Positions 1-64,000 of a DNA stretch of 64,000 nt are shown one piece after another (position 1 is the stretch's first letter; each line of letters begins with the position of its first letter). Both the position numbers and the translations under genes were made by a program. The notes beneath the pieces were generated by a model. That model was not told the origin of the DNA. It did not search any database and was given only the letters and a program-made list of their open reading frames with translations. The stretch spans positions 644 through 64,643 of the forward strand of contig NZ_LMOO01000005.1 of NCBI RefSeq assembly GCF_001424195.1, read 5' to 3'. The stretch comes from Cellulomonas sp. Leaf334 (GTDB lineage Bacteria; Actinomycetota; Actinomycetes; Actinomycetales; Cellulomonadaceae).

Positions 1-273
1 TACCGCTCGTGCGGGAACTGCTCCAAGCAGTACGCCCGCACCGTCGTCATCGACAACATCAAGGTGACCGCCCCGGGCAAGTCCCTGGTCGGGATCAACT
101 CCAACCTCGGTGACAAGGCCACGATCACGAACGTGTCGATCTACAACGACTCGTCCAAGAAGATCGTGATCTGCGAGGAGTACAAGGGCGTGACCTCGGG
201 CGAGCCGTCGAAGATCGGCTCCGGACCGTCGTCCGCGTGCGGGTACTCGACCTCCTCGATCACCTACAAGTGA
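1..273 (+). CDS. Pectate lyase, family PL3, C-terminal part (5' end outside window)
   Basis: This is the last 90 codons of an open frame that enters from the left edge. The visible part opens with CGNCSKQYAR and continues with beta-strand-rich, Val/Ile/Asn-rich repeats (VVIDNIKV, ITNVSIYND), which is typical of the C-terminal coils of the secreted right-handed beta-helix pectate lyases of family PL3. These enzymes cleave polygalacturonate by beta-elimination and release 4,5-unsaturated oligouronides. The paired cysteines suit an exported protein, but the signal peptide cannot be seen here. The uronate genes kduI and kduD and a TRAP transporter lie about 8-13 kb downstream, which fits use of pectin, although they are not in the same operon. 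A hairpin follows the stop. The family is inferred from the fragment alone. Confidence 0.75.
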   Translation, partial: YRSCGNCSKQYARTVVIDNIKVTAPGKSLVGINSNLGDKATITNVSIYNDSSKKIVICEEYKGVTSGEPSKIGSGPSSACGYSTSSITYK

Positions 274-300
274 CGTCCCGACGCCACTGCTGAACGACCC

Positions 301-336
301 GGCCCGCCGCATCCCCTCACCGGGGTGCGGCGGGCC
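301..336 (+). terminator. Hairpin terminator after the pectate lyase
   Basis: A near-perfect inverted repeat has arms of about 15 bases, beginning GGCCCGCCGCA and ending TGCGGCGGGCC, around a short loop. It starts 27 bases after the pectate lyase stop and is followed by GTTCC rather than a long T run, as is usual in GC-rich actinobacteria. Confidence 0.7.
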
Positions 337-394
337 GTTCCACGTCCGCGGCACGGCGGGCCGCAAACGCCACCGCCGGTCTGGACGCCTGCCC

Positions 395-400
395 TACAGT
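395..400 (+). promoter_or_regulatory. -10 box (TACAGT) of a leaderless promoter for the HSP90-like gene
   Basis: TACAGT lies six bases before the GTG start, and no Shine-Dalgarno sequence is present. This spacing puts the transcription start at or near the start codon. The same arrangement recurs before several other genes in this window. Confidence 0.45.
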
Positions 401-406
401 TCACGC

Positions 407-2242
407 GTGCGTGAGGACGAGAGCACGTTCCAGGTCGACCTGCGCGGCATCGTCGACCTCCTGAGCCACCACCTGTACTCCGGCCCCCGCGTGTACGTGC
501 GCGAGCTGATGCAGAACGCCGTCGACGCCGTCACGGTGCGCGGGACCACGGACGACCGGCCGGCCCTGCTGCTGGTCCCCACGGACGCCGCGGCCGACGG
601 CAGGCTGCACGCGATGGACTCGGGCGTGGGGCTCGACGAGGACGACGTGCGGACGTTCCTGGCGACCATCGGCCGCTCGAGCAAGCGTGACGAGCTGGGC
701 CTGGCGCGCTCGGACCTGCTCGGGCAGTTCGGCATCGGGCTGCTCAGCTGCTTCATGGTCAGCGAGGACATCGAGGTGGTGACCCGACGGGCCGACGGGC
801 CGTGGGTCCGGTGGGTCGGGCAGGCGGACGGCACGTACGCGCTGGCGACGCTGCCGGACGGTCTCGACGCCGACGACGAGCGGGCGTCCTGGCTGGCCGC
901 CGGGCCGGGAACCTGCGTGACGCTGACCCCCCGGCGCGGGACCGAGCACCTGCTCGACGGCGTGTCCGTCGTCGACCTGGCCCGGCACTTCGGCTCGTAC
1001 CTGCCGCACCGGGTCGTCGTGCGGACGGGCGAGGGGGACGTGGAGGCCAGCCTGCAGACCCCGCCCTGGCGGATCGAGGACCCTGAGCGTCGCCGGGCCG
1101 CGTGCGTGGAGCTCGCGTCGGCCGAGCTCGGCGGCGAGCCGTTCCACGTGCTGCCGATCCGGGTCCCGCAGGCCGGGCTCGACGGGGTCGCCGTGATCGG
1201 GGGGCACCGGGCGGCGAGCGCCAGCCCGGGGCGGCACCGCGTCCACCTCAAGGGCATGCTCCTGTCCGACCAGGTGGCCGACCTGGTCCCGGAGTGGGCG
1301 TTCTTCGTCCGGTGCGCGGTGGACTCGCAGCTCCTGCGGCCGACGGCCAACCGGGAAGCCCTCTTCGACGACGACCTGCTGGAGCAGACACGAGCGGAGA
1401 TCGGCGCCCAGGTGCGGGCGTGGCTGGTGCGGATGGCGTCGACGCAGCCCGAGCGGATGCAGCGTTTCCTCACGATCCACCAGGTGGCCGTCAAGGCGAT
1501 GGCGCTGCAGGACGACGAGCTGCTCCGGATCCTCCTGCCGCTCCTGCCGTTCGAGACCAACCAGGGTCGGTGCACGCTGCCGGAGCTGCTGCGGACCACC
1601 GACGTGGTCCGCGTGGCCGCGACGATCGACGACTTCCGTCAGGTCGGTGCCGTCCTGGCCGCACAGGGCGTCGCAGTCGTGAACGGCGGGTACACGTTCG
1701 ACCTGGACCTGGTGCGTCGGCTTGTCGACGTCGAGCCGACCGCCGTCGTCGAGGTCGTCGCCCTGGGGGACATCGACGGTCACGTCCGGCTCGTGCCGGA
1801 CGAGCGGCTGCGGGAGGTCGAGGTCGCACTCGCCGACGTGCGGGCCGTGCTCGACGGCGTCCAGGTGGACGTCGAGCTGCGGGCGTTCGCGCCGGCGTCG
1901 GTGCCCGCGCTCCTGCTCGACGAGGGGGACCGGCGCGACCGGCGCGAGGTGCGCGCCGCCGCCGCGGAGGCCGACGACGTGTGGAGCGCGCTGCTCGGTG
2001 CGTTCGACGACGGCGGCAGCGACCGGCCGAGACTCCTGCTGAACGACACCAGCCCCACCGTGCGCCGGGTCCTCGTCCTGCGGGACGCCGCGCTGCGGCA
2101 GGTCGCCGCCGAGTCCCTGTACGGGCGGGCCCTGCTCGCCGGCGGCCGACGGCTCCGCCCCGTCGACACCGCCCTGATCGACCGCTCGTTCAACGCCCTG
2201 CTCGACCGCGCGGTCGACGAACCCGGAGGGACCCTCGCGTGA
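407..2242 (+). CDS. HSP90 family ATPase/chaperone (HtpG-like, 611 aa)
   Basis: The N-terminal region carries the three GHKL ATP-binding motifs of HSP90. These are an ELMQNAVDA box near residue 30 (compare ELISNASDA in HtpG), MDSGVGL near residue 68, and GQFGIGLLSCFMV near residue 105. A middle-domain-like region follows with a conserved-looking PTANREALFDDD stretch. The protein is close to HtpG in length but diverges strongly after the ATPase domain and lacks a recognisable dimerisation tail. It starts at a GTG just after a -10 box, so the mRNA is probably leaderless. Its stop overlaps the start of the next gene (GTGA), so the two are translationally coupled. It is probably a specialised cytoplasmic chaperone working with the large helical protein encoded next; its clients are unknown. 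The family is secure, the role is inferred. Confidence 0.85.
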   Translation: MREDESTFQVDLRGIVDLLSHHLYSGPRVYVRELMQNAVDAVTVRGTTDDRPALLLVPTDAAADGRLHAMDSGVGLDEDDVRTFLATIGRSSKRDELGLARSDLLGQFGIGLLSCFMVSEDIEVVTRRADGPWVRWVGQADGTYALATLPDGLDADDERASWLAAGPGTCVTLTPRRGTEHLLDGVSVVDLARHFGSYLPHRVVVRTGEGDVEASLQTPPWRIEDPERRRAACVELASAELGGEPFHVLPIRVPQAGLDGVAVIGGHRAASASPGRHRVHLKGMLLSDQVADLVPEWAFFVRCAVDSQLLRPTANREALFDDDLLEQTRAEIGAQVRAWLVRMASTQPERMQRFLTIHQVAVKAMALQDDELLRILLPLLPFETNQGRCTLPELLRTTDVVRVAATIDDFRQVGAVLAAQGVAVVNGGYTFDLDLVRRLVDVEPTAVVEVVALGDIDGHVRLVPDERLREVEVALADVRAVLDGVQVDVELRAFAPASVPALLLDEGDRRDRREVRAAAAEADDVWSALLGAFDDGGSDRPRLLLNDTSPTVRRVLVLRDAALRQVAAESLYGRALLAGGRRLRPVDTALIDRSFNALLDRAVDEPGGTLA

Positions 2243-5091
2243 CCGTGACCCGAGCCGAGGTGCAGCAGCTGCTGGACCTGGTGACCCTCACCCCGCGGTT
2301 CGAGAGGACCGCCGCCGCGGAGGACCTCGTCCGCGCCGCCGACGCGTCCGCCGACGACGAGATGCGGTTCCGCGCCCGGCTCGAGCTCGTCGAGTCGTTC
2401 TTCTACGCGACCGCGAAGCACCGCATGTTCGCGCCGTTCGCGTACCTCGTCCGGTGCTACGACGCCGAGCCGGACTGGCTCACGGACGACGACCGCTACC
2501 GGGTGCTGTGGCTGCACAAGTGGATGGTGGTCGACCTCCTGGACCACCCGGAGATCTCGCTGGAGCAGCTGGAGTCGGTCCTCGACGGGATGCGCAACCG
2601 GTACGTCGCCGCAGGTGAAGGCCTCGCCCCGGTGCTCAGCTGTGCGTACGTGCTGCACGCGCACGTGCACGGCGCTGCCGCGTCGGAGGCGCAGTACCTG
2701 CAGTGGCGACGGGCGCCGCGGACCCGGCTGTCCGACTGCGAGGGTTGCGAGCCGGACCAGCGCATCTCCCACCTGGCCGAGCTGGGCCGTCACCAGGACG
2801 TGGTCGACGAGCTCGGTCCCGTGGTGCGCGGCGAGGTCGGGTGCTCCGAGCAGCCCCAGCGCGCCGTCGCCATGGCGCTCGCGTCGATCATCGAGCTCGG
2901 CGACGTCGAGACTGCCGCCGCGTCGCACCGCACCGCGTACCGCGCGAGCCGCCGCAACCCCGGGGAGACCGCCGCCGTCGCCCGCCATCTCGAGGTCCTG
3001 GCGCGCACCGGCAACGTCTGCCGCGGTCTGGACGTGCTCGCGGAACAGCTCGACGCCCTGGACCGACCGTCGTCGCCCATGACGGGGATGCAGCTCGCCG
3101 CCGCCGCGACGCGGCTGCTGCGCACGGTGGTGGACGCCGGGGACGGCGAGCGGCTGGTCCGGGGGCGCGGCCGGGAGCCCGAGCGCGCGGTCGACGTCCT
3201 CGCCCGCGTCGAGTCGCAGGCCTTCACGACGGCCCGCCGGTTCGACGAGCGCAACGGGACGACGACCGTCGGCGACCGGGTCCGGGGCTGGATCGAGGCG
3301 CCCGACCTGCCCGCCCTGCCGCTCGGCTCGACGCACCCGGAACGCACGACGACCCCGCCGCTCGACCTGCCGCGGGTCCCGGCGCACCCGGCCCTCCAGG
3401 AGGACGTCGACCTCGACGCCCTGGACGTCGCCGGGCTGGCCGGCCTCGCCGCCCTGGCGCAGCGGGTGGCGCACCGTCCGACGTGGGACCGGCTGGCCGC
3501 GCACTGGGCGACGCGCCGGGAGGCGGAGACGGCCGTCGGGCGTGCCCGGGCGGACCTCGACGCGTTCTGCGCGGCGAGCGCGATCGACCCCGAACCGGCG
3601 TTCACGCAGAGTGCCGTGCAGCTGTACCGGGAGCTCGGGGACGAGGCGGAGGCCGTGCTCGTCGAGCTCCTGGGTGACCTGCGCGCCGGGGTGCCGATCG
3701 ACCCGGAGCCGGTGCTGAGGACGGTGGACGCCACCGGGACGAGCGGCCAGCGTGCCCTGGTCCGCTCCCGACTGGCCGCCGATGCGCCCGACGACCTCGC
3801 CGAGCGGCTGCGCACCGAGGCCCTGGACCTGCTGGCCGCCACCGGTGAGCTGACCCCGCACGACCGCGGCCTCGTCGCGCGGCTCCGCCTGGCGACCGCA
3901 CCGGACGGCCCGGTCCTGGATCTGCTCGAGGACGACGAGGAGCCGGACGTGCGGGTCCAGGTGCTCGGCGGGCGGGCGGGCGCCCGGGCGAACGCCGGTG
4001 ACCTGCCCGGCACCTTCGCCCTGCTCGACGACGCCGCGGCGGTCGCGCGCCGGGCCGGTGCACCGGCCCTCGCCCTCCACGTCGAGGCAGCGCGCGTCCG
4101 GGCGTTCGTCGCGGCGGGCGAGCACGAGCGCGCGGAGGCCCACGCCATGTCCGTCGCCGCGGCCGCTCTGGACGAGGACCTCGCCGACGTCGCCATCGAC
4201 TGCCGCACCCTCGTCGCGCACGTCATGGCGCGACGCGGCCGTGAGGTCGAGGCGGTCGAGCTGGCCGAGTCGACCCTCGGGATCGTCCCCCGCGACGGTG
4301 CCGTGCCGCGCCGGCAGCGCCAGCACCGCACCGAGCAACGGCTCACCCTGCTGGACCTCGCGTCGCGACTCTCGTCGGCGATGGAGGAGTCGGACCGTGC
4401 CGAGGCCCTCGCCCGCGAGGCGGTCGAGCTCGCCACCGGCGCCGACGGGACCCCCGCGCTCGCGTGCCACGCGCTGCACCGCCTCGCGGGTCTGCGGGAG
4501 TCGGTGGACGCGGTCGAGGCGACCCGGGTGTACGCCGCCGCGCTCGACGCCGCGGAGGCCAGCGGGCTGGACGCCGCGGCGCTCGTGATCCGTCGCGACC
4601 GCATCTGGGCCCGGTTCGACGCCGACGGGCTGGACGCCGCGCTCGCGGACCTGCAGGGTGCTCGCACCGCCAACGACGTCGCGCAGGCCCGGGTCCTCGC
4701 CGACCCGTCGTCCGCGGGAGACCTGGCCTCGTGGGACTTCCCGTGGGAGGACGCCACGCTCCGCGCCCTGTCCGCGCAGCTGCTGGAGCACGCGGGCGAG
4801 CACCAGCGCGCCCTCGACGCGCTCGACGGCCTGCCCGAGGCGTGGGAGGCGCTCGGGGACGGGGCCCGCGCCCTCGACGGCGAGAGCCTGCGTGGCGTCG
4901 CGCTGCTCGAGGTCGGCCGCGACGCGGAGGGGCTCGCGCTGCTGGACGACGTCGCCGTGCGTGCCCGCGCCGCCGGTGCGACGCAGGTGAGCAGGAGCGC
5001 GGCCGGTTCGGCGGCGATGTGGCTCGACCAGGCGGGCCGCCCGGAGGAGGCGCAGGCGTTCTGGGAGCGGCACTTCGGCGACGACGGCTGA
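2239..5091 (+). CDS. Large helical TPR-like protein coupled to the HSP90 homologue (950 aa)
   Basis: The GTG start overlaps the stop of the HSP90-like gene. The product is long, acidic and rich in Ala, Leu, Arg and Glu, with repeated helix-turn-helix patterns of 34-40 residues typical of tetratricopeptide repeats, for example the stretches around residues 590-690 and 730-830 (EALGDGARALDGESLRGVAL is one). There is no signal peptide or membrane segment. No catalytic motif was recognised, and the N-terminal third has no family I can name. TPR proteins are common HSP90 partners in eukaryotes, so a co-chaperone or scaffold role for this pair is a reasonable inference. It is not shown by sequence alone. 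Confidence 0.75.
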   Translation: MTVTRAEVQQLLDLVTLTPRFERTAAAEDLVRAADASADDEMRFRARLELVESFFYATAKHRMFAPFAYLVRCYDAEPDWLTDDDRYRVLWLHKWMVVDLLDHPEISLEQLESVLDGMRNRYVAAGEGLAPVLSCAYVLHAHVHGAAASEAQYLQWRRAPRTRLSDCEGCEPDQRISHLAELGRHQDVVDELGPVVRGEVGCSEQPQRAVAMALASIIELGDVETAAASHRTAYRASRRNPGETAAVARHLEVLARTGNVCRGLDVLAEQLDALDRPSSPMTGMQLAAAATRLLRTVVDAGDGERLVRGRGREPERAVDVLARVESQAFTTARRFDERNGTTTVGDRVRGWIEAPDLPALPLGSTHPERTTTPPLDLPRVPAHPALQEDVDLDALDVAGLAGLAALAQRVAHRPTWDRLAAHWATRREAETAVGRARADLDAFCAASAIDPEPAFTQSAVQLYRELGDEAEAVLVELLGDLRAGVPIDPEPVLRTVDATGTSGQRALVRSRLAADAPDDLAERLRTEALDLLAATGELTPHDRGLVARLRLATAPDGPVLDLLEDDEEPDVRVQVLGGRAGARANAGDLPGTFALLDDAAAVARRAGAPALALHVEAARVRAFVAAGEHERAEAHAMSVAAAALDEDLADVAIDCRTLVAHVMARRGREVEAVELAESTLGIVPRDGAVPRRQRQHRTEQRLTLLDLASRLSSAMEESDRAEALAREAVELATGADGTPALACHALHRLAGLRESVDAVEATRVYAAALDAAEASGLDAAALVIRRDRIWARFDADGLDAALADLQGARTANDVAQARVLADPSSAGDLASWDFPWEDATLRALSAQLLEHAGEHQRALDALDGLPEAWEALGDGARALDGESLRGVALLEVGRDAEGLALLDDVAVRARAAGATQVSRSAAGSAAMWLDQAGRPEEAQAFWERHFGDDG

Positions 5092-5150
5092 TCGACCGGC
5101 CGCGGCGTGTGCGACGGGTGCGTGTCAGTGGTCGGTTGCACCCTGGTCCC

Positions 5151-5714
5151 ATGATCACTCTCTCGTGCTCGTGCGGTTCCGCGGGGACCACCCGTCGTCA
5201 CCCCATGCGCGGCCTGTCCGCCGACGAGCGGGCGACGCTGATCCGGGACGCGTTCTCGGTGAGCGGGGGCTTCCTCGCGCTCGAGGTCGACGCGTCCTGG
5301 CACCCGGGTTCCGTGGAGCCCACCGAGTCGTGCGTGGTGCTCGCGGACCTGGACTCCCTCGACGCGTCGGCCGGGCTCGACGCCGACGGCGCCACGGCGA
5401 TCCGCGACCTGCTGGAGATCGGGCACGTGGCCGGTCAGCCGCTGCCCGCACCCGTCGAGGTCGGGTCGGTGCGCTTCCGCGTCGGACCGGCGGACGAGTT
5501 CGGACCCGCGATGTCCTACCTCGTCACCGACGGCACCGAGACCGTGCTCGAGGCGACGGTTCCCGTCCCGCACGACGACCTGCTCCCCGCGCTCGTCGCG
5601 GTCCACCGCAGCCGCGGGGTGACCGGTCTCACGAGCCTCGACGTGCTGGCCGCACGGCTGGGGCTGGCGACGGCGCTCTCGCGTCTCGGGCAGGAGCGCG
5701 CCGCGGTGGCGTGA
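5151..5714 (+). CDS. Hypothetical protein (187 aa)
   Basis: I do not recognise this protein. The frame has the codon bias of its neighbours and ends 79 bases before the next start. The chosen ATG gives an N-terminus with Cys-x-Cys (SCSCGS). An alternative ATG at 5205 would give MRGLSADERATLIRDAF and 169 residues, and neither has a clear ribosome binding site. The product is soluble, acidic and mixed alpha/beta, with no signal peptide, membrane helix or repeat. It stands alone between the HSP90/TPR pair and the flavoprotein gene. Confidence 0.6.
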   Translation: MITLSCSCGSAGTTRRHPMRGLSADERATLIRDAFSVSGGFLALEVDASWHPGSVEPTESCVVLADLDSLDASAGLDADGATAIRDLLEIGHVAGQPLPAPVEVGSVRFRVGPADEFGPAMSYLVTDGTETVLEATVPVPHDDLLPALVAVHRSRGVTGLTSLDVLAARLGLATALSRLGQERAAVA

Positions 5715-5793
5715 CGCGCTTCTCAGCCGGATCGTGCCCTGTGCGCGGCCTGGTTCCGACATCCTGGGCGAGGGGTCTGACGGAGGAGCGCGC

Positions 5794-6912
5794 ATGCTGG
5801 TCACAGTTGTCGGGGCGGGAATCGGCGGCCTGGCGGTGGCCGTCGGCCTCCATCGCCGCGGGCACGACGTCACGGTGCTGGAACGGAGCCCGGACCTGTC
5901 GGCGCCGGGTGCGGGCATCTCCCTCTTCCGCAACGGGCTGACGGCGTTGCGCGTCCTCGGCCTGGAGGACGACGTCCGGGCGATCGCGGCGCCGGTCGGC
6001 GTCGGGACCAGCACCGGTCAGCGGCAGCCCTCGGGCCGGTGGCTGGTGCGGGTGCCGGCGGGCACGGTCGACGACCTGGCCGTGGTGCACCGCCACGACC
6101 TGCAGCGCGTGCTGCTCGACGCGCTGCCGGAGGGGGTCGTGCGGACGGGGGTCGAGGTGACGGAGGTCGAGCACGCGCGCGGCACCGTCGTCGACGCGTC
6201 CGGGGCGCGGACGTCGGCGGACCTGGTCGTCGGTGCCGACGGGCTGCGCAGCGCGGTCCGCGGCACGTTCGCCCGGGGAGCCGGGCTCCGGTACGCCGGG
6301 TACTCGGCGTGGCGGGGCGTCACCGACGGACCGGTCGATGTCCTGGGCACTGCCGGCGAGACGTGGGGGCGCGGCGAGCGGTTCGGGTACGTGCCGCTGC
6401 GGGACGGCCGGGTGTACTGGTTCGCGGTCGCGACCCTCCCCGCGGGGAGGGTGTTCGCCGACGAGCACGCCGAGGTCGTGCGCCGGTTCGGCCGATGGCA
6501 CGCACCGATCCCCGCCCTGGTGGCGGGGACCGGGGCGGTCCTGCGGCACGACATCCACGACCTCGACCGCCGGCTGCCGACGTTCGTGCAGGGCCGGGTT
6601 GCGCTGCTCGGCGACGCGGCGCACGCCATGACCCCGGACGTCGGGCAGGGTGGCGGGCAGGCCCTCGAGGACGCCGCGACGCTGGCGGTCCTCGCCGACC
6701 GCGACGATCTTCGGTCCGCGCTGCAGGAGTACGACCGGCTGCGTCGCCGGCGCACCCAGTCGATGGCGGGCCGGGCGCGCAGCGTCGGTCGCGTGGCCCA
6801 GCTGCGCTGGGGACCGGCGGCCGCCACCCGTGACGTGCTGCTGCGCGTGCTCCCGGACGCGGCATCGGCGCGCGCTGCGACGGCGATGGTGCGCTGGGAG
6901 GCACCGCAGTAG
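5794..6912 (+). CDS. FAD-dependent monooxygenase (group A flavoprotein hydroxylase, 372 aa)
   Basis: The protein opens with the FAD-binding Rossmann motif VVGAGIGGLAVA followed by VLERS, which binds the ADP-ribose of FAD. Near residue 150 is the DG-type motif VVGADGLRSAVR. Near residue 270 is ALLGDAAHAMTPDVGQGGG, the second FAD-contacting motif of PF01494. Together these define class A aromatic-hydroxylase-type monooxygenases that use NAD(P)H and O2. A GGAGG sequence lies seven bases upstream of the ATG, which decides the start over an in-frame upstream ATG. The substrate cannot be read from the sequence. The gene is monocistronic and converges on the DUF4862 gene with a four-base gap. Confidence 0.88.
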   Translation: MLVTVVGAGIGGLAVAVGLHRRGHDVTVLERSPDLSAPGAGISLFRNGLTALRVLGLEDDVRAIAAPVGVGTSTGQRQPSGRWLVRVPAGTVDDLAVVHRHDLQRVLLDALPEGVVRTGVEVTEVEHARGTVVDASGARTSADLVVGADGLRSAVRGTFARGAGLRYAGYSAWRGVTDGPVDVLGTAGETWGRGERFGYVPLRDGRVYWFAVATLPAGRVFADEHAEVVRRFGRWHAPIPALVAGTGAVLRHDIHDLDRRLPTFVQGRVALLGDAAHAMTPDVGQGGGQALEDAATLAVLADRDDLRSALQEYDRLRRRRTQSMAGRARSVGRVAQLRWGPAAATRDVLLRVLPDAASARAATAMVRWEAPQ

Positions 6913-6916
6913 GTCG

Positions 6917-7873
6917 TCAGAGGCTCGCGCGCGCCTCCGCGACGAGCTCCAGCGACGCCCGCACGACGGCGAGCCGGGTGGCGACGTCCGCGTCCGTCGG
7001 CCGGACGCCGACCTTCACGCCGACGCGGGGCACGTCACCGGCGACCTTGAGGGTCTCGGTGATCTCGGCGAGGCCCATGAGCGAGTCCGCGGAGGCCGCG
7101 AGGGCCGCGTGGTCGTCGGAACGCGGGGGGATGTGCATGTCGGACCACGGCGGGTTCCAGGGCGTCTCGGCCCCGGTGGCGCCGGAGAGCACGAGCATGC
7201 GCAGCAGGCCGGCCTCGGCGACCGCCTGCGTGTGCTCGACGGCGGTGGTGGTGCTGCGGCCCTCGATCACGGAGCGGCCCCAGTTGACGCACATGCCGAG
7301 CACGTCGGCGGACAGGCCCTTCGAGCGGACGACGGCGAGCTCGTCCTCGAGCGTCCAGAACCCCTTCGCGGGGGTGAGCCCGGGCACGTAGGCGTCGCAG
7401 TGCTCGACCAGGAGCTCGGCGCCGGCGAGGTCCCAGCCGAGGATCTCGTCGAGCGAGCGGGAGAACGCCTCGACGGAGCCGGCGCGCGGTCCGGGTGCGC
7501 TGTGCACCTCGATCGCGCTGACCCGTCGGCGGCCGTCGGCCTGCGCGAGGGTGACGGCCAGGTCGCGGGCGCGGGCGACATCGGCGAGCGCGTGCGCCCG
7601 TTGGTCCTCGTCGAGGGAGCCGAGGCCGTAGGTCGGTGCGGAGCCGAGGCGGGGCATCATCGTCGGCACCAGCGAGACGACGACGTCCCACTCGGGCCGC
7701 AGGTTCCTGGCCACCCAGGCGGGTTCGAGGCTGCGGGTGCCCTCCACGGGCAGGGCGTGCTCGAGGCCGCCGATCCCCAGGTCGACCAGGCCGGCGAAGA
7801 ACTCGTCCTCCTCCGCGGGGTCCTCGGGTGCGGCGATGTAGCCCGAGAGCAGCAGGTGGCGAAGCGACGGCAT
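6917..7873 (-). CDS. DUF4862 family protein, probable uronate/sugar-metabolism TIM-barrel (318 aa)
   Basis: The sequence matches the DUF4862 pattern as I recall it: an LVEHCDAYVPG segment near residue 160, KGFWTLEDEL shortly after, CVNWGRSVIEGR near residue 205, and a C-terminal VGVKVGVRP. These proteins resemble sugar-phosphate-isomerase-like TIM barrels and have no established reaction. The gene is divergent from a TRAP transporter operon that includes KduI and KduD, and shares with it a region holding two palindromes. This suggests it is co-regulated and acts on a sugar acid or its lactone. No signal peptide is present. The family call is fairly secure; the function is not known. Confidence 0.75.
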   Translation of the reverse strand: MPSLRHLLLSGYIAAPEDPAEEDEFFAGLVDLGIGGLEHALPVEGTRSLEPAWVARNLRPEWDVVVSLVPTMMPRLGSAPTYGLGSLDEDQRAHALADVARARDLAVTLAQADGRRRVSAIEVHSAPGPRAGSVEAFSRSLDEILGWDLAGAELLVEHCDAYVPGLTPAKGFWTLEDELAVVRSKGLSADVLGMCVNWGRSVIEGRSTTTAVEHTQAVAEAGLLRMLVLSGATGAETPWNPPWSDMHIPPRSDDHAALAASADSLMGLAEITETLKVAGDVPRVGVKVGVRPTDADVATRLAVVRASLELVAEARASL

Positions 7874-7899
7874 GGATCCTCCGGATAGTCGGCGATGAC

Positions 7900-7952
7900 T
7901 TGACGGGCAGACCGAGACTATCTACCTTTTCCGCTGTACGGAACCGAGTTCC
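7900..7952 (+). promoter_or_regulatory. Promoter with two overlapping palindromic operators, probable IclR/KdgR target
   Basis: A TTGACG box at 7900-7905 and TACCTT at 7923-7928 are 17 bases apart and read toward the TRAP transporter operon. Immediately downstream, TTCCG-N5-CGGAA (7929-7943) overlaps a second palindrome, GGAAC-CGA-GTTCC (7940-7952). Half sites of the TTCCG/CGGAA type are characteristic of actinobacterial IclR-family operators. An IclR gene lies within the cluster. The site also sits 27-79 bases upstream of the divergent DUF4862 start, so one regulator could control both arms. Confidence 0.6.
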
Positions 7953-8090
7953 ATTTCCAGACAGTCACCGACGCCTGTCCCCGACGACGACGAAGTCTCG
8001 GCACGTAGCACCTCCCCGCTCTCCTCTGTATCCACCCCCCGCTGCTCGACCAGCGCGCTCACCTGCGTGAGCCGACGAAGGAGTCATCCC

Positions 8091-9125
8091 ATGATGCGAA
8101 GCAAGGTCGTGTCGTTCACCGCACTGCTCGGGGCCGCGGCCCTCACGCTCGCCGCCTGCAGCAGCGCTGCCGAGCCCGGTGCATCGGAGACGGGCGGGGA
8201 CGAGCCGGTCGAGACGACCACCTTCAAGGTGGCCTTCAACCAGCAGCCGAACCACCCGCAGTACATCGCGCTCGACGCCATGGGCGACCGGATCAAGGAG
8301 CGCACCAACGGCGCCTACGACCTCGAGGTGTTCCCCAACGAGACCCTCGGCGCCCAGAAGGAGACCATCGAGCTCGTGCAGGGCGGCACCATCGAGTTCG
8401 CGATGGTCGCGGCGCCGCTGCTGGAGAACTACAACCCCGACTTCGTCGTCTTCAACCTGCCGTTCACGTTCGACTCGCAGGACCACCAGCGCGAGACGAC
8501 GAACGACCCCGAGATCGTCTCCGAGCTGTACGCCTCGCTCGACGACCAGAACCTGCGCGTCCTGGGCTCGTTCCACGGCGGCGTCCGCTCGATGTACAAC
8601 TCGATCAAGCCGATCGAGACGCCCGCGGACATGGAGGGCATGAAGATCCGCGTCATCGAGTCCGAGACCAACATCGAGATGATGAAGCTCATGGGCGCGA
8701 CGGGCACCCCGATGGGCATGGGCGACGTCTACACGGCCATCCAGTCGGGCGTCATCGACGGCGCCGAGAACAACGAGCTGACCTACGCGAACGTCAAGCA
8801 CTCCGAGGTCGCGCCGTACTACAGCTACACCAAGCACCTCATGCTGCCCGACTACCTCATCAGCAACCCCGCCGTCATGGACGGGCTGCCCGAGGACGTG
8901 CAGGAGATCTTCGCCGAGGAGATCGCCGCCGCCGTCGAGGAGGAGGGCACCCTCTGGAAGACCGAGATCGAGGTCTCCAAGGAGAAGGCCATCGCGGACG
9001 GCGCCAAGTTCAACGAGGTCGACGCGGACGCGTTCGCGGACGCCATCGCCCCGCTGACGCAGTCGAAGCTCACGAACGACTTCGTCAAGGACATCCACGC
9101 CAAGGTCCGGGCAGCCGCGGAGTGA
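8091..9125 (+). CDS. dctP: TRAP transporter solute-binding protein DctP family (344 aa)
   Basis: A lipoprotein signal peptide ends in the lipobox LAAC around residue 20, so the mature protein is anchored outside the membrane. The DctP/SiaP fold follows, with the family-typical segments LEVFPNETLGAQ, GMKIRVIES, DVYTAIQSGVIDGAENN and LTNDFVKDIHAK. It captures an acidic sugar or carboxylate for the two membrane subunits encoded next. The gene context (KduI, KduD, pectate lyase) points to galacturonate, glucuronate or unsaturated oligouronide products. A GAAGGAG ribosome site lies seven bases before the ATG. The stop overlaps the next start (GTGA). Confidence 0.9.
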   Translation: MMRSKVVSFTALLGAAALTLAACSSAAEPGASETGGDEPVETTTFKVAFNQQPNHPQYIALDAMGDRIKERTNGAYDLEVFPNETLGAQKETIELVQGGTIEFAMVAAPLLENYNPDFVVFNLPFTFDSQDHQRETTNDPEIVSELYASLDDQNLRVLGSFHGGVRSMYNSIKPIETPADMEGMKIRVIESETNIEMMKLMGATGTPMGMGDVYTAIQSGVIDGAENNELTYANVKHSEVAPYYSYTKHLMLPDYLISNPAVMDGLPEDVQEIFAEEIAAAVEEEGTLWKTEIEVSKEKAIADGAKFNEVDADAFADAIAPLTQSKLTNDFVKDIHAKVRAAAE

Positions 9126-9682
9126 GTGAGCACCCGCTGAGCTCCGAGAGCGCCGCGCGGCCGTCGATCCTCGCGAGGTTCAAGAACCTCCTCGACGTCG
9201 TCCTGCGCGCGACCTGCGTGACCCTCTTCGCGCTCCTGGTCGTCCTGGTGACGTGGCAGGTCTTCACGCGCCTGGTCCTGTCGAACCCGAGCATCTGGTC
9301 GGAGGAGGCAGCCAGGTACGTGTTCATCTGGCTGAGCCTCATCGGGATCTCGATCGCGACGGGCGAGAAGGCCGACGTGGCGATCGACTACTTCGTGCAG
9401 AAGGCGCCGCTCGCGGCTCAGCGGGTGCTCGAGATCGTCGCGTACCTCACCACGCTCACGTTCGCGCTGCTCGTCATGGTCTGGGGCGGCTGGCTCAACG
9501 CCGCCCAGAACATGCACCAGCTCAATCCGGTGCTGCCGATCACGGCGGGCGTCCTGTACCTCGCGGTGCCGGTCTCCGGGGTCCTGCTCACCTTCTACCT
9601 GGTCTACCACCTGATCAGGACGCTCTCCCCGGGTTACACCGGGGTCGAGCACATCGCCGCAGAGGACGGGGTGGAGCTGTGA
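9122..9682 (+). CDS. dctQ: TRAP transporter small permease DctQ family (186 aa)
   Basis: Four hydrophobic segments fit the small TRAP membrane subunit. The family motif region WSEEAARYVFIWLSLIG follows the first pair of helices. The GTG start overlaps the dctP stop, and the gene's own stop overlaps the GTG of the large permease, so the three subunits are translationally coupled. DctQ proteins form the membrane complex with the DctM subunit and couple uptake to an ion gradient. Confidence 0.9.
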   Translation: MSEHPLSSESAARPSILARFKNLLDVVLRATCVTLFALLVVLVTWQVFTRLVLSNPSIWSEEAARYVFIWLSLIGISIATGEKADVAIDYFVQKAPLAAQRVLEIVAYLTTLTFALLVMVWGGWLNAAQNMHQLNPVLPITAGVLYLAVPVSGVLLTFYLVYHLIRTLSPGYTGVEHIAAEDGVEL

Positions 9683-10986
9683 CCGACGTCGCGCTCGTGA
9701 GCGCAGTCATGCTCGGCGGGATGGTCGTCCTGATGATCATCGGGGCACCGATCAGCATCAGCATCGGCCTCCCGTCGGCCATCTCGATGATCCTCGTGCT
9801 CGGGCTGGAGAACGGGGCCACCACCTCGGCGCAGCGGATGTTCACGGGCGTCAACTCGTTCGCCCTCCTGGCCATCCCGTTCTTCGTCCTCGCCGGCGGC
9901 ATCATGAACAACGGCGGGATCGCGACCAGGCTCATCAACCTGGCGAAGGTGCTGGTCGGCAGGACGCCGGCGCCGCTCGCCCAGACCAACGTCCTGGCCA
10001 ACATGCTGTTCGGCTCGGTCAGCGGGTCCGCGATCGCGGCGGCGGCGGCCGTCGGCACGACCATGGCCCCGATGCAGGCGCGGGAGGGCTACGACAAGGG
10101 CTTCACCGCCGCGACGAACGTCGCCTCCGCACCCAGCGGGATGGTGATCCCGCCCAGCAACCTGCTGATCATCTACGCACTGGCCAGCGGCGGGACCTCC
10201 GTCGGGGCGCTGTTCATGGCCGGCTACATCCCGGGCATCCTCTGGGGCGTCGCCTGCATGGTCGTCGTCTGGTTCTACGCCCGCAAGCACCCCGAGCTCC
10301 GGGCTCCGGTGCGGGCGACGGCCTCCGAGCTGGGGCGCACGTTCGTCCAGGCGCTGCCGTCGCTGACCCTCGTCGTCGTCGTGATCGGCGGCATCATCGC
10401 CGGGTTCTTCACCGCGACGGAGGCCTCCGCGATCGCGGTCGTCTACGCCCTGCTGCTGGCGTTCCTCTACCGGGCGATCACGATCAAGGACCTGCCGCAC
10501 ATCCTGTACGCCGCGGCCCGCACCAGCTCCGTGGTGATCTTCCTGATCGGCGTCTCGTCGATCATGTCGTTCGTCATGAGCTTCACCAAGATCCCGCAGC
10601 TCATCGCGGAGACGCTGCTCGGGTTCACCGACAGCAAGATCGTCGTCCTGCTGATCATGATGATCGTCCTGCTCATCATCGGGATCCCGCTCGACGCGAC
10701 ACCGGCCATCCTGATCTTCACGCCGATCTTCCTGCCGATCGCCATGCAGTACGGGATCGACCCCGTGCACTTCGGGATCATGATGACGTTCAACCTCTGC
10801 ATCGCGGTGATCTCGCCACCCTCGGCCCCGGTGCTGTTCGTGGGCGCCCAGGTGGCCGGCGTCAAGGTCGAGTCCGTCATCTCACGGCTCATGCCGTTCT
10901 TCCTCGCGCTCGTCGCCGTGCTCCTCCTGGTGACCTTCGTGCCCGCCCTGTCCCTCTGGCTGCCCGGCCTCTTCGGCCTCCTGTAG
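9679..10986 (+). CDS. dctM: TRAP transporter large permease DctM family (435 aa)
   Basis: About twelve membrane segments are visible. The family has signature stretches AIPFFVLAGGIMNNGGIA near residue 65, GSVSGSAIAAAAAVGT near residue 115, and MVIPPSNLLIIYALASGGTS near residue 155. This is the channel-forming, substrate-translocating subunit of a TRAP transporter. It starts at a GTG overlapping the dctQ stop. Twenty-four bases separate it from kduI, so the transporter and the isomerase are probably on one transcript. Confidence 0.92.
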   Translation: MTDVALVSAVMLGGMVVLMIIGAPISISIGLPSAISMILVLGLENGATTSAQRMFTGVNSFALLAIPFFVLAGGIMNNGGIATRLINLAKVLVGRTPAPLAQTNVLANMLFGSVSGSAIAAAAAVGTTMAPMQAREGYDKGFTAATNVASAPSGMVIPPSNLLIIYALASGGTSVGALFMAGYIPGILWGVACMVVVWFYARKHPELRAPVRATASELGRTFVQALPSLTLVVVVIGGIIAGFFTATEASAIAVVYALLLAFLYRAITIKDLPHILYAAARTSSVVIFLIGVSSIMSFVMSFTKIPQLIAETLLGFTDSKIVVLLIMMIVLLIIGIPLDATPAILIFTPIFLPIAMQYGIDPVHFGIMMTFNLCIAVISPPSAPVLFVGAQVAGVKVESVISRLMPFFLALVAVLLLVTFVPALSLWLPGLFGLL

Positions 10987-11010
10987 TCGACCCCTTCCGA
11001 AAGGCACCCC

Positions 11011-11850
11011 ATGCAGCAGATGGCACAGCGCTATGCAACAAGCCCCGAGCACGTGCCCGGGATGGACACCGACGAGCTGCGTCGCCGGTACCTCGTCGAG
11101 AACCTCTTCGTCGACGACGAGGTCGCGTCCGTCTACACCCACCACGACCGGGTCGTCCTGCTCGGCGCGAGCCCGGTCACCGGCCCGATCTCGTTGCCGA
11201 CCTTCCCCGAGATCCGCTCCGAGTTCTTCTTCGAGCACCGCGAGGGCGGGATCGTCAACGTCGGCGGCGCCGGGACGGTCACCGTCGACGGCACCTCGTA
11301 CGAGCTCGGCCACGGCGCCTGCCTGTACATCGGCCGCGGAGCGGTCGACGTGGTGCTGTCGTCGTCGGACCCCGCCGAGGCGGCCCGCTTCTACCTGGTG
11401 TCGGCACCCGCCCACACCGCCTTCCCGACGACCCTGGTCGAGGCCGGCGGCGGGGTGGTGCGGGAGCTCGGCGACGCGCTCACCTCCAACCGGCGCACCC
11501 TGAACCAGTACATCCACGAGAACGGGGTGCGCAGCTGCCAGGTCGTCATGGGCGTCACCACGCTGCACCCCGGCAGCATGTGGAACACGATGCCCGCGCA
11601 CACGCACGACCGGCGCACCGAGGCCTACCTCTATTTCGACATGCCGGACGAGGCGAGGATCATTCATCTCATGGGGGAGCCGACTCAGACCCGTCACCTC
11701 GTCGTCGCGGACCGGCAGGCGATCATCTCGCCCAGCTGGTCCGTGCACTCCGGGGTGGGCTCCGCCAGCTACAGCTTCGTGTGGGCGATGGCGGGCGAGA
11801 ACCAGTCCTTCGACGACATGGATGGCTTCGCCATCGCGGACATGCGCTGA
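11011..11850 (+). CDS. kduI: 5-dehydro-4-deoxy-D-glucuronate isomerase KduI (279 aa)
   Basis: The length equals that of known KduI proteins, and the sequence carries the cupin metal site: H197-x-H199 and E204 in the stretch beginning MWNTMPAHTHDRR, and a later histidine in WSVHSGVG. The enzyme converts 5-keto-4-deoxyuronate, formed from unsaturated uronides released by pectate lyases, into 2,5-diketo-3-deoxygluconate. KduD, encoded two genes downstream, then reduces that product. KdgK and KdgA, which would complete the route to pyruvate and glyceraldehyde 3-phosphate, are not in this window. The ATG has an AAGG ribosome site upstream. Confidence 0.95.
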   Translation: MQQMAQRYATSPEHVPGMDTDELRRRYLVENLFVDDEVASVYTHHDRVVLLGASPVTGPISLPTFPEIRSEFFFEHREGGIVNVGGAGTVTVDGTSYELGHGACLYIGRGAVDVVLSSSDPAEAARFYLVSAPAHTAFPTTLVEAGGGVVRELGDALTSNRRTLNQYIHENGVRSCQVVMGVTTLHPGSMWNTMPAHTHDRRTEAYLYFDMPDEARIIHLMGEPTQTRHLVVADRQAIISPSWSVHSGVGSASYSFVWAMAGENQSFDDMDGFAIADMR

Positions 11851-11859
11851 GGCGGCAGG

Positions 11860-12663
11860 ATGACGACCATGGCCACGGAACAGACGGAACGTCGGGCAGC
11901 CGCACCTGCCACCACCGCCTCGTCGGCCAGCGCGAGCGAGAAGACCCTCCTCGTCCTCGAGGCCGTCCTCGACCACCCGCGTTTCAGTGACGTGGTCGAG
12001 GCGACCGGTCTGGCCAAGGCCACGGCGCACCGCATCCTCGCCACCCTCGCCGAGTCCGGGTTCATCACCGTCTCGCCGGAGGGCACGTACCTGCCGGGGC
12101 CGAAGATCCTGTCTCTCGCCGGCCGGGCGCTGCAGCGGATCGACATCTCCGCGATCGCGCAGCCGTTCGTCGACGACCTCGTCGACGTCGTGCACTGCAC
12201 GGTCCACGTCGGCGCGGTCAACGGCGACGAGATCGTCTACCTGATCCGCAGCGACTCCGACAAGCCGTACCAGATGCCCTCGCGCGTCGGCCACGCCCTC
12301 CCGCTGCACACGTCGGGGATCGGCAAGGTCGTCCTGGGCGGCTTCACGGACGAGGCGCTGGAACGGCTGGTCGCCCGCGCCGGGCTGACCCAGCGGACGG
12401 AGCACACGATCACGACGCTCGAGCGGTTGCGCGCGGAGGTCGAGGACATCCGACGCCTCGGCTACGCGCTCGACCGGGAGGAGAACGTGCCCGGCGTCGT
12501 GTGCGTCGCGGCGCCGATCCGGGACCACACGGGCACCATCCGGTACGGCCTCAGCATCTCGACGCTCACCCTCGAGCACACCTTGGAGCAGGTCGAGGCG
12601 ATGTCCCCGTTGGCGATCGAGACGGCGGACAAGATCTCGGCGGCCCTCGGCTACCGCGCCTGA
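11860..12663 (+). CDS. IclR family transcriptional regulator, probable KdgR-type repressor (267 aa)
   Basis: After a short, Ala/Thr-rich N-terminal tail, residues 25-90 form the winged helix-turn-helix, with the recognition helix in GLAKATAHRILATLAESGF. The C-terminal effector domain has the IclR features LPLHTSGIGKVVL and GYALDREENVPGVVCVAAPI. IclR proteins called KdgR control pectin and uronate genes in many bacteria. The position between kduI and kduD, together with the palindromes between the DUF4862 gene and dctP, makes this the likely local regulator responding to a keto-deoxy sugar acid. ATG codons at 11860 and 11869 are both possible starts. Confidence 0.9.
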   Translation: MTTMATEQTERRAAAPATTASSASASEKTLLVLEAVLDHPRFSDVVEATGLAKATAHRILATLAESGFITVSPEGTYLPGPKILSLAGRALQRIDISAIAQPFVDDLVDVVHCTVHVGAVNGDEIVYLIRSDSDKPYQMPSRVGHALPLHTSGIGKVVLGGFTDEALERLVARAGLTQRTEHTITTLERLRAEVEDIRRLGYALDREENVPGVVCVAAPIRDHTGTIRYGLSISTLTLEHTLEQVEAMSPLAIETADKISAALGYRA

Positions 12664-12677
12664 TCCTCCCGCACGAC

Positions 12678-12699
12678 CCGCACGGCCTTCGCCGTGCGG
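12678..12699 (+). terminator. Compact hairpin between the IclR gene and kduD
   Basis: Nine-base perfect arms CCGCACGGC and GCCGTGCGG close on a CTTC loop, 15 bases after the IclR stop and 40 bases before the kduD start. No T run follows. It may be a weak terminator, a processing or stability element, or the end of the main transcript, with kduD partly expressed by read-through. Confidence 0.5.
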
Positions 12700-12738
12700 T
12701 GGACGAGCACGCCCGCACCCACCAGAGAGCACCGACCC

Positions 12739-13527
12739 ATGACCCTCGCCACCCCGCCCGTCGCCTACCTCGAGAGCCTGTTCAGCCTCGAGGGGAAGCT
12801 CGCCGTCGTCACCGGCGCGAGCCGGGGCATCGGGCTGGCCATCGCGCAGTCGCTCGCGTCGGCCGGCGCGGACATCATCGCCGTGAGCCACGCGATGCCC
12901 TCCGGCGACAGTCCCGCGCGCGCTGCCGTCGAGGCGCTCGGGCGGTCCTTCACGCCGCTCGCCGCGGACCTGTCCGACAGTGCCCGCGTGACTGCGCTGG
13001 CCGCCGAGCTCGCGTCGCACCCCGTCGACATCCTGGTGAACAACGCCGGGACCATCCGCCGGACACCCGCGGCCGAGCACTCCGACGAGGACTTCGACCA
13101 CGTCCTGGAAGTCAACCTGCGCGCCACCTTCACGCTGTCCCGGGAGGTCGGCCGCGGCATGCTCGAGCGCGGCAGCGGCAAGATCGTGAACACCGCGTCG
13201 ATGCTGAGCTTCCAGGGCGGGATCAACGTGCCCGGGTACGCCGCGTCCAAGTCGGCCGTCGCCGGGCTGACCAAGGCGCTCGCGAACGAGTGGGCCGACC
13301 GCGGGGTCAACGTCAACGCCGTCGCTCCCGGGTACGTCTCCACCGCGAACACCCACGACCTGCGGCAGGACGTCGAGCGCAGCGACGCCATCCTCGCCCG
13401 CATCCCCGCCGCCCGCTGGGCCGAGCCGACCGACATCGCCGGTGCGGTCCTGTTCCTGTGCTCCCGCGCCGCCGACTACATCCACGGTGCCGTGCTCCCC
13501 GTCGACGGCGGGTGGCTCGCCCGCTGA
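12739..13527 (+). CDS. kduD: 2-dehydro-3-deoxy-D-gluconate 5-dehydrogenase KduD (short-chain dehydrogenase, 262 aa)
   Basis: This is a classical SDR fold. The cofactor motif TGASRGIG lies near residue 24, NNAG near residue 99, and the catalytic Ser, Tyr and Lys appear in NTASMLSFQGG and the following GYAASK. The C-terminal part reads INVPGYAASK and NVNAVAPGYVSTANT, which are characteristic of the KduD subfamily. It interconverts 2,5-diketo-3-deoxygluconate and 2-keto-3-deoxygluconate with NAD(P)H, the step after KduI. The ATG is used in preference to an in-frame upstream ATG because only the downstream protein matches the family length. Confidence 0.9.
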   Translation: MTLATPPVAYLESLFSLEGKLAVVTGASRGIGLAIAQSLASAGADIIAVSHAMPSGDSPARAAVEALGRSFTPLAADLSDSARVTALAAELASHPVDILVNNAGTIRRTPAAEHSDEDFDHVLEVNLRATFTLSREVGRGMLERGSGKIVNTASMLSFQGGINVPGYAASKSAVAGLTKALANEWADRGVNVNAVAPGYVSTANTHDLRQDVERSDAILARIPAARWAEPTDIAGAVLFLCSRAADYIHGAVLPVDGGWLAR

Positions 13528-13602
13528 ACGGTCCACGCGATTCGCTGCGGAACCGCGGAAAAATGCGGGTCTCCGCGCCTGTGACGCGCCTCAGATGCAA
13601 TC

Positions 13603-13644
13603 TTGACTCGCGCACTATCGGAGTGATAGGGGGGTCAATACAAT
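13603..13644 (+). promoter_or_regulatory. Candidate control region of the phosphonate/peptide operon
   Basis: The 228 bases between kduD and the kinase gene are clearly more AT-rich than their surroundings. They contain TTGACT at 13603-13608, a palindrome CTATC-N5-GATAG at 13615-13629, and TACAAT at 13639-13644. I cannot assign a definite -35/-10 pair with standard spacing: TACAAT looks like a -10, and the palindrome just upstream could be an activator or repressor site. No regulator gene is visible in the operon itself. Confidence 0.35.
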
Positions 13645-13755
13645 CTGACTACGGTGACAAACTGGCAAGACAGGGCTTGTAGATGCCCTGGTCCGGACAC
13701 TACAGTCGCTCTCGTTCGCCCCCCAGGCAGTAGGAACCAGTGGGACCGGGAGACA

Positions 13756-14841
13756 ATGTTGTCACACACAATATTAGATTCTGAGTTCGCCGTGGAATCC
13801 TCGGACGACGCATTCGTAGGATACACAGAATCATTTCTTCGCGCCTATACCGATGACGAAATTCCCGGGCCGACGAACCCGGTCCGCCTCACCGTCGAGG
13901 CCGACGGGACGCCGGCGCCGGACGCGCTGGCCCCGGTGCCGGTGCACCGGAGCAAGCACTCCTACTGGTCGCTCTCCGGCGACCTCCTCGAGACATCTCC
14001 GCGGACGGTGCGCTTCGCCGGACGTGGCGTCGCCGTGACGTCGGAGGCGGCCGACCGGTGGCGCGTGGCTGCGCAGCCCTGGGCGAAGCCCTCGGTCGTC
14101 GGAGAGGCCGTCTTCCACGTCCAGCGCTCGGTCGCGCTCTACCGCCGTGACAGCGCGACCGGCCCGCTGCTCCACGCGAGCGGGGTGCTGGGACGCGACG
14201 GGCGGGCGGTCCTGTTCACCGGGTCCGTCTCCGCAGGCAAGACCACCCTGCTGACCGAGGCCGTCGTCACCTACGGCGCGGTCCCGCTCACCAACGACCG
14301 TGCGTGGCTCCGCATCGACGCCGACGTCACCGTGCAGAGCTGGCCCTCCTACGCGAGCTTCTGCGAGGGGACGCTGATCACGTACCCGGTGCTCCGGGGC
14401 GCCGCGGAGCGCTTCGAGAGCGAGCGGGACAACCCGCTGCGCACGACTGCGCACCCCGAGCCCCTGAGGTACGCGTTCGACAAGGACACCAAACGCATCT
14501 ACCCGATGTCCTGGTTCACCGACGCCACGAACACCCGGTTCGTCCCGTCGGCAACGCTCGGCACGCTGGTGCTGAGCCGGCTGGAGGTCGCGCGCGGTGC
14601 CTCCGAGCTGCGGGAGCTCGACCTCACGCACGACGTGGACCGGCGGATGCTTGTCGACGTCCTGCAGGACGAGAGCTTCGACTCGCACGAGCCGTCGTTC
14701 CTGCCCTGGCACGGGCTCCCGATGCCGGTCCTGTGCTGGCCCCCCGAGAAGGTCGCCGACGCGCTGCGCGACGCCGGGGTGCGGGTGGTCGTCCTGCGGG
14801 CGGACCCGACCGAGCTGAGCGTCCTGGCGGACCTGCTGTGA
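13756..14841 (+). CDS. HPr-kinase-like P-loop protein of the peptide module (361 aa)
   Basis: A Walker A motif G156-S-V-S-A-G161-K162-T163 is followed about 20 residues later by LTNDRAWLR, at the position of the Ser-Asp motif of HPr-kinase-like proteins. HASG, upstream of the P-loop, also fits this family. Stand-alone members occur in ribosomal-peptide clusters such as the paeninodin lasso peptide, where one phosphorylates the precursor. The first 40 codons are AT-rich and use rare codons, including ACA ATA and the very rare leucine codon TTA at codon 7. The rest has normal GC bias. The start was chosen for its GGGAG ribosome site; the frame extends upstream to 13654 without one. Its stop overlaps the next start. 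The substrate is unknown; the 21-residue peptide encoded downstream is the obvious candidate. Confidence 0.65.
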   Translation: MLSHTILDSEFAVESSDDAFVGYTESFLRAYTDDEIPGPTNPVRLTVEADGTPAPDALAPVPVHRSKHSYWSLSGDLLETSPRTVRFAGRGVAVTSEAADRWRVAAQPWAKPSVVGEAVFHVQRSVALYRRDSATGPLLHASGVLGRDGRAVLFTGSVSAGKTTLLTEAVVTYGAVPLTNDRAWLRIDADVTVQSWPSYASFCEGTLITYPVLRGAAERFESERDNPLRTTAHPEPLRYAFDKDTKRIYPMSWFTDATNTRFVPSATLGTLVLSRLEVARGASELRELDLTHDVDRRMLVDVLQDESFDSHEPSFLPWHGLPMPVLCWPPEKVADALRDAGVRVVVLRADPTELSVLADLL

Positions 14842-16454
14842 CGGCTGTGTCGTCGAAGGACGTCTCCGTCGCCCACCCCCCGCGGCTCGTCCGTGTGCAC
14901 GCCGCGACCGAGCCGCCGATGCTGAACCCGCTGCGTCGCGCGGCCAAGAGCCTGGCCACGAGCGTCGTGTCCTCCTGCCTGCTCCAGTCGCTCAACGCCG
15001 TCGACGCGCGCGGCAGGTACACACCGCAGTTGCTCGCCGAGCCTCCCGCCCCGGACGACGCCGGCCGGCGGATCGCCTACCGACTCCGGGCGGACGCGCG
15101 CTGGCACGACGGGCGGCCGGTGTCGGTGCGCGACGTCGCCTTCACCCACAGCGTGATGATGGACCCGGACAGCGACATCCCGGAGCGCGACGGCTACGAC
15201 CTGATCGAGCGGATCGAGACGGTCGACGACCGGTCGTTCGTTCTGCACCTGTCCGAGGCGTACCCGTCGTACCTCGACCTGTTCACCTCGAGCACCGGAT
15301 CCATCCTGCCGGAGCACCTGCTGGGCGGGCGGCCTTTCACCTCGTCCTGGGACGTCGAGGTCAGACCGTCGTCCGGGCCGTTCCGGCTCTCCACATGGAG
15401 CCGGGGCGAGCGACTCGAGGTCACGGCGGTGGACCGGGACCGCGCTGCCGCGACGGGCATCGCCGGACTCACGTTCCGGTTCGGCGCGGACGCGGCACAG
15501 CAGATCGACGACCTGATCGAGGGCCGTGCCGACGTCGCGTCCCCCGACCTGGACACGAGCACGCTGGCCCGGGTCCAGGACTCCGGGCTGAGCTGGGGCG
15601 TGGGCCCGGGCGAGCAGTGGGAGCAGCTGTCGTTCCAGCATCGCAACCGGTGGCTCTCGCGCCGTAGCCTGCGCGAGGCGATTGCGTGGAGCATCGACAG
15701 GGACGCGCTCGCAGCGATGGTGCCCGGCACCGCTGAGGACGGCACCCGGCTGGACAGCCTCGTCCGCCGACCGCACCACCCCGACTACCGGCCGGCGTTC
15801 GCGCGGTTCCACCGCGACCCCCGACGCGCTCACGATGCCGCGTGGCGCGCCGGCCTCGACTGGTCGCGCGGCAGGCTCATCGGTGAAGGCGGCGAGCCCG
15901 TCGTGCTCCGGCTGCTGCTCGCGGACTCGAGCCGACTGCGGATCGAGCAGGCCGAGCTCATCGCCGGCTGGCTGGACGAGCTCGGCGTCGACGTCCGGCT
16001 CGACGTCACGAGCGGGCGGGACCTCCTGCACAAGCTGGCGTCCGCCGACTACGACCTCGCCCTCTTCGGCTACGCGGGGAACCCGGACCCGGTCGGCCAC
16101 AACACCCTGTGGATGGCGGACCCCGCGGGCGGGCCCCCCGGGGTGGCCGTCCACGGACAGAACTACGCCGGGTACACGAGCGCCACGGTCACGGACCTGC
16201 TGCGTCAGACGACGCTCGAACCGGACCAGCGCCGACGTTCGCAGCTGTTCGCCGCGGCCGACGAGGTCATGGCACAGGACCTGCCGAGCCTGCCGCTGTT
16301 CGTCTTCCCGTCGTTCGTCGCGTGGCGCCCGCACCTCGAGGGACCGACGCCCTACCCGTACCAGGCCGGCCCCCTCTGGAACGTCGCGGAGTGGACGCTC
16401 CGCGATCTCCCCGAGCGCGCCTCGGGGGTCCACACAGCCGAGCAAAGGTGGTGA
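14838..16454 (+). CDS. Family 5 (oligopeptide-type) solute-binding protein without signal peptide (538 aa)
   Basis: The chain matches SBP_bac_5 proteins from its first residues. VRVHAATEPPMLNPL matches the start of the mature domain, WHDGRPVSVRDVAFTHS is the family signature, and ALFGYAGNPDP with NYAGYTSATV lies near the C-terminus. Homologues bind oligopeptides outside the cell for Opp/Dpp importers. Here the GTG start, overlapping the kinase stop, leaves no room for a signal peptide or lipobox, and no Opp permease is nearby. The protein is therefore expected to stay in the cytoplasm. The 21-codon peptide gene begins six bases after its stop. A role in binding or presenting that peptide to modifying enzymes is an inference. 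The fold call is firm. Confidence 0.8.
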   Translation: MTAVSSKDVSVAHPPRLVRVHAATEPPMLNPLRRAAKSLATSVVSSCLLQSLNAVDARGRYTPQLLAEPPAPDDAGRRIAYRLRADARWHDGRPVSVRDVAFTHSVMMDPDSDIPERDGYDLIERIETVDDRSFVLHLSEAYPSYLDLFTSSTGSILPEHLLGGRPFTSSWDVEVRPSSGPFRLSTWSRGERLEVTAVDRDRAAATGIAGLTFRFGADAAQQIDDLIEGRADVASPDLDTSTLARVQDSGLSWGVGPGEQWEQLSFQHRNRWLSRRSLREAIAWSIDRDALAAMVPGTAEDGTRLDSLVRRPHHPDYRPAFARFHRDPRRAHDAAWRAGLDWSRGRLIGEGGEPVVLRLLLADSSRLRIEQAELIAGWLDELGVDVRLDVTSGRDLLHKLASADYDLALFGYAGNPDPVGHNTLWMADPAGGPPGVAVHGQNYAGYTSATVTDLLRQTTLEPDQRRRSQLFAAADEVMAQDLPSLPLFVFPSFVAWRPHLEGPTPYPYQAGPLWNVAEWTLRDLPERASGVHTAEQRW

Positions 16455-16459
16455 GACAG

Positions 16460-16525
16460 ATGGCATTGATTCGAATCGCGGTTCGCCTCAACAAGGCCCA
16501 GCCCAAGAAGTCGAGCACCAAGTGA
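16460..16525 (+). CDS. 21-residue cationic peptide, candidate ribosomal peptide precursor
   Basis: The gene lies five bases after the solute-binding protein stop, with AAAGGTGGTG as a good ribosome site before its ATG. The peptide begins MALIRIAVRLNK and ends KKSSTK. It carries two Arg and four Lys and no acidic residue. An amphipathic first half is followed by a Pro, a Lys pair and a Ser-Ser-Thr-Lys tail. There is no Cys, so classic lanthipeptide or thiazole chemistry from Cys is excluded. A strong hairpin follows the stop, as often seen after precursor genes. Neighbouring HPr-kinase-like, nucleotidyltransferase and GNAT-like proteins could modify its Ser/Thr, C-terminus or Lys residues. The frame is open upstream, so a longer product from GTG 16451 or 16448 is possible. 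It is too short for codon statistics to prove. Confidence 0.6.
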   Translation: MALIRIAVRLNKAQPKKSSTK

Positions 16526-16528
16526 GTC

Positions 16529-16573
16529 GTGACCCGGGGTGTCCCGATCTCGTGACGGGCCACTCCGGGTCAC
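16529..16573 (+). terminator. Long stem-loop between the peptide gene and the rest of the operon
   Basis: GTGACCCGG (16529-16537) pairs perfectly with CCGGGTCAC (16565-16573). Pairing continues inward through one G-U and three Watson-Crick pairs, one mismatch, and CCCG with CGGG, closing a nine-base loop: about 17 pairs in all. It starts four bases after the peptide stop, has no T run, and is followed by a good ribosome site for the next gene. It probably works as an attenuator or 3'-end stabiliser that gives the peptide mRNA a higher level than the downstream genes. Confidence 0.7.
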
Positions 16574-16605
16574 CCCACCCCCAGCACCGCCCGAAGGAGG
16601 TCATG

Positions 16606-17379
16606 ATGGCGACCGCATCGATCACGGCCGGAGTGTTCTGCGACCCGGTCGCGGGTCAGGACTACGTGTACGTCGCCGAGCTTCCCGCCATCGCATCCGC
16701 GGACCCCGGCAGCATCCGCGACTCCCTGCGCAGGGCGGTGGCGGAGCACGGTCCCGGACAGCCGCTCCTCGTCCGCGCGGACGCGGGCACCACGCTCCCC
16801 GGGGCGTGGGAGCCGTTCATGACCTTCGTGCGGTTCCGTCGCCTGCCGGCCGACCAGGTCGGCCCCGCCGACGAGCCCCCACAGCCTGCGGTGACGATCG
16901 GCCCGGTGGATGTCCAGGCCGACATCGAGGCCCGCGACGCTGTTCTCGGCTGGCTCGAGCTCGCCCTCCGTCGCGGCTACGACGAGGAGGGGATCGCGGC
17001 AGACGTGGCACGACGATGGGCGCACGAGATCGCCGCCGACACGGACGCCGAGTCCATCGTGGCGCGGGTCGACGGTCGGCCCGTGGGCCACCTGACGTAC
17101 CGGACGGCCGAGGACGACGTGACCGGCGAGCGGTACATCGAGCTGGTGGACGTCCTGGTCGACGGGCCTGATCGGTCCTGGCGCACCTGGGTCGAGCGCG
17201 CACTCGTCCGGTCGGCCGACGCGACGGCCGGCGCGCTCGGCCGATCACTCGTCGGCAACGTGGTCCACGCGGCGGGAGACGAGGGCGCGGAGCGTGCGCG
17301 CACCGTGATCCGGGGCCTCACCGGCTCCGGCTGGGACGTCCTGTACACCGTCTGGCTCTCGCAGGAGGAGTGGGCATGA
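16606..17379 (+). CDS. GNAT-fold-like protein of the peptide module (257 aa)
   Basis: A GAAGGAGG ribosome site precedes the ATG, with a second ATG one codon upstream. The first 95 residues resemble nothing I can name. Residues 100-257 look like a GNAT acyltransferase: a strand-turn-strand SIVARVDGRPVGHLTYR, then ELVDVLVDG, an alpha-helical stretch, and a C-terminal GLTGSGWDVLYTVW that resembles the last GNAT strands. A clear acetyl-CoA pyrophosphate loop (Q/RxxGxG/A) is not obvious, so this could be a degenerate member. A lysine-rich peptide encoded just upstream would be a natural acyl acceptor. The pantaphos cluster also encodes a GNAT protein. The stop overlaps the next gene (ATGA). Confidence 0.5.
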   Translation: MATASITAGVFCDPVAGQDYVYVAELPAIASADPGSIRDSLRRAVAEHGPGQPLLVRADAGTTLPGAWEPFMTFVRFRRLPADQVGPADEPPQPAVTIGPVDVQADIEARDAVLGWLELALRRGYDEEGIAADVARRWAHEIAADTDAESIVARVDGRPVGHLTYRTAEDDVTGERYIELVDVLVDGPDRSWRTWVERALVRSADATAGALGRSLVGNVVHAAGDEGAERARTVIRGLTGSGWDVLYTVWLSQEEWA

Positions 17380-18443
17380 GGATCACCGCGGACCAGGTGG
17401 AGGCCGCCCTCGGGCTCGACCCCGAGGACGGGCCCTACCTGAACCTGCGCAAGGCCGACGCGGTACACCACAGCGTCGGCAACCTGATGCTCTCGCTGTG
17501 GGAGCAGGCCGGTGCACCGCTCAGCCCCGCCGCGACGGCGACCCTGGCACGGCAGCGGGCCCGCGTCGCCCGGTACGACGAGTGCGAGAGCCGCATCCGC
17601 GCGGCGGGGATCGACTTCCGGGTGGTCAAGGGCCGGACGATCGGTGACCTGTACCCCGCCGGCGTGCTGCGGGCGCAGACCGACCTCGATCTCGTGGTCG
17701 GCTCCGTGGACGACCTGTGGACCGCCGCGCTGCTGCTCGTCGACGACCTGGGCTTCGACTCGGTCGACCTCACGGTCGTCGAGGGAACGGAACGGGAGCT
17801 GTACGTCGCGCTGAGCGCCCCCGCCGAGGACGAGTACTACGACAAGCCGCTGTCGGTCGAGCTGTCGACCGTCCTGTACTACGGCGACTCCGACACCGTC
17901 CCGTTGCGTCGCGGCGTGCCCGCCGACCAGGTCGTCGCCAACGTCCTCGCGCTGTCCGAGGAACGGTTCCAGCGGCCGTTCCATGTCCGCGACGTGCTCG
18001 ACCTCGGCGTGCTCTGCGACCAGCTGACGCCCGAGCGTCGGGCGAGCCTGCTCGCCGCGGTCGAGTCGTACCGGCTCGCGCCCGAGCTGGTGGAGCTCGT
18101 CGAGCTCGCCCGGGCCCACGGGATCGCAGCAACGCTCGACGACGAGCTCGTGGACCTGCGGGACGCGGCCGAGCGGGAAGCCGCTCGGCGCCGGACCACG
18201 GCGGCTCGCGGCGACGAGGGGCTCGGGCTCAGCTTCGGCATCCTCGTCCCCGGATCCCGCCTACGGTCCGGGTGGTCGGTCGAGCGGAGCCAGATGGCAG
18301 GCACCGACGTCCTCGTCACACCACTCGGGACCTTCGTGCTCACCAGCAACGCCGTGCTGTCGCCCGAGACGTTCGACGCCGTTCAGGCCGCCGTCGCGCA
18401 GCTCGTCGCCGACGAGCTCGACGCAGGAGGGTCGGCGACGTGA
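17376..18443 (+). CDS. Nucleotidyltransferase family protein (NTP_transf_5-like, 355 aa)
   Basis: The central motif FRVVKGRTIGDLYP, with K85 and G86, is followed by LRAQTDLDLVV, whose D103-x-D105 pair matches the metal-binding acidic residues of the nucleotidyltransferase family PF14907. Such proteins recur in lasso-peptide and related ribosomal-peptide clusters beside HPr-kinase-like proteins, but their reaction is largely undefined. The C-terminal 100 residues (after a DERVDL-like charged helix) end in a strand-rich segment, GTDVLVTPLGTFVL. A GGAGG ribosome site and the ATGA overlap with the previous gene support the start. Transfer of NMP to the peptide or to the phosphonate is possible. 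No substrate can be read from the sequence. Confidence 0.7.
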   Translation: MRITADQVEAALGLDPEDGPYLNLRKADAVHHSVGNLMLSLWEQAGAPLSPAATATLARQRARVARYDECESRIRAAGIDFRVVKGRTIGDLYPAGVLRAQTDLDLVVGSVDDLWTAALLLVDDLGFDSVDLTVVEGTERELYVALSAPAEDEYYDKPLSVELSTVLYYGDSDTVPLRRGVPADQVVANVLALSEERFQRPFHVRDVLDLGVLCDQLTPERRASLLAAVESYRLAPELVELVELARAHGIAATLDDELVDLRDAAEREAARRRTTAARGDEGLGLSFGILVPGSRLRSGWSVERSQMAGTDVLVTPLGTFVLTSNAVLSPETFDAVQAAVAQLVADELDAGGSAT

Positions 18444-19414
18444 CGGACGCGCTCGCGATCGAGGCCACCGACCTGACCCGGACGTTCGTCACGGGCAAGG
18501 GCCGTGCCCGTCGCACGCGTACAGCACTGGACGCGGTCGGTCTCCGGGTCGAGCAGGGCTCTGTGCACGGCCTGCTCGGCCCGAACGGGGCAGGGAAGTC
18601 CACGTTCGCCAAGATCCTCACCACGATCCTGCTCCCGACGTCCGGGACGGCCACCGTTCTCGGGCACGACGTCGTCCGGGAAGCCGCGCAGGTGCGCCGC
18701 TGCGTCGCGCTCGTGCTCGGCGGCGACCGGGGCCTCTACCCGCGGCTCAGCCCCGCGCAGAACCTGGAGTTCTGGGCGGCGGCCTACGGCATGGGCAGGA
18801 CCAGGCCCACCCGCGACGCCGTCGGGGCCGTGCTGGGTCAGGTCGGGCTCGGTGACGTCGACTACGCCGTCGAACGGTTCAGCAGGGGCATGAAGCAGCG
18901 TCTGCACCTGGCCCGGGCGCTCCTGGTGAACCCTCGCATCCTCGTGCTCGACGAACCGACGATGGGCATGGACCCCGCCGCGGCCCACGCCTTCCGTGCG
19001 CTCGTGCAGGACGTGAACCGGCGGGGTGTCACCGTGCTGATGACGACCCACGACATGCGCGAGGCCGAAGCTGTGTGTGACCGGGTCACGCTGATCGACG
19101 GGGGCCACATCCGGTTCAGCGACACCCCGGCCGAGCTCCGGTCGCGGGCGCGCGGGGAAGCGCGCGTCGAGGTCTACGACTTCGCCGGCAGGGCGCCGGA
19201 GGACGTCGCGGCAGAGGTCGCACGGCGTCCGTCGGTCGACGCGGAGCTCCGCACCGACGGTGTCCTGTCGGTCGCGGTCCGCGACGGCGGGTCGATCGGT
19301 GACCTGCTCCAGTACCTCGTCGCCGCCGGGCTCCACGACTTCGCGGTGATGCGTCCGACCCTCGAGGACGTCTACCTCCAAGCGGTCGGGGATCGAGGCA
19401 TGCATGTCGGCTAG
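18440..19414 (+). CDS. ABC transporter ATP-binding protein (324 aa)
   Basis: It has Walker A GPNGAGKST near residue 48, an ABC signature at SRGMKQRLHLARALL, Walker B ILVLDEPTMGMDP, and the switch histidine in MTTHDMREAE. The C-terminal 90 residues resemble the accessory domain of DrrA/NatA-type exporters. It overlaps the preceding nucleotidyltransferase gene (GTGA) and the following permease gene by eleven bases. With the two ABC-2 membrane proteins it forms an exporter, most simply for the product of this operon, and would also give self-protection. Confidence 0.9.
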   Translation: MTDALAIEATDLTRTFVTGKGRARRTRTALDAVGLRVEQGSVHGLLGPNGAGKSTFAKILTTILLPTSGTATVLGHDVVREAAQVRRCVALVLGGDRGLYPRLSPAQNLEFWAAAYGMGRTRPTRDAVGAVLGQVGLGDVDYAVERFSRGMKQRLHLARALLVNPRILVLDEPTMGMDPAAAHAFRALVQDVNRRGVTVLMTTHDMREAEAVCDRVTLIDGGHIRFSDTPAELRSRARGEARVEVYDFAGRAPEDVAAEVARRPSVDAELRTDGVLSVAVRDGGSIGDLLQYLVAAGLHDFAVMRPTLEDVYLQAVGDRGMHVG

Positions 19415-20189
19415 AGGTGCCTTGGCGGGCCTGATCGGCAGCGCGCGGCTCGAGGCGGTGATCCTCCGGCGCTCCCCGGTCGACGTCCTGTTCCTGATCA
19501 CCGTCCCGCTGCAGACGATGGGCGTGATCGCGGTGCTCCGGTACGCCGGGCGACCGGACCTGGAGTTCACGGCGGTCCTCGCGCCGGCACTCATGGCCCT
19601 GTGGCAGAACGCGCTGTTCGTCTGCGGCGAGCTCGTCACCAAGGACCGCGACAACCAGCGGCTGGAGCTGCTCGTGTCGTCGCCGATGTCCTTCTACGGC
19701 TACCTGTGCGGTCGCGTCGGCGCGGTGACCGCCTTCTCGCTCGTGGTGTTCGCCGAGGCGATCGCGTTCGGCTGGCTCGCCTTCGGCGTCGCACCGTCCT
19801 TCTCCCAGCTCGGCCCGGCGGCGGTGACCCTCGTCGTGACCGCCCTGGCGACCGTCGCGACGTCGATCCTGCTGTCGATCGTCTTCGTGAACACCAGAAA
19901 CCCGCACACGTACCAGAACGCCCTCGGCTACCCGATGTTCATCCTCGGCGGTGTCCTGGTCCCCGTCTCGATCTACCCGGAGTGGCTCGAGATCGCCTCG
20001 CGGTTCGTCTACCTCTCGTGGGCGTCCGACCTGTTCCGCGACACGCTCGGTGCCGGAACGGCGGAGGACTGGGCCCCACGCTGCGCCGTGATCCTCGGGC
20101 TCGGTCTGGTCACCGCGCTGCTCGGCGGCGTCCTCGTGCGACGCACCCTGCGGCATGCCCGACAGGAGGGTCGCCTTGCGCTCACCTGA
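19404..20189 (+). CDS. ABC-2 type permease, first subunit (261 aa)
   Basis: Six hydrophobic segments are visible, with the ABC-2 features LFVCGELVTKDRDNQRLELL, a cytoplasmic loop after the second helix, and YPMFILGGVLVPVSIYPEWL between helices five and six. The ATG lies inside the end of the ATP-binding gene, so translation is coupled. Together with the next protein it forms a heterodimeric membrane channel. Confidence 0.85.
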   Translation: MSARGALAGLIGSARLEAVILRRSPVDVLFLITVPLQTMGVIAVLRYAGRPDLEFTAVLAPALMALWQNALFVCGELVTKDRDNQRLELLVSSPMSFYGYLCGRVGAVTAFSLVVFAEAIAFGWLAFGVAPSFSQLGPAAVTLVVTALATVATSILLSIVFVNTRNPHTYQNALGYPMFILGGVLVPVSIYPEWLEIASRFVYLSWASDLFRDTLGAGTAEDWAPRCAVILGLGLVTALLGGVLVRRTLRHARQEGRLALT

Positions 20190-21015
20190 CACGATCGAGC
20201 GCGCGGTCGTCCGGCCCCTGCCGGTGCTCCGCGCCGCGATGGGCACCGGACGCGCGGACCTCGCAGCGCGGTACACGTGGTGGACCTGGGGCCTCGGCTG
20301 GGTGCTGAGGGGTGCGTTGGAGGTCAGCTTCTTCGCGTTCCTCGGCATCCTGCTCGAACGGCCGGACATCACCCGTGATCTGCTGATCGGTCGAGGGATC
20401 TTCCTGGGCGCCCTCGAGATGATGCTCGTCGTCCAGACGGTCGGCTGGGAGCGGCAGGGCGGCACGCTCCCCCTGCTGATGATGGCGCCGACGCGGGTCT
20501 GGCCGGCGTTCGTCGGCCGGGCGTGCCAGTGGGTCCCGAGCGCCATCATCACGCCGCTCGTGGTCCTCCTGGTGGTCGGTCCCGTGTTCGGGCTGTCGTT
20601 CACCGGCCCGCAGGTGGCCGGCCTCGCCGGTGCGGTCGTCGTGACCAGCCTGGCGTCCCTGGGCTTCTCCCTCGTCGTCGCGGCGGTCGTGCTGCGGGCG
20701 CCCGACACGCGCAATCTCGTCTCCAGCGTGGTCCAGGTCGCCGTCGCGCTGCTCTGCGGGGTGTTCGTCCCCATCAGCTACTGGCCCGCAGCGGTCCAGG
20801 CCGTCGCCCAGGTGGTCCCGCTGACGCACACGATCGAGGCGGTCCGCAGATCCATGGTCGGCGAGGGCACCTGGGCGGAGGTCGTCGCGGCGTCGTCGGG
20901 ACCCCTGCTCGTCGCCGCCGGACTGGGCGCCGTGTGGCTCGTCCTCGGCTGTCTCCTCATCGAGCGGTACGCGCACGCCGGGCGCGACGACGGCCGGATC
21001 GACCTCGACGAATGA
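20176..21015 (+). CDS. ABC-2 type permease, second subunit (279 aa)
   Basis: A TTG start at 20176 is preferred because a perfect AGGAGG lies seven bases upstream; an in-frame ATG at 20155 has no ribosome site. About six membrane segments are present, with GWERQGGTLPLLMMAPTR in the first cytoplasmic loop and LCGVFVPISYWPAAVQAVAQ near the C-terminal half, as in NodJ/DrrB-like permeases. It overlaps the first permease gene by 14 bases. The next gene, for PEP mutase, starts 43 bases downstream, still compatible with one transcript. Confidence 0.85.
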   Translation: MRSPDTIERAVVRPLPVLRAAMGTGRADLAARYTWWTWGLGWVLRGALEVSFFAFLGILLERPDITRDLLIGRGIFLGALEMMLVVQTVGWERQGGTLPLLMMAPTRVWPAFVGRACQWVPSAIITPLVVLLVVGPVFGLSFTGPQVAGLAGAVVVTSLASLGFSLVVAAVVLRAPDTRNLVSSVVQVAVALLCGVFVPISYWPAAVQAVAQVVPLTHTIEAVRRSMVGEGTWAEVVAASSGPLLVAAGLGAVWLVLGCLLIERYAHAGRDDGRIDLDE

Positions 21016-21058
21016 CCTGCGACCACCACCCATGTCCCCGACCCCGAAGGAGGCTTCC

Positions 21059-21976
21059 ATGATCGTCCGGAGCGTGTCCCACGACGTCAGACGAGCGAGT
21101 CTGCGTGAACGCCTCGAGCTCGAGGGTTTCGTCCGGCTCCTCGAGGCTCACGACCCGCTCTCGGCGATGGTCGGGGAGAACGCGACGGCGGTCCTGCCCG
21201 AGGTCGGGCACGTCGAGTTCGACGGCTTCTGGTCGAGCTCGCTGACGGACTCGGCGCGGCGCGGGCTCCCGGACATCGAGCTGGTCGGCATGCGGAGCCG
21301 GCTCCAGGGCATCGCGGAGATGTTCGCTGTCACGTCGAAGCCGCTGCTGATGGACGGTGACACCGGTGGTCGCGTCGAGCACTTCGAGTACACCGTGCGC
21401 GACCTGGAACGCGCCGGGGTGTCGGGTGTCGTCATCGAGGACAAGACGGGGCTGAAGCAGAACTCGCTGCTCGGCACCAGCGTGCCGCAGCTCCTGGAGA
21501 CGGTCGAGGCCTTCTCGGAGAAGATCGCGCGGGGGAAGGCGGCCCAGTCCCGGCCGGAGTTCATGATCGTGGCACGCATCGAGAGCCTCATCCTCGGCAT
21601 GCCCATGGACGACGCCCTGCACCGGGCGAGCGCGTACGTCAGCGCCGGGGCCGACGCGGTCATGATCCACAGCCGGCAGAGCTCGCCCCGCGAGGTCCTC
21701 GCGTTCGCCGCACTCTTCCGTGCGGCGCACCCGACGGTGCCGCTGGTCGCGGTCCCGACCACGTACAACACGATCCGCGCCGAGGACCTGCGTGCCGCCG
21801 GGTTCAACGTCGTCATCTATGCCAACCACATGCTGAGGGCGTCGTTGCGCGCGATGGACGCCGTCGCCCGCAAGATCCTGAACCACGACAGGACCCTCGA
21901 GGTCGAGCCAGCGTGCGCGGACCTGAAGGACCTCCTGACGGTCGAGGTCGAGTCCGGCAGGGCCGTCGGGGCATGA
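21059..21976 (+). CDS. Phosphoenolpyruvate phosphomutase (305 aa)
   Basis: The signature EDKxxxxxNS of PEP mutases is present as E127-D-K-T-G-L-K-Q-N135-S136. It separates the family from isocitrate lyase and methylisocitrate lyase relatives. Upstream are GFWSSSLTDSARRGLPD and KPLLMDGDTGG, the substrate- and Mg-binding loops. The enzyme rearranges PEP into phosphonopyruvate, the committed step of nearly all C-P bond natural products. No phosphonopyruvate decarboxylase is encoded here. Instead the next gene carries a homocitrate-synthase-like domain that can pull the unfavourable equilibrium by condensation with acetyl-CoA. An AAGGAGG ribosome site precedes the ATG, and the stop overlaps the next start (ATGA). 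Confidence 0.93.
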   Translation: MIVRSVSHDVRRASLRERLELEGFVRLLEAHDPLSAMVGENATAVLPEVGHVEFDGFWSSSLTDSARRGLPDIELVGMRSRLQGIAEMFAVTSKPLLMDGDTGGRVEHFEYTVRDLERAGVSGVVIEDKTGLKQNSLLGTSVPQLLETVEAFSEKIARGKAAQSRPEFMIVARIESLILGMPMDDALHRASAYVSAGADAVMIHSRQSSPREVLAFAALFRAAHPTVPLVAVPTTYNTIRAEDLRAAGFNVVIYANHMLRASLRAMDAVARKILNHDRTLEVEPACADLKDLLTVEVESGRAVGA

Positions 21977-24510
21977 CGGACCGTCGTCGCGAGCTCGTGC
22001 TCGGCGCGTACCTCTCGTACGCGGCGGGCCACCACGCGGCAGCGTGGCGTCACCCGAACGCCGTGCCGGAGGGTGCGTCGCAGCTGGCGCACTTCGCGCG
22101 CCTCGCGAGCACCGCGGAGCGGGGGCTGTTCGACTTCCTGTTCCTGGCGGACACCCCGTCCGTCTTCAACGACGACCGGGCCGGTTACGGCGGGCGGGTC
22201 GTGGGGCTCGAGCCGCTGACCCTGCTCGCCGCGCTCGCGGCGACGACGACCGACCTCGGCCTCGTCGCCACCGCCTCGACGAGCTACACGGAGCCCTACA
22301 ACCTCGCCCGGCAGATGGCGACGCTCGACCACCTCAGCAGCGGACGGGCGGGGTGGAACCTGGTCACCTCCTCGAAGGGTGCGGCGGCCTTGAACTTCGG
22401 GCTCGAGTCGCAGGCTGACCACGGTCTGCGGTACGAGCGGGCCGCCGAGTACCTGGACGTCGTGACCCGGCTGTGGGACAGCTGGGAGGACGACGCGATC
22501 GTCCGCGACAAGGCGGCCGGGATGTACTACCGGCCCGACAGGCGACACCCGGCGGCGTTCCGCGGGACGCACGTGAGCGTGGCCGGCGAGCTCAACGTCG
22601 CCCGGCCGCCGCAGGGCCATCCGGTCGTCGTCCAGTCCGGGTCGTCCGAGGCCGGGCTCCGGCTGGCGGCGAGCGGGGCCGACCTCGTGTTCACGGCTCA
22701 GGGGTCGCTGGCCGACGCGACGGCCTTCGCCGACGGGCTGCGGGCCCGTACCGCACGACTGCGCCCCGGCGCCCGGCCCCCGCTCGTCCTGCCGGGGATC
22801 TCCCCCTATGCGGCGGCGACCCGGGCGAAGGCCTCCGCCCGGCTCGCCGAGCTCGAGGCGCTCATCCACCCGGAGCTCGGGGTCAGCATGCTCGGCGACC
22901 TGCTCGGGGGGATGGACCTGCGGGGCTACGACGTCGACGGTCCGCTCCCGGACCTCCCGCCGTCCAACGGCAACCAGAGCAGGCGCAGGCTGATAGAGCG
23001 CATGGCGCACGACGAGGGCCTGACGATCCGCCAGCTGTACTTGCGGCTGACCGTCTCCCGTGGCCACCTGACCGTCGTCGGAACCTACGACGAGGTGGCC
23101 GACACGATGGCCGAGTGGTTCGACGCGGGAGCGGCCGACGGCTTCAACGTCATGCCACCGCTGCTCCCGGACTGCCTCGACGACTTCGTGGAGCACGTCG
23201 TACCCCGGCTCCAGGACAGGGGCCTGACGAAGCGTGCCTACCGCCCGGGGACGCTGCGGCAGAAGCTCGGCCTCCTCCGTCCCACCAATCGCCACACGAG
23301 CGCGAGGGCGCTCGTGGGACCACCGACCGACCGATCGCCCGGACCGGTCACGACCACGTCAGGAGACGACATGCGCAACGACCTCATCCTCGAGGACACG
23401 ACCCTGCGGGACGGCGAGCAGGCGCCCGGCGTCGCCTTCTCGGCCGACACCAAGGTCGCGATCTTCGATGCCCTCGTGGACGCGGGGGTCCGCTGGATCG
23501 AGGCGGGCATCCCGGCCATGGGCGGCCAGGACGTCGCCGCGATGAAGCGCATGCTCGAGCGGCGCGACGAGGTGAACCTGGTCGGGTGGAATCGGGGTGT
23601 GCTCGACGACCTGAGGTACACGATGTCGCTCGGGTTCCGGGTGGTGCACCTGGGCCTGCCGACGTCCTCGCTGCACCTGCAGCACAGTGTCAAGAAGGAC
23701 CGCGCGTGGCTGCTGTCGACGGCGCAGGACATGGTCAAGTTCGCGAAGGACCAGGGATGTTTCGTGTCCATCAGCGCGGAGGACATGGGGCGCACGGAGA
23801 TCGGGTTCCTGCAGGAGTACGCAGTCGCCGTGCGCGATGCCGGCGCCGACCGGCTGCGACTCTCGGACACGGTGGGGATCCTCGACCCCGAGGGCTATGC
23901 GGCCCGCGTCCGCGCGGTGGTCGAGGCGTCGGACATCGATCTGCAGACCCACTGCCACAACGACTTCGGTCTCGCTGTGGCGAACACCCTCGCAGGGCTC
24001 CGGGCGGGTGCGCGCTACTTCCACGTGACGGTCAACGCCGTCGGCGAGCGGGCTGGGATGCCGGACCTCGCCCAGACGGTCCTCGCGCTGCGGCAGTTCC
24101 ACGACGTGGACCTCGGCATCGACCTGACGGCGCTCGGTGCGGTCTCCCGGCTCGTCGCGGATGCCAGCGGCCACCAGATCGCACCCTGGCAGCCGATCGT
24201 CGGGTCGAACGTGTTCGCCCACGAGTCGGGAATCCACACCAACGGGATGCTGAGCGAGTCGAGCACCTTCGAGCCGTTCCCGCCGGAGCTCGTGGGCGGC
24301 GAGCGTCTTCTCCTGATCGGCAAGCACTCGGGACGCGCCATGATCAGGCACACGCTGGACGAGGTCGGGGTCGACGTCGACCCGTCGGTGATGGACGAGC
24401 TTCTCGTCGAGGTTCGTGAGCTGGCGATCCGGAACCGGAGCACAGTGAGCACGCCCGAGCTGGTCGACCTCTACGAGTCGGTCTGCGCGCGCGTGCGGGT
24501 CGCGGTCTGA
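21973..24510 (+). CDS. Flavin-dependent monooxygenase read in frame with a 2-phosphonomethylmalate-synthase-like enzyme (845 aa)
   Basis: Residues 1 to about 436 are a luciferase-like FMNH2-dependent monooxygenase of the NtaA/DszA group (LVLGAYLSYAAGHHAAAW, TSYTEPYNLARQMATLDHLS, GRAGWNLVTS). From Met467 on the chain is a DRE-TIM acyl-CoA condensing enzyme like homocitrate synthase and FrbC: TTLRDGEQAPGVAFS, THCHNDFGLAVANT and NAVGERAGMPDLAQT are its metal- and substrate-site motifs. No stop codon separates them. The 30-residue linker is rich in Pro, Thr, Arg and Ser. An AGGAG site lies five bases before the Met467 codon, so the second enzyme may also be made separately. In the pantaphos pathway the two functions are separate proteins (HvrB, HvrC): condensation of phosphonopyruvate with acetyl-CoA, and a late hydroxylation. 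A flavin reductase partner is not in this window. Confidence 0.85.
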   Translation: MTDRRRELVLGAYLSYAAGHHAAAWRHPNAVPEGASQLAHFARLASTAERGLFDFLFLADTPSVFNDDRAGYGGRVVGLEPLTLLAALAATTTDLGLVATASTSYTEPYNLARQMATLDHLSSGRAGWNLVTSSKGAAALNFGLESQADHGLRYERAAEYLDVVTRLWDSWEDDAIVRDKAAGMYYRPDRRHPAAFRGTHVSVAGELNVARPPQGHPVVVQSGSSEAGLRLAASGADLVFTAQGSLADATAFADGLRARTARLRPGARPPLVLPGISPYAAATRAKASARLAELEALIHPELGVSMLGDLLGGMDLRGYDVDGPLPDLPPSNGNQSRRRLIERMAHDEGLTIRQLYLRLTVSRGHLTVVGTYDEVADTMAEWFDAGAADGFNVMPPLLPDCLDDFVEHVVPRLQDRGLTKRAYRPGTLRQKLGLLRPTNRHTSARALVGPPTDRSPGPVTTTSGDDMRNDLILEDTTLRDGEQAPGVAFSADTKVAIFDALVDAGVRWIEAGIPAMGGQDVAAMKRMLERRDEVNLVGWNRGVLDDLRYTMSLGFRVVHLGLPTSSLHLQHSVKKDRAWLLSTAQDMVKFAKDQGCFVSISAEDMGRTEIGFLQEYAVAVRDAGADRLRLSDTVGILDPEGYAARVRAVVEASDIDLQTHCHNDFGLAVANTLAGLRAGARYFHVTVNAVGERAGMPDLAQTVLALRQFHDVDLGIDLTALGAVSRLVADASGHQIAPWQPIVGSNVFAHESGIHTNGMLSESSTFEPFPPELVGGERLLLIGKHSGRAMIRHTLDEVGVDVDPSVMDELLVEVRELAIRNRSTVSTPELVDLYESVCARVRVAV
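23295..23365 (+). other. Hairpin and internal ribosome site inside the fusion linker
   Basis: In the stretch coding for the interdomain linker, CACGAGCGC (23295-23303) and GCGCTCGTG (23308-23316) form a perfect nine-pair stem on a four-base loop. It is followed by AGGAG at 23361-23365, five bases before ATG 23371. Both look like former intergenic signals, as if two genes once had a stop here, or as if the second domain is still started independently. Confidence 0.55.
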
Positions 24511-24511
24511 G

Positions 24512-25747
24512 ATGGCACCCCGTCCCACGCCGTTGGTGAACCGGATCGTCGCGGAACGTGCCGGCCGAGCCACCGTCGATGTCGGTGAGCTGCTGTTCGT
24601 CGACGTCGACCGCGTCTACGTCCAGGACGGCAACTCGCCGACGATCGCCCGGCTCTACCGCCAGCACGGCCTGTCGACCGTGTTCGACCCGGAGCGCGTC
24701 GCGTTCGTCTTCGACCACACGGTCCTCGTCCCCAACCGCGAGATGGCCGACCGCATCGGCGAGGCGGAACGGTTCGCGCGAGAGCTCGGGGTCCAGGTCT
24801 TCGGTCGCGGCGCGGGGATCAGCCACCTTGTCGCGCTCGAGGAGGGCTGGTACGTCCCGGGGAACGTGGTTCTCGGCTCCGACTCCCACACGTGCGTCGG
24901 CGGAGCGCTCCAGTCGCTGGCCCTGGGGATGGGCGCCACGGACATCGCGGCCGCCATGGTGACCGGCCGGACGTGGCTCAAGGTGCCCGACACCGTGTGG
25001 CTGCACGTGTCTGGGACGCCGCACGCGTCCGTGCGACCCAAGGACGTCCTCCTCGAGGTGCTGCGCCGCTTCGGGATGGACGCCTTCCTGTACAGGTCCG
25101 TGCAGTGGACGGGTCCGTGGGTGGAGTCGCTGAGCGAGGACTCCGCGGCGTCGGTGGCGAGCATGGGCGTCGAGATGGGAGCGAAGTGCGTCTTCCTGCC
25201 GCCGCGTCCGGGCTCCCCTGAGGGCCTGGTCCCGACCGCGGCCGGTCCCGGTGACCGCGTCCTCGAGCTGGACGTGTCGACGTTGTCGCCGATGGTCTCG
25301 TTGCCGCACTCGCCGCACGGCTCCGTCCCCGTCGACGAGCTCGGAGGGCGGCCCGTCGACTACGTGTTCGTCGGCACGTGCACGAACGGGCGGCTCGAGG
25401 ACATCGCCGAGATCGCCGGCCTGGTCGAGGGGCACCGCGTGGCGCCGTCGGTGCACTTCGTGGTCACGCCCGGGTCGCGCCAGACCTACCTCGACGCGAT
25501 CTCGGCGGGGTACGTCGCCACCCTCGTCGAGGCCGGCGCGATCGTGACCCCGCCAGGCTGCGGGGCGTGCGTGGGGACCCAGGGGTCCGTGCCGGCGTCG
25601 GGCAGCACCGTCCTGACGACGATGAACCGGAACTTCAAGGGCCGGATGGGCAACCCGGACGCCGGCATCCACCTGTCGTCGCCCCTCGTGGCAGCGACCG
25701 CGGCCCTCCTGGGACGGTTCCCGACGAGGGAGGACCTGCCCGGATGA
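24512..25747 (+). CDS. Aconitase-family large subunit, probable phosphonomethylmalate isomerase/dehydratase (LeuC-like, 411 aa)
   Basis: The three cysteines that hold the [4Fe-4S] cluster are visible as C290 in GTCTNG and C350 and C353 in PGCGACVG. SDSHTCVGGALQSLALGMGATD is split here into SDSHTCVGG and the following helix. The chain fits the short archaeal-type LeuC/homoaconitase large subunit. Its place directly after PEP mutase and the condensing enzyme, and the small subunit encoded next, indicate that it acts on 2-phosphonomethylmalate, as HvrD/HvrE do, rather than on isopropylmalate. The expected step is dehydration to a phosphonomethylmaleate. No leuA or leuB is nearby. The start lies one base after the preceding stop. 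Confidence 0.85.
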   Translation: MAPRPTPLVNRIVAERAGRATVDVGELLFVDVDRVYVQDGNSPTIARLYRQHGLSTVFDPERVAFVFDHTVLVPNREMADRIGEAERFARELGVQVFGRGAGISHLVALEEGWYVPGNVVLGSDSHTCVGGALQSLALGMGATDIAAAMVTGRTWLKVPDTVWLHVSGTPHASVRPKDVLLEVLRRFGMDAFLYRSVQWTGPWVESLSEDSAASVASMGVEMGAKCVFLPPRPGSPEGLVPTAAGPGDRVLELDVSTLSPMVSLPHSPHGSVPVDELGGRPVDYVFVGTCTNGRLEDIAEIAGLVEGHRVAPSVHFVVTPGSRQTYLDAISAGYVATLVEAGAIVTPPGCGACVGTQGSVPASGSTVLTTMNRNFKGRMGNPDAGIHLSSPLVAATAALLGRFPTREDLPG

Positions 25748-26256
25748 GCATCTACCGCGTCGTGCCCGTCTCCGGGGTGATCTCGACCGACGACATCATC
25801 CCCGCCCGGTACAAGCACATGTACACCGACCCCGACGAGCTGGCACCGCACGTGTTCGAGCACCGGTTCCCGGGTCTGGCGGCGCAGTTCGAGACCGGCG
25901 ACGCCGTGGTCGGGGACTCGACGTTCGGCATCGGCAGCTCGCGCGAGCAGGCGGTCTCCGCGTTGCTCGGTTGCGGTGTCCGGCTCGTCGTCGCCCCGTC
26001 GTTCGGCCGGATCTTCTACCGCAACTGTTGGAACCTTGGCCTGCCCGCGATCGAGCTGGAGACCGCCTCGCTCGTCACCGCCGGCCAGCTCGACGTGAGT
26101 CTGCAGACGGGGACGGTTGTCGTGGGTGACGAAGTTGTGCGCTTCGCCTCGCCCGCGCCGCTGATGATCGACATGGTGGGAGCAGGCGGGCTCCTGGCGA
26201 TGGTGCTCCGGGACCGAGGTGCACCGGCAGGAACTGACGGAAGGATGCAGGCATGA
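25744..26256 (+). CDS. Aconitase-family small (swivel) subunit, LeuD-like (170 aa)
   Basis: The protein has the small-subunit landmarks STDDIIPARYKHMYT near residue 14 and GDSTFGIGSSREQAVSALLGCGVR split by the conserved substrate loop GIGSSREQA near residue 63, then FGRIFYRNCWNLGLP. It pairs with the LeuC-like subunit to form a two-subunit hydro-lyase. The ATG overlaps the large-subunit stop, and the stop overlaps the methyltransferase start, so subunits are made in step. Confidence 0.88.
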   Translation: MSIYRVVPVSGVISTDDIIPARYKHMYTDPDELAPHVFEHRFPGLAAQFETGDAVVGDSTFGIGSSREQAVSALLGCGVRLVVAPSFGRIFYRNCWNLGLPAIELETASLVTAGQLDVSLQTGTVVVGDEVVRFASPAPLMIDMVGAGGLLAMVLRDRGAPAGTDGRMQA

Positions 26257-27023
26257 CGACGAAGCAGAAGTTCGACGACCTGGCGACCGACTACCACGCG
26301 AGCCGTCCCCGCTACCCTGCCGCGCTGCTGGCGCAGATCGTCGAGCACCTGCCGGCGCGGTCGCCGCTGACGGTCGTCGACGCCGGCGCCGGCACGGGGA
26401 TCGCTCTCGAAGGGCTGATCCCGCTGCTCGGCGACGCGCACCGTTATCTCGCGGTCGACGTGTCCGCCGGGATGGTCGACGCCGGTCGGGCGGCGTTCCC
26501 GACGGTCGACTGGGCGGTCGGCACCGCGGAGCCGTACCTCGAGGGCCTCGACCACCGCGTCGAGCTGGTCATCGCCGCGCAGGCCTACCAGTGGATGGAG
26601 CGCGAGCGTTTCGTGCGCGCCAGCCTGGATGCCCTGACGTCCGACGGTGTGCTCGCGATCGTCCAGAACAACCGTGACCACGACGGCAGCGAGTTCCTGG
26701 GTGCCTACGAGGACCTCCTCGAGACGTTCAGCCCGGGGTACTCGCGCGCGTACCGCGACTTCGACGTCGCCGCGGAGCTGGCGGCGCAGGTGGAGCCCCG
26801 CGGTGGTCGGGTGGAGACCTCGGTGGTCGGCTGGACGCGTCCGATGGGTGTTCAGGAGTTCGTGCAGATGTCGTCGTCGTCCACCCAGGTGCAGCGTGCG
26901 GTCGCGGCGGAGGGCCCCGGGTTCCTGGATCGCGTCGCCGAGCTGTCGGCGGAGCACGCGCAGGGCGGCCAGCTCGCGCTGCTCTACCGCTCCGAGCTGT
27001 ACCTGGGGTTGCGCGCCGGCTGA
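26253..27023 (+). CDS. Class I SAM-dependent methyltransferase of the phosphonate operon (256 aa)
   Basis: Motif I VVDAGAGTGIALE near residue 42 and the acidic residue in YLAVDVSAGMVDAG define the SAM site. ITAAQAYQW-like residues (VIAAQAYQWMERERF) follow where trans-aconitate-type methyltransferases have a similar segment. The pantaphos cluster places a methyltransferase at the same position after its LeuD-like gene. A carboxyl or phosphonate O-methylation of a phosphonomethylmaleate would fit resemblance to trans-aconitate methyltransferases. It is the last gene of the operon and converges on the RamB gene with a 15-base gap. Confidence 0.8.
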   Translation: MTTKQKFDDLATDYHASRPRYPAALLAQIVEHLPARSPLTVVDAGAGTGIALEGLIPLLGDAHRYLAVDVSAGMVDAGRAAFPTVDWAVGTAEPYLEGLDHRVELVIAAQAYQWMERERFVRASLDALTSDGVLAIVQNNRDHDGSEFLGAYEDLLETFSPGYSRAYRDFDVAAELAAQVEPRGGRVETSVVGWTRPMGVQEFVQMSSSSTQVQRAVAAEGPGFLDRVAELSAEHAQGGQLALLYRSELYLGLRAG

Positions 27024-27038
27024 CCGGCCCGTGGAACA

Positions 27039-28493
27039 TCAGGGCTGCGTCGGCGCGTGCCGGTCCAGGAACCTGTAGACCTCCGTGGTGTCCACGCCGG
27101 GGAACACCCCCACCGGCAGCGCAGCCAGGAGGGACGCGTGCGGGCGGGCGCTCGGCCAGGACTTGTCGGACCAGCGCTCGGCGAGCTCGGTCGGGGGCTG
27201 GCGGCAGCACATCGGGTCGGGGCACCTCGACGCCGCACGCTCGGTGGTCTCGCGGCCGCGGAACCAGCGGACGTGCGCGAACGGCACGCCGACGGAGACG
27301 GAGAACGCGCCCTGTGACGACGGCTGCACGCGGCTCGTGCACCAGTACGTGCCCGACGACGTGTCGGTGTACTGGTAGTACGGCGTGAACCGGTCGGGCA
27401 GCGTGAAGACCACGCGCGCGGTCCACTGCCGGCAGACGGGCTGCCCCTCGATGGCGCCCAGCGGGTCGGCGGGAAACTTCACGCCGTCGTTCTCGTACGC
27501 CTTATGCAGGGTGCCGCCCTCGTGGACCTTCATGAAGTGCACGGGGATGCCCAGGTGGCGCGTCGCCAGGTTGGTGAACCGGTGGGCGGCCGTCTCGTAG
27601 GGCACGGCGAAGGCGTCGCGCAGGTCCTCCACCGACAGCCGGCGCTCGGCCTTCGCCTCCTGGAGGAACGGCACGGCGCCGTCCTCGGGCAGCATCATCG
27701 CGGCAGCCAGGTAGTTGGCCTCGACGCGCTGACGCAGGAAGTCGCCGTAGTCCTTCGGCTCGGCGTGGCCGAGCACGTGGCTGGCGATGGCCTGGAGCAG
27801 GGGTGAGCGGGCGTCGCTGGTGCCGGGGTTGCCCTGGGGGAGGTAGATGCGGCCGTGCGCGAGGTCGGTGACCGACCGGGTGGAGTGCGGCAGGTCGGGC
27901 ACGTAGTGCAGGCCGAAGCCCAGGTGCGCGGCGATGTCCGCGGTCGCGCGCTGGGACAGGGGACCGCCGGGGTGGTCGATCGCGGTGAGCAGCGTGCGGG
28001 CGTGCGCCTCCAGCTCCGGGAAGTAGTTGTCCTGTGCGCGCATCCGGATCCGGAGCTCGGCATTGGCGCGACGGGCCTCCTCCGGGGTGGCGGCGTTCTC
28101 CATGAGGAGGCGCTGGATCTCGGCCTGCAGGCGGACCAGGGCCTCGAGCGCGTCGGCGGGCAGGGACCGGCCGACCTTCACGGGTGAGACGCCCAGCGAC
28201 GCGAAAAGGGGTCCCCGCTGCGCTCGCTCGAGCTCGACCTCCAGCGCGGCCCGGCGCGTCGGCGGTTCGGTGCGCAGCAGCTCGGACAGCGGGACGTCGA
28301 GCGCCTCCGCCACCTGCGCGAGCAGCGACAGCTTGGGCTCGCGGTGACCGTTCTCCAGCATCGACACCTGCGAGGGCGCGCGACCGATCGCCGCACCGAG
28401 GTCGTCGAGCGTCATGTTCCGGCCCGTGCGCAGGTGCCGGATCCGTCGTCCCAGCACCAGCGTGTCCAGGCCGCCGTTGGCCGTCGTCGTCAT
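27039..28493 (-). CDS. ramB: RamB-type transcriptional regulator of the glyoxylate shunt (484 aa)
   Basis: An N-terminal XRE helix-turn-helix ([18 protein letters not shown]) is followed by an IrrE/ImmA-like peptidase-type domain ([22 protein letters not shown]) and a C-terminal short-chain fatty acyl regulator domain with paired cysteines. The length matches corynebacterial RamB, which controls aceA and aceB according to the carbon source. The gene is divergent from isocitrate lyase, as expected for that regulator. The frame extends 30 codons further upstream, but the ATG at 28493 aligns with the family start just ahead of the HTH. Confidence 0.88.
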
Positions 28494-28643
28494 GCCGTCC
28501 ACCATCGCCCGAGCCTGCGCTTCTGTCCAGGAGAAGGATTGCCGATCTTCTGCGGACTTTGCGTGAGAAGAACTGCCGAACACCGAGGAACGTGGAGGTC
28601 AGGCCGAAGGGCCGAGAAGAACGCCCCAATGACGGAGGACACG
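28494..28643 (+). promoter_or_regulatory. Divergent ramB/aceA control region
   Basis: The 150 bases hold the start regions of both genes. ACTTTGCGT near 28556 resembles half of the corynebacterial RamB box (AAAGTTTGCAAA-like), and ATTGCC and CTGCCG-type repeats lie around it. No convincing -35/-10 pair could be fixed. The RamB site is a suggestion only. Confidence 0.3.
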
Positions 28644-29942
28644 ATGAGCACGTACAGGCACGGCGACCAGACCGAGACCGCGGCCGAGCTCGCGGCGAGC
28701 TGGGACCTCGACGCGCGGTGGGCCGGCATCCGCCGCACCCACACCGCCGAGGACGTCGTCGCCCTCCGGGGGTCGGTCCGCGAGGAGAGCACCCTCGCGC
28801 AGCGCGGCGCCGAGCGGCTCTGGCAGCTCCTGCACTCCCGCACCCTGGTGCCGGCGCTGGGTGCGCTGACCGGCAACCAGGCCGTGCAGCAGGTCCGCGC
28901 CGGGCTCGAGGCGATCTACCTGTCCGGGTGGCAGGTGGCCGCCGACGCCAACCTGTCCGGCCAGACCTACCCCGACCAGTCGCTCTACCCGGTGAACTCG
29001 GTGCCCGCGGTGGTCCGTCGGATCAACAACGCCCTCCTGCGCGCCGACCAGATCGAGTTCGCGGAGACGGGCCGACGCACCCGCGAGTGGCTGGCGCCGA
29101 TCGTCGCCGACGCCGAGGCCGGCTTCGGAGGCCCGCTGAACGCCTACGAGCTCATGCACTCGATGATCAGCGCCGGCGCGGCGGGCGTGCACTGGGAGGA
29201 CCAGCTCGCGGCCGAGAAGAAGTGCGGCCACCTGGGCGGCAAGGTGCTCGTCCCGACGTCGCAGCACGTCCGGACGCTGTCCGCGGCACGGCTCGCGGCC
29301 GACGTCGCGGGGGTGCCTTCCGTGATCGTCGCGCGGACCGACGCCCTCGGAGCAGACCTGCTCACGAGTGACATCGACCCCCGCGACGAGCCGTTCCTCA
29401 CCGGCGAGCGGACCGCCGAGGGCTACTACCGGGTGCGCCCAGGGCTCGACCCCGTCGTCGCGCGTGCCGAGGCGTACGCGCCGCACTCCGACCTCATCTG
29501 GGTGGAGACGTCGACCCCCGACGTCGCCGCCGCGATCGAGTTCGCCGAGCGTCTGCATGACCGGTTCCCCGGCAAGCTCCTGGCCTACAACTGCTCGCCG
29601 TCGTTCCACTGGCGCTCACAGCTGGACGACCTGCAGATCGCGCGCTTCCAGCGGGAGCTCGCCGGTCACGGGTACGTCTTCCAGTTCATCACCCTCGCCG
29701 GGTTCCACGCCCTCAACCACTCGATGTTCGACCTCGCCCGCGGCTACGCCGAGCGCGGCATGAGCGCGTACGTCGAGCTGCAGGAGGCCGAGATCGCCTC
29801 CGAGTCCGACGGCTACACGGCCACGCGCCACCAGCGCGAGGTCGGCACCGGCTACTTCGACCGCGTCGCCACCGCGATCAGTCCCGACAGCGCCACCCTC
29901 GCGCTCGCCGGCTCGACCGAGACCGCCCAGTTCACCCACTGA
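28644..29942 (+). CDS. aceA: Isocitrate lyase (432 aa)
   Basis: The catalytic motif [11 protein letters not shown] carries the active-site cysteine C194. Other family stretches include [20 protein letters not shown] and [11 protein letters not shown]. It cleaves isocitrate into succinate and glyoxylate, the first glyoxylate-shunt step for growth on acetate or fatty acids. CGGAGG lies five bases before ATG 28644, which favours it over the in-frame ATG at 28629. Malate synthase follows after 39 bases, forming an aceA-aceB operon. Confidence 0.97.
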
Positions 29943-29981
29943 CCCTGCGGCGGCGCCGCATCAGAACCAGGAGCACCTCTC

Positions 29982-31625
29982 ATGACCATCACCAGTGCAC
30001 CCCCGACCACCCGACCTCGTCTGGAGCTGACCGGACCCGACGTCCCGGGGACGGACCAGATCCTCACGTCCGAGGCCATCGACTTCCTCACCGACCTGCA
30101 CGTCCGGTTCTCCGGCCGGCGCCACGACCTGCTGCTGGGCCGCCAGCACCGCCGGACCCGGTTCTCCAACGGCGCCGACCCCGACTTCCAGCCGCTGACC
30201 GCAGGCATCCGGGCGGACCCGAGCTGGCGCGTCGCCGGTCCCGGACCCGGCCTGGAGGACCGTCGCGTCGAGATCACCGGCCCCACCGACCGCAAGATGA
30301 CGATTAACGCGCTCAACTCCGGCGCGAAGGTCTGGCTCGCGGACATGGAGGACGCCACCAGCCCGACCTGGACCAACGTCGTCGGCGGGCAGCACTCGCT
30401 GTTCGACGCCATCCGCGGTCAGATCGACTTCACCTCGCCCGAGGGCAAGGAGTACACGGTCGGGTCGGTCACCCCGACGATCGTGTTCCGGCCGCGCGGC
30501 TGGCACCTGACCGAGAAGCACCTGGAGTTCACCGACCGCGCCGGCCAGAACTGCGCGGCGTCCGCGAGCCTCGTCGACGCCGGGCTGTACCTCTTCCACA
30601 ACGCCCGCGCCCTCATCGACTCCGGTCGCGGACCGTACCTCTACCTGCCCAAGCTGGAAGGTCACCTGGAGGCACGCCTCTGGGACGAGGTCTTCCGGTT
30701 CACCGAGACCTACCTGGGCCTGCGGTACGGGACGATCCGCGCGACCGTCCTCATCGAGACCATCACGGCCGCGTTCGAGATGGAGGAGATCCTCTACGAG
30801 CTGCGCGACCACTGCGCCGGGCTGAACGCCGGCCGCTGGGACTACATCTTCAGCGTCATCAAGAACTTCCGCGCTCGCGGACCCCGGTTCGTCCTGCCGG
30901 ACCGCAGCAGCGTCACGATGACCGTGCCGTTCATGAGGGCGTACACCGAGCTGCTCGTCGCCACCTGCCACAAGCGGGGCGCGCAGGCCATCGGCGGCAT
31001 GAGCGCGTTCATCCCCGACCGTCGGGACCCGGAGGTCACCTCCGCCGCGCTCGCGCAGGTCAGGGCGGACAAGCAGCGGGAGGCCGGGCAGGGGTACGAC
31101 GGCACGTGGGTGGCTCACCCCGACCTGGTGCCCGTCGCCCGGGAGGTCTTCGACGAGGCGCTCGGCGACCGCGTCGACCAGCGTCACCGGCTGCGTGAGG
31201 ACGTGCACGTGACCGCCGCGGACCTGCTCGACATCCCGTCGGCCGGCGGCGGCGAGCCCGGGGCCGTCACCGACGGCGGCCTGCGCGGCAACGTCTCGGT
31301 GGGCGTCCGGTACCTCGAGGCGTGGCTGCGGGGCATCGGCGCGGTGGCCATCGACCACCTCATGGAGGACGCCGCCACGGCCGAGATCTCACGGTCGCAG
31401 GTGTGGCAGTGGGTGCACCAGGGGGTCGTCACCGCCGAGGGCACCCGCATCGACGCCGCCCGGGTCGAGCAGGTGCTCAAGGAGGTGCTGGCCGACCTGC
31501 CGCGCACCGCCGACGACCGGTACGACGACGCGGCCGACCTGTTCCGGCAGGTCGCCCTGGCGGAGGACTTCCCGACGTTCCTCACCGTCCCGGCGTACAC
31601 GCAGTTCCTGGTCGCGCGCGTCTGA
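29982..31625 (+). CDS. aceB: Malate synthase A (547 aa)
   Basis: The protein shows form A landmarks: VWLADMEDATSPTW near residue 115, TVLIETITAAFEMEEILYEL with the catalytic-site acidic residues, GGMSAFIPDRRD, and a C-terminal GVRYLEAWLRGIGAVAIDHL followed by QVWQWVHQG. It condenses glyoxylate with acetyl-CoA into malate and completes the shunt begun by the upstream isocitrate lyase. CAGGAG precedes the ATG by eight bases, and a hairpin follows the stop. Confidence 0.97.
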   Translation: MTITSAPPTTRPRLELTGPDVPGTDQILTSEAIDFLTDLHVRFSGRRHDLLLGRQHRRTRFSNGADPDFQPLTAGIRADPSWRVAGPGPGLEDRRVEITGPTDRKMTINALNSGAKVWLADMEDATSPTWTNVVGGQHSLFDAIRGQIDFTSPEGKEYTVGSVTPTIVFRPRGWHLTEKHLEFTDRAGQNCAASASLVDAGLYLFHNARALIDSGRGPYLYLPKLEGHLEARLWDEVFRFTETYLGLRYGTIRATVLIETITAAFEMEEILYELRDHCAGLNAGRWDYIFSVIKNFRARGPRFVLPDRSSVTMTVPFMRAYTELLVATCHKRGAQAIGGMSAFIPDRRDPEVTSAALAQVRADKQREAGQGYDGTWVAHPDLVPVAREVFDEALGDRVDQRHRLREDVHVTAADLLDIPSAGGGEPGAVTDGGLRGNVSVGVRYLEAWLRGIGAVAIDHLMEDAATAEISRSQVWQWVHQGVVTAEGTRIDAARVEQVLKEVLADLPRTADDRYDDAADLFRQVALAEDFPTFLTVPAYTQFLVARV

Positions 31626-31638
31626 CCGCACTCGAGGA

Positions 31639-31677
31639 CGACGTGGCCCGGGTCGCCGTCCGGCCCGGGCCACGTCG
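31639..31677 (+). terminator. Terminator hairpin of the aceA-aceB operon
   Basis: Perfect 14-base arms CGACGTGGCCCGGG and CCCGGGCCACGTCG enclose an 11-base loop, starting 13 bases after the malate synthase stop. Confidence 0.8.
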
Positions 31678-31817
31678 CGGGCGCAGCCGGGTGCTCGATC
31701 CGGCCGCACCTGCGACAGAAGTGACCCCTGAGGCGCGGACGCGCACCAGATGATCACTCCTGTCACAGCTGCGGCTGGGTCGGACACGGACCGACGCCGT
31801 CGGAGGATGGGCGAGAG

Positions 31818-32648
31818 ATGTCCGACGAAGCCTCGTCGGCTGTGCGGACCGTGCGCCAGGATGTCCGGATGGTTGACGACGTACGCCCCGTCCTGGTCAC
31901 CGGCGGAACCGGCACTCTCGGCCGTGCCCTCGTGCACACCCTCCTCGACGCCGGTCGACCGGTCCGTGTGCTCAGCCGGCGAGAACGCTCACCGGCCGCA
32001 CCGGCCGAGGCGCAGTGGGTGGTCGGCGACCTGCTCGCCGGCGACGGGCTGCCCGAGGCGGTGACCGGGGTGAGCGCGGTCGTGCACTGCGCGTCCGACC
32101 CCCGCAAGCCCGACGACGACCTCGACGCCGCGGTGCAGCTGCTCCTCGCCGCGCGGGCAGCGGCCGCCCCGCACCTCGTCTACGTCTCGATCGTCGGCGT
32201 CGACCGCGTCCCGTACGCGTACTACAAGGCGAAGCACCGGGTCGAGGAGATCGTCGAGGACGGCGGCGTGCCGTGGACGATCCTGCGCGCCACGCAGTTC
32301 CACGACTTCGTCGCGACCATGCTCGACTACCTCTCGCGCGGGCCGGTCGCGCTGGCCCCGGCGGGGATGAGCGACCAGCCCGTCGACGTCCGCGAGGTCG
32401 CGTCCCGGCTCGTCCAGCTCGTCGACGCGGGTCCGTCGGGTCGCGTCGAGGACCTCGGCGGACCCCAGGTGCTCACCGTGACCGAGCTCATGCGCACGTA
32501 CCTCGCGGCGCGAGGTCGGCGCCGGCCGGTGTGGACCGTGCCGTTCCCCGGTCCGCTGAGCGGGTTCCGGCACGGCCACCACCTGACCCCCGGGCACGCG
32601 ACCGGGCGCCTGACGTTCGCGGAGTGGGCGCAGACCCGGTCGCACTGA
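31818..32648 (+). CDS. NAD(P)-binding epimerase/NmrA-like protein (276 aa)
   Basis: A Rossmann motif VLVTGGTGTLGRALV lies near residue 25, and SRRERSP follows where NADP-preferring atypical SDRs have a basic residue. The YYKAKHRVEE stretch contains the YxxxK pair, and GVPWTILRATQFHDF is typical of NmrA/SDR_a5-like proteins, which are often redox sensors or quinone-linked oxidoreductases. Substrate unknown. A GGAGG sequence lies 11 bases before the ATG at 31818; the ATG at 31869 directly before the Rossmann strand is an alternative. Confidence 0.8.
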   Translation: MSDEASSAVRTVRQDVRMVDDVRPVLVTGGTGTLGRALVHTLLDAGRPVRVLSRRERSPAAPAEAQWVVGDLLAGDGLPEAVTGVSAVVHCASDPRKPDDDLDAAVQLLLAARAAAAPHLVYVSIVGVDRVPYAYYKAKHRVEEIVEDGGVPWTILRATQFHDFVATMLDYLSRGPVALAPAGMSDQPVDVREVASRLVQLVDAGPSGRVEDLGGPQVLTVTELMRTYLAARGRRRPVWTVPFPGPLSGFRHGHHLTPGHATGRLTFAEWAQTRSH

Positions 32649-32662
32649 CCGGACCGGGAGGG

Positions 32663-33457
32663 TCAGCCGACCTGCCAGCTCCAGCTGCCTGCCGCGTCCG
32701 TGACCTGCACGATCACGGTCGTCGGTACGCCCGATGCGTCGACGGCGACGCACTGGAACGAGGTCGCCGCCCCGGTGACGACCGTGTCGGGGCACTGCAC
32801 CGACACCGCCACCCCCGCCTGCTCGGCCACCCCGGCGGCGATCTCGATCTCCATCGCGGACGTGTCGAGGGTCGCGGCCGACGGGACCTGCGCCTCCTCC
32901 AACGCGCCGCGGACCGCGAAGGCGACGAGGAGGCTGCTGATCACGAGGCCGACGATCGACAGACCCAGCGCCCAGCGAGCCCGGCCCCGGCCCCTGGGCG
33001 CCCAGCCGGCGGACTCGAGCCTCGTCGCGCGCTTCAGCCCGACGATCGCCAGCACGATCCCCGCGATGCCGGCGATCGGCACGCCGAGCATGGCGAGGAC
33101 CGAGACGACGAGGGCCACCCGTGCGGGGGTGTTCTTGCCGTCGCCCAGGTTCGCGGCCGTGTTGACCAGGTAGTGGTCCTCGACGGGCTGGATCCAGCCG
33201 GTGCTCGTGGCGGCCGGTGCTGCGGACCCGAACCGCGGGTCGGGCGCCGAGTATCCGTAGCCCCCCGCCGCGGTCGCCGCGGGCAGGCCGGTGAACCCGG
33301 GTTCCGGGGTGAGCTGGGTCGGGACCGCAGGTGCAGCTGGCGGTGGCGCCTGCACGTGCTCGGTCCAGCCGGCGCCGTCGAACCAGCGCTCACCGCCCGA
33401 GCCGGCCGGGTCGGTGTACCAGCCCGCTGGGGGGTTCCCTGTCGTGGGCGCGGTCAC
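32663..33457 (-). CDS. DUF2510/DUF4190-type membrane protein with C-terminal DUF4333-like domain (264 aa)
   Basis: The N-terminus carries the DUF2510 signature PPAGWYTDPAG followed by RWFDGAGWT. A Pro/Ala-rich linker leads to two membrane helices around residues 112-140 and 165-185, with the DUF4190 sequence in between. The last 75 residues form an exported domain with one Cys pair (VQCPD and FQCVA) resembling DUF4333. Such proteins are common and uncharacterised in actinobacteria. It faces the epimerase-like gene tail to tail with a 14-base gap. Confidence 0.75.
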   Translation of the reverse strand: MTAPTTGNPPAGWYTDPAGSGGERWFDGAGWTEHVQAPPPAAPAVPTQLTPEPGFTGLPAATAAGGYGYSAPDPRFGSAAPAATSTGWIQPVEDHYLVNTAANLGDGKNTPARVALVVSVLAMLGVPIAGIAGIVLAIVGLKRATRLESAGWAPRGRGRARWALGLSIVGLVISSLLVAFAVRGALEEAQVPSAATLDTSAMEIEIAAGVAEQAGVAVSVQCPDTVVTGAATSFQCVAVDASGVPTTVIVQVTDAAGSWSWQVG

Positions 33458-33552
33458 GGGTGCTCCAGTCGTCGTGCCGTTCTTCGGTCCTCACCCCATC
33501 GGCACCTCGGCGCACGACCTTGACCGCGCCCCCGGTCGGTCGGAAAACCCCT

Positions 33553-33582
33553 TGGCGCTCCGCGCGGACCGGACGTACGGTC
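33553..33582 (+). promoter_or_regulatory. Promoter upstream of a 12-codon reading frame
   Basis: TTGGCG (33553-33558) and TACGGT (33577-33582) are 18 bases apart and precede the short reading frame at 33613 by about 30 bases. The 377-base stretch between the DUF2510 gene and methionine aminopeptidase otherwise holds only short hairpins, such as GCCTCCTCGGAGG near 33775. Confidence 0.4.
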
Positions 33583-33612
33583 GTCGGACACGGGAAGGAG
33601 GTGGTCCAGGAC

Positions 33613-33651
33613 ATGTTCTATTCCAGGACGCGTGAGGTGACTGTCCGCTAG
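33613..33651 (+). CDS. Possible 12-residue leader peptide
   Basis: A reading frame of 12 codons begins MFYSRTREV and ends TVR. It has a strong AAGGAGG ribosome site ten bases before its ATG and a promoter-like pair upstream. It is much less GC-rich than the neighbourhood. It ends 183 bases before methionine aminopeptidase. It could be a translated leader controlling the downstream gene, or chance. No regulated hairpin pair was recognised. Confidence 0.3.
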   Translation: MFYSRTREVTVR

Positions 33652-33834
33652 TCGCCCGAAAGTACTCGGACGGATTGCACACACGATCCGCCCGCAGGCC
33701 CACCCGGACCGGCGAGCGAATCCATGGCAGTCACCGCAGCCCGTGGGAGCCGCGACCTCGTCCTTCGCGGCAGGGCCTCCTCGGAGGTCCGGCCCACGGG
33801 CTGTTGCCTGCCCATCTCGTGGCAGGGTGGAGCA

Positions 33835-34599
33835 GTGGCCCTCAAGAACCCTGCTCAGATCAACCAGATGCGCCCCGCCGGGAAGTTCGTCGCCGGCGTG
33901 CTGTCCTCCTTGCGTGACGTCGCCCGCGAGGGGATGACGCTCAAGCAGCTGGACACCCACGCGCACCAGATGATCGATGCGGCCGGTGCGCACTCCGTCT
34001 ACCTGGGCTACCACCCGTCGTTCGGCGCGATGCCGTACCCGGGCGTGCTGTGCACCTCCGTGAACGACGCGGCCCTGCACGGTCTGCCGTCGGACCACGT
34101 GCTCGTCGACGGCGACGTGCTGAGCATCGACTTCGCCGCGCAGGTGCAGGGCTGGGTGGCCGACTCGGCGCTCACGTTCCAGATCGGGACGCAGGACCCC
34201 ACCGTCCAGAAGCTCATCGAGACCACCGAGCGTGCCCTGGCCGCCGGCATCGCCGCCGCCCGTCCGGGCGCCCGGATGGGAGACGTCTCGTCGGCCATCG
34301 GCACCGTCGGCCGCGCGGGCGGGTACGGGATCAACGCCGACTTCGGGGGTCACGGCGTCGGCCGGACCATGCACGAGGACCCGCACGTCCCCAACCTCGG
34401 CCGTCCCGGCACCGGGCTGAAGCTGAAGACGGGCCTGGTCATCGCGATCGAGCCCTGGTTCATGGCGGGCGGCGACGGCTACACGATCGACGACGACGGC
34501 TGGACCATCCGCACCGCCGACGGCTCGCTGGCAGCGCACGCGGAGCACACCGTCGCGATCACCCCGGACGGCCCGCTCGTCCTGACAGCCCGCGACTGA
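33835..34599 (+). CDS. map: Methionine aminopeptidase, type I (254 aa)
   Basis: The pita-bread fold motifs are present: GYHPSFGAMPYPGVLCTSVNDAALHG is represented by YHPSFG and SVNDAALHG with the substrate-site His, VDGDVLSIDFAAQ gives the first metal aspartate, GHGVGRTMHEDPHV the metal His, and IEPWF plus AEHTVAI the metal glutamates. It removes the initiator Met from nascent proteins. The GTG start is preferred because GGTGGAG lies a few bases upstream and the length then matches type I enzymes. The coding frame runs further upstream without family similarity. Confidence 0.95.
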   Translation: MALKNPAQINQMRPAGKFVAGVLSSLRDVAREGMTLKQLDTHAHQMIDAAGAHSVYLGYHPSFGAMPYPGVLCTSVNDAALHGLPSDHVLVDGDVLSIDFAAQVQGWVADSALTFQIGTQDPTVQKLIETTERALAAGIAAARPGARMGDVSSAIGTVGRAGGYGINADFGGHGVGRTMHEDPHVPNLGRPGTGLKLKTGLVIAIEPWFMAGGDGYTIDDDGWTIRTADGSLAAHAEHTVAITPDGPLVLTARD

Positions 34600-34609
34600 C
34601 CCCACCGCA

Positions 34610-34653
34610 ACGTCCGAGGAAGTGGTCGCCGGAGCAGCCACATCCTCGGACGT
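34610..34653 (+). terminator. Hairpin after methionine aminopeptidase
   Basis: Perfect 11-base arms ACGTCCGAGGA and TCCTCGGACGT enclose a 22-base loop, 11 bases after the stop. Its last bases overlap the first copy of the palindromic repeat family that continues to the right. Confidence 0.6.
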
Positions 34654-34692
34654 CCGCACTCGATGAGGTCCCAGCGCGCACGAGTGCGGACG
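34651..34692 (+). repeat. Palindromic repeat, copy 1 of 4
   Basis: Twelve-base perfect arms CGTCCGCACTCG and CGAGTGCGGACG enclose an 18-base centre containing GGTCCCAGCGC. It belongs to a family whose other copies lie at 34715, 36355 and 36420, around the mmsA gene. Confidence 0.8.
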
Positions 34693-34714
34693 CTGCGTGA
34701 CTCCTCGCCAGGAT

Positions 34715-34754
34715 GTCCGCGCTCGTGCGGGTTCCAGGGCTGACGAGTGCGGAC
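34715..34754 (+). repeat. Palindromic repeat, copy 2 of 4
   Basis: Arms GTCCGCGCTCGT and ACGAGTGCGGAC pair over 12 positions with one G-U, and the centre contains GGGTTCCAGGG. It sits immediately before the mmsA promoter. Confidence 0.8.
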
Positions 34755-34755
34755 G

Positions 34756-34784
34756 TTGGTTGTTCTTGACGGCGGACTTAGATT
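34756..34784 (+). promoter_or_regulatory. Promoter of mmsA
   Basis: TTGGTT (34756-34761) and TAGATT (34779-34784) are separated by 17 bases and lie about 50 bases before the mmsA start, directly abutting palindromic repeat copy 2. Confidence 0.5.
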
Positions 34785-34833
34785 GGCTCGATCCGGCAAT
34801 GCCGTCGGATCACGCACGGAAAGAGGGCCTCTG

Positions 34834-36351
34834 ATGTCCGCGCTCGTCGACACCGCTCCGCTCATCGGCCACGTCGTCGGGGGGCAGGTGACGACGCCCG
34901 AGGGGTCGCGGACGCAGGACGTGTTCGATCCGGCGACCGGGCAGGTGACTGGACGGGTCCTTCTCGCGGAGCAGGCGGACGTGGATGCCGCGGTCGCGGC
35001 GGCCGTCGTGGCCGCGGAGAGCTGGTCGCAGGAGCCCGTCGCCAAGCGGACCGCCGTGCTGTTCGCACTGCGGGAGCAGATCGTCCAGCACACCGACGAG
35101 CTCGCGGCGATCATCACGGCCGAGCACGGCAAGGTGCTGGCGGACAGCCACGGGGAGATCGCCCGCGGCCTGGAGGTCATCGAGTACGCGTGCGGGATGC
35201 CGCAGCTGCTCAAGGGCGAGTACACCGACCAGGCGGCCACGGGCGTCGACGTGTTCTCGTTCCGGGAGCCGCTGGGGGTCGTCGCCGGGATCACCCCGTT
35301 CAACTTCCCCGCGATGGTGCCGCTGTGGATGGCGCCGATGGCGATCGCGACGGGCAACGCGTTCGTCCTGAAGCCGTCGGAGCGTGACCCGTCGGCAAGC
35401 CTGTTCCTGGCCCGCATGTGGAAGGCCGCCGGGCTTCCCGACGGGGTGTTCTCCGTGGTGCAGGGAGACCGGGTGGCCGTCGACGCGCTCCTCACCCACC
35501 CCGACATCGCGGCCGTGTCGTTCGTCGGGTCGACGCCGATCGCGCAGCACGTGCACGCGACGGCGACCGCGCACGGCAAGCGGGTGCAGGCCCTCGGCGG
35601 CGCGAAGAACCACGCGGTCGTGCTCGCCGACGCGGACCTGGACCTCGCCGCGACGCACCTGACCGGTGCGGCGTTCGGGGCAGCCGGGGAGCGCTGCATG
35701 GCGATCTCCGTGGCGGTGGTCGTCGACGACGTCGCCGACGCCCTGCTGGAACGCCTCACCGCCGCGGCGCAGAAGGTCCGCGTCGCACCGGGGAACGACC
35801 CGGACTCCGACATGGGCCCGGTCATCACGCGCGCGTCGCAGCTGCGCATCGAGGAGATCGTCACGGACGCCGTCGACAGCGGCGCGTCGGCACCGGTCGA
35901 CGGTCGCGGTCACACGGTGACCGGTCACGAGGACGGGTTCTTCGTCGGCCCCACCATCCTCGACGGCGTCACGACGGACATGCGCGCGTACGCCGAGGAG
36001 ATCTTCGGTCCGGTGCTCGTCGTGATCCGGGCGGCGGACCTCGCGGAGGCGATCGCCCTGGTCAACGAGAACCCGTACGGCAACGGCACGGCGATCTTCA
36101 CGGCCTCCGGCGACGCGGCACGCACGTTCCAGCGTGCCGTGAACGTCGGCATGATCGGCATCAACGTGCCGATCCCCGTGCCCGTCGGGTGGCACTCGTT
36201 CGGCGGCTGGAAGAACTCGCTGTTCGGCGAGAGCCACATCTACGGCCCGGAGTCGGTGCGCTTCTACACGCGCGGCAAGGTCGTCACGAGCCGCTGGCCG
36301 AGCAGCCCGGCGTCGGCAAAGTTCCACTTCGGCCGCACGACGTCCCACTGA
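34834..36351 (+). CDS. mmsA: CoA-acylating methylmalonate-semialdehyde dehydrogenase (505 aa)
   Basis: This is an aldehyde dehydrogenase fold with the MMSDH hallmarks. GITPFNFPAMVPLWMAPMAI is near residue 150, LGGAKNHAVVLADADLD follows, and the catalytic cysteine lies in AAGERCMAISVAV. The C-terminal GVNVPIPVPVGWHSFGGWK-like stretch (INVPIPVPVGWHSFGG) is specific to CoA-dependent MmsA/IolA enzymes. It oxidises methylmalonate or malonate semialdehyde to propionyl- or acetyl-CoA in valine, inositol or beta-alanine degradation. No partner genes for those routes are adjacent. AAAGAGG precedes the ATG. The gene is bracketed by two palindromic repeat copies on each side. Confidence 0.93.
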   Translation: MSALVDTAPLIGHVVGGQVTTPEGSRTQDVFDPATGQVTGRVLLAEQADVDAAVAAAVVAAESWSQEPVAKRTAVLFALREQIVQHTDELAAIITAEHGKVLADSHGEIARGLEVIEYACGMPQLLKGEYTDQAATGVDVFSFREPLGVVAGITPFNFPAMVPLWMAPMAIATGNAFVLKPSERDPSASLFLARMWKAAGLPDGVFSVVQGDRVAVDALLTHPDIAAVSFVGSTPIAQHVHATATAHGKRVQALGGAKNHAVVLADADLDLAATHLTGAAFGAAGERCMAISVAVVVDDVADALLERLTAAAQKVRVAPGNDPDSDMGPVITRASQLRIEEIVTDAVDSGASAPVDGRGHTVTGHEDGFFVGPTILDGVTTDMRAYAEEIFGPVLVVIRAADLAEAIALVNENPYGNGTAIFTASGDAARTFQRAVNVGMIGINVPIPVPVGWHSFGGWKNSLFGESHIYGPESVRFYTRGKVVTSRWPSSPASAKFHFGRTTSH

Positions 36352-36354
36352 CGC

Positions 36355-36400
36355 AACGTCCGCACTCCTAGGGGTTGAACCCCACAGGAGTGCGGACGTT
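36355..36400 (+). repeat. Palindromic repeat, copy 3 of 4
   Basis: Fifteen-base perfect arms AACGTCCGCACTCCT and AGGAGTGCGGACGTT enclose an inner stem GGGGTT-G-AACCCC. It begins three bases after the mmsA stop and probably also acts as its terminator. Confidence 0.85.
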
Positions 36401-36419
36401 GATCGGAGGGCGGTGCTTG

Positions 36420-36461
36420 CGTCCGCACTCGTGGGCGCTGGAACCCGTGGGAGTGCGGACG
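36420..36461 (+). repeat. Palindromic repeat, copy 4 of 4
   Basis: Eleven-base arms CGTCCGCACTC and GAGTGCGGACG enclose a centre with CTGGAACCC, the reverse complement of the GGGTTCCAG found in copy 2. Copies 2 and 4 are thus inverted relative to each other. It lies just beyond the 3' end of the quinone oxidoreductase gene. Confidence 0.8.
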
Positions 36462-36476
36462 TTGCGTGCCGCCAGG

Positions 36477-37403
36477 TCAGGGGACGCGGACGACGATCTT
36501 GCCGCGGGTGTGACCCGTCGCGCTCGCGTCGTGGGCGGCGGCTGCGTCGGCCAGGTCGAAGACCTCGGCGACGTCCACCGTCAGCGTGCCGGCGTCGAGC
36601 AGGGCCGTGAGGGCGTCGAGGTCCGCCGTGTCGGGGCGGACCCACACGTAGTGGCCGCCCAGCTCGTCGCGGGCGGCGGCGTCGACGATCGACGCGACGG
36701 TGCCGCCGTCGGCGAGGAGGGCCTTCGACGTCGCGACGAGGTCGTCCCCGCCGAAGTCGAGGATCACGTCGACACCCTCGGGGGCGAGGGCACGCACGCG
36801 GTCGACCAGCCCGTCGCCGTACTCGACCGGCTCCGCACCGAGCCCGCGCAGGTACTCGTGGTTCCGCGCCGATGCGGTGCCGATGACGCGGGCGCCGAGC
36901 GTGCGGGCGATCTGCACGGCGAACGCCCCGACGCCGCCGGCTGCGGCGTGCACGAGGACGGTCTGCCCGTCCGTGACACCTGCGCGCAGGATCGTCTGGT
37001 ACGCGGTGAGACCGGCCAGCGGCACCGCGGCGGCCTCCTCGAACGACAGTGAGGCGGGCTTGCGCGCGAGGGTCCGCACGGGCGCGGCGACGAACTCGGC
37101 GAACGTGCCGCCCTGCACCCAGTCGCGACGGACGTACCCGTAGACCTCGTCGCCCACCTGGAGCTCGGGGGTGTCCAGGCCGACGCGCTCGACGACACCG
37201 GCCACGTCCCAGCCCGGCACGACGGGGAAGGTCACGTCCATGACGGCGTCGAGGTACCCGGCGCGGACCTTCCAGTCGACGGGGTTGACCGAGGCGGCGC
37301 GCACGCGGACCAGCACGCTGTCGGGGCCGACCTTCGGGGTGGGCTGCTCGGTGAGCTCGAGGACGTCGGAGCCGCCGTAGCGGTTGTAGGTGATTGCTCG
37401 CAT
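36477..37403 (-). CDS. Zinc-free NADPH:quinone oxidoreductase / MDR family protein (308 aa)
   Basis: The N-terminus MRAITYNRYGGSDVLEL and RAASVNPVDWKVRAGY is typical of the quinone reductase branch of medium-chain dehydrogenases. The NADPH-binding segment LVHAAAGGVGAFAVQIAR follows near residue 140. The structural zinc cysteines of alcohol dehydrogenases are absent. It reduces quinones or enones with NADPH. The ATG at 37403 gives the family start; the frame extends 16 codons upstream with no similarity. Confidence 0.88.
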   Translation of the reverse strand: MRAITYNRYGGSDVLELTEQPTPKVGPDSVLVRVRAASVNPVDWKVRAGYLDAVMDVTFPVVPGWDVAGVVERVGLDTPELQVGDEVYGYVRRDWVQGGTFAEFVAAPVRTLARKPASLSFEEAAAVPLAGLTAYQTILRAGVTDGQTVLVHAAAGGVGAFAVQIARTLGARVIGTASARNHEYLRGLGAEPVEYGDGLVDRVRALAPEGVDVILDFGGDDLVATSKALLADGGTVASIVDAAARDELGGHYVWVRPDTADLDALTALLDAGTLTVDVAEVFDLADAAAAHDASATGHTRGKIVVRVP

Positions 37404-37546
37404 ACCTGGCGACAACCAGGCGACCGCGCGTGTTGTTTCCCGTCGTGGCAAACGTCACCTCGCCGCCGACCGCCGTTCATCTGGCTGCCGGAATTCGGAC
37501 ATCCGTCCTGGTCACCCTCGGTGCACACCGACCGAAGGGCCCCTCG

Positions 37547-39838
37547 ATGCCGTACGCACGCCGCACCGTCGCTGCGCTGACCTGCACCGCTCTCCTCTGC
37601 GCGGGGCTCGGAGCGACCGCTGCCCAGGCGCACCGGCCGGGTCCGCCCACGAGCGAGACGTTCCACCGGCTCGCCACCTACCCCGTGTACCTGAACCGCC
37701 CGGCGGGCACCGCGGTCGCGGACCCGACCGTCGCCGAGATCTCGGCGGTGAGCGAGGACGGCCGGACGTTCATCCACACCGACGCGCTCGCGGGCCGGAT
37801 CGGCTTCGTCGACATCACGAACCCGGCGAAGCCGCAGGGGCGCGGCACGCTCGACCTGGCGGACCTCGGAGTCGGCGCGCAGGCGGTGCCGACGTCGGTC
37901 GCGGTGGTCGGAAGCCACGTGCTGGTGGTCGTCGACACGTCGGAGAGCTTCACGAACCCGTCCGGGCTGCTCGCGGTCGTCGACCTGGCGACGCACGCGC
38001 TGGTCCGCACCCTCGACCTCGGGGGCCAGCCGGACTCCATCGCCCTCACACCGGACAAGTCGCACGCCGCGATCGCCATCGAGAACCAGCGCGACGAGGA
38101 GGTGAACGACGGCGACCTGCCGCAGCTCCCCGCCGGGTTCCTCCAGCTGGTCGACCTTCCCGGCACCGACCCCGCGACGTGGACCACCCGGGCGGTGCCG
38201 CTCACCGCGGAGGCCCTCGCCGGGCTCGACACCCCGCAGGACCCTGAACCCGAGTACGTCGCCGTCGACCCGACGGGCTCCACGGTCGCGGTCACGCTCC
38301 AGGAGAACAACGGCGTCGCGCTCGTCGACATCGCGTCGGGCACGGTGACCGGCGCGTTCAGCACCGGGTCCGTCGCGGTCACGGGCATCGACACCGCGAA
38401 GGACGGCGTGATCGACCAGACGGGCTCGATCCCGGCGACGCCTCGTGAGCCGGACGCGATCGCGTGGCTCGACGCCACCCACGTCGCGACCGCCAACGAG
38501 GGCGACTGGAAGGGCGGCACGCGCGGCTGGTCGGTGTTCGACGTGACCACGGGTGCGGTCGTGTGGGACGCGGGTGCGGAGCTGGAGCGGCTCGCGGTCC
38601 GCACCGGTCTGCACAACGAGGACCGTGCGGCCAAGAAGGGTGTCGAGGTCGAGGGGCTCGCGGTCGCGACGCTCGGCGGGCAGCGGTACGCGTTCGTCGG
38701 CTCGGAGCGGTCGAACTTCGTCGCGGTGTACGACGTGGACGACGCCGCGCGTCCGCGGTTCGTGCAGGTGCTCGCCACGACGAACGGCCCGGAGGGCATC
38801 CTGCCGGTGCCGTCGCGCGACCTGCTGCTGGTCTCCAGCGAGACCGACGACGCGTCGGTCCTGGTCCGCTCGTCGGTGAGCGTCTTCGGGCGCGGCAAGG
38901 CGTTCGCGAGGACGGCGGGCACCCAGCGGTTCCCGAGCGTGGTCTCGGCCGACGACGCCGCGGGCAACCCGATCGGCTGGGGTGCGCTCGGTGCGCTGAG
39001 CGCGGACCCGACCGACCGCAAGCACCTGTGGGCCGCGACCGACGCGGCGTACAGCACGGCCCGTCTGCTGCGGCTCGACGTGTCCCGCACGCCGGCCGTC
39101 ATCGACCGCGACGTCGTCGTGACGCAGGGGGGCACGCCGGCGTCGCTGGACATCGAGGGCGTCTCCGCCCGCCGGAAGGGCGGCTTCTGGCTCGGTTCCG
39201 AGGGGGCGACGGGAGCGGGCAACGCGCTGGTCCGCACGGACGCGAGGGGGGCGATCCAGCAGACGGTGCAGCTGCCCGCGGACGTCGCGGCCGGCCTCGG
39301 GAAGTGGGGTATCGAGGGTGTCGCCGTGAGCGAGGACCGGAAGGGCGAGCACGTGTGGGTCGCACTGCAGCGCCCGTTGACTGGCGAGGGGACCCGCGCG
39401 CGGATCGGCCGCTACGACGTCACGACCGGTGCGTGGGCGTGGTTCGGGTACCCGCTGGGCACCACCACGACGCCGGGCGACTGGCTGGGGTTGTCGGAGA
39501 TCACGGTCGTCGACCACGACACCCTGGCCGTGATCGAGCGCGACAAGCTGAACGGGCCGGACGCCAAGGTCAAGGCCGTCTACACGGTCCAGGTCCCGAC
39601 CAGGGACCCGGCGCCCGGGACGGTCGGCACGCTGACGAAGACCCTGGTCCGTGACCTCGTCCCCGACCTGCGCGCGACGAACGGGTGGACGCAGGAGAAG
39701 CTCGAGGGCCTGACGATCGGGAAGGACGGTCAGGTCTACGCGGTGACCGACAACGACGGGCTCAAGGACGCCACGGGCGAGACGGTCCTGCTGCGGCTGG
39801 GCGACGCGTCGAAGGTGTTCAAGGCACCACGCCGGTGA
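37547..39838 (+). CDS. Secreted beta-propeller protein with phytase-like esterase domain (763 aa)
   Basis: A Sec signal peptide with Arg-Arg near the start and an AQA cleavage site around residue 28 directs export. Residues 40-450 contain repeated YVTN-like strands (VDITNPAKPQGRGTL, LAVVDLATHALVRTLDLGGQ, VAVTLQENNGVALVDIASG), suggesting a beta-propeller. Residues 455-763 match the 'esterase-like activity of phytase' domain (DIEGVSARRKGGFWLGSEG, GIEGVAVSED, LEGLTIGKDGQVYAVTDNDG), which in relatives binds calcium and may hydrolyse phosphate esters. There is no C-terminal anchor, so the protein is released. Substrate unknown. It is monocistronic. Confidence 0.8.
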   Translation: MPYARRTVAALTCTALLCAGLGATAAQAHRPGPPTSETFHRLATYPVYLNRPAGTAVADPTVAEISAVSEDGRTFIHTDALAGRIGFVDITNPAKPQGRGTLDLADLGVGAQAVPTSVAVVGSHVLVVVDTSESFTNPSGLLAVVDLATHALVRTLDLGGQPDSIALTPDKSHAAIAIENQRDEEVNDGDLPQLPAGFLQLVDLPGTDPATWTTRAVPLTAEALAGLDTPQDPEPEYVAVDPTGSTVAVTLQENNGVALVDIASGTVTGAFSTGSVAVTGIDTAKDGVIDQTGSIPATPREPDAIAWLDATHVATANEGDWKGGTRGWSVFDVTTGAVVWDAGAELERLAVRTGLHNEDRAAKKGVEVEGLAVATLGGQRYAFVGSERSNFVAVYDVDDAARPRFVQVLATTNGPEGILPVPSRDLLLVSSETDDASVLVRSSVSVFGRGKAFARTAGTQRFPSVVSADDAAGNPIGWGALGALSADPTDRKHLWAATDAAYSTARLLRLDVSRTPAVIDRDVVVTQGGTPASLDIEGVSARRKGGFWLGSEGATGAGNALVRTDARGAIQQTVQLPADVAAGLGKWGIEGVAVSEDRKGEHVWVALQRPLTGEGTRARIGRYDVTTGAWAWFGYPLGTTTTPGDWLGLSEITVVDHDTLAVIERDKLNGPDAKVKAVYTVQVPTRDPAPGTVGTLTKTLVRDLVPDLRATNGWTQEKLEGLTIGKDGQVYAVTDNDGLKDATGETVLLRLGDASKVFKAPRR

Positions 39839-39861
39839 CCCGGGCAGGCGATCATGGCGGG

Positions 39862-40347
39862 GTGTCCACTCCCTACTCCGTCATGGTCGTCTGCACCGGC
39901 AACATCTGCCGCTCCCCGATGGCCGAGATCGTGCTCCGTGAGCGGTTCGCCGCCGCGGGTCTGGCCGACCAGGTCGTCGTCGACTCCACGGGCGTCAGCG
40001 CCGAGGAGCACGGCAACCCGGTGGACCGCCGGGCCCGTACGGTGCTGCAGCGCCACGGCTACCCGACCGGTGACGGCCACCGGGCACGCCAGGTCGCGGC
40101 CGACGACCGGCGCGACCTGGTCCTCGCGATGACGAACGCCCACGCCCGCGCCCTGCGCGGCCTCGACCCGGTGCTGTTCCGGTCCTTCGACCCGGATGCG
40201 GTCGGCAGCCTCGACGTCGCGGACCCCTGGTACGGCGGGGCGCAGGACTTCGAGGACTGCCTCGCACAGATCGAGGCGGCCGCCGACGGCATCGTCGACC
40301 ACGTGCGCAACGATCTGGGGAATGCGCGGCTGCGGCAGAACAGTTGA
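39862..40347 (+). CDS. Low-molecular-weight protein-tyrosine phosphatase (161 aa)
   Basis: The active-site P-loop CTGNICRS begins at C11 and has C16 and the phosphate-binding R17. The general-acid aspartate lies in DVADPWYGG near residue 120. It dephosphorylates tyrosine residues or arsenate-like substrates in the cytoplasm. The GTG start is placed just before the conserved first strand. Glutathione peroxidase follows after seven bases. Confidence 0.93.
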   Translation: MSTPYSVMVVCTGNICRSPMAEIVLRERFAAAGLADQVVVDSTGVSAEEHGNPVDRRARTVLQRHGYPTGDGHRARQVAADDRRDLVLAMTNAHARALRGLDPVLFRSFDPDAVGSLDVADPWYGGAQDFEDCLAQIEAAADGIVDHVRNDLGNARLRQNS

Positions 40348-40354
40348 CCGAGGC

Positions 40355-40837
40355 ATGTCCCTCGACGAGACCCCGCTGACCACCCTGCACGGCGACCCCA
40401 CGACGTTCGGCGAGTACGCGGACAAGGTGAAGCTCGTCGTCAACGTCGCCTCCCGGTGCGGCCTGGCGCCGCAGTACGGGAAGCTCGAGGAGCTCCAGAG
40501 GACGTACGGCGACCGCGGCTTCACGGTCCTCGGCTTCCCGAGCAACCAGTTCCTGCAGGAGCTCGGCTCCGAGGAGGCCATCGCGGAGTACTGCTCGACG
40601 ACGTGGGGCGTGACGTTCCCGATGTTCGAGAAGACCAAGGTCAACGGCCGGTCGCAGCACCCGCTCTACGCGGAGCTGACCAAGACGCCCGACGCGTCCG
40701 GCAAGGCCGGGCGGGTCACGTGGAACTTCGAGAAGTTCGTCGTCACCCCCGACGGGTCGGTGCACCGCTTCCGCCCGCAGACCGAGCCGGACGCCCCCGA
40801 GATCGTCGAGGTCATCGAGAAGGCACTGCCCGCCTAG
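40355..40837 (+). CDS. Glutathione peroxidase family (thiol peroxidase, 160 aa)
   Basis: The peroxidatic residue is C35 in NVASRCGLAPQY, encoded by TGC, so this is a cysteine rather than a selenocysteine enzyme. LGFPSNQFLQELGS and WNFEKFVVTPDG carry the catalytic Gln and Trp-Asn. Bacterial members generally use thioredoxin, fitting actinobacteria that lack glutathione. Its 3' end overlaps that of the convergent corA by four bases. Confidence 0.92.
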   Translation: MSLDETPLTTLHGDPTTFGEYADKVKLVVNVASRCGLAPQYGKLEELQRTYGDRGFTVLGFPSNQFLQELGSEEAIAEYCSTTWGVTFPMFEKTKVNGRSQHPLYAELTKTPDASGKAGRVTWNFEKFVVTPDGSVHRFRPQTEPDAPEIVEVIEKALPA

Positions 40838-41829
40838 AGCCAGCGGTTGCGCCGGAAGGCGCGGTGGAGGACGACGCAGATGCCGCCGATGCCCGCGAGC
40901 ACGATCCAGAAGCCGAACGGCGAGTGCATGGCCGGCAGGAAGTCGAAGTTCATGCCGTAGAGCCCGGCGATCGCGGTCGGCACCAACGCGATGGCCGCCC
41001 ACGCCGAGATCTTGCGCATGTCGGAGTTCTGCTGGACCGTCACGCGGTTCTGCTCGACCGTCACCTGCGCGAGGTCGGCCTGCATGACGTTGGTCAGCAG
41101 GGCGTCGGCGGCCTCGATGTGCTCCGAGGCGCGCAGCGCGTGGTCCTGCACGTCGCGGAAGTACGGCCGCGCGTAGGCAGGGATGCACGGCACCTCCTCC
41201 TCCGCGAGGCGCGTCAGCGGACCCACCAGGGGCACCACGGCACGACGGAACTGCTGGACCTCTCGCTTGAGCTTGTAGATGCGCTCGGCGTGGTCGTGGC
41301 CGGGGTCGTCGCCGAACACCTGGTCCTCGATCTCGTCGAGGTCCTCGTCGATCGACGCGGTCACGTCGAGGTACTGGTCGACGGACCGGTCCAGGATCCC
41401 GTGCAGCACCGCGGGCGGTCCGTGCAGGAGCATCTCCGGGTCCGCCTCGAGCGCCGCCCGGACCTGTGCGGGAATCGTCGTGTCCCCGTGCCGCACCACG
41501 ATGACGAACCGGTCGCCCAGGAAGATGGCCAGCTCGCTGACCTCCACCACCTCGACGTGGTCCACGTAGTGCACAGGCTTCACGACGGCGAACGTCACGG
41601 CGCCGTACCGCTCCAGCTTGGGCCGCTGGTGCGCGCGGATCGCGTCCTCGATGGCGAGCTCCGGGAGCTCGAACCCCTCCGCGATCGCGTCGAACTCGTC
41701 GGCGGTCGGCTCGACCAGCCCGATCCAGATGAACCCGCCCTCCTTCTCGGCCTCACGCAACGCCAGGCGGGGGTCGTCGAGCCGGTGACGGCGCCGGCCG
41801 TCGGAGTAGAGCGCGCAGTCGACGATCAC
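40834..41829 (-). CDS. corA: CorA family magnesium/divalent cation transporter (331 aa)
   Basis: The C-terminal two membrane helices carry the selectivity-loop motif YGMNF between them, after a long cytoplasmic alpha/beta and helical funnel domain. The protein forms a pentameric channel for Mg2+ or Co2+. A TAGCCT box lies seven bases before the GTG start on the minus strand, and no ribosome site is visible, so the mRNA is probably leaderless. Confidence 0.92.
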   Translation of the reverse strand: MIVDCALYSDGRRRHRLDDPRLALREAEKEGGFIWIGLVEPTADEFDAIAEGFELPELAIEDAIRAHQRPKLERYGAVTFAVVKPVHYVDHVEVVEVSELAIFLGDRFVIVVRHGDTTIPAQVRAALEADPEMLLHGPPAVLHGILDRSVDQYLDVTASIDEDLDEIEDQVFGDDPGHDHAERIYKLKREVQQFRRAVVPLVGPLTRLAEEEVPCIPAYARPYFRDVQDHALRASEHIEAADALLTNVMQADLAQVTVEQNRVTVQQNSDMRKISAWAAIALVPTAIAGLYGMNFDFLPAMHSPFGFWIVLAGIGGICVVLHRAFRRNRWL

Positions 41830-41911
41830 AGGTCGAAGGCTAGACCGGGCGGGTCACCGCGCGACACGGCAGACCGGCTCCGACGCGACACCCGTGCGTC
41901 ACGATGTCCCC

Positions 41912-43096
41912 ATGAAGGTTGCCGCGCGCGCTCACGTCCCCCCGTTCGCCGTGATGGAGATCCTCGCCGCCGCCAACGCACGCCGTGCCGCGGGCGAGGA
42001 CGTCCTCAACCTGTGCGCGGGCGAGCCGTCGACGGGGGCGTCCGAGGTCGTGCGGCAGCGCGCGATCGACCTGCTCACGAGTGGCGGCGGTCTCGGCTAC
42101 ACCGAGGCGCTCGGCGTCCCGGCGCTGCGGTCGGCGATCGCGCAGCACTACCGCGACCGGTACGACGTCGCGCTCGACCCGCGCCGGGTCGCCGTCACCA
42201 CCGGCTCCTCCGGGGCGTTCGTCCTCGCGTTCCTCGCGGCCTTCGACGTGGGCGACCGCGTGGCGCTCGCGGTTCCCGGCTACCCCGCGTACGCGAACAT
42301 CCTGTCCGCGCTCGGGTGCGAGGTCGTGATCGTCCCGTGCGGCCCCGAGACCCGCTACCAGCCGACCGTCGCGCAGCTCGCCGCGCTCGACCCGCCGGTG
42401 GAAGGTCTCGTCATCGCCAGCCCGGCCAACCCGACCGGCACGATGATCGACCCTGACGAGCTCGCCGCGCTCGCGGCCTGGTGCGGGAGCACCGGCGTCC
42501 GGCTGGTCAGCGACGAGATCTACCACGGCATCACCTACGGCTCCGAGGCGACCGCGACCGCCGCGCACTACCTCGACAGCGGCGCCGTCGTCGTGAACTC
42601 GTTCTCCAAGTACTGGGCGATGACCGGGTGGCGGCTCGGCTGGCTGGTCCTCCCGGACGACCTGCTCTCCGTCGTCGACGCGCTCGCCGGCAACGTCGCC
42701 CTGTGCCCGCCCGCGCTCGCCCAGCACGCCGGGGTCGCCGCGTTCAGCCCCGACGGGTACGCGGCCGCTCGGCAGAACGTCGAGCGCTACGCCGCCGCCC
42801 GCGAGCACCTGCTCGCCCGGCTGCCCGAGCTCGGCTGGTCGCGGATCGCCCCGGCCGACGGCGCGTTCTACCTGTACGGCGACATCTCCGCCAGCGGTCT
42901 CGACTCGATCACGTGGTGCGCACGGCTCCTCGACGAGGCCGGCGTGGCCCTGACCCCGGGCACCGACTTCGACCCGGTGGACGGACATCACTGGGTCCGC
43001 CTCTCGTTCGCGTCGTCGGTCGCGGTGGTCCGCGAGGCGGTCGACCGCATCGTCGCGTGGCAGAACGGCCTCGCGACCGAGTCCAACCCGGTATGA
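41912..43096 (+). CDS. Class I/II pyridoxal-phosphate aminotransferase (394 aa)
   Basis: The aspartate-aminotransferase fold is seen in NLCAGEPSTGASEVV, ASPANPTGTMID, VSDEIYHGITYG and the PLP-lysine motif NSFSKYWAMTGWRLGW. It transfers an amino group between an amino acid and a keto acid. Substrate specificity cannot be read. An upstream in-frame GTG at 41894 is an alternative start. The gene is not clearly part of the molybdenum-cofactor operon, which begins 121 bases later. Confidence 0.9.
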   Translation: MKVAARAHVPPFAVMEILAAANARRAAGEDVLNLCAGEPSTGASEVVRQRAIDLLTSGGGLGYTEALGVPALRSAIAQHYRDRYDVALDPRRVAVTTGSSGAFVLAFLAAFDVGDRVALAVPGYPAYANILSALGCEVVIVPCGPETRYQPTVAQLAALDPPVEGLVIASPANPTGTMIDPDELAALAAWCGSTGVRLVSDEIYHGITYGSEATATAAHYLDSGAVVVNSFSKYWAMTGWRLGWLVLPDDLLSVVDALAGNVALCPPALAQHAGVAAFSPDGYAAARQNVERYAAAREHLLARLPELGWSRIAPADGAFYLYGDISASGLDSITWCARLLDEAGVALTPGTDFDPVDGHHWVRLSFASSVAVVREAVDRIVAWQNGLATESNPV

Positions 43097-43217
43097 GTGA
43101 CGTCCTGACCCGCAGGGCGACACCCAGGTCGGGCTCGTCCGTCGGCTGATCGTCGGGTGTCTGTCGGGTTGGGCGATGGAGGTCATCACGGCCTCCGGCG
43201 GGACGTAGGTTGGTCGC

Positions 43218-44324
43218 GTGCCGCTGCCTGCCCTGGTCCCACCCGGACCGCCGCTGACCCCCGCGCAGGTCGAGCGCGGGTCGCGGCACCTGCTGCTCGC
43301 GGAGATCGGCGTCGACGGGCAGCGCCGGCTGCGCAACGCGCGCGTCCTCGTCGTCGGAGCAGGTGGCCTCGGCGCTCCGGTGATCCAGTACCTCGCGGCG
43401 GCGGGCGTCGGGACGCTCGGGATCGTCGACGACGACGTGGTCGACGTCAGCAACCTGCAGCGCCAGGTGATCCACGGGACCGCCGACGTGGGTCGCGCGA
43501 AGGTCGACAGTGCCCGCGAGACGGTCGCGGCGCTCGACCCGGACATCCGCGTCGTGGCCCACGGCACGCGGCTGACCAGCGAGAACGTCGACGAGATCCT
43601 GGGCGGCTACGACGTCGTGGTCGACGGGACCGACAACTTCCCCACCCGCTACCTGGTCAACGACGCGTGCGTGCGCCTGGGCCTGCCGGAGGTCTGGGGG
43701 TCGGTGCTGCGGTTCGACGCGCAGACCACCGTCTTCTGGGGCCGGGCCGGGGTGCAGCTGCGCGACCTGTTCCCCACGCCGCCGCGCGACGACGAGGTCC
43801 CGTCCTGCGCGGAGGCCGGCGTGCTCGGTGCACTGTGCGGTCAGGTCGGCTCCGTCATGGCCACCGAGGTGGTCAAGCTCCTCACCGGCACCGGCGAGCC
43901 GCTGCTCGGCCGTGTGCTCGTCGTCGACGCCCTGCGCGGCCGGTGGACCGAGGTCCCCCTGGTCGGCCGCCCGACAAGAAACCCGACCCTGGAGGCCCCG
44001 CCCATGTCCGACGTCCCCGTCGTCACCGCCACCGACCTGGTCCGCCGGCTCGCCGCCCGCGAGGCAGGCACCGACGAGTTCCTGCTCATCGACGTCCGCG
44101 AGCCGGCCGAGTACGCCCAGGCCTCGATCCCCGGTGCGATCCTCGTGCCGCTGGGCTCGGTGTTCGACGGCTCGGCACTGGCGGACCTGCCGCGCGACCA
44201 GGAGATCGTCGTGCACTGCCAGGTGGGCGCCCGCTCGCTGACCGCCGCGAAGATCCTGCGCGGGGCAGGGTTCGACGCGTCGAACGTCGACGGCGGGATC
44301 CTGGCCTGGCTGGACGCGCGCTGA
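43218..44324 (+). CDS. moeZ: MoeZ-type adenylyltransferase with C-terminal rhodanese domain (368 aa)
   Basis: Residues 20-255 are a ThiF/MoeB E1-like domain with the ATP motif VGAGGLGAPV and DDDVVDVSNLQRQV. It lacks the CxxC zinc pairs of E. coli MoeB, as is usual in actinobacterial MoeZ. Residues 272-368 are a rhodanese domain with active Cys in VVHCQVGARS. The fused enzyme adenylates and then sulfurates the C-terminal Gly-Gly of MoaD (and possibly CysO-type) carrier proteins. TAGGTT lies six bases before the GTG, so a leaderless promoter probably starts this operon. moeA follows after two bases. Confidence 0.92.
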   Translation: MPLPALVPPGPPLTPAQVERGSRHLLLAEIGVDGQRRLRNARVLVVGAGGLGAPVIQYLAAAGVGTLGIVDDDVVDVSNLQRQVIHGTADVGRAKVDSARETVAALDPDIRVVAHGTRLTSENVDEILGGYDVVVDGTDNFPTRYLVNDACVRLGLPEVWGSVLRFDAQTTVFWGRAGVQLRDLFPTPPRDDEVPSCAEAGVLGALCGQVGSVMATEVVKLLTGTGEPLLGRVLVVDALRGRWTEVPLVGRPTRNPTLEAPPMSDVPVVTATDLVRRLAAREAGTDEFLLIDVREPAEYAQASIPGAILVPLGSVFDGSALADLPRDQEIVVHCQVGARSLTAAKILRGAGFDASNVDGGILAWLDAR

Positions 44325-44326
44325 CC

Positions 44327-45517
44327 GTGCGCTCCCTGACGGACCACCGCGCCGCCGCCCTCGCCCTGGCCAGTCCGCTCCCCACGGTCGAGGTGCCGCT
44401 CGACGACGCCGACGGGCTCGTCCTCGCCGACGACCTGCGGACCGACGAACCGCTGCCACGCTGGGACAACTCCGCGATGGACGGGTACGCGGTCCGGCAC
44501 GCCGACGTCTCCGTGCTGCCCGTGACGCTGCGGGTGGTCGCGGACCTGCCGGCCGGGTCCGCCGACGAGCCCGTCGTGGTCGCCGGGTCGGCCGCGCGGA
44601 TCATGACCGGGGCGCCGGTCCCCGCGGGCGCGGACACGATCGTCCCCGTCGAGCTGACCGACGCCGGCACGGTGACCGTCCTGGTCCGGGACGCCCCGGC
44701 GCCGGGCACGCACCTCCGCCGCGCAGGCGAGGACGCCGTCCCCGGAGACGTGGTCGTCGCCGCGGGAACCCTCCTCGGACCCGCCGCCATCGCCGCGGTC
44801 GCCTCCCTCGGCCACGCAGGAGTCCGGGTGCACCGCCGGCCACGGGTCGCGGTCGTCTCCACCGGCGACGAGCTCGTACCGCCCGGGTCGCCGCTGCGCC
44901 GCGGCCAGATCCCCGACTCCAACTCCTGGCTGCTCGCCGCGGCTGTCCGCGAAGCCGGTGGCGAGGCGGTGCGGATCGGCCCGGTGCCCGACGACGTGGA
45001 CGCGCTCCGCGACCTGCTGACCGGCCTCGACGTCGACGCGATCGTCACGTCCGGCGGCGTCAGCGTCGGCGCGTACGACGTGGTCAAGGCCGCCCTCGTC
45101 GACCAGCCCGACGTCGAGTTCGTCGCCGTCGCGGTCCAGCCCGGCAAGCCGCAGGGCCTGGGCCGGCTTCCCGACGGCACCCCGATCTACACGCTGCCGG
45201 GCAACCCGGTGAGCTCGTTCGCGTCGTTCGAGATGTTCGTCCGCCCTGCCCTGCTGCGCATGCGCGGCCTGGCCGACGTCGAACGCCGGACGGTCGTCGC
45301 CGTCGCCGACGACGCCTGGACGACGCCGCCCGGCCGCGCACAGCTCATGCCGGTCCGCTGGGTCGGACCCGACCGCGTCGTCCGTGCCACCGCGCGCGGC
45401 TCCGGCTCCCACCTCGTCGCCCGTCTCGCGCTCGCCGAAGGGCTCGCCGTCATCCCCGCCGAGATCACGCAGGTCGCCGCCGGCGACCACCTCACCGTCC
45501 TGAGAGTGAGCCCATGA
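44327..45517 (+). CDS. moeA: Molybdopterin molybdenumtransferase MoeA (396 aa)
   Basis: The N-terminal RWDNSAMDGYAVR motif and the MoCF domain with STGDELVPPG, GQIPDSNSW and TSGGVSVGAYD identify MoeA, which inserts molybdate into adenylylated molybdopterin. The C-terminal domain contains LPGNPVSSFASFE. The gene starts two bases after moeZ and overlaps moaC (ATGA). Confidence 0.95.
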   Translation: MRSLTDHRAAALALASPLPTVEVPLDDADGLVLADDLRTDEPLPRWDNSAMDGYAVRHADVSVLPVTLRVVADLPAGSADEPVVVAGSAARIMTGAPVPAGADTIVPVELTDAGTVTVLVRDAPAPGTHLRRAGEDAVPGDVVVAAGTLLGPAAIAAVASLGHAGVRVHRRPRVAVVSTGDELVPPGSPLRRGQIPDSNSWLLAAAVREAGGEAVRIGPVPDDVDALRDLLTGLDVDAIVTSGGVSVGAYDVVKAALVDQPDVEFVAVAVQPGKPQGLGRLPDGTPIYTLPGNPVSSFASFEMFVRPALLRMRGLADVERRTVVAVADDAWTTPPGRAQLMPVRWVGPDRVVRATARGSGSHLVARLALAEGLAVIPAEITQVAAGDHLTVLRVSP

Positions 45518-45984
45518 CCTTCACCCACCTCGACGCAGCCGGGCACGCCCGCATGGTCGACGTCACCGCCAAGCAGCCCACCGTCCGCGCCGCCACCGCC
45601 AGCGGACGCGTCGAGTGCGGGCCCGCGGTGGTCGCGGCCCTGCGCGACGGAGCCGTCCCGAAGGGCGACGTCCTGGCGGTCGCCCGCATCGCCGGGATCG
45701 CCGCCGCCAAGGCCACCCCGTCGCTCCTCCCGCTCGCGCACGTCATCGGCGTGCACGGCGTCGTCGTCGACCTCGACATCACCGACACCGGCGTCACCAT
45801 CACCGCCACCGTCCGCACCGCCGACCGCACCGGCGTCGAGATGGAGGCGCTCACCGCCGTCTCGGTCGCCGCGCTGGCGGTCGTCGACATGGTCAAGGGC
45901 CTCGACAAGTCCGTCCGCATCGCCGGCGTGCAGCTGGAGGCGAAGTCCGGCGGCCGCTCGGGCGACTGGCGGCGGGACGCGTGA
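45514..45984 (+). CDS. moaC: Cyclic pyranopterin monophosphate synthase MoaC (156 aa)
   Basis: The family has conserved stretches ARMVDVTAKQPTVRAA, LLPLAHVIGVHG (usually LIPLCHP) and GVEMEALTAVSVAAL with the catalytic region near VDMVKGLDKSVRI. MoaC closes the cyclic phosphate of the product made by MoaA. It overlaps moeA and mobA by four bases each. Confidence 0.95.
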   Translation: MTFTHLDAAGHARMVDVTAKQPTVRAATASGRVECGPAVVAALRDGAVPKGDVLAVARIAGIAAAKATPSLLPLAHVIGVHGVVVDLDITDTGVTITATVRTADRTGVEMEALTAVSVAALAVVDMVKGLDKSVRIAGVQLEAKSGGRSGDWRRDA

Positions 45985-46598
45985 CCGGACCGGGTGGCGA
46001 CGCGGTGCGTCGCGAGTTCGACGCGGTCGTGCTCGCCGGTGGTCGTGCTCGTCGGCTCGGCGGCGCGAGCAAGCCCGACGTCGAGGTCGGCGGTACCGCC
46101 CTGCTCGACCACGCGCTCGCCGCCGTCGCCGGCGCATCCCACGTGGTCGTCGTCGGACCGCCCCAGGTGGCGCGGCCAGGGATCGGGACGGTGCTGGAGG
46201 ACCCGCCGGACGGCGGACCCGTCGCCGGCCTGGCGGCAGGGCTCGACGCGCTCCCCGCCGACGGCCCGGACCTCGTCGTGGTCCTCGCGTGCGACGTCCC
46301 CGGCGCGGGCCGGGTCCTGCCCACCCTGCTCGCCACCGCCGATGCACCCGTCGTGGACGGCGCCCGCATGGTCGGCGCCGGCGGTCGAGCGCAGCACCTG
46401 GTCGCCGTGTACCGGCGCACGTCTCTGCGCGAGGCGCTCGACCGGCTCCCGGCCGTGCACGGCGCCGCGATGCACAGGCTCGTCGACGGCCTGCGGCTCG
46501 TCGACGTCGTCGACGACGAGGGCGCGACCGCCGACGCCGACACCTGGGAGGACGTGCAGTCCCTCGACGCCGCGCTCAGTGACAGGATCGACCCATGA
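45981..46598 (+). CDS. mobA: Molybdenum cofactor guanylyltransferase MobA-like (205 aa)
   Basis: VVLAGGRARRLGGASKPDVEVGG is present as the NTP-binding loop LAGGRARRLGG followed by KPD, and VVLACDVPGAG supplies the metal aspartate. It transfers GMP (or another nucleotide) to molybdopterin for enzymes that need the dinucleotide form. Its overlap with moaC and the DUF6457 gene indicates coupled translation. Confidence 0.88.
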   Translation: MTGPGGDAVRREFDAVVLAGGRARRLGGASKPDVEVGGTALLDHALAAVAGASHVVVVGPPQVARPGIGTVLEDPPDGGPVAGLAAGLDALPADGPDLVVVLACDVPGAGRVLPTLLATADAPVVDGARMVGAGGRAQHLVAVYRRTSLREALDRLPAVHGAAMHRLVDGLRLVDVVDDEGATADADTWEDVQSLDAALSDRIDP

Positions 46599-46855
46599 CC
46601 GACGACCCCCGCCGCGCCCCTGGCGCAGACCTGCCGGAGTGGATCGACCAGATCACGACCGCGCTCGGCGTCGAGCGGGAGCTCGTCGACATCGACCGGC
46701 TGCTCCAGGTGTCCGCCGACGTCGCCCACCAGGTGGCCCGCCCTGCCGTCCCGGTGACGATGTTCGTCGCCGGTCTGGCTGCCGCGAGCTCCAACCCGTC
46801 CGACGTCCTCGCCTGGATCGAGGCGCGCGCGGCCGCGTGGACCGCCGAGCAGTGA
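46595..46855 (+). CDS. DUF6457 family protein (86 aa)
   Basis: A small helical protein with the pattern LPEWIDQITTALGVERELVDI and ARPAVPVTMFVAGLAA is commonly found next to mobA in actinobacteria. It is sometimes annotated as a molybdopterin-guanine dinucleotide protein, but no activity is known. It overlaps its two neighbours by four bases each. Confidence 0.8.
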   Translation: MTDDPRRAPGADLPEWIDQITTALGVERELVDIDRLLQVSADVAHQVARPAVPVTMFVAGLAAASSNPSDVLAWIEARAAAWTAEQ

Positions 46856-47088
46856 TCACGGTCCGCTACTTCGCCGCCGCTGCGGAGGCTGCCGGGGTCG
46901 ACACCGAGCAGCTGCCCGCGGGTTCGGCCGCGCAGGTCCGCACCGCGATGGTCGCCGCGCACGGCGCCGCGCTGGACCGGGTGCTCGGCCGGTGCTCCCT
47001 GCTCGCCGACGGAACGCGCGTCGACGGCGACGACCCGGTGCCCGCCGGGGCGACCCTGGACGTGCTGCCCCCGTTCGCGGGGGGCTGA
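46852..47088 (+). CDS. moaD: Molybdopterin synthase sulfur carrier subunit MoaD (78 aa)
   Basis: A ubiquitin-like fold begins ITVRYFAAAAEAAG and ends in the required Gly-Gly (PPFAGG), which is activated by MoeZ and carries the sulfur used by MoaE. The GTG start overlaps the DUF6457 stop. It is the last gene of this operon, and moaA converges on it with a one-base gap. Confidence 0.93.
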   Translation: MITVRYFAAAAEAAGVDTEQLPAGSAAQVRTAMVAAHGAALDRVLGRCSLLADGTRVDGDDPVPAGATLDVLPPFAGG

Positions 47089-47089
47089 G

Positions 47090-48178
47090 TCAGCCGCCGA
47101 TCGCGCTCATCGGGCGGTCCGGCTGCAGGAAGCTCGGGTCGTCGATGTCGTGACCGGCCTTCTTGCCCGCCAGGCAGCGCCGGTACGCATCAGCCAGGGC
47201 GGTGTCGACGTCGGCCGGGGTCCGCTCGTGCCGTGCGGGGGCCGATGAGCCGATGCGGAGCGCCTGGGCGGGGCCGACCCCGATCTCGGCAGGCGGCTCT
47301 GCGGTTCCCCGCAGCAGGTCCCGCACGTTCGTCTCCGTCTGGGAGAACAGGCACGCGCGCAGCTGACCGTCGGCGGTGAGTCGCAGCCGGTCGCAGGCGC
47401 CGCAGAACGGCTGGGTGACCGACGCGATGACGCCGACGGTCGCAGGGCCGCCGTCGACGGTCCAGAGCTCGGCGGGCGCGGCGCCACGGCCGGGGACCTC
47501 CTCGAGCCGGAACGACGCGCGCAGCCGCGAGAGGATCTCCGCCTGCGTCACCATCTGCTTGCGGTCCCAGGTGTGGCCGGCGTCCAGAGGCATCTGCTCG
47601 ATGAACCGCATCTGGTAGCCCCGGTCGACGGCGAACCGCGTCAGCGCGACGACCTCGTCGTCGTTGACGCCGCGCATGGCGACGGCGTTGATCTTCACGG
47701 GGTGCAGCCCGGCGGCGTCGGCGGCGGCGATCCCGGCGAGGGTCTCGACGAGCTTGTCGCGTCGCGTCAGCTCCAGGAACTTCGCGCGGTCGAGCGTGTC
47801 CAGGCTGATGTTCACACGGGACAGCCCGGCGTCCTTGAGGTCCGACGCGAGCCCCGGGAGGCGCAGCGCGTTCGTCGTCAGGGACACCTCGGGGCTCCCG
47901 CCGGGTCCGCTCAGGGCGGTGAGCCGACGGACGACGTCCACGATGTCGACGCGCAGGAGCGGCTCGCCGCCGGTCAGCCGGATCTCGGTGATGCCGAGCG
48001 AGACGCCGACGCGCGCGACGTGCACGATCTCCTCGGTGCTGAGCATGGTCGAGCGCGCGAGCCACGGCACGCCGTCGGCGGGCATGCAGTACGTGCAGCG
48101 CAGCGAGCACCGGTCGGTCAGCGAGATCCGCAGGTCGCGGTGCACGCGCCCGAACCGGTCGACCAGCTGCTCACTCAT
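47090..48178 (-). CDS. moaA: GTP 3',8-cyclase MoaA (radical SAM, 362 aa)
   Basis: The first [4Fe-4S] cluster ligands are in TDRCSLRCTYCMPADG and the C-terminal cluster ligands in QPFCGACDRLRL and LRACLFS. TGGEPLLR is the radical-SAM motif contacting SAM. The enzyme starts molybdopterin synthesis from GTP. The family normally ends with a Gly-Gly tail, and this protein ends AIGG. The ATG overlaps the moaE stop by one base; an upstream in-frame GTG would add five residues. Confidence 0.95.
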   Translation of the reverse strand: MSEQLVDRFGRVHRDLRISLTDRCSLRCTYCMPADGVPWLARSTMLSTEEIVHVARVGVSLGITEIRLTGGEPLLRVDIVDVVRRLTALSGPGGSPEVSLTTNALRLPGLASDLKDAGLSRVNISLDTLDRAKFLELTRRDKLVETLAGIAAADAAGLHPVKINAVAMRGVNDDEVVALTRFAVDRGYQMRFIEQMPLDAGHTWDRKQMVTQAEILSRLRASFRLEEVPGRGAAPAELWTVDGGPATVGVIASVTQPFCGACDRLRLTADGQLRACLFSQTETNVRDLLRGTAEPPAEIGVGPAQALRIGSSAPARHERTPADVDTALADAYRRCLAGKKAGHDIDDPSFLQPDRPMSAIGG

Positions 48179-48591
48179 CACAGACCCACCCATACGTGCG
48201 AACCGTCCTCGAGGACCTCACGCTTCCACACCGGCAGCTCGGCCTTGACCGTCTCGACGAGAGCGCGGCACACGTCGAACGCCTCGGCCCGGTGCGCGGT
48301 GGACACAGCGGCGACGATCGCAGCCTCTCCGACGGCGAGGTGCCCGGTGCGGTGGCTGACGGCGATCCCGATGACGTCCTCCGACGCGGCAGCGGCCGAC
48401 GCGAGGCGTTCGAGCACAGCTTGCGCGTCCGGGTGCGCGGTGTAGTCCAGCCCCACCACACGTCCCTCGACCGAGGGGTCGTGGTCCCGGACCAGCCCGA
48501 CGAAGGTGGCGACCGCCCCGGCCCGCGGATCATTCACATGTTCCACGTGAAACTGCAGGTCGAGGGCTTGTTCGACGACGCGCGCAATCAT
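48178..48591 (-). CDS. moaE: Molybdopterin synthase catalytic subunit MoaE (137 aa)
   Basis: GAVATFVGLVRDHD, VVGLDYTAHPDA and VSHRTGHLAVGEAAIVAAVS are MoaE hallmarks, and the catalytic lysines lie in VKAELPVWKREV. With MoaD it converts cyclic pyranopterin monophosphate into molybdopterin. It overlaps mog upstream by four bases and moaA downstream by one. Confidence 0.94.
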   Translation of the reverse strand: MIARVVEQALDLQFHVEHVNDPRAGAVATFVGLVRDHDPSVEGRVVGLDYTAHPDAQAVLERLASAAAASEDVIGIAVSHRTGHLAVGEAAIVAAVSTAHRAEAFDVCRALVETVKAELPVWKREVLEDGSHVWVGL

Positions 48592-49082
48592 CGGTGATCC
48601 CCTCCGGACACCTGGTCGAGCACGTGCCCGACGAGCGGGAGCAGCACGTCGAGACCGTCGCGGACGCCCCCGGGCGAGCCCGGCAGGTTGACGACGAGCG
48701 TGCCGGTCTCGGTCACCCCGGCGAGACCGCGCGAGAGGACGGCCGTCGGGACGGTCGCGGCACCCTCGCGCCGGAGCAGCTCCGCGATCCCGGGCAGGTG
48801 CCGGTCGATCACGGGGAGCGTGCCCTCGGGGGTCCGGTCGCGCGGGCCGACGCCGGTCCCTCCGGACGTGACCACCAGCCGGGCGCCGGCGTCGAGAGCC
48901 GCTCGGAGCGCCGACTCCACCGACCCCGACCCGTCCGGCACGACCACGACGTCCGACACCGTGAACCCCGCGGCGACCAGCTTCTCGGCCGCGGCGGGAC
49001 CGGAGCGGTCCTCGCGCTCGCCGGCTGCGGACCGGTCGGACACGACGACGACCGCGGCCAGGAGAGGCGGTGACGTCTGCAC
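48588..49082 (-). CDS. mog: MogA/MoaB family molybdopterin adenylyltransferase (164 aa)
   Basis: The MoCF_biosynth fold is seen in [36 protein letters not shown] and [13 protein letters not shown]. It adenylates molybdopterin before metal insertion by MoeA. The GTG start has TACATT six bases upstream and no ribosome site, so the mog-moaE-moaA mRNA is probably leaderless. It is divergent from the glycine riboswitch and gcvP. Confidence 0.9.
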
Positions 49083-49217
49083 CCGGCCAATGTACGCACG
49101 GCCGACGCGCGACGACCGGGCGGCCTGCACGCTGGACAGCGGGGACGCGCGGACACGGCCTGCGCCCTGGACATCGCCGGGTACGCTGGCCCCACAACTT
49201 CACACGCTGCTCGAACC

Positions 49218-49440
49218 GCGGCGGGAGAGCTCCCGCGCAACGTGCGGGACGCCGAAGGAGCAACCCTCCCCGGGAATCTCTCAGGCCCCTGTACCGCCAC
49301 GGCGAGGCAACTCTGGAAAGCGGACCGGCTCCCTCCAGGAGCAGGTCCCACCGACGGTGCAAGCCGGCGCGCCCCGACAGGCGGACCGGCAAAACTCTCA
49401 GGTCGCGCGTACCCATCCGCGTAATGACAGAGCGGGGAGC
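49218..49440 (+). ncRNA. Tandem glycine riboswitch
   Basis: Two aptamers lie in series. The first (about 49218-49319) shows GGGAGAG, the core GCCGAAGGAGCAA and AATCTCTCAGGC. The second (about 49320-49440) shows CCGACGGTGCAAG, AACTCTCAGG and ATGACAGAGCGGGGAG. These are the conserved glycine-aptamer signatures. Glycine binding normally turns on genes for its own breakdown, and gcvP, gcvT and gcvH follow directly. Confidence 0.93.
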
Positions 49441-49486
49441 CCACCCACCGTCCCGGCACGTCCGGACGACCCCAGCGGAGCAGCCC

Positions 49487-52474
<2,988 letters not shown>

Positions 52475-52488
52475 AGGAAGCCAAGGAA

Positions 52489-53643
<1,155 letters not shown>

Positions 53644-53679
53644 ACCAAGCCCTAGAAGAAGTCGACAGGAGCCTCACTC

Positions 53680-54051
53680 ATGACGGAGCTGCCCACCCAC
53701 CTGCACTACACGGTCGAGCACGAATGGCTGGATGACGGCGCTCCCGCGACCGTCGGCATCACCGGGATCGCGGCTGACGCGCTCGGCGACATCGTCTACC
53801 TCGAGCTCCCCGCCGTCGGTGAGGAGATCATCGCCGGCGCGGTCGTCGGCGAGATCGAGTCGACCAAGTCGGTATCGGAGCTGTACTCCCCGGTGTCCGG
53901 CACGGTCGTCGAGATCAACCAGGCTGCCGTCGAGGACCCCTCGGTGGTCAACTCCGACCCGTACGGACAGGGTTGGCTGCTGAAGGTCGACGTGGCATCG
54001 ACCGGTCCGCTGCTCACCGCAGCCGAGTACTCCGCGCAGAACGCCGGCTGA
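53680..54051 (+). CDS. gcvH: Glycine cleavage system H protein (123 aa)
   Basis: The lipoylated lysine is K63 in EIESTKSVSELY, within the usual barrel-sandwich sequence beginning HYTVEHEWL and GITGIAADALGDIVYLELP. It shuttles the aminomethyl group between GcvP and GcvT. It is 36 bases after gcvT and ends the operon. The 286 bases after it contain no recognisable gene or terminator. Confidence 0.97.
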   Translation: MTELPTHLHYTVEHEWLDDGAPATVGITGIAADALGDIVYLELPAVGEEIIAGAVVGEIESTKSVSELYSPVSGTVVEINQAAVEDPSVVNSDPYGQGWLLKVDVASTGPLLTAAEYSAQNAG

Positions 54052-54337
54052 ACCACGGCGGCACTGCTCTCGTAGTCCTCGTGTGAGGTGCACCACGCGT
54101 TCTGGTCAGCCGTCCGGGTGAAAACCCGCAACTGATCACACGTTCGGCGTATCTGCCGGGGCGACCGGCATTCATTGTGGGTGGCAAGCGCGATCGGGCG
54201 CATGGCGGGGGGGAACCCGCGCATGAGGAGATTGCTGGAAGTGGCGTCATGGCTCACGACCAGCCCTCTCTCATCCGGTACGCAGCCCAGAGCGTGGCCC
54301 GGACCCCCCGGATCCACGCAGCACACCGGAGGACATC

Positions 54338-54571
54338 ATGAGCATGTTGGAGACGAGCAGGACTGTCGGGCTCACGAACGACGCACTGACGCGCCGCGAG
54401 CGGGTCGTGCTGGCGGAGCTCGCCGAGGACGTCACGCTGGAGGAGATCGCGACGCGACTCTTCGTGACGAGGAACACCGTGAAGTCGCAGGTCCGCAGCG
54501 TCTACCGCAAGATCGGCGCCTCGACGCGCGCCGAGGCGGTCGCGTGGGCCATCGAGCACGGGATCCGCTGA
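54338..54571 (+). CDS. Stand-alone LuxR-type helix-turn-helix protein (77 aa)
   Basis: The sequence LTRRERVVLAELAEDVTLEEIATRLFVTRNTVKSQVRSVYRKIG is a complete GerE/LuxR DNA-binding domain, here split by its motif as RRERVVLAELAE then VTRNTVKSQ. It ends GASTRAEAVAWAIEHGIR. There is no receiver or sensor domain. Truncated LuxR-type regulators of this size are frequent in actinobacteria. Target genes cannot be told from the sequence. CCGGAGG precedes the ATG. Confidence 0.85.
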   Translation: MSMLETSRTVGLTNDALTRRERVVLAELAEDVTLEEIATRLFVTRNTVKSQVRSVYRKIGASTRAEAVAWAIEHGIR

Positions 54572-54650
54572 GCGGGGTCCGACGGCTCCAGAAGGTGGGC
54601 CGTCCGCGGAGACGCAGGTCCGTGGCACGCGGGCCTGGCAGACTCACCGC

Positions 54651-55076
54651 ATGAGCTCACCCGTACTCGTCGTGGCCGCAGCCATCGTCGACGACCTGGA
54701 CGACCCGCGCGAGCTCCTTGCTGCGCGGCGGGCGGTCCCGGCGCGTCTGGCCGGCCGGTGGGAGTTCCCGGGTGGGAAGGTCGACGGCGACGAGTCCCCC
54801 GAGGATGCCCTGCACCGCGAGATCCGCGAGGAGCTCGGCGTGCGGGTCGGTCTCGGCGACGAGGTCGTCGGGCCTGACGGCGGTGTGTGGCGGCTGTCCG
54901 ACGACTACGTGATGCGCATCTGGCTGGCGGAGGTCGTCGAGGGCACGCCGGAGCCGCTCGTCGAGCACGACGAGCTGCGGTGGCTTGCACCGCACCAGTG
55001 GCACGACGTGCCCTGGCTGGATGCGGACGTCCGCATCGTCGACCGGCTGGCGAGCCTGTCGGTCCGCCTCAGCTGA
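54651..55076 (+). CDS. Nudix hydrolase, MutT-like (141 aa)
   Basis: The Nudix box GKVDGDESPEDALHREIREE is followed by LGV, matching GX5EX7REUXEEXGU. The preceding GRWEFPGG is the MutT form, which points to (deoxy)nucleoside triphosphate pyrophosphohydrolase activity such as 8-oxo-dGTP removal. CAGACT lies six bases before the ATG, and there is no ribosome site, so translation is probably leaderless. Confidence 0.9.
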   Translation: MSSPVLVVAAAIVDDLDDPRELLAARRAVPARLAGRWEFPGGKVDGDESPEDALHREIREELGVRVGLGDEVVGPDGGVWRLSDDYVMRIWLAEVVEGTPEPLVEHDELRWLAPHQWHDVPWLDADVRIVDRLASLSVRLS

Positions 55077-55124
55077 TCCGCTCCTTCGAGCACCCCGGCC
55101 TCTCCGGTGCGGGGTGCTGCTGCG

Positions 55125-55268
55125 TCACCAGCGGTGGTTGCCGTTCTTCATGCACGTCTGCCCGGTCCCGCGGCAGTAGCTGCACTCCCCGGACCAGCGC
55201 TTGCGGCCGGCTCCGTCGCAGCGCTCGCAGACCTGCACCGCCGAGCTGCACTCATCGCACTTCACCAC
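55125..55268 (-). CDS. Small cysteine-rich zinc-ribbon-like protein (47 aa)
   Basis: The frame encodes VKCDECSS, then VCERCDGAGRK, SGECSYCRGTGQTC and a basic tail. This gives three CxxC pairs and a final Cys; two pairs are followed by GxG as in DnaJ-type zinc fingers. GGGAG lies six bases before GTG 55268 on the minus strand. The open frame extends far upstream as antisense to the neighbouring gene, so the start is uncertain. The Cys pattern makes a real gene likely. Function unknown. Confidence 0.5.
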   Translation of the reverse strand: MVKCDECSSAVQVCERCDGAGRKRWSGECSYCRGTGQTCMKNGNHRW

Positions 55269-55378
55269 GTCGATCTCCCATGACTTCGTTGTACAGGCGT
55301 GGGCCTTTTCGTGGGCTCCGTACGGTGTGATCGGCACGCGCCCTGGGTGGACATGAGCCCTCGGGCGGCGTGTCTTGG

Positions 55379-56545
55379 TCACGAAAAGGTTGCGACGTGC
55401 TCCAGGGCGCAGGCGAGACGACCCACGGCGTCGGTCAGGGTCGCCGTCGACGCGGCCAGGTTGAGGCGCACGAAGCCGGTTCCCTCGGCCCCGAAGGTGG
55501 GACCGGGGTTGAGCGCGAGCCGGCCGCGCTGCAGGGCGAGGCGCGCCGGGTCCGCGCCCGTGCGGACCGACTCGAGCGCGCGCAGGTCGATCCAGGCGAA
55601 GTACGTCGCCTCCGGCGGTGACCAGGCGGCGGTCGGCACCTGCTCGGCGAGCAGGTCCGCGAACAGCTGCTGGTTCTGCCGCAGGCCGTCGAGGACCTCG
55701 TCCAGCCAGGCGCCGCACTCCTCGTAGGCAGTGCGCTGGGCGAGGGCACCGAGGTGCGTGACGCCGTTGCCGACGACGTCGGGGAGTCGGGCGAGGTCGG
55801 CCACCGCGTCGGGCCCGGGCACGGCGACCGCTGCCCGCAGACCCGCCAGGTTGAACGCCTTGGACGCCGAGTGCAGGGCGATCGCGGCGGGGATCACCGT
55901 CGTCGTCGGCACGAACCGGGCGTCGGGGACGAGCACGAGCGGCGCGTGGATCTCGTCGGCGACCACCCGGACGCCGTGGCGGGTGGCCAGCTCGCCGACC
56001 GCACGCAGCTCGTCGGCGGTGTGCAGCGTGCCCGTGGGGTTGTGCGGGTGGCAGAGCAGGTACGCGCCGCGGCGGCCCGTGGCGGTGGCCTCGCCGAACG
56101 CCCGGTCGAGGGACTCCAGGTCGAGCCGCTCGCCCGGACCCAGCGGGGCGGTGAGCAGCCGGCGGTCCGCGTGTGCGACGAACGCCGCGAACGGCGGGTA
56201 CACCGGCGGGCTGATGACGACGGCGTCGCCCGGGTCGGTGACCAGCCGCAGGAGCTCGACCGCGCCCAGCATCACGTCGGGGACCAGGCGCGTCGCGGCG
56301 ACGTCCACCGTCCAGTCCCACCGGTCGGCCGCGAACCCCGCCATCGCCTCGGCGTAGGCGCTGCCGGCCGGGTACCCGGTGTCGCCCAGCCGCATCGCGT
56401 CGGTGACGGCCCGGACCACCGGCTCCGGCTGCGGCACGTCCATCTCCGCGACGAACAGCGGCAGCACGTCCGGCGGGTAGTGCCGCCACTTCTCGCTGGT
56501 CCGTCGGCGCAGCTGGTCGAGGGGCACGGTGTCGAAGATCGTCAC
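55379..56545 (-). CDS. MalY/PatB-type aminotransferase, probable cystathionine beta-lyase (388 aa)
   Basis: This fold-type I PLP enzyme begins TIFDTVPLDQLRRRTSEKW, a MalY/PatB hallmark, and continues with PLFVAEMDVPQPEPV, CHPHNPTG, ADEIHAPLV and the PLP-lysine motif HSASKAFNLAGLR. Members cleave C-S bonds of cystathionine to give homocysteine. metE, which methylates homocysteine, is the next gene upstream on the same strand, so a methionine role is likely. TAGGGT lies seven bases before the GTG (leaderless), so it has its own promoter. Confidence 0.88.
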   Translation of the reverse strand: MTIFDTVPLDQLRRRTSEKWRHYPPDVLPLFVAEMDVPQPEPVVRAVTDAMRLGDTGYPAGSAYAEAMAGFAADRWDWTVDVAATRLVPDVMLGAVELLRLVTDPGDAVVISPPVYPPFAAFVAHADRRLLTAPLGPGERLDLESLDRAFGEATATGRRGAYLLCHPHNPTGTLHTADELRAVGELATRHGVRVVADEIHAPLVLVPDARFVPTTTVIPAAIALHSASKAFNLAGLRAAVAVPGPDAVADLARLPDVVGNGVTHLGALAQRTAYEECGAWLDEVLDGLRQNQQLFADLLAEQVPTAAWSPPEATYFAWIDLRALESVRTGADPARLALQRGRLALNPGPTFGAEGTGFVRLNLAASTATLTDAVGRLACALEHVATFS

Positions 56546-56621
56546 GCGACCGACCCTAGGACGGACGGGGCTGCGGGACACCTGCGTCGACGACCGTCAC
56601 CCGTCCGACCCCTGGACGCAC

Positions 56622-56656
56622 GACAGCCCCGGGCGCCTGAGGCGTCCGGGGCTGTC
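56622..56656 (-). terminator. Terminator hairpin of the metF-metE operon
   Basis: Nearly perfect 16-base arms GACAGCCCCGGGCGCC and GGCGTCCGGGGCTGTC enclose TGA, nine bases beyond the metE stop. Confidence 0.8.
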
Positions 56657-56664
56657 GGGGTGGA

Positions 56665-58998
56665 TCAGAGGGTGGCGCGGACCGTCCGGGTCGCGGCGAG
56701 GATGTGCTCCAGCGACGGGGCGACCTCCTCGTAGCGACGGGTCTTCAGGCCGCAGTCCGGGTTGACCCAGAGCTGGTCGACCGCGATGGCCTTGACGGCC
56801 TCGGTGAGCAGCTCCTCGACCTCGGCCTCGCTGGGGACGCGCGGCGAGTGGATGTCGTAGACGCCCGGGCCGATTCCGCGCGGGTAGCCGGCCGCCGAGA
56901 TGTCGCCGAGGATCTCCATCTTCGAGCGAGCAGCCTCGATCGACGTCACGTCGGCGTCGAGACCGTCGATCGCGCCGATGATCTCGCCGAACTCCGAGTA
57001 GCACAGGTGCGTGTGGATCTGCGTGTCGGGGCGGACCCCGGCGGTCGACAGGCGGAACGAGCGGACCGACCAGTCGAGGTAGGCAGCGTGGTCCTCGACC
57101 CGCAGCGGGAGGAGCTCGCGCAGGGCGGGCTCGTCCACCTGGATCACGGCGATGCCGGCGGCCTCGAGGTCGGCGATCTCGTCGCGCAGGGCGAGGCCGA
57201 CCTGGTTGGCGGTGTCGCCGAGCGGCTGGTCGTCGCGGACGAACGACCACGCGAGGATCGTCACCGGGCCGGTGAGCATGCCCTTGACGGGCTTCTCGGT
57301 GAGCGACTGCGTGTACGCGGACCACTCGACCGTGATCGGCTTCGGCCGCGAGACGTCGCCCCACAGGATCGAGGGACGCGTGCAGCGCGAGCCGTAGGAC
57401 TGGACCCAGCCGTTCTGCGTCACGGCGAACCCGTCGAGGTTCTCCGCGAAGTACTGGACCATGTCGTTGCGCTCGGGCTCGCCGTGCACCAGCACGTCGA
57501 AGCCGATCGACTCCTGCAGCTCGACGACGCGGCGGATCTCCGCCTTCATCTCCTCGTCGTACTGCGCCTCCGTCAGCTCACCCTTGCCGAACGCCGCGCG
57601 GGCGGTGCGGATCTCGGTGGTCTGCGGGAACGAGCCGATGGAGGTCGTCGGCAGGGGAGGCAGGTTGAGCCGGGCCGCCTGGGCGACCTTGCGCTCGTCG
57701 AACGGGCCGCGGTTGAAGGCGGCCTCGTCGAGCGCGGCCACACGGTCGCGGACCTCGGGGTTGACGACGCCGGGCGCCGTCCGGCGGGAGTTGACCGCGT
57801 CGGTGGCGGCGAGCAGCTGCTCGTGGATCGCCTCGCGACCCTCGGTCAGACCCTCGGCCAGCGTGACGACCTCGACGACCTTCTCGTCGGCGAACGCGAG
57901 CCAGGACTTCAGCGTCTCGTCCAGGTTCGGCTCGTCGGTCGTCGTGTGCGGGACGTGGAACAGCGACGTCGAGGTGCCGACGGTGACCGCGGCGGCGCCG
58001 AGACCCTCGAGCTGCTCCAGGATCGCCAGCTTGGCGTCCAGGTCGGCACGCCAGATGTTGTGGCCGTCGATGACACCGGCGACCAGCGTCTTGGTGTCCA
58101 GGCCCGGGACCGACTCGGCGGGCGCGTGACCGCGGACCAGGTCGATCGCGATGGCGTCGACGTCCGTGGCGGCGAGCACCGGGAACGCCGCGCCGAGGTC
58201 GCCGTAGGGAGCCGCGACCAGGATGGCCGGCCGGGTGGGGCGGGTCAGCTCGGTGGCCAGCGCGCGGTACGCCTCGATCACGGAGGCGAGCAGCTGCTCG
58301 GCCGGCACGGCGACCGAGTCGGACACGAGGGCCGGCTCCTCGAGCTGGACCCAGGTGGCTCCCGCGGCGGCGAGGTCCGTGAGCAGCTCGGCGTACACGG
58401 GCAGCAGGTCCGCGAGACGGTCGATGGGCGCGAAGCCCTCCGGGGCGTCCTCGGTGGCCTTCGCCAGGGCCAGGTACGTGACGGGGCCGACGATGACCGG
58501 ACGCGTCACGACGCCGTCCGCGAGGGCTTCCGTGAACTCCCGCACCGGGCGGTCGCTGGCGTAGCGGAAGGTGGTCTCGGGGCCGATCTCGGGCACCAGG
58601 TAGTGGTAGTTGGTGTCGAACCACTTGGTCATCTCGAGCGGCAGGTCGTCGCCGCGGCCGCGGGCCACGGTGGAGTACCCGGCCAGGTCGAGCGCACCGT
58701 CGGCGCCGACGACGTCCGCGAACCGGGCCGGCACGGCGCCGACCACGGCCGTCGCGTCGAGCACGTGGTCGTAGAAGGAGAACGCACTCGGGATGGCCGG
58801 CACGTCGGTGGCCAGGCCGAGCTCGGCCAGACGCGTGCGGGTGCGCCTGCGCAGGTCGGCGGCGGTCGCCTCGACCTCGTCGGCCGACGTGCGACCGGCC
58901 CAGAACGCCTCGAGGGCCTTCTTCAGCTCGCGGCGCGGGCCGATGCGGGGGTAGCCGAGCACGGAGCTGGCGGGGAACTTCGGGCTGTTCTCGGTCAT
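56665..58998 (-). CDS. metE: Cobalamin-independent methionine synthase MetE (777 aa)
   Basis: The full-length two-barrel protein begins SSVLGYPRIGPRRELKKALE. The C-terminal catalytic barrel shows TTSIGSFPQT, VHGEPERNDMVQYF and the zinc ligands in THLCYSEF and NPDCGLKTR. It transfers the methyl group of 5-methyl-tetrahydropteroyl-triglutamate to homocysteine. It starts five bases after metF, whose product supplies the methyl donor. Its ribosome site GAGGGA lies in the end of metF. Confidence 0.97.
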   Translation of the reverse strand: MTENSPKFPASSVLGYPRIGPRRELKKALEAFWAGRTSADEVEATAADLRRRTRTRLAELGLATDVPAIPSAFSFYDHVLDATAVVGAVPARFADVVGADGALDLAGYSTVARGRGDDLPLEMTKWFDTNYHYLVPEIGPETTFRYASDRPVREFTEALADGVVTRPVIVGPVTYLALAKATEDAPEGFAPIDRLADLLPVYAELLTDLAAAGATWVQLEEPALVSDSVAVPAEQLLASVIEAYRALATELTRPTRPAILVAAPYGDLGAAFPVLAATDVDAIAIDLVRGHAPAESVPGLDTKTLVAGVIDGHNIWRADLDAKLAILEQLEGLGAAAVTVGTSTSLFHVPHTTTDEPNLDETLKSWLAFADEKVVEVVTLAEGLTEGREAIHEQLLAATDAVNSRRTAPGVVNPEVRDRVAALDEAAFNRGPFDERKVAQAARLNLPPLPTTSIGSFPQTTEIRTARAAFGKGELTEAQYDEEMKAEIRRVVELQESIGFDVLVHGEPERNDMVQYFAENLDGFAVTQNGWVQSYGSRCTRPSILWGDVSRPKPITVEWSAYTQSLTEKPVKGMLTGPVTILAWSFVRDDQPLGDTANQVGLALRDEIADLEAAGIAVIQVDEPALRELLPLRVEDHAAYLDWSVRSFRLSTAGVRPDTQIHTHLCYSEFGEIIGAIDGLDADVTSIEAARSKMEILGDISAAGYPRGIGPGVYDIHSPRVPSEAEVEELLTEAVKAIAVDQLWVNPDCGLKTRRYEEVAPSLEHILAATRTVRATL

Positions 58999-59003
58999 GT
59001 GGT

Positions 59004-60110
59004 TCAGTCCCTCGTGGATCGTGCGGGAGCCGAGTCCTGCGGCCAGCTGGCCAGGTCGGGAGCTGTCCGAGCTCCGCCGTCGAGGTGTGCACCCTCGAGC
59101 AGGTCAAGTGCGGCATGGTGCTGGTTGTACGTGTACAGGTGGACGCCGGGTGCGCCGCCGTCCAGGACGCCGTTGACCAGGTCGACGCTCGCCCGGATGC
59201 CCCGGCGATGACGGTCGAGCTCGTCGTCGGCGGATCCGAGCAGGTCGAGCAGGTCCTGCGGCACCGGGACACCGGTCAGCTCCTGCATGCGCAGCAGCCG
59301 GGCCGGGTCGGTGGTCGGGATGATGCCCGGGATGATCGGGATGGTGACGCCGGCCTCCCGGGCCTCCGCCACGATACCGAGGTAGTCCTCCGCGTCGTAG
59401 AACACCTGCGTGATGGCGAAGTCGGCGCCGGCCTCCTGCTTGGCCAGCAGCGAGGCGACGTCCTGCGCACGCGTGCCGCCGGTGGCGTGGTTGCCGCGCG
59501 GGAACGCCGCCACCGCGACCGACAGCGGACGCACCCGCGCCCGGACCGCCTGCGAGGGGCTGTCCGCGCACCGCTGCGCCTCGATCTCCCGCAGGAGCTC
59601 GACGAGCTCGCCCGCGGTCTGGAGACCGTCGGGGTGCGCCTCCCAGTCGCTCTGGTCGGTGGGCGGGTCGCCGCGCAGGGCGAGGAACGACCGCAGACCT
59701 TCGTCGAGGAACTCCCCGACGATGGTGGTGATCTCCTCGCGGGACGTCCCGACGCAGGTCAGGTGGGCGATCGGGTTGAGCGACGTCTCCCGCAGCAGCC
59801 GGCGGACGAGCGCGCGCGTCGTCACCCGCGTCTTGCCCGAGGCGCCGTAGGTGACGGAGACGAAGTCCGGCTTGACGGTCTCGAGCTGCTGGATGGTTGC
59901 CCAGAGACGAGGTGCCGCGTCGGGGTTGCGGGGCGGGAAGAGCTCGAAGGAGATGGTCGGCCGGTCGTTGGCCGCCACCGCGCGACGGCTGGGCGAGGCG
60001 TGCGTTCCGGGCGTGCGGGGCTGCACGGCGGCGGCGCTCACGGCGCGACCGACCGGGTCGTCTGGCACCGGTGCGGTGCGGTGACACGTGGCCTGCGGGA
60101 CATTGCTCAC
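59004..60110 (-). CDS. metF: Methylenetetrahydrofolate reductase MetF (368 aa)
   Basis: TISFELFPPRNPD opens the TIM barrel, followed by VSVTYGASGKTR, HLTCVGTSREEI, ALRGDPP and DFAITQVFYD, which build the FAD and folate sites. It makes 5-methyl-THF for MetE. About 45 residues precede the conserved domain when the GTG at 60110 is used. This GTG is chosen because it directly follows the riboswitch; a later start such as that near residue 44 cannot be excluded. Confidence 0.95.
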   Translation of the reverse strand: MSNVPQATCHRTAPVPDDPVGRAVSAAAVQPRTPGTHASPSRRAVAANDRPTISFELFPPRNPDAAPRLWATIQQLETVKPDFVSVTYGASGKTRVTTRALVRRLLRETSLNPIAHLTCVGTSREEITTIVGEFLDEGLRSFLALRGDPPTDQSDWEAHPDGLQTAGELVELLREIEAQRCADSPSQAVRARVRPLSVAVAAFPRGNHATGGTRAQDVASLLAKQEAGADFAITQVFYDAEDYLGIVAEAREAGVTIPIIPGIIPTTDPARLLRMQELTGVPVPQDLLDLLGSADDELDRHRRGIRASVDLVNGVLDGGAPGVHLYTYNQHHAALDLLEGAHLDGGARTAPDLASWPQDSAPARSTRD

Positions 60111-60205
60111 TCCATCGCCCCTGGCGGAAGCACCCACACCCTCGCGAGGAGGGGGGTTGCTGCGGCGTCGTCGAGCCAGGTCTCTCGGCCGCTCTGGATG
60201 GTAGG
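60111..60205 (-). ncRNA. S-box (SAM-I type) riboswitch of the metF-metE operon
   Basis: Reading the minus strand, CCATCCAGAGCGGC is followed by GAGAGACCTGGC, GACGCCGCAGCAACC and GGGTGCTTCCGCC. These correspond to the S-box landmarks CCAGAG-GG, GAGGGA-CTGGC, GAAGCC-GCAACC and GGTGCTAATTCC. The closing stem CCATC/GATGG ends one base before the metF GTG. SAM binding would then hide the start region and block translation. The downstream methionine genes support the identification. Confidence 0.85.
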
Positions 60206-60345
60206 CGTGATGGTAGACCGCAGATCACATGCTGGGCAACGCCGCTCGACAGATGAGACGCGAGAGTCCGTGGAGTGTCAGGGCACTCGACCGCGCGCAG
60301 CACAAAGCCTGGGGGCCCGCAACGGCGGGCGCGTCCGTGCCGTCG

Positions 60346-60561
60346 TCAGTGCGGACGGCGAGGGGCGAGGGTGCTCGTGTGCATGCGGCTGCGCTGTGAC
60401 GGGACGTCGAACCAGGAGTTCGGGGAGCCGGCCGGGACGGACAGGAGCCCGTGCTGCACCGCCTCGAGGATCTCGGCATCGGGGACGACGTCGTCCGCCA
60501 GCGCCTCGGCCGCCGCGCGCGCGGCATCACGCCGAACGTCGGGGTCGGGCTTGTCCGTCAT
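60346..60561 (-). CDS. Hypothetical protein (71 aa)
   Basis: A short acidic helical protein begins MTDKPDPDVRRDAARAAAEA and contains VVPDAEILEAVQHGLLSVP, with a basic Ser/Pro-rich tail. I do not recognise the family. TACAGT lies seven bases before the ATG on the minus strand, in the leaderless arrangement. It stands alone between tag and the metF control region. Confidence 0.55.
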   Translation of the reverse strand: MTDKPDPDVRRDAARAAAEALADDVVPDAEILEAVQHGLLSVPAGSPNSWFDVPSQRSRMHTSTLAPRRPH

Positions 60562-60654
60562 GCCGGGCACTGTAGTCCCGCACCACGCACGCTGCCGAGT
60601 GCTCGGCGCCGACATCACCCGGCGGGAGTAATACCGGTCCAGTGATCCCGGTCG

Positions 60655-61266
60655 TCACGAGACCGCTCGGTGCGCGTCCGCGGTCGGCACTCCCCCGCGG
60701 ACCACAGGGCACGTGGACAGGTGGTCGTCGACGACACCGCAGGCCTGCATCGCGGCGTACGCCGTCACGGGGCCGACGAACCGGAAGCCCAGCACCTTGA
60801 GCTCCCTGGCGAGCGCCCGGCTCTCCGGCGTCTGCGCCGGCACGTCCGCCCAGGTGGCCGGACGCACGTGCGCGGACCGGTCGGGGGCGTGCGACCAGAG
60901 CACCTGGTCGAGCGTGCGACCCGACGCGTGCAGGGCCCGCAGCGCGCGTCCGTTGGCGATCGTCGCCTCGATCTTGGCGCGGTTCCGCACGATGCCGGCG
61001 TCGGCCATCAGACGGGCCACGTCCTCGTCGCCGAACGCGGCGACGACCTCCGGGTCGAAGTCCGCGAACGCGGTCCGGAACGCGGGTCTCTTGCGCAGGA
61101 TGGTGATCCACGCGAGACCGGACTGGAACGCCTCGAGCGCGAACCGCTCGTACAGGGCGTTCTCCTCGTGGACGGGCCTGCCCCACTCCTCGTCGTGGTA
61201 CTGCTCGTAGACGGGGTTGCCGTCACCGAAGCAGCGGCCGGTGCGAAGGACGTCGGGCGAGGTCAT
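60655..61266 (-). CDS. tag: DNA-3-methyladenine glycosylase I (203 aa)
   Basis: The Tag signature is present: YHDEEWGRPVHEENALYERF near residue 22, EAFQSGLAWITILRKRPAFR, and the zinc-binding Cys and His residues (CFGDGN near the N-terminus, HLSTCPV near the C-terminus). It removes 3-methyladenine from alkylated DNA. CAGACT lies six bases before the ATG on the minus strand, so expression is probably leaderless. Confidence 0.94.
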   Translation of the reverse strand: MTSPDVLRTGRCFGDGNPVYEQYHDEEWGRPVHEENALYERFALEAFQSGLAWITILRKRPAFRTAFADFDPEVVAAFGDEDVARLMADAGIVRNRAKIEATIANGRALRALHASGRTLDQVLWSHAPDRSAHVRPATWADVPAQTPESRALARELKVLGFRFVGPVTAYAAMQACGVVDDHLSTCPVVRGGVPTADAHRAVS

Positions 61267-61334
61267 GGACCGAGTCTGCCGCGGGCCACCGACACGCCGG
61301 ACCGCGGCTGGGGATCGCGAGGGCTGTGGGCGGC

Positions 61335-62528
61335 TCAGGAGGCGAGCGCGATGAGGCGCTCGATCCCGTCGAGGATCAGCACGGTCCCGAAGTCCAGCTC
61401 GCTGCCGTCCGGGGGCGCGTCGTCCGGGAACGAGAACGCTCCGGCGGCGGCTGCCCGACGCAGGGCCGGGTGCTCGTCCGGTGAGGCCAGCACCGTGATC
61501 AGGTCGCCCAGGTCAGGGGGCGGAACCCCGTCCGCGGCCGTGGTCCGTCCGGCGCCGCTGAGCTCCTCGCCGATCCGCAGCTGGTCCAGCGTGTGCGAGG
61601 CGAGCAGTCCGATCGCGCCCACCTTCTCGTGCTCGGACAGGGGCGTGCCGTCGAGCGCGGAGAGCATCGCCTCCATCCAGGCCAGCCGGCCGGGCCCCAC
61701 GGCGTGCAGGACCTCGGACGCGCGGGCGAGCCACGGGTGCGCCTCGAGGATCGGCTGCTGGACCGCGAGGAGGAGCTCGAGACGCTCGCGCCAGCCCCCG
61801 ACCTCGGGCCCCACCACCGGGGGGCGACCGGACGCCCGGTCGGACATGAGGCTGAGCACCTCGTCCTTCGACGAGACGTAGCGGTACAAGGACATCGTCG
61901 TGAACCCGAGCGACTCGGCCAGCCGGGCCATCGACACCGTCTCGATGCCCTCCGTGTCGGCCAGGGCGATGCCCGCGTCGGCGATCTGCTCGAGCGTGAG
62001 GCCGGGCCGGGGTCCGGGCCGGCCGGGGGCCGGGGTACGCCAGAGCACGGCGATGCCGGGCGGGAGGTCGACGGGGACAGGGTCCGTGCCGGCCACACGC
62101 ACCGCGTGCCGCCGCGCCTTCTCCGCCTCGCGGGCAGCCTGCTGTTGGGCCAGGGCGGCGGCACGCTGCGCCTTCTCCGCCTCGCGCAGCTGACGGGCCG
62201 CCTCGCGCACGGCATGCTGCGCCGCGCGCTCCTGCTCCTTGCGCCGCTGCTCGGCCTGCTTGACGGCGTCCTGCTCGGCCTTGAGCCGGTCACGCTCGCG
62301 CTGCTCGGCCTGCTTGACGGCGTCCTGCTCGGCCTTGAGCCGGTCACGCTCGCGCCGCTCGATCTCCTTCTGGGCGTCGCGGTCGGCCTTCTCGAGGTCG
62401 CGGCGGCGGCGCTCGGCCTCCTTGGCCTCGGCGCGTTCCGCCTTCTCGCGGTCGCGCCGCAGCAGCTCGGCCTCGCGGCGTGCCTCGGCAGCCTCGCGGG
62501 CGGCCTCACGTGCCTCGTCGTCGTCCAC
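61335..62528 (-). CDS. TetR family regulator with long charged coiled-coil N-terminus (397 aa)
   Basis: AAGGAGGT lies three bases before the GTG start. Residues 5-145 are almost entirely Ala, Glu, Arg, Lys, Asp and Gln in heptad-like order, including an exact 18-residue tandem duplication with the core RDRLKAEQDAVKQ. Residues 175-225 form the TetR helix-turn-helix (LTLEQIADAGIALAD, ETVSMARLAESLGF, TTMSLYRYVSSKDEVL). The remainder is an all-helical ligand domain of the TetR_C type. It is divergent from a DrrAB-type exporter and most likely represses it by binding the palindrome between them. The coiled-coil extension is unusual and may make a higher-order oligomer. Confidence 0.85.
   Translation of the reverse strand: MDDDEAREAAREAAEARREAELLRRDREKAERAEAKEAERRRRDLEKADRDAQKEIERRERDRLKAEQDAVKQAEQRERDRLKAEQDAVKQAEQRRKEQERAAQHAVREAARQLREAEKAQRAAALAQQQAAREAEKARRHAVRVAGTDPVPVDLPPGIAVLWRTPAPGRPGPRPGLTLEQIADAGIALADTEGIETVSMARLAESLGFTTMSLYRYVSSKDEVLSLMSDRASGRPPVVGPEVGGWRERLELLLAVQQPILEAHPWLARASEVLHAVGPGRLAWMEAMLSALDGTPLSEHEKVGAIGLLASHTLDQLRIGEELSGAGRTTAADGVPPPDLGDLITVLASPDEHPALRRAAAAGAFSFPDDAPPDGSELDFGTVLILDGIERLIALAS
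62247..62354. repeat. Exact 54-bp tandem duplication inside the TetR gene
   Basis: Bases 62247-62300 and 62301-62354 are identical, so 18 residues of the coiled coil are repeated in frame. Perfect identity at synonymous sites indicates a recent duplication, and copy number may vary between strains. Confidence 0.9.
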
Positions 62529-62556
62529 GGCACCTCCTTGACCCGTGATCCTATAA

Positions 62557-62575
62557 GTGTGTATGAAGTACACAC
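62557..62575. promoter_or_regulatory. Operator palindrome between TetR gene and ABC exporter
   Basis: GTGTGTA-TGAAG-TACACAC is a perfect seven-base inverted repeat in an AT-rich 79-base divergent region, next to TATAAG. It lies about 30 bases from each start and is the likely TetR binding site controlling both genes. Confidence 0.7.
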
Positions 62576-62607
62576 ACAGTTTACGACGTACACAGAAGGA
62601 GAACGCG

Positions 62608-63507
62608 ATGACCGCACCCGTCGTCGTCGCCAGGGGACTGCGCAAGTCCTACGGCGACCTGACCGTGCTCGACGGCGTCGACCTCGAGGTCGGCTCGGGC
62701 GAGGTGCTCGCCCTCCTCGGTCCCAACGGCGCCGGCAAGACCACGACCGTGCGCATCCTGTCGACGCTCCTGCTCCCCGACGGAGGCACGGCACACGTCG
62801 CCGGCAAGGACGTCGTACGGCAGCCCGCGGACGTCCGCGCGGCCATCAGCCTCACCGGGCAGTTCGCCGCCGTCGACGACCTGCTCACGGGCGTCGAGAA
62901 CCTGCACCTCATGGCCCGGCTGGCTCACCTGGGCCGCGCCGAGGTCCGCACCCGCAGCGCCGAGCTGCTGGAGCTCTTCGACCTCACCGACGCCGGTCGG
63001 CGCGTGGTGAAGACCTACTCCGGCGGCATGCGGCGTCGGCTCGACCTGGCGGTGGGGCTGCTGGCCCGGCCGCAGGTGGTCTTCCTCGACGAGCCGACGA
63101 CGGGGCTCGACCCCCGCAGCCGCAACGACCTGTGGGACGTCATCCGCTCGGTCGTGGCCGCGGGCACGACGGTGCTGCTCACCACGCAGTACCTCGAGGA
63201 GGCCGACCAGCTGGCCGACCGCGTCGCGGTCATCGACCACGGGCGGGTGATCGCGGACGGCACCGCGCGCGAGCTCAAGAGCGCGGTCGGGTCCGCCCAC
63301 GTCGAGCTCCGGCTCAAGGACGGCACCGACGAGCGCATCAGCACGGACGGCTCGGTGCCGGACGTCCGGCGGATCCTCGCCGACATCGAGCGCCGCGGCG
63401 TCGACGTCGACACCTGGGAGGTCCGCTCCCCCACGCTCGACGACGTCTTCCTGACCCTCACGGGCCGCCCCACCGAACCCGTCCTCGCCGCCTCCCGGGA
63501 GTCCTGA
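62608..63507 (+). CDS. ABC transporter ATP-binding protein, DrrA/daunorubicin-resistance type (299 aa)
   Basis: Walker A GPNGAGKTTT lies near residue 40, the signature at YSGGMRRRLDLAVGLL and Walker B VVFLDEPTTGLDP, with the switch region TTQYLEEADQLA typical of DrrA. The C-terminal PTLDDVFLTLTGRPTE is the DrrA tail. It energises export of a hydrophobic drug-like compound by the permease encoded next. AGAAGGAG precedes the ATG. The stop overlaps the permease start. Confidence 0.92.
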   Translation: MTAPVVVARGLRKSYGDLTVLDGVDLEVGSGEVLALLGPNGAGKTTTVRILSTLLLPDGGTAHVAGKDVVRQPADVRAAISLTGQFAAVDDLLTGVENLHLMARLAHLGRAEVRTRSAELLELFDLTDAGRRVVKTYSGGMRRRLDLAVGLLARPQVVFLDEPTTGLDPRSRNDLWDVIRSVVAAGTTVLLTTQYLEEADQLADRVAVIDHGRVIADGTARELKSAVGSAHVELRLKDGTDERISTDGSVPDVRRILADIERRGVDVDTWEVRSPTLDDVFLTLTGRPTEPVLAASRES

Positions 63508-64000
63508 TGACCACGCTCACCCCTGCCCTCGGCTGGACCGCCCACGACACGGGAGCCCTCATCGAGCGGTGCTTGCGGCGTTCGCTGCGGCAGCTCGACA
63601 CCGTCCTGATGGCGGTGATCCTGCCGGTGGTGCTCCTCCTGCTGTTCGTCTACGTGTTCGGCGGTGCCATCCAGACCGGCGGGGACTACGTGAACTGGGT
63701 GGTTCCCGGGATCGTCCTGCTGACGGCGGGCTACGGCTCGGCCACGACCGCGGTCGACGTCGCCAGCGACATGACCGGCGGCATCATCGACCGGTTCCGG
63801 TCCCTGCCGATCCGCCCGACCGGGGTCCTCACCGGGCACGTCGTGGCCAGCATGGCCCGCAACGCGGTGTCGACGGCCCTGGTGTTCGGCATCGCGATCC
63901 TCATCGGGTTCGACGCCGCGGCGTCGCCCGCCCAGTGGCTCGGGGCGATCGGCCTGATCGCCCTGTTCGTCCTCGCGCTCACGTGGGTGGCCGTCGCCAT
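63507..64000 (+). CDS. ABC-2 type permease, DrrB-like (3' end outside window)
   Basis: The ATG overlaps the stop of the ATP-binding gene (TGATG). The visible 164 codons show a first helix LMAVILPVVLLLLFVYVFGG, a second region VPGIVLLTAGYGSATTAVDV, and the DrrB-typical IIDRFRSLPIRPTGVLTGHV loop, then two more helices. It forms the membrane part of the exporter and is cut by the right edge. Confidence 0.88.
   Translation, partial: MTTLTPALGWTAHDTGALIERCLRRSLRQLDTVLMAVILPVVLLLLFVYVFGGAIQTGGDYVNWVVPGIVLLTAGYGSATTAVDVASDMTGGIIDRFRSLPIRPTGVLTGHVVASMARNAVSTALVFGIAILIGFDAAASPAQWLGAIGLIALFVLALTWVAVA

Follow-up and report, generated by a model that had tools for sequence, protein, structure and literature searches.

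A conserved actinobacterial gene unit couples pantaphos-type phosphonate genes to a short peptide gene and putative peptide-tailoring genes

Within the window (the whole 64,000-nucleotide stretch of Cellulomonas sp. Leaf334 DNA that was analysed), positions 13756-27023 hold 13 open reading frames (ORFs) packed on the + strand, with inter-ORF gaps of -14 to +77 nt and overlaps at 8 of the 12 junctions (successively -4, 5, 77, -4, -4, -11, -14, 43, -4, 1, -4 and -4 nt). These measured junctions bear out the single, tightly packed operon-like unit of the original prediction (one transcript is predicted); its list of at least 13 same-strand genes likewise holds, save that it missed a GNAT-like gene at 16603-17379. 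ORFs 1-8 encode an HprK/PEPCK-fold kinase, a signal-less OppA-like protein, a 21-codon peptide, a GNAT-like protein, an NTP_transf_5 protein and an ABC exporter (3 ORFs), and ORFs 9-13 encode the equivalents of HvrA to HvrF (HvrB and HvrC in one fused ORF). The domain scans, with Pfam or NCBIfam, covered all 13 ORFs, 7 of which went through both. RNA folding revealed no stable hairpin in the permease-PepM gap of either the window or the related Nocardiopsis operon (see below), and alignment of the upstream regions no clear shared operator.

The phosphonate half opens with an HvrA-like PEP mutase (21059..21976, + strand; motif EDKTGLKQNS; TIGR02320 380.5 bits, cut-off 319.55; PEP_mutase Pfam match 1.4e-54), which is 69.2% identical to its counterpart in Nocardiopsis sp. 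NRRL B-16309 and 51.4% to that of Pantoea agglomerans. It is followed by the fused HvrB-HvrC (21973..24510, +), in which an FMN monooxygenase of the NtaA/DmoA type (TIGR03860, 508 bits) is joined to a phosphonomethylmalate-synthase-like, HMGL/homocitrate-synthase-like domain (Bac_luciferase and HMGL-like in the Pfam scan), with a possible internal start at 23371; the HvrB part is 71.2% (Nocardiopsis) and 50.9% (Pantoea) identical, the HvrC part 79.9% and 63.3%, and in Nocardiopsis the two are encoded separately. Further downstream lie an HvrD-like (LeuC-type) dehydratase large subunit (24512..25747, +; NF001614 above cut-off; 78.6% and 54.5%), an HvrE-like (LeuD-type) small subunit (25744..26256, +; TIGR02087 above cut-off; 61.8% and 48.4%) and an HvrF-like SAM methyltransferase (26253..27023, +; Methyltransf_25 1.3e-8; 61.6% and 40.3%). 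The ordered HvrA-F set, together with a TIGR02320 score above cut-off, characterizes the block as pantaphos-type. The predicted hvrA-F composition and order thus stand, being those of the P. agglomerans cluster, and the predicted gene set needs amendment only in that flavin monooxygenase and condensing enzyme form one fused ORF.

At the other end of the unit, the kinase-like protein (13756..14841, +; 361 aa; P-loop GSVSAGKTT) is encoded by a gene with a TTA at codon 7 and a possible alternative start upstream (GTG 13654). It has no Pfam match, and its AlphaFold model (pLDDT 93.9) shows a PEPCK/HprK fold which, together with the P-loop, places it in the HprK/PEPCK clan. A plasmid search with the kinases gave no match, and a genus search aimed at Arthrobacter (the genus searched was probably another) gave 0 of 11 genomes. 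The next ORF encodes a family-5 solute-binding (OppA/DppA-like) protein of 538 aa (14838..16454, +; PF00496, SBP_bac_5, 8.7e-45), predicted to be cytosolic: neither the window nor the Nocardiopsis protein has the hydrophobic N-terminus of a signal peptide or lipobox, the peak 15-residue hydrophobicity in its first 45 residues is 0.44 (1.49-2.50 in six distant relatives), and two close relatives likewise begin directly at the mature domain, as the original prediction of a signal-less protein would have it. The loss of the OppA/DppA Asp, the residue gripping the peptide amine, was dropped as a clue, since the alignment shows it missing also in distant binding proteins with lipoprotein-like N-termini. 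Around distant matches of the binding protein in three genomes (29-32% identity; 3 candidates scored per genome in a first look), the stretches examined held no other cluster genes except generic ABC ATPases, and a kinase homolog was found in 0 of these 3 genomes at E 1e-5.

The GNAT-like acyltransferase (16603..17379, +; 258 aa) reaches Acetyltransf_1 at 0.01, below cut-off, and its low-confidence model (pLDDT 63.4) matches GNAT folds, with the RimI-type 7n1l as the best; no canonical acetyl-CoA loop was seen in the protein. In a metagenomic relative it is fused to NTP_transf_5, and a plasmid search with the GNAT-NTP_transf_5 DNA gave no match. The NTP_transf_5 nucleotidyltransferase-like protein itself (17376..18443, +; 355 aa; PF14907 5.2e-9, 36.5 bits, cut-off 31.2) has K85-G86 and D103-x-D105 in common with that of Nocardiopsis, residues that presumably are of functional importance. 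The exporter consists of a DrrA-like ATPase (18440..19414, +; PF00005, ABC_tran, 3.8e-27; DrrA1-3_C 2.4e-5, below cut-off) and two ABC-2 permeases (19404..20189 and 20176..21015, both +; PF01061, ABC2_membrane, 4.5e-13 and 6e-13). Neither a ligase nor a protease nor a macrocyclase was recognised by Pfam/NCBIfam in the 13 ORFs.

Between the genes for the binding and GNAT-like proteins lies the predicted 21-codon peptide gene (MALIRIAVRLNKAQPKKSSTK), whose coordinates are here set to 16460..16525 (+), 5 nt 3' of the binding-protein gene and with a 5-nt Shine-Dalgarno (SD) match. Its Nocardiopsis counterpart is a 14-codon basic peptide with a 10-nt SD match and the identical 5-nt spacing from the OppA-like gene. 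Both peptides start with Met-Ala, both short ORFs are Lys-rich at the 3' end, and each peptide has 4 Lys (binomial 4e-5 and 6e-6, against a Lys share of 0.99% in the operon's proteins). When the two gaps were resampled 20,000 times with a Markov model, a comparable ORF arose in a fraction of 0.0003 and 0.0006 of the cases, under criteria chosen after the sequences had been seen (ATG ORF of 13-45 aa, SD match spanning 4 nt or more, at least 4 Lys). Directly 3' of the peptide stop codon an RNA hairpin without a U-run is predicted (16526..16575, +; z -2.51, and -4.30 in Nocardiopsis), ranking by strength 2 of 2644 overlapping 50-nt windows in the window operon and 1 of 2533 in the Nocardiopsis one. 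Such a hairpin 3' of a precursor gene is usual where the precursor must outnumber its enzymes. Because Nocardiopsis keeps the position, the 5-nt spacing, the SD and the 3' hairpin, the peptide gene is, judged from sequence, very probably real; common descent of the two peptides rests on position, since they are short and only loosely alike. As in both intact genomes a short ORF with its own ribosome-binding site is encoded beside possible tailoring genes, we infer that the peptide is a RiPP precursor.

The conservation extends to the unit as a whole: Nocardiopsis sp. NRRL B-16309, which belongs to a different order of actinobacteria, carries every position of the 13-gene unit in the same order and with junction spacings that are all equal or nearly so, and 12 of the 13 window proteins (the 21-residue peptide is the exception) find their match there in order, at 33-79% identity. 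The co-occurrence of PEP mutase, signal-less binding protein and short peptide elsewhere in actinobacteria, proposed as a check, is thereby found. Besides the two intact genomes, deletion remnants with genes of both halves occur in Glycomyces fuscus and in a genome taken as Cellulomonas oligotrophica, so that the halves are linked in the 4 genomes with readable context (2 intact, 2 remnants); the presumed linkage does not extend to Pantoea and Stammera, where the hvr half stands without the peptide half. For Streptomyces thermoviolaceus, passages of PMC12723261 report the hvr half as another type, also without the peptide half. Elsewhere in the host family nothing was found beyond the host's own genome, be it with PepM (1 of 220 genomes at E 1e-60, up to 10 candidates scored per genome) or with the binding protein (1 of 221 at E 1e-30, 6 candidates per genome). 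Such absences are no proofs, because few candidates were scored per genome in a first look (3, 5, 6 or up to 10), and in protein searches only the 7994-7999 sharing most words. The join of the two halves is no accident of this genome, and the unit was very probably inherited whole, since Nocardiopsis repeats its order and spacing and the remnants carry parts of both halves.

Among known systems, the closest likeness is to the pantaphos hvr cluster of Pantoea (PMC7858074, in passages), in which HvrA-F stand in the same order and are 40-63% identical (P. agglomerans, whose cluster annotation follows the hvrA-K order published there). Unlike that cluster, the window has no recognised HvrJ or flavin reductase, nor any family match in the 13 ORFs to its ATP-grasp and MFS exporter genes (a feature that not all nine hvr types share), and instead has the kinase, the cytosolic binding protein, the peptide, the GNAT-like and NTP_transf_5 proteins, the ABC-2 exporter and the fused HvrB-HvrC. 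Type IX hvr-like clusters (Polidore et al. 2021, PMC7858074) are described in passages as lacking the ATP-grasp and having 'several additional enzyme families', and for this reason may include the present cluster; the main text has 0 occurrences of 'ribosomal' and 'Nocardiopsis', and its passages name no type IX members or peptide gene. Two clusters that we assign to the FR-900098 type from their gene content likewise have PEP mutase, phosphonomethylmalate-synthase-like and LeuCD-like genes, but they carry an isocitrate-dehydrogenase-like gene (no match in the 13 ORFs), and the 19 kb examined gave a match to neither HvrB nor HvrF.

The first half finds its parallel in the lasso peptides paeninodin and pseudomycoidin, where an HprK-type kinase and a nucleotidyltransferase likewise share a ribosomal-peptide operon; in phosphoglycosylated lasso peptides they form a tailoring pair (passages of PMC8498205). 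The lasso-type pair of the original prediction is thus a known one, while its assignment of the lasso enzyme to NTP_transf_5 was not confirmed (PF14907 absent, PMC7533575). In contrast to lasso operons, the 13 ORFs have no match to the Asn-synthetase-like C cyclase or the transglutaminase-like B protease, and the Nocardiopsis peptide lacks the C-terminal Ser that is the phosphorylation site in these lasso peptides. As that peptide is free of hydroxyl residues (Ser, Thr and Tyr), paeninodin-style Ser phosphorylation was rejected as a general mechanism; a C-terminal Ser is absent also from the window peptide, which ends ...SSTK. In microcin C, a very short ribosomal peptide carries the toxic group. 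The window peptide may be such a carrier, but its prospective warhead, a C-P compound, differs, and the 13 ORFs have no match to a ThiF-type domain like that of the microcin C enzyme MccB. Among the titles and abstract openings listed by the literature searches, no phosphonate-RiPP hybrid was found.

On these grounds we consider, with a probability of roughly 0.45, that the unit makes a phosphonate warhead attached to a ribosomal peptide, the two leaving the cell as a single molecule, the covalent link between the two being our leading, if still tentative, reading. In line with the proposal in PMC7858074, and with later enzymology of the pathway, the HvrA-F enzymes would use PEP and acetyl-CoA to make phosphonomethylmaleate as well as its hydroxylated derivative. 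The OppA-like protein would hold the nascent peptide in the cytosol as a substitute peptide-recognition element, and Met would be removed from both Met-Ala peptides. Activation of the warhead would fall to the nucleotidyltransferase-like protein, and its attachment to the peptide, perhaps at the Ala amine, to the GNAT-like protein. The substrate of the kinase would be the phosphonate moiety or a carboxylate, not a peptide hydroxyl, because the Nocardiopsis peptide has none; the exporter would secrete the conjugate, which might enter rivals via oligopeptide importers. We count in favour of this conjugate the conserved whole unit, the spacing, SD and Lys content of the peptide, the 3' hairpin, the remnants, the hvrA-F order, the RiPP kinase and nucleotidyltransferase pair, the GNAT-NTP_transf_5 fusion and the lack of a permease-PepM hairpin, and against it the missing ligase, protease or macrocyclase match, the Nocardiopsis peptide without hydroxyls, the loosely alike peptides, the occurrence elsewhere of the kinase family and of the hvr half alone, the low-confidence GNAT model and the number of intact genomes (two).

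The same gene evidence would also serve a peptide that is a carrier or leader for building or tailoring the phosphonate and is then released, with export of a free small phosphonate. The exporter resembles DrrAB, which handles small molecules, but the domain scans of the 13 ORFs picked out neither a protease nor a releasing enzyme (host enzymes could serve), and we hold this course of events to be rather unlikely. Somewhat less probable again is a regulatory leader peptide (of the erm/cat or Lys-attenuator style) that controls the GNAT, nucleotidyltransferase, exporter and hvr genes of a product without peptide: the 14-21 codons, the Lys-rich 3' ends and the strong hairpin right after the stop are in line with it, whereas the mid-operon position and the missing U-run are not. 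Furthermore, the pairing of the ORF with the 5' arm of the hairpin was matched by 226 of 300 and 188 of 300 shuffled ORFs, the main hairpin does not include the GNAT SD (unpaired with a mean probability of 0.51 and 0.38), no mutually exclusive, attenuator-like pairing was found in the two genomes, and the signal-less binding protein upstream, at constant spacing, would be left unexplained.

That the first half provides self-protection (FomB-like kinase, Pat-like GNAT, sponge binding protein, exporter) for a free pantaphos-type phosphonate, with the peptide as an accessory, we judge improbable, although an N-acetyltransferase gene also lies within the hvr cluster (P. agglomerans; passages of PMC7858074). 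The FomB-family match of the kinase that would point to it (E 0.043) is far under the cut-off (12.9 against 400 bits). Moreover, relatives of the kinase (among the best 7994-7999 candidates by shared words) are present in Arthrobacter (A. zhaoguopingii) and Paenibacillus (P. riograndensis), and we know of no phosphonate link for these. Least credible, and by a wide step, is a pheromone that leaves through the ABC transporter and is sensed inside the cell by the OppA-like protein, which would gate production; the signal-less SBP_bac_5 protein adjoins the peptide gene, and cytosolic SBP_bac_5 domains do occur in regulators such as SgrR, but no DNA-binding domain match was obtained on this protein or on the other ORFs of the 13.

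Returning to the phosphonate-peptide conjugate, a bolder and more doubtful form of it would see here the first known phosphonate-RiPP hybrid, a ribosomal Trojan-horse phosphonate in which a nucleotidyltransferase-activated, pantaphos-type C-P warhead is GNAT-acylated onto a basic peptide of 13-20 residues presented by a cytosolic OppA-like protein. If true, the suspicion of peptidic pantaphos derivatives voiced by Polidore et al. (in passages of PMC7858074) would become directly testable, Nocardiopsis sp. NRRL B-16309 being one suitable strain, a periplasmic-type binding protein would gain a role inside the cytosol, and the RiPP kinase/nucleotidyltransferase pair would reach beyond lasso peptides. 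The unit would then typify a natural-product class with a gene-encoded peptide as the vehicle of its C-P warhead, so that the carrier would be open to plain mutagenesis.

Thirteen consecutive + strand ORFs extend from 13756 to 27023 in the 4.74 Mb host genome, and their 12 junctions (-4, 5, 77, -4, -4, -11, -14, 43, -4, 1, -4 and -4 nt) bear out the tightly packed run, from kinase through methyltransferase, of the original prediction (range -14 to 77 nt). The first half encodes, in order, an HprK/PEPCK-clan kinase-like protein, a family-5 binding protein (SBP), a 21-residue peptide, a GNAT-like protein, an NTP_transf_5 protein, an ABC ATPase and two ABC-2 permeases; the second half opens with PEP mutase (PepM) and a fused FMN monooxygenase/phosphonomethylmalate-synthase-like protein, followed by LeuC-like and LeuD-like subunits and a methyltransferase (domain scans covered ten ORFs with Pfam and ten with NCBIfam, each of the 13 being scanned at least once). 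The operon is flanked 5' by uronate-type catabolic genes (TRAP transporter, KduI, IclR, SDR) and 3' by an HTH/IrrE-type regulator, isocitrate lyase and malate synthase. It is located in a variable island, since a relative's genome (G046), in which the adjacent regulator is 99% identical, has about 2.9 kb in place of 6899-27048; this 20-kb stretch beside the isocitrate lyase regulator comprises the TRAP/KduI/IclR/SDR genes together with the operon. A single TTA, the codon of bldA-type control of secondary metabolism, was found among the 4397 operon codons (stops counted), at 13774-13776 (codon 7 of the first gene).

The phosphonate half had been predicted to share the composition and order of hvrA-hvrF, and a Pantoea agglomerans plasmid cluster (L004) indeed matches its proteins in identical order (HvrA 51.4%, HvrB 50.9%, HvrC 63.3%, HvrD 54.5%, HvrE 48.4% and HvrF 40.3% identity). 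In contrast, two plasmid clusters taken as FR-900098-type (L043 and L044) have an isocitrate-dehydrogenase-like gene and show no match to HvrB or HvrF in the 19 kb fetched; these differences assign the window's phosphonate half to the pantaphos type. HvrB and HvrC form a single ORF in the window (21973-24510) and two overlapping genes in Nocardiopsis; an in-frame internal ATG at 23371, with GGAGA upstream, might yield a separate HvrC. Six hvr genes, methyltransferase included, reportedly suffice for pantaphos according to later enzymology. In the proposed pathway, as outlined in PMC7858074, HvrA converts PEP to phosphonopyruvate, HvrC performs the condensation with acetyl-CoA, HvrDE the dehydration and HvrB the hydroxylation.

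The join of the two halves recurs beyond the window. A scan of genome contigs that used the SBP alignment as query gave 54 matching stretches, 2 of which encode a relative. In Nocardiopsis sp. NRRL B-16309 (L005; order Streptosporangiales, as compared to Micrococcales for Cellulomonas), tblastn recovers 12 of the 13 window proteins at 33-79% identity and with the order unchanged, but gives no match for the window peptide; the methyltransferase is truncated by the end of L005 (full-length identity to Nocardiopsis 61.6%). The junctions (-4, 5, 85, -4, -4, -11, -14, 37, -4, -4 between HvrB and HvrC, 1, -4 and -4; the start codon of the first gene was picked among several) are nearly equal to those of the window. 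The surroundings read as integrase- and transposase-like ORFs upstream and a P450-type ORF downstream, and none of seven window flank proteins was matched in the stretches around relatives' units (L018-L021). Deletion remnants, each with genes from both halves, were identified in Glycomyces fuscus (kinase, SBP start, HvrC end and HvrD-F) and in the same-genus genome G050 (part of the kinase, HvrD end, HvrE and HvrF). These remnants (stretches L006, 8817-14020, and L018, 7608-9827) reflect two distinct internal deletions of the thirteen-gene unit, both of which keep the kinase and methyltransferase ends and lack peptide, exporter and PepM. Metagenomic contigs of equal size suggest further linkage of SBP with NTP_transf_5 (P0002 and P0103, 11,828 bases) and of SBP with kinase (P0003 and P0070, 5,272 bases). 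The predicted union of the halves stands in its intact form in Nocardiopsis and as remnants in Glycomyces fuscus and G050; the hvr half also occurs without a window-type peptide half in Pantoea, on a Stammera plasmid and, as reported in PMC12723261, as type VI in Streptomyces thermoviolaceus. The Stammera plasmid (pStNi2 of the beetle symbiont Candidatus Stammera capleta, CP144792.1, 9425 bp, unannotated) matches PepM, HvrB, HvrC, HvrD, HvrE and HvrF in order at 2201-8092 (34-57% identity) and, judged by these matches, is a bare hvrA-F set; no paper with both 'Stammera' and 'phosphonate' was found in the open-access literature searched.

The unit is rare. Among the approximately 8000 candidates sharing most words that were scored in each protein search, NTP_transf_5 has 3 relatives besides its own and the kinase 34 (named members in Arthrobacter and Paenibacillus), while SBP has 4 close relatives besides its own (52-56% in the alignment), the next reaching 31% among 65 proteins listed. 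SBP was detected in 1 of 221 genomes of its own family (E 1e-30) and in 4 of 396 of the phylum (E 1e-60; 3 of these at 29-32% identity), PepM in 1 of 220 of the family (E 1e-60), and the kinase in 1 of 200 of the Nocardiopsis family (E 1e-10), 2 of 396 of the order (E 1e-20; its own and G050), 1 of 394 of the class and 0 of 11 of one other genus. Kinases such as P0078, P0088 and P0090, from Arthrobacter zhaoguopingii, Paenibacillus riograndensis and metagenomes, have no close SBP or NTP_transf_5 relative on equal-sized contigs among the matches listed.

The 21-codon peptide gene is probably real. Nocardiopsis encodes at the same place, from an ATG start, the counterpart MAVVANKPRLEKKK (L005:5062-5106), preceded by 10 contiguous nt of match to the anti-Shine-Dalgarno sequence (5 in the window). 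Although Lys makes up 0.99% of the operon proteins, each peptide contains 4, for which the binomial probability is 4e-5 with 20 residues and 6e-6 with 13. When each gap was resampled 20,000 times with a Markov model, fractions of 0.0003 and 0.0006 produced an ATG-initiated ORF of 13-45 aa that had 4 or more Lys and a Shine-Dalgarno match of 4 nt or longer; these fractions were 0.051 and 0.096 with the Lys condition dropped (criteria chosen after the sequences were seen). In both genomes a hairpin starts within a few nt downstream of the peptide stop, the folded stretch having -36.7 kcal/mol (z -2.51, equalled in stability by 4 of 200 shuffles) in the window and -46.4 kcal/mol (z -4.30; 0 of 200) in Nocardiopsis, and ranking 2 of 2644 and 1 of 2533 among overlapping 50-nt operon windows, respectively. 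The short ORF could alternatively be a leader-peptide attenuator, a reading against which the RNA pairing analysis argues. Neither genome shows a stable fold between exporter and PepM (-4.1 and -5.1 kcal/mol), and folding thus gives no sign there of the transcript stop that had been named as counting against a single operon.

Regarding function, the expectation that HPr-kinase-like and nucleotidyltransferase proteins accompany lasso peptides agrees with PMC8498205, in whose account of lasso operons they are a known tailoring pair (the kinase acts on a C-terminal Ser by phosphorylation, and sugar addition is linked to the nucleotidyltransferase). As a general reaction here, such Ser phosphorylation is ruled out by the Nocardiopsis peptide, which contains no Ser, Thr or Tyr; because of this composition, the phosphonate or a carboxylate would be the more fitting substrate of the kinase. 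Coupling of phosphonate and peptide would then fall to the GNAT/nucleotidyltransferase pair, and the signal-less OppA-like protein would hold the peptide. Besides such a conjugate, the peptide could be a carrier that is released later or a pheromone, and the first half could be a self-protection set.

Both halves are of known kinds; in keeping with the original prediction, we found no description of a cluster combining a phosphonate with a ribosomal-peptide half in the open-access literature. The window cluster may belong to type IX of Polidore et al. 2021, described as having other enzyme families and no ATP-grasp (PMC7858074), or to the families with the same intermediate that the flavophos preprint leaves unresolved (PMC12871164). 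If a phosphonate-peptide conjugate were shown, it would represent a new class.
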